Source: a virus. From it: a stretch of DNA of 26,277 nt. The stretch spans positions 1-26,277 of IMG/VR virus record IMGVR_UViG_3300027847_001842; one strand, given 5' to 3'. Both the position numbers and the translations under genes were made by a program. Positions 1 through 26,277 of this stretch are shown piece by piece; position 1 is the first letter of the stretch; every line of letters begins with the position of its first letter. The notes beneath the pieces were generated by a model. That model saw only the letters and a program-made list of their open reading frames with translations. It had not been told where the DNA came from and searched no databases.

Positions 1-3000
1 GAGGTTGAAGATGATAATAATTATGGCTGGTGGAAAACCAACATAACAGAAGAAGACAGGTCTAATCCAGTGATCCTTTATTCTAAATCGATAGAGCCGG
101 ATCAAAGGTTTCCCCGCAGCATAGAGAAACTGGAAGATCAACCCACCTCAGAAACAGGGGAGACATCTAAAGTTTTTGAAATCACCGACACCCCTAAAAA
201 GGGTAAAGAGATTAAATTCTCCAAAGAGATAAATAGGACTGTCGATATTGATAAAATACCTAGGGCCACTTTAGCAGAATTAAAAGGAGGAAAGGGGTTT
301 GTGTTTGCCGCTGATAGAGCCTCAGTTGGAGAAATCACCTCACCAACAGGATATAAGCATGAATTCAAAGGTGGGCCACTTTACAGCTATTTACCTAAAG
401 TTGGGGCGTGGGCATTCACTACAGAAGGATCAGCTAAGAAGATTTTAAATAGAGTCAATGAAAGCGATGGAATTGGCCTTATAATGCTTCAAGGTGATGA
501 GGGAATTAAAGGCTCTAATGCATTTCTTGAATATACCCAAGGAGAACTAGAGCATGCTATATCGAAGGGATCATCAGAAAAAGAGATAGTAGACTTCATT
601 AACTCCAAACTTGATACGGTTCCAGGAAAAGCAATTTTAGCGAAGGGTGGCGTCAAGATAGAGACAGTGGGAGAGTTCTCAACTTTAATGCCATTTGAGG
701 GGAAAAGTAAAGTCAACTACGAAGAGCGCGGCAACTTCCTTGAAATTGTATTTGGTGCTGAGTTTGAGAAACGATTTGGGGTGCCAAGATTAAAGTATGG
801 GGACAATGTCAAAAACCGCCCCAATCCTACTATGCTTGACTACGTAAACGATCCAATGTTTAAAGATCATGAGTATGGTGATGTTGTAGGGGCTATTCAA
901 TTCAATAAGGGAGCGGAGGTAATCGATACGCGGGGGAATGACTCATTTGACGATCACCCCTCATACCCTTTTATTATAGAAGGGAAGCCGTTGATGATAT
1001 TTGAGAACGCCTACGATGTGCGGGAGGTAGCCCCAGACTTTGTACCGGCACAGGGAAGTCAAACTCCGTTAAGTGAGAGGGCGAAGCCACAGGCCGCGCG
1101 AACAGCACTATTAGGCCAGCCAATGGTGAAGTTCTCCCGAGAAATCTCCCCTAATTTCTATTCTACCACTATCCAAGCCTTAGTAAGGGTAAACATGAAC
1201 AAAGCCCCAGCCGAGCAGTGGAAGAAGACCTTAGAAAACATGGGTGCCTCGAATGCAGAGATGAAGTGGATGGGTATAGATGACTTCTTTGCAGAGAACC
1301 CCAAGCCTACAAAGCAGGCATTAATGGAGTTCATGGAGGCCAACCAAGTGAAGGTGGTAGAGATTATTAAAAGAGATGATCGTGCAGAAGGATACTTGTC
1401 GAACTTAAAATTCATTCATAGAAAATGGGATGAGTATGATAGACTCCCTTACGAGGCTTTAAATCCGGGAGAAAGAGACGCCCTTGAGGATTGGGAAAAT
1501 GAATACGGCGGCATAGATGAACTTGGGGATAAAATAAGCTCTATCGAGAATGAGGATGCCGTAGTAGATAGTGGTGGTATCCGCCACGGCTCGCCAAGCC
1601 TTAATCTCCCTGGAGGCAAAAATCCAATAGAGCTGTTGATGATTTTACCGCACAACCCTTTAGATAAAGCCGGAAAGGAACTTGCTAATTTTGAAGCTCA
1701 ATTCGAGAGTAAGCCTATTCCTGTTGATATGCAGGATGAACATGAGAGGCTAAGAGAAAATATTGCCCTTGCAAAATCAACAGCGTCAGAGAAGTTTCAC
1801 CATCCCAACCACTGGGAGGAGCCAAATGTATTAGCCCACATCCGCTTTAATGAGCGAACGACCTCAGATGGTAACAGAGTAATGTTTATTGAGGAGCTAC
1901 AAAGTGACTGGGCACAGGAAGGAAGGAAGCAAGGGTTTAAAGAAATGTGGAAGCCGGAACAGTTAAGGGTTCTTCCAAAAGAAGAAGCACTAAGTAAACA
2001 TGATATTGAGGACTCTGTTTGGGCGGTAGAGGCAAAAAATCCCGACGGGACAATTGGCCAGCTATTCACTATTTTAAAATCAAAAAAGAAAACCGAAAAG
2101 GAAGTTATTGATTACATCGTAAAAGAGAAACCTGAATTAGATTCAGGCGTCCCACAAACCCCCTTCAAAACAACCGACCAATGGTTAAAGCTCACCTTAC
2201 GTCGGGCAATACGCTATGCGGCAGATAATGGGTACGACGGCGTAGCGTGGACTACTGGAGAGCAGCAGGCGGATAGGTATGATTTAAGTAAGCAGATCAA
2301 CATGGTTTCAGCTTCTAAAAATGATGATGGGAATTACCAACTTATTGTAGAGGATAAAACAGGACAAGAATTAGAGGATTATAGAGGATCAGGTAAAAAA
2401 GTAACTCCGCAAGAAATGGAAGATACTATTGGAAAAGAAGTATCTAAAAAACTTATGGAGGGAGCTGATAGGAATTTTGGGAAGCCTTGGCCTAAAAAGA
2501 TGAAGGTTAATCCTGAGTTTTTTACAATGGGGGGGCTTGATCTAAAGATTGGCGGCGAAGGAATAACATACCTCTACAATACAGTAGTCCCAAAGAACGC
2601 GGGCAAAGTCCTACAGAAGCTTGACAAATCTATTAAGCTTGAAGAGGTGCAGTTTGGTGAAGTAGAGTTAAAGCTTACCGATAAAGAGAATGCTGAGTTG
2701 AGCAGTTTGAGGGGAAGAAATATTAGAGACCTTTCTGAGGATGAGCAGGAGAGACTTAATGAATTACAAAACAAAGCCTCTGTTGTTAACTACGACAGGG
2801 AAGCGCCATCCTTCACCGCCACAGGATTCTACCTCACCCCCCATGTAAAGGACAAGGCAATCCGCGAGGGTATGCCATTATTCTCCAAATCAATACAGTT
2901 AGCCCCCGATAAGCTTTCCTCGGCAAGGTGGAGGGACGACTTGTACACCCAGTTCGTAAACTACATGCACTACATGGATATGCTACAAAGAAAGGAATAT

Positions 3001-6000
3001 CCAAAAGGCGACATTCCGGATTATATCAATATAGTCCAGATAGAAAACATTGGCAAAAATGTTGTCCGTCATAAGCAAGGACAGGTCCTTGTGAAGCATT
3101 TCCAACCTATCATAGATGCTGTAAGGGACCTCCATAACCATAACAACACATTGACCAGGGAGGTCACTGAGACATACTTAAAATCAAAGCACATCTTAGA
3201 AGACAAGGTGATGAGCTATTCATACAAGAAAACCGGTGATGATGTTTATGATGTTAAAGTTGAAGGAGAAGGCCACGATGGTATCTCAGGGGGTGAATTT
3301 AAAGCCTTAGTAGGATCACGAAACTACAAGGTTATTCAAGAAAGGGTTGCTAGGGTTGAGAAAAGCAACAAGTCACTTAAAAAATCGAAGAAAATCACAG
3401 GAAAATACACAGGTGGTGGTATCTCTATGGCTGATGCTAAGGCTAATGTAAAAGACTTTGAAGACAAAGCTAAAACAAGCCTTTATAACAACTTAAACAA
3501 GGAAATCAAGAAGCTTGTTGAATACATTAATTCAGAAGAGAGCACAACTGGGGAGATTTCAGCCGCAGTGTCTAAAAAGAGAATGACTGAATTCAAGCAC
3601 TATGTACCATTAAGAGGCTTTAAAGAGATTGAGGACACCGACAAGACTTTCTTTACTAAGAGCACGGTGCAACGAAAAGGACGTACATCTGAATCCGGAA
3701 GTCCTATTGCCTACCTACAGGCGATGGCACAGACAGCCATTGTAACAGGGCAGCGCAATACTGTAATGGTAGCATTCCATAACTTTGCAGTACAAAACCC
3801 TAACTCTAAACTCTACAAGATTCGCAACGCCTACTACTACATGGAGGGAGATGATATTGTTGAAACAGCAGATAAGCCAAAAGGAGCAGACGGCAAACCG
3901 GGTAAGATTCATGTCGATTACGAAAGATCACTGGGGGAGTTAGGCATAGAAGCGGATGATAACGTTAACCTTGTAGTAAAAAAAGTGGAAGGCCTCATGG
4001 AGACTATATCATTCAAGCTTAACGGAAAGCAACAATACATTGACTTCCATGGCATCGATGGAATGAGGGTAGGAAGGGGTTTGAAAAAGACCGACGTAGC
4101 AGAAGTTCACGGTGTATTGAATTTTGTGAGAAAGTTCAGCAACATACTACGCCAGGTGTACACCACGTACAGTCCTGAGTTTGGGCCACGAAACTTTACA
4201 CGCGACTTTTTCACTGGTACTATAAATATAAGAAATGACTTTGGCAACGCCATGGCATTAAGGGTAGCCGGAAACACAAGAAGCTCTTTCGTTGCTTTAA
4301 GAAAGCTATTAAAAAAAGGCGGTATGGACGTCGTATACGCTGATGGGTCAATAGAGAAGCAACTTGCAGAATACATTGAAAGTGGAGGCTTGATTGGATG
4401 GACAGAGATGAAGAGTGTCCAAGATTTCAGTGATGAAATGAAGAGGAACCTTAAAAATCTCTCAGACTTTAGCAACGATCCGTCTTTCAAAGGGCTGATG
4501 ACAGTGGGCGGGCAAAAGCTAAAAGGGGGATTAAATACGTTAATGCAGGGTATGGATTTTTGGAACAAGGTATTTGAAAATACCATGAGGTTTAATGCCT
4601 ACAGGCAGATGGTAAAACCAAAAGACAAAGGGGGGGCGGGCATGACTAAGCAAAAAGCCATCAAATACAGCCTAGACTTGACAACAAACTTCAACACTAA
4701 GGGATCATTGTCAAATGCCATCGGATCACTGTTTTTATTCTTCAACACGAGTATGCAGGGTGTAGATAGAATGCTTAAGCCGTTTGGAGGTATAGAAGGC
4801 ATATTGAAGATCGACAAGACACTTAAAGGCACAAGTGACACCAAAGGGATAATAATAAAGAAGATCGCTAAGAGAGCCGCTATAACTGCGGCAGCACTAC
4901 CTGCCGCCCAGTTCATCTCTGGTATGATGAATCAGATATTAGGAGGTGAAGATGATAACGAGGAGCCATACTATAATAAGATCAGTGAATATGTCAGAAC
5001 GCACAACCTTATATTCCCTGTGGGGAAAAACAAGTTTATCTACATTCCAATGCCGTATGGCTACAATTCTTTGATAGGATGGGTAGAATACGCAAGGGAT
5101 TATTTAGAAGGCCGGTCTACGGGAAGCGATGCAGCCCTGAAAACATTTACCCTTGTATCGGAGTCATTCTCCCCACTAGGGGCACCTAACCTTGAGTCAG
5201 GCAAACCGCTCGAGGCTATATCGGAATATATTGCACCTACGGCAGTAAAGCCAATTGTAGAGTTGATGTTTAACCGGAACTTTATGGGCTTCCCAATTGC
5301 AAGGGAGGGGTCTTCATTTGGAACGCCTCTGCCAGATCATAAGCAATATTATGATTCAGTAAGCCCATTCTCAAAGCTGTTGACTGATTTCTGGGCGCAA
5401 ACAATTGGTGGTTCTGATAGCATCACACCACCACAGTATGGTATATTCGATATAAACCCTGAATCTATTGACCACTTGGTTGGCACCTACACTGGTGGGG
5501 TAGGCACATTCCTAAGGAACTCTTATGGTACGGCGGTGGGAATAGCTAAGAAAATCCAGGGCACACCGATGACTGAGAATGAGAGAATCTTAAAGAAAGT
5601 ACCATGGATCAGGAATTACTATCAGGAGACCTCACCAAGTTTCAACCGAAACAAGTATTTTGAAAATGTCAGGATGGTGAAGGAAAAGAACACTTACTAC
5701 AAGAGGTACATCTCCGCCGGACGATTACAGGCTGCCAAAGATTACTCCAAAGAGAACCAAGGTTACATTAAACTATTCTATTGGAGCAAGGCTTTTGACA
5801 AGTCTTTAGATTTATTTGAGAAGGTAAGAGATCAGTCGCGAGTGGAAGGCAACAATGCCGATGTATTGATGTGGGATCGCCGGATGAATGATAAGCACAT
5901 GACTTTCAACAAGATGTTTAATGCTGTGGAGTTAGGTAAAAACCCTAACGTGCTCTTTGGCTTGCAAGAACAGGCAAAGAAAATAACCCCATCATTTCTA

Positions 6001-6027
6001 AAGAAAATTTATCGTATACCTGAGTGA
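1..6027 (+). CDS. Phage polyvalent protein with LPD-type domains (5' end outside window)
   Basis: The frame is open from base 1, so the true start lies upstream; GTG at 70 is only the first start-like codon inside the window. Residues below count from that GTG (1985 aa). Residues about 55-350 form one globular module. A second, about 360-935, carries the motifs IEELQSDW (around 607) and GYDGVAWTTGEQQADRYDLS (721-740), which I recognise from other phage polyvalent proteins. The stretch QVYTTYSPEFGPRNFTRDFF (from about 1361) matches the LPD38-type C-terminal module. A hydrophobic Ala-rich segment lies near 1603-1620. [FY]S[KR][SE]I recurs at 4, 50, 355 and 938, at apparent module boundaries. 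Known for the family: giant modular proteins of phages and conjugative elements, thought to be delivered into the host cell. The function of each module here is not known. The next gene overlaps the stop by one base. Confidence 0.85.
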   Translation, partial: EVEDDNNYGWWKTNITEEDRSNPVILYSKSIEPDQRFPRSIEKLEDQPTSETGETSKVFEITDTPKKGKEIKFSKEINRTVDIDKIPRATLAELKGGKGFVFAADRASVGEITSPTGYKHEFKGGPLYSYLPKVGAWAFTTEGSAKKILNRVNESDGIGLIMLQGDEGIKGSNAFLEYTQGELEHAISKGSSEKEIVDFINSKLDTVPGKAILAKGGVKIETVGEFSTLMPFEGKSKVNYEERGNFLEIVFGAEFEKRFGVPRLKYGDNVKNRPNPTMLDYVNDPMFKDHEYGDVVGAIQFNKGAEVIDTRGNDSFDDHPSYPFIIEGKPLMIFENAYDVREVAPDFVPAQGSQTPLSERAKPQAARTALLGQPMVKFSREISPNFYSTTIQALVRVNMNKAPAEQWKKTLENMGASNAEMKWMGIDDFFAENPKPTKQALMEFMEANQVKVVEIIKRDDRAEGYLSNLKFIHRKWDEYDRLPYEALNPGERDALEDWENEYGGIDELGDKISSIENEDAVVDSGGIRHGSPSLNLPGGKNPIELLMILPHNPLDKAGKELANFEAQFESKPIPVDMQDEHERLRENIALAKSTASEKFHHPNHWEEPNVLAHIRFNERTTSDGNRVMFIEELQSDWAQEGRKQGFKEMWKPEQLRVLPKEEALSKHDIEDSVWAVEAKNPDGTIGQLFTILKSKKKTEKEVIDYIVKEKPELDSGVPQTPFKTTDQWLKLTLRRAIRYAADNGYDGVAWTTGEQQADRYDLSKQINMVSASKNDDGNYQLIVEDKTGQELEDYRGSGKKVTPQEMEDTIGKEVSKKLMEGADRNFGKPWPKKMKVNPEFFTMGGLDLKIGGEGITYLYNTVVPKNAGKVLQKLDKSIKLEEVQFGEVELKLTDKENAELSSLRGRNIRDLSEDEQERLNELQNKASVVNYDREAPSFTATGFYLTPHVKDKAIREGMPLFSKSIQLAPDKLSSARWRDDLYTQFVNYMHYMDMLQRKEYPKGDIPDYINIVQIENIGKNVVRHKQGQVLVKHFQPIIDAVRDLHNHNNTLTREVTETYLKSKHILEDKVMSYSYKKTGDDVYDVKVEGEGHDGISGGEFKALVGSRNYKVIQERVARVEKSNKSLKKSKKITGKYTGGGISMADAKANVKDFEDKAKTSLYNNLNKEIKKLVEYINSEESTTGEISAAVSKKRMTEFKHYVPLRGFKEIEDTDKTFFTKSTVQRKGRTSESGSPIAYLQAMAQTAIVTGQRNTVMVAFHNFAVQNPNSKLYKIRNAYYYMEGDDIVETADKPKGADGKPGKIHVDYERSLGELGIEADDNVNLVVKKVEGLMETISFKLNGKQQYIDFHGIDGMRVGRGLKKTDVAEVHGVLNFVRKFSNILRQVYTTYSPEFGPRNFTRDFFTGTINIRNDFGNAMALRVAGNTRSSFVALRKLLKKGGMDVVYADGSIEKQLAEYIESGGLIGWTEMKSVQDFSDEMKRNLKNLSDFSNDPSFKGLMTVGGQKLKGGLNTLMQGMDFWNKVFENTMRFNAYRQMVKPKDKGGAGMTKQKAIKYSLDLTTNFNTKGSLSNAIGSLFLFFNTSMQGVDRMLKPFGGIEGILKIDKTLKGTSDTKGIIIKKIAKRAAITAAALPAAQFISGMMNQILGGEDDNEEPYYNKISEYVRTHNLIFPVGKNKFIYIPMPYGYNSLIGWVEYARDYLEGRSTGSDAALKTFTLVSESFSPLGAPNLESGKPLEAISEYIAPTAVKPIVELMFNRNFMGFPIAREGSSFGTPLPDHKQYYDSVSPFSKLLTDFWAQTIGGSDSITPPQYGIFDINPESIDHLVGTYTGGVGTFLRNSYGTAVGIAKKIQGTPMTENERILKKVPWIRNYYQETSPSFNRNKYFENVRMVKEKNTYYKRYISAGRLQAAKDYSKENQGYIKLFYWSKAFDKSLDLFEKVRDQSRVEGNNADVLMWDRRMNDKHMTFNKMFNAVELGKNPNVLFGLQEQAKKITPSFLKKIYRIPE

Positions 6028-6347
6028 TGGATAAAATAGAAAAAGTAAGGTTCTCCGTAAAGGACATGTCTATGGAAACCGGCTTATCAAGACGTCTAGT
6101 ACTTCGTCTCATAGGCAATCACTTTATTAACACGGCAGAAATAAAGTCAGTTCAAGGAGGTAGGGGAGTGTTTCTTAGCAAGAAGCAACTACAAAAGCTT
6201 AAGAATATAATTGCCGAGAATGATAGATATAAAATTATACGCAAGCATCAGCAAAAGCTGGGCATCCTTAAAACACGATTCAACAAGTTATCAGTAAAAC
6301 TACAAGCGGTTGGTTTAGAAATCAAGAATATTGAATCATCTCTGTAG
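6027..6347 (+). CDS. Small helix-turn-helix protein with coiled-coil tail
   Basis: A 106-residue basic protein. Residues about 9-30 (FSVKDMSMETGLSRRLVLRL) look like the helix-turn-helix of a MerR/excisionase-type DNA-binding domain, and the remainder (GRGVFLSKKQLQKL onward) is helical with a likely coiled coil to the end. ATG at 6027 is preferred over the GTG one codon earlier because it gives the common TGATG stop-start overlap with the giant polyvalent gene, implying translational coupling. A terminator follows, so it closes the operon. The role is inferred only: a DNA-binding accessory or regulatory protein. A small terminase subunit is possible in principle, since no other is obvious near the portal gene, but nothing specific supports it. 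Confidence 0.65.
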   Translation: MDKIEKVRFSVKDMSMETGLSRRLVLRLIGNHFINTAEIKSVQGGRGVFLSKKQLQKLKNIIAENDRYKIIRKHQQKLGILKTRFNKLSVKLQAVGLEIKNIESSL

Positions 6348-6410
6348 AGAGTGATTATTTTTGGCGTGCTGTTACGTATAGTTTTGTAAGGTAATATTTT
6401 AAGATAAAAA

Positions 6411-6437
6411 GCTACATTTAATTTTGTAGCCTTTTTT
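6411..6437 (+). terminator. Rho-independent terminator after the polyvalent-protein operon
   Basis: GCTACA (6411-6416) pairs with TGTAGC (6425-6430) across an 8-base loop and is followed by a T-tract (6432-6437). It lies 64 bases after the HTH gene, in the expected place for rightward termination. Confidence 0.7.
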
Positions 6438-6438
6438 G

Positions 6439-6446
6439 TATATTTG
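6439..6446 (+). promoter_or_regulatory. Candidate Bacteroidota -7 element for the portal gene
   Basis: TATATTTG matches TAnnTTTG exactly and follows the terminator directly. No good TTTG -33 element is seen 19-21 bases upstream, so this is a weak call. If used, transcription would start near 6453, just before the leader hairpin at 6460. Confidence 0.35.
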
Positions 6447-6459
6447 AAACAACGAAAGC

Positions 6460-6491
6460 GGGGGCTTTCTGGTTAATATCCGGGAAGTCCC
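6460..6491 (+). promoter_or_regulatory. Leader hairpin before the portal gene
   Basis: A 12-bp stem with three G-T wobbles and one bulged G: the arm GGGGGCTTTCTGG (6460-6472) folds onto CCGGGAAGTCCC (6480-6491) with a TTAATAT loop, followed by ATTTTTATT. It ends 20 bases before the portal ATG and so is likely transcribed in that gene's leader. It looks like a terminator but follows a separate terminator at 6411. Confidence 0.6.
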
Positions 6492-6511
6492 ATTTTTATT
6501 AAATCTAAAAT

Positions 6512-8515
6512 ATGCCACAATTGCAACAAGAGTTAGATAGTCCTCTAATGAACATAGCCGAAGAAGAGGAAGGGTTTGAGCAGGAATCCACTATAATCCG
6601 TGATGGCCCTATATGGGACATAGCCCAAGACCTCATCTATGACTCGGAAATGTGCTGGTACAACATGAAAGATTTTCGGGAGCGTAGAGCAAGAAACGCC
6701 AAATTCCGGAAGGGCGATCAGTGGACAGACCTTGTTCCCGACCCTGACAATGAAGATGCCACCAACACCACCAAATATGTAACTGAAGAAACCCTCATAT
6801 TAAGGTCAGGCCGCACACCAATGGTCAACAACCAAATCCAGCAAGTGGTAAAGAACATGATTGGCCAGTACCGCATGAACGACTATGACCCAAGGGTGAT
6901 GGCCACCAAGCGGGAGCATCAAGAAACCTCGGAGATGATGACCAACACCTTAAGGTTTATCCAGGGGATCAACAACACAACCAACAATGACGCAAGGATG
7001 TGGGAGGAGTTCATAATTTCCGGTGTATCAATATCAAAGGAAATTTATGAATGGAAGGACAGCTTCGACAGAAAGCATCCAGACTCCGAGGAAGTGCATC
7101 CCGCACGATGGTTCATAAACACTGACATTGAGAAAAGAGACGGGTCGGATGTTGTCCTTGTTGGGGAGATATTAGATGTACAGATGGACGAATTGATCAC
7201 CTTATTCGCTAATATGAACCAAGCCACCAAAGACGATCTATTTGACATCTATCACGACCAGGTCTACGACCGAGCTTATTTTGAATCAAGGTTTGACAGG
7301 GACAAAATCGATCAGCTTGACTTCTTAATCCCCCACGACAAGACTAAGGCGAGGATATTCGAAATATGGAGAAGGGAACTTAGGGAGAAGTTGATTTGCC
7401 ACGACTGGGCAAAAGGCACCCAATATGAGCATGACAATGAAAACATAGAGGAGGCCATGGCTGATGTCGACCAAACAAATGCAATGCGAATAGAGGAGGG
7501 TATCCAGTTCGGGCTCCCGATTGATCAGATTAAAATGATCACCTGTGAAAGAAAAGAAGTGTTGATCTGGATGTTCTACTACCTCAGCCCTCATGGAGAT
7601 GTACTTGATTACGGAGAAACCCCCTATGATCACGGGAAGCACCCTTACACTATGTTGTTATATCCACTTTTCGACGGTGACATCTGGTCATTTGTAGAAG
7701 ATATAATTCCGCAACAGAAGATGATCAACCGCACCATTGGAATTCTTGACCTTACTTTAGGGACATCAGCAAAAGGGTTGCTGGCTATTCCGGCAGGGAT
7801 TATACCCGCAGGAATGAGTGAGACAGACTTCGCGAAAAAGTGGAGCAAGCCTGCCGGGGTAATGGTCTACGAGCCAAGGACAGACCTTCCGAATGGGGGG
7901 ATACCACAACAGATCAATAGCGCCGCCTCTCCTGTTGGGGCAACCAACTTACTGCAAATACAGCTCGGCTTACTGAAGGAGATTTCAGGTATCAACGATG
8001 CAATCCAAGGGCAGGCACCAAGTTCAGGGACATCGGGAAAGCTCTATGCCCAGCAGACTACAAACTCAACAATCTCCACGCGAGACTACTTTGATGTTTT
8101 CTTTGATTGGAAGCGAAGGAGAGACTTAAGGCTGGTACAACTAGCGCAGCAGTACTATGATGAAGAGGTGTTTGTCAACGTCACCGGTAAAGATTACAAC
8201 CCCAACTCAGACATCTACAATCCGATGATTGCCAAGGAGGCAAAGTACGACATTGTAATTGCTAAGTCACCACAGAGCCCGATATACAGGGTTGAGATTG
8301 AACAGCAACTTAACAACATGCTTAATGCAGGTCAGATAGACATCCATCAATTCTTAGAGAATTCAAACTTACCATTCAGTGATAAATTAGGGGAGATGGT
8401 GAAGGAGAGAGAAGAGAGGCTCAGGCAAAATGGCATAGATCCAGATATGATTCCCTTACAACAGCCCGCAAGAAATCCGCAAGCAGCGCAACAAAAGCCG
8501 ATAGGTCTACAATAA
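6512..8515 (+). CDS. Portal protein, P22-like
   Basis: A 667-residue protein in the size range of P22-type portals. These form the dodecameric ring at the head vertex through which DNA is packaged and ejected, and on which the terminase docks. Visible signs: an N-terminal acidic arm, the core stretch TPMVNNQIQQVVKNMIGQYR that is usual in the clip/stem portion, and SGINDAIQGQAPSSGTSGKL (about 491-510), the conserved segment late in the family. A Gln/Pro-rich disordered tail ends the protein. The ATG at 6512 follows an A/T-rich leader without Shine-Dalgarno, as expected for Bacteroidota. The gene stands apart from terL and the capsid gene, which lie 12-17 kb away. Family assignment is by remembered sequence character, not by search. 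Confidence 0.85.
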   Translation: MPQLQQELDSPLMNIAEEEEGFEQESTIIRDGPIWDIAQDLIYDSEMCWYNMKDFRERRARNAKFRKGDQWTDLVPDPDNEDATNTTKYVTEETLILRSGRTPMVNNQIQQVVKNMIGQYRMNDYDPRVMATKREHQETSEMMTNTLRFIQGINNTTNNDARMWEEFIISGVSISKEIYEWKDSFDRKHPDSEEVHPARWFINTDIEKRDGSDVVLVGEILDVQMDELITLFANMNQATKDDLFDIYHDQVYDRAYFESRFDRDKIDQLDFLIPHDKTKARIFEIWRRELREKLICHDWAKGTQYEHDNENIEEAMADVDQTNAMRIEEGIQFGLPIDQIKMITCERKEVLIWMFYYLSPHGDVLDYGETPYDHGKHPYTMLLYPLFDGDIWSFVEDIIPQQKMINRTIGILDLTLGTSAKGLLAIPAGIIPAGMSETDFAKKWSKPAGVMVYEPRTDLPNGGIPQQINSAASPVGATNLLQIQLGLLKEISGINDAIQGQAPSSGTSGKLYAQQTTNSTISTRDYFDVFFDWKRRRDLRLVQLAQQYYDEEVFVNVTGKDYNPNSDIYNPMIAKEAKYDIVIAKSPQSPIYRVEIEQQLNNMLNAGQIDIHQFLENSNLPFSDKLGEMVKEREERLRQNGIDPDMIPLQQPARNPQAAQQKPIGLQ

Positions 8516-8524
8516 AGAATAAAG

Positions 8525-8555
8525 TTTTTCTTTATAGATTTATTTTGTAGGTTTG
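8525..8555 (+). promoter_or_regulatory. Candidate promoter for the small genes after portal
   Basis: TAGGTTTG (8548-8555) fits TAnnTTTG, with TTTT (8525-8528) 19 bases upstream as an imperfect -33 element. The expected start near 8562 gives a leader of about 19 bases to the ATG at 8581. A weak ATAAAG/CTTTAT hairpin (8519-8536) that could end the portal transcript overlaps it. Confidence 0.35.
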
Positions 8556-8580
8556 ACAAGTATAAGCGGTGAACCTTTAA

Positions 8581-8739
8581 ATGCCTAATAGGCCAATCAT
8601 AATACAAGCGCACGACAACCTAACAAAAGGGCGCCGAGAGTATGCCCCTTATCCAGAGGAGATGGAAGAAGAGATTCGAAAAATCAAAAACAACAAAAAA
8701 GATGGTAGAATTCATACGCAAAGACTTAAGCAAAGTTGA
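8581..8739 (+). CDS. Small charged protein, 52 aa, unknown function
   Basis: ATG at 8581 stands 65 bases after the portal stop and behind a candidate promoter. The product is hydrophilic, with a segment rich in Glu then Lys (PYPEEMEEEIRKIKNNKK, about 24-41), probably helical. The overlapping reading frame from 8642 gives a far more basic, less natural N-terminus, so I take this frame as the real one until about 8700. I recognise no family. Its stop overlaps the next gene by 38 bases. Confidence 0.5.
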   Translation: MPNRPIIIQAHDNLTKGRREYAPYPEEMEEEIRKIKNNKKDGRIHTQRLKQS

Positions 8740-8911
8740 TACTCAAAGCCTGATCATTAGAAGGAACTGGGTAAAAGAAACTTTAGATCGTTATGAAAAA
8801 GGCACCGTTCCTCTATCAGACAAAGAATGTGAGATATCAGACGCTCTTGATGGAGTGTTTGTAGATTTGGATGGCGAAATATGGAGAAGGTTTAAAAACG
8901 ACTTCCCATGA
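8702..8911 (+). CDS. Small protein, 69 aa, unknown function
   Basis: The frame is open from 8642, but its first 20 residues are an out-of-frame copy of the preceding gene, so ATG at 8702 (MVEFIRKDL) is preferred. The product is a mixed-charge, soluble, mostly helical protein with a DLDGEIWRRF-type end. No signal peptide, membrane segment or known motif is seen. It is the last rightward gene before the non-coding gap at 8912. Confidence 0.5.
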   Translation: MVEFIRKDLSKVDTQSLIIRRNWVKETLDRYEKGTVPLSDKECEISDALDGVFVDLDGEIWRRFKNDFP

Positions 8912-8991
8912 AAATCGTCCATGTTCCCTTATTCAGCGTAAAGGCAAACAATTATTTTTTCATTCCAATAAATTAATAACCTAAAAACTAA

Positions 8992-9013
8992 AAGCGCCCT
9001 TGGAGGGGCGCTT
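8992..9013 (-). terminator. GC-rich terminator, mainly leftward
   Basis: AAGCGCCC (8992-8999) pairs perfectly with GGGCGCTT (9006-9013) across TTGGAG. Read leftward it is followed by TTTTAGTTTTTAG, a usable U-tract; read rightward it has few Ts. It would end transcripts from the leftward remnants at 9038-9858. Confidence 0.65.
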
Positions 9014-9037
9014 AAAACATATACACCAATGGTAAAG

Positions 9038-9272
9038 TTAACAAATATTAATAGGATTATCTATGGTTTTGGTACTTAAATCATTCGTTCGTAAATCAAA
9101 TTCATAACTTACCACTACATCATTAGCTTCAATTCTTATTAAATCTCCCACTTTTACTAATCTGTCATCAACATGAAACAAGAAAAGCTGCCATTGCTGA
9201 CAGCTCGTCTAATTTGGCCCCTATTGTTTTATTATCGAACCAATTCAAAACAAAGAAAATAGGGGGCAGAAA
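9038..9272 (-). pseudogene. Frameshifted remnant of an unknown leftward gene
   Basis: Two leftward frames read as protein-like and join end to end. The upstream frame (9272 down to about 9200) gives NWFDNKTIGAKLDELS; the downstream frame (9208 to 9038) gives a stretch including HVDDRLVKVGDLIRIEANDV and ending NPINIC. They are one base apart in phase and overlap near 9200-9208. Neither has an ATG in a sensible place. The composition is much more protein-like than expected for non-coding A/T-rich DNA. I recognise no family. A short TTG-started gene for the second half cannot be excluded. Confidence 0.4.
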
Positions 9273-9304
9273 TTATATCAATATAGAAATAGTATAATAA
9301 CATC

Positions 9305-9546
9305 TGTCACCAAAAAGGGTGACACATCGATTAAGGAGGGTGACACGTAGTGACAGTTGGTGACATATAATTTTCTATCTGTCACTCTTCTAAATGATTA
9401 GTAAACAAAGAGTTATGAAGTATTGGTGACAGATGACATATAATATATACTATAAAATATATAAGGTATATACTCCTCAAAACACTGATAATAAGGGGTA
9501 ATAGAGTGAAAAAAAGTTTTTCTGATATTATCTGTCACCTGTCACC
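9305..9546. repeat. Array of TGTCACC / GGTGACA boxes
   Basis: The heptamer or a near match occurs in both orientations at 9305-9311, 9318-9324 (an inverted pair six bases apart), 9339-9345, 9350-9355 (partial), 9359-9365, 9380-9386, 9425-9431, 9433-9438 (partial), 9533-9539 and 9540-9546. Two copies are followed by the same ACATATAAT stretch. No gene covers it. It looks like a cluster of protein-binding sites around an A/T-rich core (9440-9480), as in operators or replication origins. Confidence 0.6.
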
Positions 9547-9566
9547 AAATTGGAAAAGTACAACTA

Positions 9567-9719
9567 TCACCACACCTGAATCCCCCAACCCCTAACCTCC
9601 TTGTCCAGCTCTTTAGCATCACCAACAACATCATCGAGGCTTGACCAGAACTTATGACTATGGTTTTTGATTTTGGTATGGACGAGTTCATGTAGTATCA
9701 CATAGTCAATACAGTTATT
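9567..9719 (-). pseudogene. C-terminal remnant of a YgjP-like (DUF45) metallopeptidase
   Basis: Reading leftward from 9719 the frame gives IDYVILHELVHTKIKNHSHK followed by FW and about 25 more residues to a TGA at 9567. HELVH is the HExxH zinc motif, and NHSxxFW is the downstream third-ligand motif typical of YgjP/DUF45 metallopeptidases. Only about 50 residues remain of a domain that normally exceeds 200, and no ATG precedes it. GTG at 9699-9701 could start a 44-residue product but would keep only the helix carrying the zinc site. The upstream edge coincides with the stop of the ribbon-helix-helix gene, as expected at a deletion or recombination joint. Family call by motif; truncation seen directly. 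Confidence 0.7.
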
Positions 9720-9858
9720 TTAGTATTCTTTTCAAAGAGACTCGCACGTAGGAAGATATCTTTCTATCATCTTTTTTGGCTGCTTCTTCTATTTTTTTGT
9801 ATAGTTCTTGGTCAACTATAACTTGGATAGCCTTATACTTATTAGGAAATAATTTCAT
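9715..9858 (-). CDS. Small ribbon-helix-helix (CopG/Arc-like) protein
   Basis: A 47-residue leftward product from ATG at 9858. After a short lead, YKAIQVIVDQELYKKIEEAA has the strand then helix A pattern of ribbon-helix-helix DNA-binding proteins, and RKISSYVRVSLKRIL gives helix B with the usual S-x-YVR turn. Such proteins act as dimeric repressors or antitoxins. The frame is open 18 codons further upstream, but that extension would be a hydrophobic segment untypical of the family. The gene ends within the metallopeptidase remnant. No toxin gene is seen beside it, so an antitoxin role cannot be claimed. Confidence 0.6.
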   Translation of the reverse strand: MKLFPNKYKAIQVIVDQELYKKIEEAAKKDDRKISSYVRVSLKRILK

Positions 9859-9987
9859 ATAATTAAATGTAATACCAATAACTACAATAAGCAAAAAACA
9901 CTGAACCAGCAAATACTTACAAATAATTAATATTTGTGTTCTCGCCGCTTGATAGCTTTATTAAAAGATCACGATTGACAGGTTGGC

Positions 9988-10016
9988 ACAAGTGGCACTT
10001 TATTCATGCCATTTGT
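9988..10016. repeat. Inverted repeat in the gap before the structural operon
   Basis: ACAAGTGGCA (9988-9997) pairs with TGCCATTTGT (10007-10016), ten pairs with one G-T, around a nine-base loop. GACA/TGTC (9977-9980, 10019-10022) could extend it. No T-tract follows, so it is more likely an operator or structured RNA than a terminator. Confidence 0.4.
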
Positions 10017-10056
10017 AATTGTCTAACAACTACAAACGACTAAATAAATAAGCTAT

Positions 10057-10079
10057 AAGTCCTTTAACCGAGGATTTTT
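10057..10079 (+). terminator. Rightward terminator in the gap
   Basis: AAGTCCT (10057-10063) pairs with AGGATTT (10071 on, one G-T pair) followed by a run of Ts. It would stop read-through from the left before the structural operon, although no intact rightward gene lies close upstream. Confidence 0.5.
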
Positions 10080-10142
10080 TTGTTTTACATGCATTAACAC
10101 TATCTTAGCAAGAGTTAACTTTTTTATAACTCATAATGAATC

Positions 10143-10178
10143 AGGGGATTCTTGTTATCGAACAGGAGTTCCTTTTTT
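10143..10178 (+). promoter_or_regulatory. Leader hairpin before the structural operon
   Basis: AGGGGATTCTTGTT (10143-10156) pairs with AACAGGAGTTCCT (10161-10173) through 13 pairs with one bulged A and a tight ATCG loop, then TTTTTTGTTTT. It ends 33 bases before the ATG at 10207. The shape is that of an intrinsic terminator placed in front of a gene. Confidence 0.6.
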
Positions 10179-10206
10179 GTTTTAACATCTAAAAATAAAT
10201 AATATC

Positions 10207-10938
10207 ATGAGCAAATTAATAGAATTAGTATCAGGTAAGATTGGCTCAATGAGAGCGTTCAATAAGATAGAGCGTGACGATTTGATTGCCGCAGTGGATG
10301 GTGTCTCTACAATACAGACAGCCATCACAGCCAACACAGGATCTACACAGGGAACTGGGGAGGCTTTGACCGAAGGGTTTAATGAAATAACAGTATGTGC
10401 CAACGCTGGCGACGCGGTGACGCTACCAACAGCGGTAGCTGGATGGACGGTAAGGGTCAAGAACAACGGAGCTACATCCGCAGACATATTCCCATTCTTA
10501 GCTGATTCAATCGACACCGAATCGGCAAATGTTGCAATAGCGATTGAGCCGGGACAGACTATCTCATTCACAGCGGTAACCGCAGTGATTTGGGAGACTA
10601 CTGGCCGAGTACCGCCTGTTGCTATATTAGATGCAGTCCAGCAGGACTTGACAGGAGCAGGAGCAGCTAGTGTCACGTCATATTACACAGCATGGACTAC
10701 TGGGAGCACTGATGCGCTAACACTAGCTAGCGGCACATTTGTTGGGCAATTGAAAAAGATTGCAATGATCGTTGATGGCGGAACAGGAACACTTACCCCA
10801 GCAAGCTTTGTTGGGAGCACCTCTGTAGCTTATGCTGATGTAGGAGACTACTGTGTATTTAGGTGGAATGGTGTAGGTTGGAGGCTGATTGAATTAGGCA
10901 ACAACACTACTGGAGCAGCAGGCCCAGCAGTTACCTAA
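10207..10938 (+). CDS. Putative phage structural protein, beta-rich
   Basis: A 243-residue protein very rich in Ala, Thr, Gly and Val. Two beta-rich parts are visible. Residues about 60-130 include AVTLPTAVAGWTVRVKNNG and an EPGQTISFTAV turn. Residues about 160-235 include VGQLKKIAMIVDGGTGTLTP, YADVGDYCVFRW and NGVGWRLIELGN, the repeating pattern of a C-terminal domain found in many phage virion proteins of the decoration or fibre kind. It has no signal peptide or membrane segment. It is the first gene of the rightward operon running to 14570. Exact virion role unknown; decoration, head fibre or tail-adaptor component are all possible. Confidence 0.6.
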   Translation: MSKLIELVSGKIGSMRAFNKIERDDLIAAVDGVSTIQTAITANTGSTQGTGEALTEGFNEITVCANAGDAVTLPTAVAGWTVRVKNNGATSADIFPFLADSIDTESANVAIAIEPGQTISFTAVTAVIWETTGRVPPVAILDAVQQDLTGAGAASVTSYYTAWTTGSTDALTLASGTFVGQLKKIAMIVDGGTGTLTPASFVGSTSVAYADVGDYCVFRWNGVGWRLIELGNNTTGAAGPAVT

Positions 10939-10983
10939 GAATTCAAAATAGTGTGTATTAAATATAATTAAATCATAAAAATC

Positions 10984-11121
10984 ATGGCAGTAAGTATTAA
11001 ATCTAAATACAGTCAAAAACTATCTTACAAGAAGCCTAAACGCAAGAAAGGGGTAGTTGGCAAGGTAGGTTCAGGTAGAATGAAGGGAAGCAAAAAACGG
11101 AGGAGTAGTAGTGGATACTAA
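10984..11121 (+). CDS. Tiny strongly basic protein, 45 aa
   Basis: ATG at 10984 follows an A/T-rich leader (ATCATAAAAATC) like those of its neighbours. About 18 of 45 residues are Lys or Arg (for example KKPKRKKG and KKRRSSSGY at the end) and only a few are hydrophobic, so it is probably disordered and nucleic-acid binding. It overlaps the next gene by 11 bases, as the other junctions of this operon do, which supports real translation. A packaged DNA-condensing or ejected peptide is an attractive but unproven role. Confidence 0.55.
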   Translation: MAVSIKSKYSQKLSYKKPKRKKGVVGKVGSGRMKGSKKRRSSSGY

Positions 11122-11566
11122 AGAGGTTTTTCCTCCTCTTGGTGATAAGGTGGTGGGATTGGCAGATATACCTCACTTTATCGCTTCTGACTGGGACTTA
11201 GCAGAGCACTACGATACCCTCTGCGCGTGGTGGTTAGGCAATAATTGGCCGGCACTTCCGCCTATATTATTACCAAAGACTGGTGTGGTTATTGAAGATT
11301 ATTGTGCAGGGTTCCTGTATGAGTCTAAAGACACACCAGTAATGTGGATGGAATACATAGTAGGAAATCCCGATGCCGATAAAAAATGGAGAGGAGAGGC
11401 TCAGGACTTGTTGATTGAGAACCTAGTAAAGAAAGCTAGGAGTTTGGGGTGCAAGATGCTGGTAGTATCTTTGTACAAGTCAAGGCTGATCGAGCGGGTA
11501 AAGAAGCATGGCTTCAAGGCGCATGACCACGAAATGACAAATTTGTATCATACATGGGAGTTTTAA
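11111..11566 (+). CDS. GNAT-like acetyltransferase of phage type
   Basis: A 151-residue protein. After LCAWWLGNNWPALPPILLP comes GVVIEDYCAGFLY, then MEYIVGNPDADK, then a helix, LGCKMLVVSLYKSRLIERVK and KHGFKAHDHEMTNLY. This order of strands and the final HGF strand fit the compact GNAT-like proteins often seen among phage structural genes; the expected reaction is acyl transfer from acyl-CoA, substrate unknown. The acetyl-CoA loop (normally R/QxxGxG/A) is poorly kept, so activity is uncertain. GTG at 11111 is chosen because it gives the same short overlap as the other operon junctions and no earlier start in frame is plausible. The stop abuts the next ATG. Confidence 0.6.
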   Translation: MDTKEVFPPLGDKVVGLADIPHFIASDWDLAEHYDTLCAWWLGNNWPALPPILLPKTGVVIEDYCAGFLYESKDTPVMWMEYIVGNPDADKKWRGEAQDLLIENLVKKARSLGCKMLVVSLYKSRLIERVKKHGFKAHDHEMTNLYHTWEF

Positions 11567-12109
11567 ATGATAGTAGTAACAGGATCGGCCAGAACAGGAA
11601 CTTCTATGATCATGCAAACACTGGTCAAGCTTGGATATAAGCCTGTCTCTCCGAAGTTCAGCAATGTCCATGACAATATAAGAGGGTACAACCCCAAAGG
11701 ATTCTATGATATTGAAGATATCAATGACATTGAGAAATTGACAGATGAGTCCGGCGAAGTGGTGAAGATATTTGGCAGTTGCCTTGATAGGATCAACTTT
11801 GAGATAGTAGACAAGTTGATTATGGTCTTAAAGAGCGCGAAGGAAGCAGTGGCAAGTAGCATACCTGTTTTTAAAGCAATGGGAGAAGATGTCGAAGGCC
11901 AAGAGTTAGATATCTACATGGGAAATTATAAACTCATCCTTGACTTCATTGATCAAAACCCATCAATCCCTGTTCTTGGTATCGAGTACAGTATGATGGT
12001 AGAAGATCCTGAAAATATAATTAAAGAAATTGCAAGGTTCTTAGGTTGTAACACTAATCCAATTGAGGCCATTAACAATATAAACACAGAGGAATTATGC
12101 CCGCATTAA
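11567..12109 (+). CDS. P-loop sulfotransferase-like protein
   Basis: A 180-residue protein beginning IVVTGSARTGTSMIMQTLVK. GSxRTGTS is the phosphosulfate-binding P-loop variant seen in sulfotransferase-fold proteins, here at the very N-terminus as in many phage homologues. The C-terminal part has VLGIEYSMMVEDPENIIKEI, matching the conserved region in which the family reads Y-x-x-(L/M)-x-x-D-P before the last helices (VARFLG-like: IARFLGC). About 180 residues is short for a full sulfotransferase, so it may act as a minimal enzyme or a P-loop ATPase-like factor. The ATG follows the preceding stop with no gap, indicating translational coupling. Substrate and virion role unknown. Confidence 0.6.
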   Translation: MIVVTGSARTGTSMIMQTLVKLGYKPVSPKFSNVHDNIRGYNPKGFYDIEDINDIEKLTDESGEVVKIFGSCLDRINFEIVDKLIMVLKSAKEAVASSIPVFKAMGEDVEGQELDIYMGNYKLILDFIDQNPSIPVLGIEYSMMVEDPENIIKEIARFLGCNTNPIEAINNINTEELCPH

Positions 12110-12681
12110 GCATAGAAGGTGTAGGATTTGGCTTAGAAGATAAGGCGGCGGCTAAGGAGCAGTTTATGCGTATAACGCAGGAGCATAATCTTAAGCACAC
12201 ATTTTCATTTGACGAAGTGTGGGATTTAAGTATTAGGCAGAGGTATCGTGAAAATGTCGTTGATTTTGAGGCTAAAATGTTGGAGCAACCAGAAGTATTA
12301 ACGGGAGATGCTATTACAGAAGTCAACCCCCTTAAGCACAGCTTTGCTGATGGGTGCTACATCCGAGAGATATTCAATCCTGCGGGAGAGCTTCTTGTAA
12401 CTAAGATTCACAAAATAGCACATCCATACTTCTTACTATCAGGATCAATGTCTATTATGACTGAGGCCGGCCCGAAAAGAATACAAGCTCCCCATCATGG
12501 TATAACACCTGCGGGGACAAAAAGAATCATATACACACATGAGGACTGTATTTTTGTTACAGTCCATGTGACAAATGAAACAGATTTAATCAAGATTGAG
12601 GATGAGGTTATAGCGAAAAGTTTTGATGAAATTGATGAGAATGAAATACAAATCTTAAAAAGAAAATTATGTCGTGGGTAA
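12097..12681 (+). CDS. Cupin-domain phage protein
   Basis: A 194-residue protein. The helical N-terminal third is followed by a small beta-barrel: CYIREIFNPAGELLVTKIHK, HPYFLLSGSMSIMTEAGPKR, then APHHGITPAGTKRIIYTHED and CIFVTVHVTNETDLIKIE. The spacing of His residues (IHK, HPY, APHHG) and the final CIFVTVHVT strand are familiar from cupin-like proteins coded beside phage virion genes. A metal-binding sugar or small-molecule function is expected from the fold but not shown. It overlaps its neighbours by 13 bases on both sides, in the same operon as the GNAT-like and sulfotransferase-like genes. Confidence 0.65.
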   Translation: MPALSIEGVGFGLEDKAAAKEQFMRITQEHNLKHTFSFDEVWDLSIRQRYRENVVDFEAKMLEQPEVLTGDAITEVNPLKHSFADGCYIREIFNPAGELLVTKIHKIAHPYFLLSGSMSIMTEAGPKRIQAPHHGITPAGTKRIIYTHEDCIFVTVHVTNETDLIKIEDEVIAKSFDEIDENEIQILKRKLCRG

Positions 12682-14570
12682 CTGTAGCACAAGTAGGAAG
12701 TCAGGTATTTGGCAACGTCTTACCACTTATAGGCCAAGGGAAGAGGGATAAGAAAAGGGCCAAGAGGGTTGATATAAGAGCTGATAAAATATATGATAAA
12801 TTATCTGGCGTTTCTGACCCATACTCGGAAGCTATCAAAGGCTTGAATCAAAGGTTCAACAACTACAACTCCAGCTTACAAAGTTTAATAGGTGGTGGCA
12901 GTGCTTATTCTGGTGGAGGATATGGAGCTGGAGGGTTGGCTCCAATAGTTGATCCGGCAGTAGTACGTGGTGGGATGTCCCCAGACTTTCAAACAGGGTT
13001 TGGAAGCTCTCCAGGACAATTAACTCAATCGGCCGGCATAAGCCCAGAGGTGCTAGATAAGGTTAGATTGGCAACGGAAATGCAGAGCCTGCAAGGTGAT
13101 ATAAATTTAGACCGAGGCGCAGAATTTCAAACAGAGTTTGGAAGCTCTCCAGGACAATTACCTCAATCGGCCGTCATAAGCCCAGGGGTGCTAGAGAGGA
13201 TTTCAGCTTTAGGTGGTACCAATCCAACAACGGGGTTTCGGCAAGCTGATGACACGGGGGCACCAAACAAGAAAGCCCCAAAAGGAATCAAGGGAGCAGT
13301 AAAGAAAGTAGCATCAGCAGGCAAAGGAGAAGATGAGATTGTAGCCCACATAAACCCAAGAGAGGCAGAGATGCTAAGACAGACGGGGGGATCTGGAATG
13401 GTCAACCCAAGGACAGGTATAATGGAGTTCAATCCTACAGCGGGGCAACCTGACATGCGCTCCGCCGCTGAGAGAAAGAGAGACAGTATGGATGTTCCGA
13501 ACAGATATTATGTTTCGGAGCATAACACGCCTTTACCCGCATATGAAACTGATGAGACATGGAAAGGTGGCCCACCAACAACGGGGCCATCTGACATGCG
13601 CTCCGCCGCTGAGAGAAAGAGAGACAGTATGGGGGTAACGGGACATCCGCAAGATTTACGCAGAACACAAGCTGATCCCACGCTTACAACTACACCCTCT
13701 CAGAGCGAACCTCAGTACTATGGCCCAGGATTCACACCACCAAGAGAATCACCAAGCGGGGTAAGCATAGCACAAATCAGTGATGAGTATAGTCTGCTTG
13801 GCAATCAGTTTGGGGCATTAAACCCAATGTATCAAGCTTTAGGAAAGTCAGTAGGTGGAGAGTACGATGCCTTGAAAGGCCGGTATGCCGGTCAAGAAAC
13901 ACGGGCAAGGGGTCTGGCTGACAGAAGTATATTCCAATCAGGTTTCGGAGCAGATGTATTAGGAAGAGCAGACAGGCAAGCAATATCACAAAATAAAAAC
14001 TTACTCAACATGGCCAACCTAACAGGCATGAGCGATGCCGCTATATTGGCAGGGCAGGGGAATATTGCCCAAACTCAAGGGAACGTAGCAAGTGCATTGG
14101 CTGGTCAAAACACTGGATGGAACAGAATGAACCAACAGAGCCTTCAAAACCTTATGGGCGCGCAAGGCAACCTTATAGGGCAAGCAGGAGGGTTCCAGGG
14201 CAATATCCTTGGGCAGCAGCGAGGTGTGATCGGGGACATTGTCGGAATTAACAGGGATCGCCAAAATCTATTATCTAGAGAGGCGGGCATTTACAGTAAT
14301 CAAGCCGCCAATGACAGGGCACAGATAATGGCAAACATATCAATGGCGAAACAAGCTACAGGCAATTATACTAATGCTTATAATGCTGCCAATGAGCTGG
14401 CCACTGCAAGTAACAAAGCGACGGCAGCACAACAACAGGCGTTAACAGAAGGGCTGTCAGGGATAGATTATAGCTCTTTATGGGGAGGACCGGATGCAAA
14501 TCCCACGATGACTAGTGTAGGTACGGGATACGGCTACAAAATGCCAGGGAGCGACTACTCATACATATGA
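12669..14570 (+). CDS. Large Gly/Gln-rich virion or ejection protein
   Basis: A 633-residue protein. The N-terminus (MSWVTVAQVGSQVFGNVLP) is weakly hydrophobic. Residues about 225-245 carry VAHINPREAEMLRQTGGSG then NPRTGIMEF, a motif I know from large phage tail or internal virion proteins. The middle contains two internal duplications. The last third is rich in Gln, Gly, Ala and Asn (AGQGNIAQTQGNVASALAGQ and similar), suggesting long helices that interact with membrane or DNA, as in internal proteins ejected with the genome. ATG at 12669 is inside the end of the cupin gene. It is the last gene before the 14622 repeat array. Family not fixed; an injection or tail-needle component is the best inference. 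Confidence 0.55.
   Translation: MSWVTVAQVGSQVFGNVLPLIGQGKRDKKRAKRVDIRADKIYDKLSGVSDPYSEAIKGLNQRFNNYNSSLQSLIGGGSAYSGGGYGAGGLAPIVDPAVVRGGMSPDFQTGFGSSPGQLTQSAGISPEVLDKVRLATEMQSLQGDINLDRGAEFQTEFGSSPGQLPQSAVISPGVLERISALGGTNPTTGFRQADDTGAPNKKAPKGIKGAVKKVASAGKGEDEIVAHINPREAEMLRQTGGSGMVNPRTGIMEFNPTAGQPDMRSAAERKRDSMDVPNRYYVSEHNTPLPAYETDETWKGGPPTTGPSDMRSAAERKRDSMGVTGHPQDLRRTQADPTLTTTPSQSEPQYYGPGFTPPRESPSGVSIAQISDEYSLLGNQFGALNPMYQALGKSVGGEYDALKGRYAGQETRARGLADRSIFQSGFGADVLGRADRQAISQNKNLLNMANLTGMSDAAILAGQGNIAQTQGNVASALAGQNTGWNRMNQQSLQNLMGAQGNLIGQAGGFQGNILGQQRGVIGDIVGINRDRQNLLSREAGIYSNQAANDRAQIMANISMAKQATGNYTNAYNAANELATASNKATAAQQQALTEGLSGIDYSSLWGGPDANPTMTSVGTGYGYKMPGSDYSYI
12984..13194 (+). repeat. Imperfect duplicated segment inside the virion gene
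   Basis: Two copies of about 72 bases, near 12984-13055 and 13123-13194, differ at a few bases and encode QTGFGSSPGQLTQSAGISPE and QTEFGSSPGQLPQSAVISPG. Confidence 0.7.
13450..13632 (+). repeat. Identical 42-base duplication inside the virion gene
   Basis: The segment at 13450-13491 recurs without change at 13591-13632, in frame, encoding DMRSAAERKRDSM twice. Complete identity over 42 bases in coding DNA suggests a recent duplication. Confidence 0.8.
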
Positions 14571-14621
14571 AAGCAAGTTTAACAGCTTCAAAGTAAAAGT
14601 TAGCAGGATTGTAAACAAGAT

Positions 14622-14696
14622 TAGTAACAGTAGTAACATTTAGTAACAGTAGTAACATTTAGTAACACCTGTTACCAATGTTACCAATTGTTACTA
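14622..14696. repeat. Helix-phased TAGTAACA array with inverted TGTTACCA copies
   Basis: TAGTAACA begins at 14622, 14631, 14641, 14650 and 14660 (steps of 9 or 10 bases; two perfect 19-base units plus a half unit). It is followed by TGTTACCA at 14670 and 14679 and TGTTACTA at 14689. The two halves can fold on each other, and the array ends 20 bases before the next gene's ATG. It may bind a protein on one DNA face or form an RNA hairpin. Confidence 0.7.
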
Positions 14697-14716
14697 AAAA
14701 CAGTAAAAAAATAAAA

Positions 14717-16075
14717 ATGGCAACCAACAGTATTTACAACCAACTAGGGGAAACAAACAAGCAACCGCCCGGTACAGGACAGAATGGTGGGCAATGGTTT
14801 AATACATTTTTTGATAGCTTGCCTCAACCAGGCGCAGGGCCAATCAATGAAATAAATCAAAGACTCTATGGAGCTAAAGAGGCAGCTTTCAATTTTCTAA
14901 ACAACAACAGAGTGCAACCAGAGATGCCAATAGAAGACGAAGAGAAGAAGGCTGAGATCAAAAGGAAGATGAAGGTCAATGCGCTCGGTGACGCAGTAGG
15001 CATGTTATTTGGCGGGGCATTAGGGGCAATGGGACATTCTTTTGCAGTACCAGAAGATAAGGAAGGACCATACCTAATGAAGAAGATCGAAGGTATGGAC
15101 GCTGCACACCAGACTGCAATGGAGAAGTACAATGACAGGATATTCGAAATGAAAGGCGATAAGTGGGATGCGAAAGCTGGTTTTATGGTGAACGAGATTA
15201 ATAATAGGGAAGAACAAATACAATTATTTAACAAGACCGCAGAAGATAGACGGGTTGAACAGGGGAGATTGGGCATTCGGCGGGAAGAATTGGCCTCCAG
15301 TCAGCTGAAGGAAATAAGAGCTCAAATCGATGACTTCAAGGAGGAGCGGGGAGCTACACAGGAAAAGCTTTTGAAGCTGCAGAGAAAGCGAACAGAGCTA
15401 GGAGTCAGGGAAGAAGCGATATACAACATAGAGAATCCGACGGGTCCAACATATGCGGCGCAAATGGGGTACTATGATGAAGATATATCCAAATTAAAAA
15501 ATGATATTGCGGGATATGATAATAGTCTAGATGGGCTGCATCGTATGGGATCACGAATATTAGGCGTCCCCTTTGTACCCCCCGTAGGTCTAAATGGCAG
15601 TGGAGAAGGTGGAGAAGGTGGAGAAGGTTTAGAAGGGTCGGATGAGGCGGCCAAGAGGGTTGATAAGATTAGAACTAGTTTTCAACGCATTTTTAATCCT
15701 GAAACAAATACATTCGAAGAGGAAATATCACTGACTAAGGAGGAGAGGGTGAATAAAGCCCAAACAGAGGCCTCAATTATTATAGACGAAGTAAGAGAAG
15801 CATGGAAAGGGGAGGATACCCAACCAACCCGGTTTAGGACAGAGAGGAAGACCGCTTCAGCAAAGGTCAGGGAACGTCTTCTTGCCGACTATGATAAATT
15901 ATCTAGCGGTTCGGGTACGAAGGGCACGGTTGATAATAAAATTGTCTTGGAGCTGCTAAAATATATAGCGAACGATTCCAGTATTGGTGATAAATTGTCA
16001 AGCAGGGCAAACGATGTCTTCGAGATTATTAACCCTCCGTTTGTGAGTCAGCGTGCTAAGTTTGTTGAAAACTAA
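14717..16075 (+). CDS. Coiled-coil virion-associated protein, unknown
   Basis: A 452-residue protein from ATG at 14717; the frame is open from 14678, but that start lies inside the repeat array and adds a lysine-rich stretch untypical of the rest. Residues about 89-107 (ALGDAVGMLFGGALGAMGH) form a glycine-rich hydrophobic segment that could insert in a membrane. Residues about 130-245 are strongly charged and heptad-like, a probable long coiled coil. A Gly-Glu repeat (GEGGEGGEG, from a 9-base DNA repeat near 15602) separates this from a helical C-terminal part. Its place behind the large Gln/Gly-rich gene suggests a partner ejection protein. No family recognised. Confidence 0.6.
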   Translation: MATNSIYNQLGETNKQPPGTGQNGGQWFNTFFDSLPQPGAGPINEINQRLYGAKEAAFNFLNNNRVQPEMPIEDEEKKAEIKRKMKVNALGDAVGMLFGGALGAMGHSFAVPEDKEGPYLMKKIEGMDAAHQTAMEKYNDRIFEMKGDKWDAKAGFMVNEINNREEQIQLFNKTAEDRRVEQGRLGIRREELASSQLKEIRAQIDDFKEERGATQEKLLKLQRKRTELGVREEAIYNIENPTGPTYAAQMGYYDEDISKLKNDIAGYDNSLDGLHRMGSRILGVPFVPPVGLNGSGEGGEGGEGLEGSDEAAKRVDKIRTSFQRIFNPETNTFEEEISLTKEERVNKAQTEASIIIDEVREAWKGEDTQPTRFRTERKTASAKVRERLLADYDKLSSGSGTKGTVDNKIVLELLKYIANDSSIGDKLSSRANDVFEIINPPFVSQRAKFVEN

Positions 16076-16142
16076 TAAAACAACTACATTAGACATTCAA
16101 TTCAATTTTTTTTGGGTTTAGGGTTAAAGTTTAGTATGAAAT

Positions 16143-16172
16143 GAGGGAATTTATAGTTCCCTCTTTTTTTTT
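16143..16172 (+). terminator. Terminator-like hairpin between operon end and small-gene cassette
   Basis: GAGGGAAT (16143-16150) pairs with GTTCCCTC (16156-16163) across TTATA, followed by nine Ts. It lies 68 bases after the preceding stop and 38 bases before the ATG at 16202, so it can end the large operon or act in the next leader. Confidence 0.7.
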
Positions 16173-16201
16173 GTACCTTCGACATATTCAAAAAAACAAC
16201 A

Positions 16202-16361
16202 ATGAACACACCCACCACCAAGCAAAACCTAGATGAGTTCATATAATTGGTTTCCCACTGGGCGGTTTCCCAATCGCATAATACGAAGGCTACGCATGTT
16301 TGAGTCTATACAAGAAAAACACAAAAGGCTTTACGAAGAAAGAAGATGGGGAAGTATATGA
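16202..16361 (+). pseudogene. Small phage gene broken by a one-base frameshift
   Basis: ATG at 16202 sits behind the hairpin and an A/C-rich leader like that of the scaffold gene. It reads MNTPTTKQNLDEFI and meets TAA at 16244. Skipping one base at that point opens a frame that continues NWFPTGRFPNRIIRRLRMFE and ends at TGA 16359-16361 after SIQEKHKRLYEERRWGSI. That stop overlaps the next ATG as ATGA, exactly like the following junctions, so the two halves most likely form one gene of about 52 residues carrying a one-base insertion. A short independent gene from ATG 16296 (21 aa) is the alternative. No function is known. Confidence 0.5.
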
Positions 16362-16486
16362 GAGATAAGCTTAAGTCTGCTCCAGAGGCTGTAGCCACAC
16401 CACTGGCTACTAATGCGTTTGCCGCTATAGAGAAGTTGTCATGGTATGTGAAGTCGTATAAATGGTTCTTAAACTTACTTAAATGA
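16358..16486 (+). CDS. Small protein, 42 aa, unknown
   Basis: ATG at 16358 overlaps the preceding stop (ATGA) and the gene's own stop overlaps the next ATG in the same way, giving a translationally coupled chain. ATG at 16346 in the same frame would add four residues, but the overlap favours 16358. The product is Ala-rich in the middle with an aromatic, hydrophobic C-terminal third (KLSWYVKSYKWFLNLLK), possibly an amphipathic or membrane-binding helix. No family recognised. Confidence 0.5.
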   Translation: MRDKLKSAPEAVATPLATNAFAAIEKLSWYVKSYKWFLNLLK

Positions 16487-16854
16487 TCACCACTATTATA
16501 TCATACGCCTTGTTTATGGTGGCCGGTGCCGCCAACGGGCTAATGGATTCTTCAAAGTTTCACTGGAAGAAGTCTTTTGTAAAAAGGATATTCGTTGACA
16601 AGTTTGGTTGGAGTGAAGACTTCTGGAATCCTAAAAGATCATGGGTAAGAAAATATAGAGAAATAGGAAACTCATGGATAGCAAACATCTTAGAGAAGCT
16701 TGATAATTCATGGCTTTCATTTACTACAGACGGCTGGCGTCTATTAAAAGAAATAATGATCACAAGTATTTGCTTGGGCGTGGCTCCGGTTTGGTGGATG
16801 TACCTTGTCCTCCGGTTAATGTTATGGGCGGGGTATAAAATCACATACAGATGA
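16483..16854 (+). CDS. Small membrane protein, unknown
   Basis: A 123-residue protein with a hydrophobic helix at residues about 2-20 (ITTIISYALFMVAGAANG) and another at about 92-117 (TSICLGVAPVWWMYLVLRLM). Between them is a hydrophilic Trp-rich part with KFHWKKS, SEDFWNPKRSWVRKYR and SWLSFTTDGW. FH...FWNPK.SW is a pattern I have seen in conserved Bacteroidota and phage membrane proteins of unknown role. Both ends overlap their neighbours by four bases. The two-helix layout would allow a holin-like role, but nothing specific shows it. Confidence 0.65.
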   Translation: MITTIISYALFMVAGAANGLMDSSKFHWKKSFVKRIFVDKFGWSEDFWNPKRSWVRKYREIGNSWIANILEKLDNSWLSFTTDGWRLLKEIMITSICLGVAPVWWMYLVLRLMLWAGYKITYR

Positions 16855-17177
16855 TCGTAGTCTACCCAGACTCAAAGTTTCTATGTATCCTATTTAGAAT
16901 ATACGTAGCCATTATATTATGGCATTGCTATATATAAGCCGATTCATTTGACACGATCTTCATAAAGGCCAAAGAGAGATATGTTAATAATAAGGATACT
17001 TTTGGAAAGTATGAAGATGATTCTTACGTATCAGGGTATCTTGACTCTTACAGCGACGCCTACCAAAATTTGTTTTATTGTTATTATGACGATGGATTAA
17101 AAAAGATAAACAATGAAGTGTTTGGCCTGTGGTACAGAACTCATACATGGTGGAGACCACGACATAGAAGAAGATGA
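16851..17177 (+). pseudogene. Membrane-anchored protein gene interrupted by an in-frame TAA
   Basis: ATG at 16851 overlaps the preceding stop as ATGA. The frame gives 28 residues, hydrophobic in the second half (FLCILFRIYVAIILWHCYI), then TAA at 16935-16937. Without a phase change it continues ADSFDTIFIKAKERYVNNKD, FGKYEDDSYVSGYLDSYSDA and on to TGA 17175-17177. The downstream part has no ATG, GTG or TTG before a late TTG, yet its composition (Tyr, Asp, Lys rich, well ordered) is clearly protein-like. The most economical reading is a single gene of about 80-108 codons with one nonsense change, for example from TAT or TAC. Stop read-through is possible but other genes in the window end with TAA. 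Confidence 0.55.
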
Positions 17178-17244
17178 AGCTGAGTTTGATGGTCATAAGA
17201 TTGTGACAAATCTATCGTGTCCAAAGTGTGAGGTGTGGGTATAA
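17113..17244 (+). CDS. Tiny zinc-ribbon protein, 43 aa
   Basis: ATG at 17113. The product starts MKCLACGTELIHGGDHDIEE and ends with VTNLSCPKCE and three more residues. Cys 3, 6, 36 and 39 form two CxxC knuckles, the four zinc ligands of a minimal ribbon, with an acidic loop between them. The pattern CxxCGTELIHGGDHD...VTNLSCPxC is common in small phage proteins of unknown function. The usual short C-terminal tail after the last knuckle is nearly absent here. It overlaps the end of the interrupted frame upstream by about 65 bases. Confidence 0.75.
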   Translation: MKCLACGTELIHGGDHDIEEDEAEFDGHKIVTNLSCPKCEVWV

Positions 17245-17251
17245 GTGTATC

Positions 17252-17645
17252 ATGGAAAAGACCTTGATGATGAGACGAGACTTCATTAAATCAACATCAC
17301 TGGCAGCCCTGCCATTGTTATTACTGATAACCTGGGATGTAGAAGGAAAGGTTACAATTGCGTACCTACCCTACCTTCCACCAAAGCCTGGAATTGAAAA
17401 ACTACTAATGTGTGGGTATAAGAGGGGGGGGTCACTAATACTATCAGTATTCATCCCCACGATGATCTTTTTTTCGCAAAGTATAGATTCGCTCCATCAA
17501 AGTCGAAGCGAGGGGTGAGATTAATATTTTTGATATAAGGTCCGATATAAAACACTGGATCACAATAAACATCACTGGGGAAGTTCAATTATTTATCAAC
17601 CATAAATTTGTCTCAGGACACTACTTATGCAAGAAAATAAAATAA
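17252..17645 (+). pseudogene. Signal-bearing small gene with two apparent frameshifts at G-runs
   Basis: From ATG 17252 the frame reads through RRDFIKSTSLAALPLLLL, which resembles a twin-arginine or lipoprotein-type signal, then PYLPPKPGIEKLLMCGYKRG to an eight-G run (17424-17431). The frame used up to there gives poor sequence afterwards and stops at 17518. A -1 shift at the G8 opens VTNTISIHPHDDLFFAKYRF and SKSKRG; a second -1 shift at the G4 run (17512-17515) opens EINIFDIRSDIKHWITINIT and EVQLFINHKFVSGHYLCKK, ending at 17645. The three parts join into a credible protein of about 130 residues. This is an inference from composition; a 96-residue or shorter intact product is the alternative. 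Confidence 0.4.
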
Positions 17646-18418
17646 TAGTAGATTTTTCATTGAAGTTAGCTAATGAAATATTAGTAAGGAACATCAATAA
17701 TTTAGATGAGGTTTCAATACTGATTGAAGTTAGGCTTCATGATGTGATTAGAGATTTGATGAATGATTATTCAACACAAATTGTAGGGGCGATGAAGCGA
17801 TCAGTAGAGAAGGCGGACTATTTAAAACGGATTGAACAACAGGATAAAAACAGAATTGGCAGTAAAAAATATCTATCAGATTACCGTCAATATACATGGG
17901 GGCACATAGAAAGTGAAAATAGTCAAAGGTTTGCCAATGCTCTGGAACTAAAAAAGAAGGGTATATCAAACGTTGATATTGCCAGACAATTCGATGTCTC
18001 AGAGGGTGCTGTACGAAAGTGGCTCAAGAAGGCAGAATCAGAAGAATACATCATCAAGGCCAATTATAAGGTTCCTGAAGATGGAAAAACTTGTAATGGA
18101 TACACTCTCGCTGAAATTGCTGCCTATGTTTTGGAATTTACTCCGAGAGGTTATCGTGTTTCCGCAAAGAAGATTGAAGCCATTCTAAAATCAATGGAGG
18201 CCGAGGAAGTCAGGACTAAAAAAGAAAGGAAATGGAAAATAGAAAAAATACAATTAAATGCAGCTAAAGCTAAGAAAGCGGCAGCTAATCGAGCTGCAAA
18301 TGGTACGGCGGTGAATGATGATTTTGAACATTTATTAACTTATGTTAAAGAAAGATTTGGCAAAGAAATTATTGATGATTTTAATTCTCGCTTTGCCAAA
18401 GAAAACCCCAATCTATAA
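17627..18418 (+). CDS. Helix-turn-helix DNA-binding protein, 263 aa
   Basis: An intact 263-residue protein from ATG 17627. Residues about 112-134 (GISNVDIARQFDVSEGAVRK then WLKK) are a textbook homeodomain-like helix-turn-helix as in resolvase, transposase or small-terminase DNA-binding domains. The N-terminal 100 residues are helical and charged; residues 185-230 are a Lys/Ala-rich helix (AAKAKKAAANRAANGTA); a short acidic C-terminal part follows. It could be a phage regulator or a small terminase subunit, which also combines such an HTH with helical regions; no distinguishing motif is visible. Its start lies 19 bases inside the end of the broken upstream frame. Confidence 0.6.
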   Translation: MQENKIIVDFSLKLANEILVRNINNLDEVSILIEVRLHDVIRDLMNDYSTQIVGAMKRSVEKADYLKRIEQQDKNRIGSKKYLSDYRQYTWGHIESENSQRFANALELKKKGISNVDIARQFDVSEGAVRKWLKKAESEEYIIKANYKVPEDGKTCNGYTLAEIAAYVLEFTPRGYRVSAKKIEAILKSMEAEEVRTKKERKWKIEKIQLNAAKAKKAAANRAANGTAVNDDFEHLLTYVKERFGKEIIDDFNSRFAKENPNL

Positions 18419-18428
18419 AACTTAAAAT

Positions 18429-18593
18429 ATGAAAATGTCACCATTAGCAATTGAAATTATTTTATATTATCACACCTCCCCACCAGATGTGGATTATTAC
18501 AATCTTGATAGCCCAGTCTCGCAAGACATTATAGAGAATTTAACAACTCGTTCGTGCGGCACTTATTTCCTCTCCCCCGAAAAGGGTGGTTAA
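18429..18593 (+). CDS. Small phage protein, possibly truncated
   Basis: ATG at 18429, ten bases after the HTH gene. The product, 54 residues, starts MKMSPLAIEIILYYHTSPPD. This resembles small phage proteins beginning M-x-PLA-(I/L)-x-IL-(L)-HY-xx-xP, thought to adopt a winged-helix-like fold, and its SCGTYFLSPEKGG matches the position of their Y-x-LT-E-KG segment near the C-terminus. In those relatives about 15-20 residues follow; here TAA comes at once. The frame one base over continues VNARNDNLIQMKNKV to 18714, so a small frameshift may have cut the end. Confidence 0.5.
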   Translation: MKMSPLAIEIILYYHTSPPDVDYYNLDSPVSQDIIENLTTRSCGTYFLSPEKGG

Positions 18594-18609
18594 TGCCAGA
18601 AATGATAAT

Positions 18610-18744
18610 TTAATTCAAATGAAAAACAAAGTCACCAATCTCCTGAATAGGTATACTAGGAGGGGCAATGTAGATTTCTGGGTATCCATTTACAGACACC
18701 ACCCAAAACGTTAGGGCAATTTCGTTGAAGAAAATAGAAGCCAT
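18610..18744 (-). CDS. Possible small leftward gene, 44 aa
   Basis: Leftward ATG at 18744 and TAA at 18610-18612. The product is hydrophobic and well composed, including NEIALTFWVVSVNGYPEIYI and APPSIPIQEIGDFVFHLN. It lies 126 bases beyond the MerR-like gene on the same strand and could share its transcript. The opposite strand over the same bases also has a 31-residue frame, so one of the two is a shadow; I favour this one for its composition and ATG. No family recognised. Confidence 0.35.
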   Translation of the reverse strand: MASIFFNEIALTFWVVSVNGYPEIYIAPPSIPIQEIGDFVFHLN

Positions 18745-18811
18745 AATTAATATCCGTTTACCACAAAGATAAAGGAAAACTTTATGAAAGCAGGATTCCT
18801 ATTTAGTTAGA

Positions 18812-18844
18812 TGCACAAATAGCATTTAATTTCCCATTTGTGCA
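18812..18844. repeat. Inverted repeat after the MerR-like gene
   Basis: TGCACAAAT (18812-18820) and ATTTGTGCA (18836-18844) form a perfect nine-base dyad with a 15-base spacer, 26 bases beyond the leftward MerR-like stop. It may be a weak terminator or a protein-binding dyad; there is no strong U-tract. Confidence 0.4.
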
Positions 18845-18870
18845 CCCCTTAGTCAGCCCTAATACAGTAA

Positions 18871-19461
18871 TTAATGTTCCATGAGGGCTTTCATTTCTTT
18901 CATTTCTTTCATTTCTTTCAATTTTCTTTCAATTTTCTTTTCATTGATTACATAGTGAAAACTCAATGAAATATGGTTGGTGAGGCTTTTGTGATTACGA
19001 GTATTGTCCAAATCAAACTGTGTGGCAAACTCGACAGAGAAGTCGCTAAAAATTAGAAGGTAGATAGCTTGTCTTTCGCTAAGATACTGTGCCACAAAAA
19101 ATTCCAATAAAGGCATTCTGGATGGGCTGACCTTCTTTGCATCAAAAGTAAGTTGCTGGTAAATGTGTTGAATGTCCTGTAACGAGATTCCGAAATTCCG
19201 TAAATCACGGATTAGCAGCAACCAAACTAAGTCAATGAAAGAGAACAGCCGCCAGCCTTTTCCCTTGGCCCCTCGTTCAGCATCAAACAAACCACCTTTC
19301 TCCCAAGAGTTCAAGATGCGATAAGAAAAGGATCTGAGTTCATCCCTCAGTTTAATATCCCTTTCATTCAGTTTGCTGCGGGCATCTTCATGTGTAGCAA
19401 ACCATTGAATGTATCTGTCCTTAAAATTATCCTCTCGTAAAATCTGTTCTTCCTGGGCCAT
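18871..19461 (-). CDS. MerR-like DNA-binding regulator
   Basis: A 196-residue leftward product from ATG at 19461. Residues about 45-100 fit a MerR winged helix: FSYRILNSWEKGGLFDAERG, then KGKGWRLFSFIDLVWLLLIR and DLRNFGISLQDIQHIYQQL, i.e. recognition wing (WRLFS-x-x-D) followed by the LRxxGISLxxI helix. The normal N-terminal first helix is preceded by about 40 charged residues. The rest is a helical, mostly hydrophobic effector or dimer region without the metal-binding Cys pattern of classic MerR. The C-terminus ends in an EMK repeat coded by a nine-base microsatellite. A dyad with nested palindrome lies 83 bases upstream and is a likely operator. Candidate phage regulator, or partition or replication protein. 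Confidence 0.65.
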   Translation of the reverse strand: MAQEEQILREDNFKDRYIQWFATHEDARSKLNERDIKLRDELRSFSYRILNSWEKGGLFDAERGAKGKGWRLFSFIDLVWLLLIRDLRNFGISLQDIQHIYQQLTFDAKKVSPSRMPLLEFFVAQYLSERQAIYLLIFSDFSVEFATQFDLDNTRNHKSLTNHISLSFHYVINEKKIERKLKEMKEMKEMKALMEH

Positions 19462-19543
19462 CGAAACTTACCATTTGGTAATATTTAGTAAAAGTAAGCA
19501 ATTCTCATCAGAATTGTTAGAATCAATAGAGGGTTAGCTTGTA

Positions 19544-19593
19544 AAACTTGTATGTTCTTGTATACAAGCATAAACACAAGAACATACAAGTTT
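19544..19593. promoter_or_regulatory. 18-base perfect inverted repeat with nested palindrome
   Basis: AAACTTGTATGTTCTTGT (19544-19561) and its exact complement (19576-19593) flank a 14-base spacer. CTTGTATACAAG (19558-19569) is a perfect palindrome overlapping the left arm, and CTTGTAT occurs twice on the left arm side. A strong candidate operator for the MerR-like regulator, or part of an origin. Confidence 0.7.
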
Positions 19594-19650
19594 AAAGAAA
19601 GGTAAGGTCCATTCTAAAGTCCATTGAAATTCAGGTAAAAAGAACGAAAA

Positions 19651-19724
19651 AGAACGTTAATAGAACGTTAATAGAACGTTAATAGAACGTTAATAGAACG
19701 TTAATAGAACGTTAATAGAACGTT
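19651..19724. repeat. Tandem 11-base repeats AGAACGTTAAT
   Basis: Six exact copies start at 19651, 19662, 19673, 19684, 19695 and 19706, and a seventh AGAACGTT at 19717. A degenerate copy precedes them (AGAACGAAAA, 19641). Each contains the palindrome AACGTT. The 11-base step keeps every site on nearly the same face of the helix, as in iteron or protein-polymerisation arrays. Confidence 0.85.
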
Positions 19725-20093
19725 TTCACCACAACAACCATTGATAAAATACTTGTAAAGTAGTTGTTTGGTTGTTTGTAGTGGTTTAGACAACCATAAA
19801 CAACTGAACATCAATAAGGATTTTTGAACAAACACCTATTGAACTTTGATCTTGTAATCAAAGAAAAGACGATATTATCGTCAATCATGAGTAGCTCCTA
19901 ATAGCTTTCATTACTTGCATATTACTTGCAAGCAACTTTTGAAAGTATCATGATGACCACATTTGGGTCATTATGAATAATCCATACGAACATATTATAG
20001 CCTTAATTTCCTAATTTTCCACTTTGGGAATATTGGGAAAGTACCAAAAGGCTCATTTCTTTTGAAAAAGGATACAGGGAATTTTCAGGGAAT

Positions 20094-20218
20094 TTTCAGG
20101 AACTATGTAAACAACTGATATTCAGCTATTAATGCTATGTGTTCAATTGGTGAGAGGAATTTTCAGGAACTTTCAGGAACTATGTAAACAACTGATATTC
20201 AGCTATTAATGCTATGTG
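20094..20218. repeat. Perfect 48-base direct repeat
   Basis: Bases 20094-20141 recur identically at 20171-20218, 77 bases apart, and similarity continues after each copy to GAGGAATTTTCA. Short copies of GGAATTTTCAGG also precede the first (20078-20100). Confidence 0.85.
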
Positions 20219-20298
20219 CTTAATAGTTAGAGGAATTTTCAAGTAACCTTAAAAAGAGTTTTTAAACCCCAAAACCTCAGAGGAGTTATTTTTTTCCA

Positions 20299-20376
20299 GG
20301 CAAAGCGGGCAAGAAAAAAGGCAAAGCGGGCAAGAAAAAAGGCAAAGCGGGCAAGAAAAAAGGCAAAGCGGGCAAA
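20299..20376. repeat. 21-base tandem repeat
   Basis: Three full copies (20299-20319, 20320-20340, 20341-20361) of GGCAAAGCGGGCAAG followed by six As, plus a partial fourth to 20376. Rightward it could encode GKAGKKK repeats ending GKGMGGF and TAG, but no start codon precedes it in frame. It lies 100 bases beyond the terL stop. Confidence 0.8.
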
Positions 20377-20475
20377 GGTATGGGGGGCTTTTAGGGGCAT
20401 CAAGGGGGGAGTACTCCCTAATTTAATTGCTGATAGTCTTTTTGAGCGTCGCCGAGGGTGGATTTTTAGCGGTTG

Positions 20476-22473
20476 TTAGTAATCTGCGTAAGACCCATTA
20501 GAAACAGAGACTATTCCTTCCTTCCTTTTCTCTACCAAAACGCAGGGGCGCTCGTTGTAACAAAGCCAATAGCCAATCATTGTAGGGATAAGGACGTCGT
20601 CATGTTGCCCCTCTACGTGTCCCATCCTATTGCGGCCACCACGACTGGGGTCTTTGTGTTCATAAAAAGATGCCTCATAGTAAACCTCTTCATCAAACTC
20701 CAGTAGGCCGTCCTCTCTTAGAAGCTTAAGCATAAAGTTTGATATCCTTGTCTTGTTGTCGTTGGTAGTCCACCAACCATACTTGGTAGGGAGGCCTGCC
20801 CTGACTTGGTCTACAGGGGTTCGGGTATACATATTCTTAACCACCTTACCTATCTCATCGATAAAGGTCTCAAAGTGCTGGCCTTCGGTATCTCCTTGGT
20901 TCTGCCCTGTGAAGTTGGCTTCAATAGCCAATAAGGCATCACCATAGATGTGGGCTAACTGGGCAGCCTTCCAAGCCATGATGTCTTGATCGATCCTTCC
21001 CTTCCATGAAAACACCCTTTGTGGAACCCCCCCTTTTGTCATTGGTGCACGGTCAAAGCCATTGATAGTACTCCAGTCGGCAGTCTTTGATTTACCTCCT
21101 ATGTCAACGGTGACGATGTATCTATTTTGGTAAATAAAATCTTCTGGTGGCGCGGGCTTATTAGGCATATCCCATATTCTCAAATTACCATGCTCCTGTT
21201 TTAATGGGAATATGTTCTCAAGTATTTCTTTACCTGTTCCTTCCGGATAAATCTCTCCAATAAAAGGGGGAACCCTCATAGTCTTCTTAATTTTCATAGA
21301 GTACTGTGGCGGGAAGAACAGCCTTCCGGAGGAAGCGAAGGCCTCCTCTGCCGAGGATGGGAACTCTGAGAACATCCGCCATGTATCATTGTGGTAGTTC
21401 TTAAGTTTGACGCGATACCACTTAATCCCTTCCAGTGTGGCCCCCATACCCCATACAGACTTCTCATACTCGGTCATTGAATCAATAAGAGCCTTGGCCT
21501 CCTCAACATCTCCGAATTCTATTTGGTATAGTTCAATTAAGAACCATGGAATAAACAAGGGGGTGTATGGGTTCTTTTTTTGAGTAGCGGCCATATATTC
21601 TCGATGGAAGAAACCACCAGATCCTTTAGCGGTAGACTCAAGCGCAAGAAAGGAATAAGGCTCTTCCAGTATCGATCCGGTGATTGTTTGCATTAAGTCT
21701 TCTGGCTTCCTAGTCTCAGAGGACTGCCACGAAGCTATCTCTGTGCAATGAGCCATCTTGATGTTTTTCACCCGGAGGCCTTCAGGCTTAACCATAGACC
21801 CCACAGAAATCACACATCGTCTATCCTTAATGATTCTTGTTTTGGTTGATCCTTCAAAAGACTCAAGGACATAATCTTTTAATTCATAGTTGTCAAGCAG
21901 GGTGTTATACATACTCCTGACGGTGATCGATTGTTCTTCGGTATCCCCGACAATTACACTATGCCAGTTGATTTTATGTATCAGTTGTATCCACGCCATG
22001 TAGATTTCTATAAGTGTAGACCCTCCCCACTGTCTTGCTTTGACAAGGATAATACGTATGGGCATTTCTGCAATACGCATCTTTTCCAATTCGGCCAATA
22101 GAATCCTTTGGGCATACCGCAGTATGAAGGGAACAACAGGCAAAGTCCCGCCAATGTCTGTTTTCGGTTCTATCATTGTTGTGAGGCCAGCCCAGAATTC
22201 AAAGTCCTCGGCAAACCGGCAGGCGTTCATTTCTTGTATACCGGTGTCTAAGGGAATATCTAGATCATGGCAGTAGTGATCTAGGGACTCATGTTGAGCG
22301 AAAGGGGAGCTTTCAAGAGATTTAGGCAGGTAAATTGGTATTGTATTGGCAGATACGCGGAAAGGGAACCTTTCTATCAGGCTTCCTTCACCTGTTCCAG
22401 GTACGTAGGGGTCGGTAAAAACCTTGTTTCTCTTATCATTTTCTTTAAAGTACTCATGGTAATTGCTGTTCAT
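20476..22473 (-). CDS. terL: Terminase large subunit
   Basis: The packaging motor: an N-terminal ATPase drives DNA through the portal and a C-terminal RNase H-fold nuclease cuts genome units. Numbered from ATG at 22473 (665 aa): Walker A-like KARQWGGST at about 145-153 (the Arg/Gln/Ser-Thr variant usual in terminases), Walker B MAHCTEIA near 240-247 with the catalytic Glu at 245. The nuclease acids are in VTVDIGGKSKTADWST (Asp 457), LLAIEANFTG (Glu 518) and GQHDDVLIP (Asp 625/626). All key residues are present. The frame is open 38 codons further upstream, but that part overlaps the divergent gene and reads as low-quality hydrophobic sequence; MNSNYHEYF behind an A/T-rich leader is the better start. 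It is transcribed against portal, scaffold and capsid genes. Confidence 0.95.
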   Translation of the reverse strand: MNSNYHEYFKENDKRNKVFTDPYVPGTGEGSLIERFPFRVSANTIPIYLPKSLESSPFAQHESLDHYCHDLDIPLDTGIQEMNACRFAEDFEFWAGLTTMIEPKTDIGGTLPVVPFILRYAQRILLAELEKMRIAEMPIRIILVKARQWGGSTLIEIYMAWIQLIHKINWHSVIVGDTEEQSITVRSMYNTLLDNYELKDYVLESFEGSTKTRIIKDRRCVISVGSMVKPEGLRVKNIKMAHCTEIASWQSSETRKPEDLMQTITGSILEEPYSFLALESTAKGSGGFFHREYMAATQKKNPYTPLFIPWFLIELYQIEFGDVEEAKALIDSMTEYEKSVWGMGATLEGIKWYRVKLKNYHNDTWRMFSEFPSSAEEAFASSGRLFFPPQYSMKIKKTMRVPPFIGEIYPEGTGKEILENIFPLKQEHGNLRIWDMPNKPAPPEDFIYQNRYIVTVDIGGKSKTADWSTINGFDRAPMTKGGVPQRVFSWKGRIDQDIMAWKAAQLAHIYGDALLAIEANFTGQNQGDTEGQHFETFIDEIGKVVKNMYTRTPVDQVRAGLPTKYGWWTTNDNKTRISNFMLKLLREDGLLEFDEEVYYEASFYEHKDPSRGGRNRMGHVEGQHDDVLIPTMIGYWLCYNERPCVLVEKRKEGIVSVSNGSYADY

Positions 22474-22501
22474 CGATATAAAATTACTATTTTTGGAATT
22501 A

Positions 22502-22837
22502 ATGGAGCTAAAGGCAGGGCTGTTCATAGAAGGCCAAGAGAAAAAAAAAGAGATAATTGAGTTTATCAAAGCTCTGCGCCAACACAATATTTTATCAAAA
22601 AAGAGAGCTAAAGAAGCTGGCCACTATATAGAAAGGGCTTTTCAAGTGGCATTTGTCCAAGATACACAGGAAAGGTATTTATTGGACGATGATCTGATAA
22701 TAATAAACAATATATTAAACCAAGTGGCTAGAGGAAAGAGGAAGGTGATGTTTGAGCTTACTGAAGATGGTTTTTGTCTTCGTGAAGTATTTACAGGGGA
22801 GGAGTGGCAATTGATGGTAGGAGCAAAACCAAGTTAA
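22502..22837 (+). CDS. Small helical protein divergent from terL, unknown
   Basis: A 111-residue product from ATG at 22502 (MELKAGLFIEGQEKKKEIIE); the frame opens earlier, but that start would lie within terL. It is mostly helical and charged, with VARGKRKVMFELTEDGFCLR as a likely beta hairpin near the end. The starts of this gene and terL are only 28 bases apart on opposite strands, and TATTTTTG (22488-22495) in that gap fits a -7 element, which would give an almost leaderless message. By position it could be a small terminase or head accessory protein, but no motif shows it. Confidence 0.55.
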   Translation: MELKAGLFIEGQEKKKEIIEFIKALRQHNILSKKRAKEAGHYIERAFQVAFVQDTQERYLLDDDLIIINNILNQVARGKRKVMFELTEDGFCLREVFTGEEWQLMVGAKPS

Positions 22838-22896
22838 TTTGCTACCATCATAAGATTGCCTTAAATTAGAGGCACGTAATAATACAGGAAGTAAGG

Positions 22897-22945
22897 GAGA
22901 CTTTCGAAATGACAGAAAATTGTCATTCGGAGGTCTCTTTTTTTT
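22897..22945 (+). promoter_or_regulatory. Long leader hairpin with T-tract before the scaffold gene
   Basis: GAGAC (22897-22901) through to GTCTC (22933-22937) forms a stem of about 17 pairs with two G-T pairs and one bulged A, closed by GACA/TGTC around GAAAAT, then eight Ts (22938-22945). It ends 33 bases before the ATG at 22971 and 60 bases after the previous stop, so it can end the upstream gene or sit in the leader of the next. Confidence 0.7.
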
Positions 22946-22970
22946 ATTTAATAAAAACAACAAAAACACA

Positions 22971-24155
22971 ATGGCACAAGGATCAATAATAGACGAAATA
23001 ATTGGGATCGATACAACCGCTCCCGCCGAAACACCAGCTAATCCCCCAAAGGAGGCCAACGCTCCCATCCAAGAATTTGAAAAAGAAACCCCTGTTGAGT
23101 TAGAACGGCCAACAGAAGACACACTCACCGCAGAACAGAGGGCAGACGCTGAGGACTTGGCCACAGCCGAGGCTGAAGATAAAGCCATTAAGGATGCGGA
23201 GAATAAGAAAGAAGAGGAACTGGAAGCTGCTACCGAAGCTGATAAAGGAGAGCTCACCGAAGATGAGCAGCAAAGGGCAGACAAGTTAATAGCCAAGGCT
23301 AAAAAAGCCGAGGAGGATAATAAAGAAGAAAAACTCAATAAAGAAGATATCAGGGAGCTTAATCAATTAGGCTATGATGTTGAGGTGGATGATGGCAAAC
23401 CAGAGGAGGGGTCAGGAGAAGAAGGCGCTGAAAAGCCTGTAGAGTTTAATCGAACCGTGACAACCGATGTGGTAGAATCGTATACAGGAAAATTATACAA
23501 TAGTCAGCAGGAGCAGGACAATGACAACAATGCTATTATTATCGCCGCTAGAAACCAACAGATAGCGCTCAATCAAGCATACCAATCAGACCCACACCTT
23601 CAAGAAGTAGTCAATGATGTTTTAGCCGGAAAGCCTTTTCTTCCATCGGTGGCAGCTCATTACGGAGCTGAGGGTCTTATACCGCAACCTGGAGAAGAAG
23701 GACACGAAGACTATCTAAAAATACAGTGGGAGAGAGAGCAAAGGCAACAAAATGAAGTTTCAATGCAAGAACATCGTCAACAGCTTGATCAGCAAAACTC
23801 CCAAAAGATGATCTCCTTTTGTCAGGGAAAAAAGATGGATCAAGCAGGGGCTCAGGCATTCGCATCGAAAATAAATTTAATTACAAGAACTTTAACACAG
23901 AACATGCTTGTAGACCCTTTTTTAGAGATGGTTTACAAAGATGGTTTGTTTGATACTGCCGTTGCCGCTGCAGAGGTAAAAGGGATGAATCAAAAAATTA
24001 CAATAACCAGAGCAGCCCAAAACGGGCAAGGCAGAATAAAGAAATTTACCACTAAGAGTGGAGGAAAGACGCCAGTAAGAAGGCCAGTAAAGCATACCTC
24101 AGAAGGAGCTAAATTTTTAGACACTATTCTTAATGATTTCGTTGAGAGTACCTAA
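22971..24155 (+). CDS. Putative scaffold / head-assembly protein
   Basis: A 394-residue protein from ATG at 22971 (MAQGSIIDEIIGID); an earlier in-frame ATG at 22920 falls within the hairpin and is rejected. Residues about 20-150 are extremely acidic and helical, rich in Glu, Lys, Ala and Asp (AEAEDKAIKDAENKKEEELE), a probable coiled coil; the middle is Gln-rich; the C-terminus is basic (KKFTTKSGGKTPVRRPVKHT). Low complexity, high charge, helical body and basic C-terminal capsid-binding part, directly before the capsid gene, are the usual marks of internal scaffolds, which shape the procapsid and then leave. No protease domain is visible. Assignment rests mainly on position and composition. 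Confidence 0.65.
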   Translation: MAQGSIIDEIIGIDTTAPAETPANPPKEANAPIQEFEKETPVELERPTEDTLTAEQRADAEDLATAEAEDKAIKDAENKKEEELEAATEADKGELTEDEQQRADKLIAKAKKAEEDNKEEKLNKEDIRELNQLGYDVEVDDGKPEEGSGEEGAEKPVEFNRTVTTDVVESYTGKLYNSQQEQDNDNNAIIIAARNQQIALNQAYQSDPHLQEVVNDVLAGKPFLPSVAAHYGAEGLIPQPGEEGHEDYLKIQWEREQRQQNEVSMQEHRQQLDQQNSQKMISFCQGKKMDQAGAQAFASKINLITRTLTQNMLVDPFLEMVYKDGLFDTAVAAAEVKGMNQKITITRAAQNGQGRIKKFTTKSGGKTPVRRPVKHTSEGAKFLDTILNDFVEST

Positions 24156-24186
24156 TGGGGTTTTTTTTAAACCTTAATATTTAATT

Positions 24187-25557
24187 ATGAAAAACGTGAA
24201 AACCTATATATGTAAATTAACAGAAAGCAGGATTTTCCAAGGTATCCTTGGGGTTGCATTGATGTTGTTGGCATATTATTCTCCCGCTGAGGCTGGAGTG
24301 ATGATGGCGGTTGGCACCCTGAATGCAGGTGTTGTCAGAACGTCGAAGGGAAGAGGTATCAGTGACGGTGAAGGAAACAAGACAGATGCCCACTACAAAA
24401 GGGATATCTCCGACATCGTAACTGAGCAGAAGCCCGATGATTTCCCGTTGGACCATGCGCTACGTAAGATTCGTAACGCAAGAAAATCCAACAACTGGAA
24501 AGTAGAATACGAAGAGGTGACTTATAGAGGAGAGAGCGCACAGGTAAACGGTGCCGCTACTTTCACTACAGAGACTATTGGAAACGTCACAGTAGACAGT
24601 TCCAGTATGCTTGCAGTAGATGACACCTTGTTTGTGCCTGATGTAACTCCGGCCAATGGATCTGGAAAAGAAGCCAGGCTTGTTGTCACCGATGTTATCT
24701 CGGCTACAGTTATTGAAGTACAGGCTTTGAACGGCCACGATGGTTCTTCAGGAAGCGGTGATCGATTGACCACCATTCCAGATAACACTGTAATGTACCG
24801 AGCTGGTAATGCTAAGTCAGAAGAAGACGCCCAGACAGACCAGATTTACGAGCTTCCAGCTCAGGACTACAACTACAACCAGACTTTCATGCAGATGATT
24901 GAGCGTACTCAGATTGAGGCCGAGCATTCAGCATATTCTGGTGAAGACTTTGAAGACAAGGTCAGGCGAAAGCTATGGGACTTCAGGTCTAAGGTTGAGA
25001 AGAGTTTCATTTTTGGTGTTCGTAAGAGTGCAACAGTCAACGGAAAAGAAGTATTTTATTCTGACGGTTTGGTAAGTAGGATTAGTCAGGCTATATCGTT
25101 TACTTCTTCAGGAAGTTTACCTGCACCTACTTTGAATGAGACTATTGACGCACAGAAAACTGTGTTTGCAAACAAGGCCGGCAGTAATAAGCGGCTAGTT
25201 CTTTGTGGATCAGATTTATGTGCTGGTATTGACAAAATTTCAGATTACACTAGAAATATCAATGGTGGCGATCTTCACCTGTTCCACGGTGTAGCCGTGA
25301 AGAAATTGCAAGGTTCTTTTGGCGAGTTTAACATCGTCTATTCCAAGACCCTTGACAACGCAGGATGGAGCAAGAAAGGGCTCATACTTGATCTTGAGCA
25401 CATTTTCAAGCACGACATGGAGAAGATGCATACCAAGGTTTTAGATCTTGACAGTGCAGGTATCCGAAGGACTCAAGACGCTGTACGTATTGTTGAGACT
25501 ACATGTCCAACTATCCGTTATGCCGGAGCCTCTGGAGTCCATGCAGTGTGGTCTTAG
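24187..25557 (+). CDS. Major capsid protein, SU10-like (DUF5309)
   Basis: 456 residues from ATG at 24187. The HK97-fold SU10/DUF5309 type is recognised from KPDDFPLDHALRKIRNARKS, NNWKVEYEEVTYRGE, FMQMIERTQIEAEHSAYSGE and DFEDKVRRKLWDFRSKVEKS, in the expected order, followed by the segment with VLCGSDLCAGIDKISDYTRN and the IVETTCPTIRYAGASGVHAV end. A beta-rich insertion of about 100 residues (VNGAATFTTETIGNVTVDSS to NTVMYRAGNA) would form the spine-loop or accessory domain. Unusual: residues 16-37 (FQGILGVALMLLAYYSPAEA core) are hydrophobic and end in a signal-peptidase-like AEAG; ATGs at 24301 and 24304 would give 418- or 417-residue products without it and closer to the family's normal N-terminus. 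Confidence 0.85.
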   Translation: MKNVKTYICKLTESRIFQGILGVALMLLAYYSPAEAGVMMAVGTLNAGVVRTSKGRGISDGEGNKTDAHYKRDISDIVTEQKPDDFPLDHALRKIRNARKSNNWKVEYEEVTYRGESAQVNGAATFTTETIGNVTVDSSSMLAVDDTLFVPDVTPANGSGKEARLVVTDVISATVIEVQALNGHDGSSGSGDRLTTIPDNTVMYRAGNAKSEEDAQTDQIYELPAQDYNYNQTFMQMIERTQIEAEHSAYSGEDFEDKVRRKLWDFRSKVEKSFIFGVRKSATVNGKEVFYSDGLVSRISQAISFTSSGSLPAPTLNETIDAQKTVFANKAGSNKRLVLCGSDLCAGIDKISDYTRNINGGDLHLFHGVAVKKLQGSFGEFNIVYSKTLDNAGWSKKGLILDLEHIFKHDMEKMHTKVLDLDSAGIRRTQDAVRIVETTCPTIRYAGASGVHAVWS

Positions 25558-25600
25558 ATGTATGAAATCGTATATTTTTAAAAATTAAAGAAAAGAAATT

Positions 25601-26125
25601 ATGCCAATAACTAGAAATGATAAAATATCGACACTATCGTCCGCAAAAGCAATTCAACTTCAGAAAGGGCTTTTTGATGCCGTCTCTAAGGAGGGATATG
25701 GCGTGGACGGAGTCGCGGCCTTAGTGGCTGCTTGGAATAAGGTAAATCCATTAGGATATGACTTGGTAACAGCAACAGCAGCGGAAGTAATCGCAATGAA
25801 TACTACCGAGATTGAAGTAGTCGCTGCGCCGGGGGCAGATAAATGGATATGTCCATTATTCTGTTTTGGTTCCATTGATTTTGGTTCCGCCGCTTTTGAT
25901 GGGTCTAACACGGATGTTCTGTTTGAATATTCAGGGGGAACTGCTGTTTCACTTTTTGCTGCGGCTTTGGCGGCGTCGGCTGACGCTGGGTTTTCCGGAG
26001 TAGCAACACTAGATGTTAGTGAGGTAGAGAACCAATCGATACGGGTGACAGAAGGGGGTGGAAACCCCGCGACAGGAGACTCAACAATCTCTTTAGGTTG
26101 TGTTTATTTGACATTAGACATTTAA
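25601..26125 (+). CDS. Putative head accessory or decoration protein
   Basis: A 174-residue protein from ATG at 25601 behind an A-rich leader. After a short helical part (residues 1-50), VVAAPGADKWICPLFCFGSI, DFGSAAFDGSNTDVLFEYSG and the closing VYLTLDI form a beta-rich region. The pattern APGAxKxI...DFGSAAY/F...NTxLxFxYxGG is one I have met in small phage structural proteins coded after capsid genes. It has no membrane segment. Position after the capsid suggests head decoration or head-tail joining; function not proven. Confidence 0.6.
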   Translation: MPITRNDKISTLSSAKAIQLQKGLFDAVSKEGYGVDGVAALVAAWNKVNPLGYDLVTATAAEVIAMNTTEIEVVAAPGADKWICPLFCFGSIDFGSAAFDGSNTDVLFEYSGGTAVSLFAAALAASADAGFSGVATLDVSEVENQSIRVTEGGGNPATGDSTISLGCVYLTLDI

Positions 26126-26164
26126 GTCAATTGTTGTTTTTTTGAATAGATTGGAATGTTAGGT

Positions 26165-26182
26165 GAGGGGGTTATTCCCCTC
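26165..26182 (+). promoter_or_regulatory. Leader or terminator hairpin before the last gene
   Basis: GAGGGG (26165-26170) pairs with CCCCTC (26177-26182) across GTTATT; the T-tract afterwards is weak. It lies 22 bases before the ATG at 26205. TAGATTGG (26147-26154) upstream is a one-mismatch -7 element. Confidence 0.5.
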
Positions 26183-26204
26183 CCTACATTTTAAATATAA
26201 AATC

Positions 26205-26277
26205 ATGTTAAAAACCTACAAGTACCTAGGAGGCAATATCGTCCTGCAAATTGGGGGGCAACCTTGTTTTTTTGGTG
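26205..26277 (+). CDS. Start of a further gene, cut by the right edge
   Basis: ATG at 26205 follows an A/T-rich leader typical of this genome (TTTAAATATAAAATC). Only 24 complete codons are visible, beginning MLKTYKYLGGNIVLQIGGQP and continuing through two Phe codons. Too short to assign; as the next gene of the head region it may be a short virion protein. Confidence 0.5.
   Translation, partial: MLKTYKYLGGNIVLQIGGQPCFFG

Follow-up and report, generated by a model that had tools for sequence, protein, structure and literature searches.

The window, by which we mean the whole 26,277 bases of this IMG/VR record, is a virus fragment, and by its gene content it comes from a tailed phage with packaging and capsid genes akin to those of Bacteroidota phages and prophages. 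It encodes a likely capsid protein and a large polyvalent protein (Pfam LPD38), together with the two genes that frame the region considered here:

6512 to 8515, plus strand: portal protein (PHROG 156, E 9.2e-61).
20476 to 22587, minus strand: terminase large subunit (TerL), with the true start probably inside (PHROG 2, E 4.6e-10; relatives found).

The named relatives are the Bacteroides phages BS-TP4, BF1-TP2 and BKO1-TP3, and across these phages and Bacteroidota prophages the portal is about 32-33% and TerL about 34% identical to the window's proteins. In BS-TP4, as in the window, a plus-strand portal gene converges with a minus-strand TerL gene and is followed by a plus-strand capsid gene, and the window shares homologous portal, TerL and capsid genes, in the same order and orientation, with the Bacteroidota group to which BS-TP4 belongs. 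Relatives of TerL were found at 167 genome loci; the titles of the best 80 of these 167, which were the ones used, are mostly Bacteroidota with one Spirochaetia MAG, and several of them sit on contigs of 1-3 million bases (Odoribacter laneus, Phocaeicola massiliensis and Bacteroides congonensis). Because TerL relatives occur on such large Bacteroidota chromosome contigs, the group includes integrated prophages. A study of incomplete prophages describes preferential loss of replication, packaging and release genes (PMC7744054), and, judged against it, the intact packaging and capsid genes of the window would fit a phage that either remains active or has integrated only recently. In three Bacteroides phage records, TerL homologues carry the label ‘tail spike protein’ (L003:17472-19568, L015:4028-6055 and L016:7500-9614).

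The portal and TerL genes of the window lie 11,960 bases apart. Among 93 loci with both genes in reach, some of them near copies of one another and a few with a different gene order, the spacing is at most 1,236 bases in 84 and never more than 5,184, in contrast to the window. The portal loci extend only about 10 kb from the portal gene, and TerL is present in 50 of the 54 that have at least 3.5 kb downstream. The closest portal relative (L018) is among the remaining 4 of 54, without TerL in reach, and its portal-TerL gap is about 10.6 kb, so a wide gap is not unique to the window phage. Taken together, these comparisons indicate that the portal-TerL interval is an accessory region, small in most cases but large in the window phage and in this nearest portal relative. 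In the part of the latter that was read (L018 / G037), ORFs of at least 60 aa between portal and terminase are mostly on the minus strand. Within the window's own interval we find one truncated gene far from the small-gene cassette that is our main subject:

9597 to 9719, minus strand: what is left of a YgjP-like metallopeptidase gene, covering roughly its last 41 residues and lacking a start codon (Pfam PF01863, E 4.5e-12, profile positions 163-203 of 207).

This remnant corresponds to the C-terminal fifth of the protein, sits in a 1.3-kb gap (8912-10206), and is present both in the window and in a second assembly of the same phage. As judged by its profile match, it shows that gene decay extends beyond the cassette to elsewhere between portal and terminase. 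The remnant immediately follows a small ORF of the same strand (about 9720-9870), which by eye resembles a ribbon-helix-helix protein.

The cassette itself occupies the stretch after 16,200 and comprises mostly very small ORFs:

16143 to 16172, plus strand: intrinsic terminator behind the 465-codon gene, setting the cassette apart (9-pair stem and T9; fold z -3.91).
16202 to 16246, plus strand: A1, a 14-codon ORF with stop TAA at 16244 (codon score +5.6 bits over 14 codons).
16233 to 16361, plus strand: A2, a 42-codon ORF with its own ATG, overlapping A1 (codon score not coding-like).
16358 to 16486, plus strand: B, a 42-codon ORF with an ATGA overlap on each side (ORF listing, codon score).
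16483 to 16854, plus strand: C, an intact 123-aa protein with hydrophobic stretches (ORF listing, codon score).
16851 to 16937, plus strand: D1, a 28-codon hydrophobic ORF with stop TAA at 16935 (codon score -5.0 bits).
16938 to 17112, plus strand: D2, coding-like, without a start codon, a probable gene remnant (codon score, PHROG profile, phage protein match).
17113 to 17244, plus strand: zinc-ribbon gene shortened by a TAA at 17242-17244 (80 of 80 relatives and 9 of 9 named-phage copies read on).
17245 to 17289, plus strand: putative former tail of the zinc-ribbon gene, its start still similar to relatives (VYHGK; comparison with relatives).
17252 to 17518, plus strand: E, an 88-codon ORF whose N-terminus is hydrophobic and which stays open through a run of eight G at 17424-17431 (ORF listing, codon score).
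17516 to 17642, plus strand: E3, an open stretch in a third frame, tentatively an old C-terminus of E (+5.1 bits over 36 codons).
17627 to 18418, plus strand: intact 263-aa helix-turn-helix protein (PHROG 7061, E 1.2e-7; Pfam HTH_23).
18429 to 18593, plus strand: F, a 54-codon ORF with a stop near 18590 (codon scores).

A first coding model called nothing in 16069-17614 coding, intact C included, and so has little power for such small genes; our verdicts on them rest instead on finer codon scores. Relatives of protein C were found neither in a search of IMG/VR for close relatives nor among 50 viral records examined in full, of which 36 belonged to the 80 zinc-ribbon loci and 14 to the 79 new portal loci, and the IMG/VR search returned no close relatives of the helix-turn-helix protein, the 465-aa gene or D. 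The initial annotation had described broken genes gathered in this cassette while the long genes are intact. The intact long genes are directly visible, each keeping one frame with no shift, and the general picture of the cassette holds, with a revised list of defects: of the five proposed, the TAA at 16935 is a probable one, the two frameshifts at G runs gain tentative support, and those placed at 16244 and 18590 are unsupported.

The clearest defect was absent from that list. It is an in-frame TAA at 17242-17244 in the zinc-ribbon gene, and comparison with relatives leads us to the firm conclusion that this gene is broken. A scan of IMG/VR confirmed at least 586 relatives, of which the best 80 were read, and at the position of the window's TAA every one of the 80 has a sense codon, most commonly for Glu (39) or Leu (25). 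The match extends to 31 phage records, and the nine that were read likewise all carry a sense codon there. The gene, then, has a disabling change that is missing from its relatives, as a pseudogene would. Small zinc-ribbon proteins of this kind (PHROG 2816) occur in marine cyanophages, pelagiphages and related contigs and share a CxxC...CPxC pattern, a GGD motif and a 43-residue core. The window copy retains the two CxxC pairs and the GGD motif, whereas its stop falls before the VY tail conserved in the 80 relatives, and that tail is lost from the ORF. Other marine phages carry the gene too, and they are its probable source. Among the relatives listed the nearest is L097, with DNA 84.6% identical over 162 bases. 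Amino-acid-changing sites make up a share of 0.71 of the differences between these two copies, a value reached by 4 of 120 intact pairs, although the pairs are not independent; dN/dS is 0.57, below 1 and based on only 23 differences, versus 0.12 between L097 and L098. With so few differences and such pairs as their basis, these values hint at relaxed selection on the gene. The similarity between window 17113-17274 and L097:287-448 is confined to this single 162-base gene, as though the gene had moved alone, and in some phage records homologues are labelled ‘protease’.

The position of the stop also bears on a different reading, under which the cassette would be made mostly of intact tiny genes, A1 being a leader ORF, A2, B, C, D1, E and F being complete, and the zinc ribbon being shortened yet working. 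The stop lies shortly after the last zinc-binding cysteine, all four cysteines are kept, and the truncated protein may still be functional; moreover, the ATGA overlaps that join A2, B and C speak for this reading. Against it stand the 80 of 80 relatives, the best among at least 586, that read on through the site, and, as we discuss below, the state of D2, A2 and E. We consider it rather unlikely.

The TAA proposed as a defect at 16935 is present, at 16935-16937, and probably does break a gene, as suggested by the coding score of D2, its missing start, and matches to a PHROG profile and a Vibrio phage protein. The 58 codons of D2 that lie behind the stop score +14.8 bits as coding, with the other two frames negative. 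D2 matches the PHROG profile with E 0.0083 and aligns with residues 18-71 of a 259-aa Vibrio phage protein, in which 17 residues precede the match. The score of this alignment was reached by 0 of 2000 shuffles, uncorrected for the search that picked the protein, and against the whole collection the best E, again for the Vibrio phage protein, is only 0.06 and not significant. The 28 codons of D1 before the stop do not match the start of that protein (102 of 500 shuffles reach the score), and PHROG 17714, sought in two Vibrio phage records, gave no match. Matches of C-terminal residues of D to L097, L101 and L104 are zinc-ribbon DNA read in another frame, and we dismissed them as evidence. A stretch that is coding-like yet has no start codon at all is at odds with a cassette of intact tiny genes.

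The G runs of E are as previously described, with eight G at 17424-17431, the longest such run in the window, and four at 17512-17515, and E may carry one or two frameshifts at these sites. Behind the first run, the frame proposed in the initial annotation beats E's own frame by 6.8 bits of codon score, and behind the second it leads the next frame by 4.5 bits; in a calibration on the long genes, with stops penalised, 201 windows of 28 codons were scored and a wrong frame beat the true one in 1 of them. The joined E peptide, in turn, found no homologue in our searches, among them those of Pfam profiles and the same 50 viral records, and the ORF at 17252-17518 is open across the run of eight. 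This openness fits the reading in which the tiny genes are intact, but E after 17432 is not coding-like in its own frame, and neither is A2. Phase variation of a phage-encoded membrane or exported protein, with the eight-G run as a slippage hot spot and the sampled copy switched off, strikes us as very improbable. The remaining two proposals fared worse. Near 16244, A1 overlaps another ORF that begins at an ATG of its own (16233-16361), and the frame behind 16244 that would be joined, which is that of A2, is not coding by codon score; near 18590, the proposed continuation scores -0.5 bits over 39 codons.

The initial annotation also raised the possibility of genuine recoding, in which ribosomes would read through TAA or shift at the G runs so that longer proteins are made on purpose. 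Sequence behind both TAA codons is still protein-like, and eight consecutive G can form a slippery site. However, TAA is the ordinary stop here: it ends nine intact genes of the window (those for the portal, the 243-aa, 151-aa, 180-aa, 194-aa and 465-aa proteins, the helix-turn-helix protein, and the 395-aa and 174-aa proteins), and as so common a terminator it rules out an alternative genetic code or a general recoding of TAA. We looked for stimulating RNA structure behind the sites, and the 96-base folds are within the range of shuffled sequence (z -0.24, 0.85, -0.74, 0.81 and 0.46), and behind the eight-G run, a candidate slippery sequence, the best pseudoknot-free fold has z of just -0.24. 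With nine intact genes ending in TAA and ordinary folding behind the sites, recoding is unlikely, and we would call it extremely improbable. In-frame stops in bacterial genes with low dN/dS have been interpreted as possible readthrough (PMC7918605), and those genes and the window are alike in having a nonsense codon within a gene whose remainder is still conserved. They differ in that many of the stops in that study are evolutionarily conserved, whereas the zinc-ribbon stop of the window is found in 0 of 80 relatives.

Could the genes instead be intact, their stops and missing bases being local errors of assembly or sequencing that arose where about 1.3 kb was thinly covered or had a poor consensus? 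G runs are the site of two suspected defects, and our searches of IMG/VR found no second assembly over 16.2-18.7 kb (through C, the helix-turn-helix gene and the 465-aa gene, and with an exact 24-base cassette pattern). A second IMG/VR contig of the same phage (L002) does overlap window positions 1-11108, ending short of the cassette, and over these 11,108 bases there are 3 substitutions and no gap or indel, with all 23 of 23 homopolymers of at least six bases identical in length. A uniform error rate would produce no more than about 0.4 indel over 1,425 bases, which bears out the earlier judgement that uniform sequencing error is unlikely. The chance that all of 2, 3 or 5 defects would fall within the cassette is 4.2e-3, 2.7e-4 or 1.1e-6, respectively, figures that were calculated after the fact and are silent on local error. 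The YgjP-like remnant, covered by both assemblies, misses most of its gene, which is beyond what such error makes. We therefore regard local error as distinctly unlikely.

We favor ordinary decay of horizontally acquired accessory genes, to which we assign a probability of about 0.68. The stops, the relatives that read on and the intact long genes are directly observed, while we infer the reality of the changes in the virus itself, the acquisition of the genes and their later loss of function. The cassette would belong to the accessory region of a Bacteroidota-type phage, flanked by its convergent portal and terminase genes, and its genes would be dispensable to the phage, so that mutations are no longer removed by selection. 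The zinc-ribbon gene would have suffered a nonsense mutation just past its last zinc-binding cysteine, the gene at 16938 would have been left without its start, with the TAA at 16935 as the probable cause, and E may have gone through one or two frameshifts at its G runs. Decay, one of the two explanations offered in the initial annotation, is thus supported in the case of the zinc-ribbon gene, with less certainty in that of the gene interrupted at 16935, and the YgjP-like remnant adds a third case. The outcome, one firmly and one probably broken gene besides a few unproven candidates, with no sign of recoding, is real but ordinary. It places intact long structural and packaging genes alongside decaying accessory genes in one phage, a small, clear illustration of how phages gain and lose genes one at a time, and it leaves general views unchanged.

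Beyond the cassette, the neighboring sequence has features of its own. An intact MerR-family regulator adjoins it (18871-19461, minus strand; Pfam E 3e-10), and the 1-kb gap from this gene to the terminase holds three tandem repeat arrays, at 19651-19724, 20078-20241 and 20298-20375, with units of 11, 77 and 21 bases. By eye, the 21-base array encodes GKAGKKK repeats and resembles the tail of a lost gene.

Follow-up and report, generated by a model that had tools for sequence, protein, structure and literature searches.

Xis of phage lambda, Apl of phage 186 and the MerR-like protein BldC bind direct repeats at a spacing of about one turn of the helix, and they do so as head-to-tail filaments (PMC7498355, PMC5859096, PMC11963761). 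Apl is both a directionality factor (RDF) and a regulator of lysis and lysogeny; at att it has five sites 10-11 bp apart, and at pR-pL operators 1-7 (PMC7498355). BldC of Streptomyces is a MerR-type winged helix of 68 residues without extra domains, whose operators consist of direct repeats in variable number, such as the 9-bp repeats at whiI (PMC5859096). The non-coding block described here resembles both systems and differs from each of them.

The block belongs to an uncultured phage of the Bacteroidota type. The window, meaning the whole stretch of DNA that was analysed, is the IMG/VR record IMGVR_UViG_3300027847_001842, with 26,277 bases. Since this record is classed as linear, it is probably a fragment; complete related phages measure about 64-68 kb, against 26 kb for the window. 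It encodes a long polyvalent protein with an LPD38 domain, a P22-type portal, an SU10-type major capsid protein and the terminase large subunit (terL). The nearest named relatives are the Bacteroides phages BF1-TP2, BKO1-TP3 and BS-TP4, whose terL homologues are 34-35% identical (tblastn) and whose capsid proteins are 24-27% identical. Public records label the terL genes of these three phages (L003, L004 and L005) as 'tail spike protein'. A sulfotransferase-like gene (11567-12109, PF13469, E=2e-6) occurs amid the structural genes of the window.

The block itself, at 19462-20475, lies 3' of terL and 5' of a MerR-like gene, with both genes pointing leftward, and is AT-rich (GC 35% against 42% for the record). 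Its features and the two genes that flank it are the following, with the strand where one applies:

18871-19461, minus strand: gene for a MerR-like winged-helix protein of 196 aa (Pfam MerR_1, PF13411, E=3e-10, above the curated cut-off)
19468-19481: small dyad TTACCATTTGGTAA, just before the start codon of the MerR-like gene
19544-19561 and 19576-19593: arms of an inverted repeat, 18/18 complementary, 14-nt spacer; candidate operator dyad
19557-19568: nested 12-bp palindrome CTTGTATACAAG, inside the 18-bp inverted repeat
19651-19724: 11-bp array, head to tail, of six complete AGAACGTTAAT and a seventh AGAACGTT; 100% identical, 6.7 copies
19910-19935: ATTACTTGCA twice in tandem (copies at 19910 and 19921) with an overlapping palindrome, within the ACTTGYA motif set
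20076-20229: 77-bp tandem duplication, copies 84% alike, with a perfect 48-bp core at 20094-20141 and 20171-20218
20298-20375: 21-bp tandem repeat, 3.7 copies, its period a multiple of 3, with an open plus-strand frame lacking a start codon
20373-20403, minus strand: Bacteroidota-type promoter-like match TTG-N20-TACCTTTG, oriented toward the MerR-like gene; a leader of about 0.9 kb would result
20407-20418: palindrome GGGAGTACTCCC, at the GC-richer end of the block
20476-22587, minus strand: terL (phrog_2, E=4.6e-10), the upstream neighbour, whose 3' end abuts the block

An earlier note on this DNA had listed an 18-base inverted repeat with a nested palindrome, seven 11-base tandem repeats, a perfect 48-base direct repeat, a 21-base tandem repeat and smaller dyads in a gene-free block between these two genes. 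All of these repeats are present, the 48-base one as part of the 77-bp duplication, and both flanking genes were correctly named. The absence of genes also holds: apart from a 54-aa frame that crosses the 21-bp repeats, no reading frame in the block reaches 50 aa, and a hidden pseudogene was sought and rejected, as no protein of the relatives matched. An Rfam search of the block gave no match. When the block was shuffled 200 times with its dinucleotides preserved, the longest inverted-repeat arm reached at most 12 (18 observed), the longest exact direct repeat 15 (63 observed) and the top TRF score 53 (277 observed). The motif ACTTGYA occurs five times where 0.33 copies are expected and CTTGTAT half-sites four times where 0.18 are expected, counts that none of 1000 shuffles reached for motifs that were picked post hoc. 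The shortness of the repeats and the divergence of the 77-bp copies argue against an assembly artefact.

The perfect 18-bp dyad sits 82 bp upstream of the start codon of the MerR-like gene, and the 11-bp array, a candidate helically phased protein-binding array, about 190-260 bp upstream of it. As RNA of the leader strand, the dyad makes a strong hairpin (z=-6.75 for the 339-nt fold); the distal part of the block shows no excess of folding. The small dyad adjoining the start codon is possibly an autoregulatory site. Across the whole window, the minus strand has two matches to the general Bacteroidota-type consensus, and the promoter-like match at the far end is one of them. Sigma-70-type promoters are not in excess in the block. 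Compared with classical MerR systems, in which a dyad operator occupies a long -35/-10 spacer, the locus shares the winged-helix domain. Dyads are present, with no convincing promoter around them.

Set beside the Apl operators, the block is likewise a candidate phage control region with tandem direct repeats of about one helix turn (10-11 bp), and its 11-bp period, 6.7 copies and 100% identity agree with the spacing in RDF/Xis-type arrays. Unlike Apl, which is a small protein with sites at att and pR-pL, the array of the window has neither an integrase with an att site alongside in this fragment nor divergent early promoters, and the protein next to it is larger, its binding being predicted. 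The likeness to BldC lies in the pairing of a MerR-type winged helix with direct repeats; the window differs in its candidate perfect 11-mer and in a protein of 196 aa instead of a stand-alone winged helix of about 68 residues (PMC5859096). Because BldC is so short and typical RDFs are small, against 196 aa here and 265-342 aa in the relatives, their binding mode need not carry over to this protein.

The reading that we prefer, with a probability of roughly 0.4, is that the block is non-coding DNA, specific to this lineage, from which the MerR-like gene is controlled. It is the most economical one on two grounds: the block lies directly 5' of a DNA-binding gene, and the units of its cleanest array recur about once per turn of the helix. 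Position and strand, repeats beyond chance, enriched motifs, dyads upstream of some relatives and the promoter-like site at the far end all speak for it; against it stand the facts that no relative shares the block and that the dyads of the relatives mostly fall within the shuffled range. Under such a model, a winged-helix protein, in the simplest case that of the MerR-like gene, would bind the 11-bp repeats cooperatively and head to tail, one monomer per helical turn, and might bind the 18-bp dyad as well. The resulting filament or bend would repress or tune the leftward transcription of the MerR-like gene, and perhaps read-through from terL too. The dyad and the CTTGTAT/ACTTGYA sites could form a further site, bound by the same regulator or by a different one, and transcription from the match at 20403-20373 (minus strand) together with the dyad hairpin may produce a structured leader. 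The distal 77-bp and 21-bp repeats would most simply be slippage duplications without a required role; both are probably passengers, the 21-bp repeat a passenger or a remnant. In kind, the block is ordinary: its repeats are real, and it is most likely a control region of the adjacent gene.

The MerR-like protein is 26-27% identical to its relatives L191, L192 and L193. Homology in the family spans residues 1 to about 176, and the relatives, with 265-342 aa, continue into a conserved C-terminal region that is missing from the window copy; it was not found in another frame, and the gene looks shortened. A minisatellite at 18888-18945 (CTTTCATTT, 5.9 copies) ends the frame as a KEMKEMKEM tail. 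A structure model from the single sequence (pLDDT 44) was too poor for a fold search. Relatives are rare in Bacteroidota, with 3 of 395 sampled genomes found by single sequence and 5 of 395 by profile, and a profile search of viral contigs found none.

Furthermore, six of the seven cellular relatives (L191, L192, L193, L205, L206 and L207) have a large serine recombinase directly downstream, on the same strand, with 519-575 residues and at most one small predicted ORF in between. A domain scan of four of these recombinases showed Resolvase, Recombinase and zinc-ribbon domains, and the remaining two have the same resolvase-type motif at their start. The seventh relative (L208) matches in the winged helix alone and lacks a recombinase neighbour. 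Judged by gene neighbourhood, the family looks like a partner of serine recombinases, and the genes of the six loci are candidate regulators or directionality factors of recombinase elements. A search of literature titles and abstracts yielded no description of such a pairing. The window gene belongs to the same protein family as these six, but it differs from them in having neither a recombinase nor the C-terminal domain, and in being preceded by a 1-kb repeat block where theirs are preceded by 20-244 bp. The three closest relatives have no 11-bp array. Dyads do occur just upstream of their genes: TAAACCTTAC/GTAAGGTTTA 1 bp before the start in L191, 21 nt at 86% in L192 and 24 nt at 75% in L193. 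As a feature of the family, the upstream dyad was rejected, being suggestive in these three only and overall not above shuffles. One conceivable history is capture by the phage of a recombinase partner that then lost its recombinase and C-terminal domain, and that now forms a head-to-tail nucleoprotein filament on the phased 11-bp array beside terL to regulate phage genes; we hold this history to be improbable.

Conservation was followed across 80 viral and 80 genomic loci, the latter mostly Bacteroidales, fetched with a terL alignment. In these loci and the window (161 in all), the gap 3' of terL has a median of 19 bp and a 95th percentile of 329 bp, and its maximum, 1014 bp, is that of the window. 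In the four closest relatives (terL 43-44% identical), the next gene, of about 126 codons and resembling the Holliday-junction resolvase family phrog_190, begins 4-10 bp after terL. Neither the block, nor its motifs, nor its length recurs at the 160 other terL loci, and a search of 49 related phage records, many of them fragments, did not find the MerR-like gene. Searches of viral contigs found no match to a 22-base array pattern and, with single-sequence queries, no close relative of terL or of the MerR-like protein; the 16-base dyad arm hit 19 contigs, about the chance number for the collection size by a rough estimate. The whole block matched no phage or plasmid. The 2.28 Mb of related loci contain only two intergenic arrays with a period of 9-13 and four or more copies; both have a period of 9, and none of 11 bp was seen. 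Several related loci have arrays of 7- and 14-bp units (AACCGAC, ACTAACC, AGTTAGG) next to the portal gene or a short way past terL (L011 12101-12159; L147 10099-10145; L154 2923-2973). As far as these collections show, the block is private to one phage lineage. Conservation in related phages, which the earlier note had proposed as a check, is therefore poor.

The strongest rival is that the block is neutral, decaying intergenic DNA whose tandem repeats grew by replication slippage and serve no function, because nothing in it is conserved. The block is missing from every relative examined and lies in an AT-rich region (GC 35% against 42%), other slippage-type repeats occur nearby (18888-18945 and 14621-14667), the 77-bp copies have drifted to 84% and the MerR-like gene appears shortened. 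Slippage leaves the perfect dyad unexplained, however, and since six 11-mers and both 18-bp arms are perfect, they must be recent or maintained. Idle DNA of 1 kb is also rarely kept by phages, and we regard neutrality as unlikely, if well worth keeping in mind. The same absence from relatives counts strongly against a packaging site conserved alongside terL. The earlier note had placed packaging among its candidates, and the position of the block between terL and a winged-helix gene, with a GC-rich palindrome at 20407-20418, would suit a pac or cos site in which the MerR-like protein acted as a small terminase of the Nu1 type. Since neither the block and its motifs nor the MerR-like gene turned up in the relatives, a packaging site conserved with terL is unlikely; the block is unique among the 161 terL neighbourhoods, and the protein matches no terminase small subunit family. 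Packaging is thus very improbable.

Like packaging, each of the remaining explanations needs a partner that is missing from the window, which is probably only part of the genome. The earlier note's general idea of a control site remains plausible as protein-bound DNA, but its two other specific candidates, a replication origin and a partition site, find no support. Like iteron origins and R1-type parC, the block has short direct repeats in series; unlike them, it comes without an initiator, a DnaA box or a par motor in the window. An origin with the 11-mers as initiator-binding sites beside an AT-rich stretch would fit directly repeated short units in AT-rich DNA, yet no initiator or other replication gene was recognised in the 26-kb window, and in BF1-TP2 and BKO1-TP3 the annotated replication initiation protein gene lies about 27-31 kb from terL. 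GC skew, another check proposed in the earlier note, follows gene orientation. An origin seems to us a poor prospect. For a centromere of the parC/tubC type, the units of R1-type parC have the size of the 11-bp repeats, and the window has a ribbon-helix-helix-like ORF, weakly matched. Against this, no ParM/ParA/TubZ-like motor gene was recognised among the window ORFs scanned, the array is not set around a promoter of par genes and roughly one in three of the related records searched has an integrase, so that partition is hardly to be expected here. The missing partners weaken origin and partition without ending them because the window is a 26-kb linear fragment. The recombinases beside six of seven cellular relatives, and the habit of RDFs of binding direct repeats one turn apart, would instead favour an attP or recombinase site with the MerR-like protein as an Xis/RDF-type directionality factor, and the 50-bp dyad matches a serine-recombinase site in size. 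Perfect arms are unusual for such sites, though, and the window contains no serine or tyrosine recombinase gene. A serine-recombinase remnant was also sought in the window and rejected, its matches being at chance level. Across 35 records including the window, a serine recombinase was found in none and a tyrosine integrase match in 11, and in the closest long relative the tyrosine integrase lies about 29 kb from terL. What the family's recombinase link lends to a recombination site, the tyrosine integrases of related phages take away, and we find such a site quite doubtful.

If the control-region reading is true, the locus offers a clean, perfect array for testing head-to-tail binding by MerR-type winged helices, a mode for which few cases have been solved; if it is false, the block is no more than ordinary intergenic DNA private to its lineage. 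Through its link to recombinases, the family also provides candidate regulators of recombination for mobile elements of Bacteroidota.

The window has a second gene-poor stretch, at 8912-9714. Next to it, at 9715-9855 on the minus strand, lies the ribbon-helix-helix-like ORF of 46 aa, with weak NikA-like and CopG_antitoxin matches. Inside the gene-poor stretch, over 240 bp (9305-9545), there are nine TGTCAC half-sites in both orientations, where 0.24 are expected and 1000 shuffles gave at most 4; they are likely another operator cluster.
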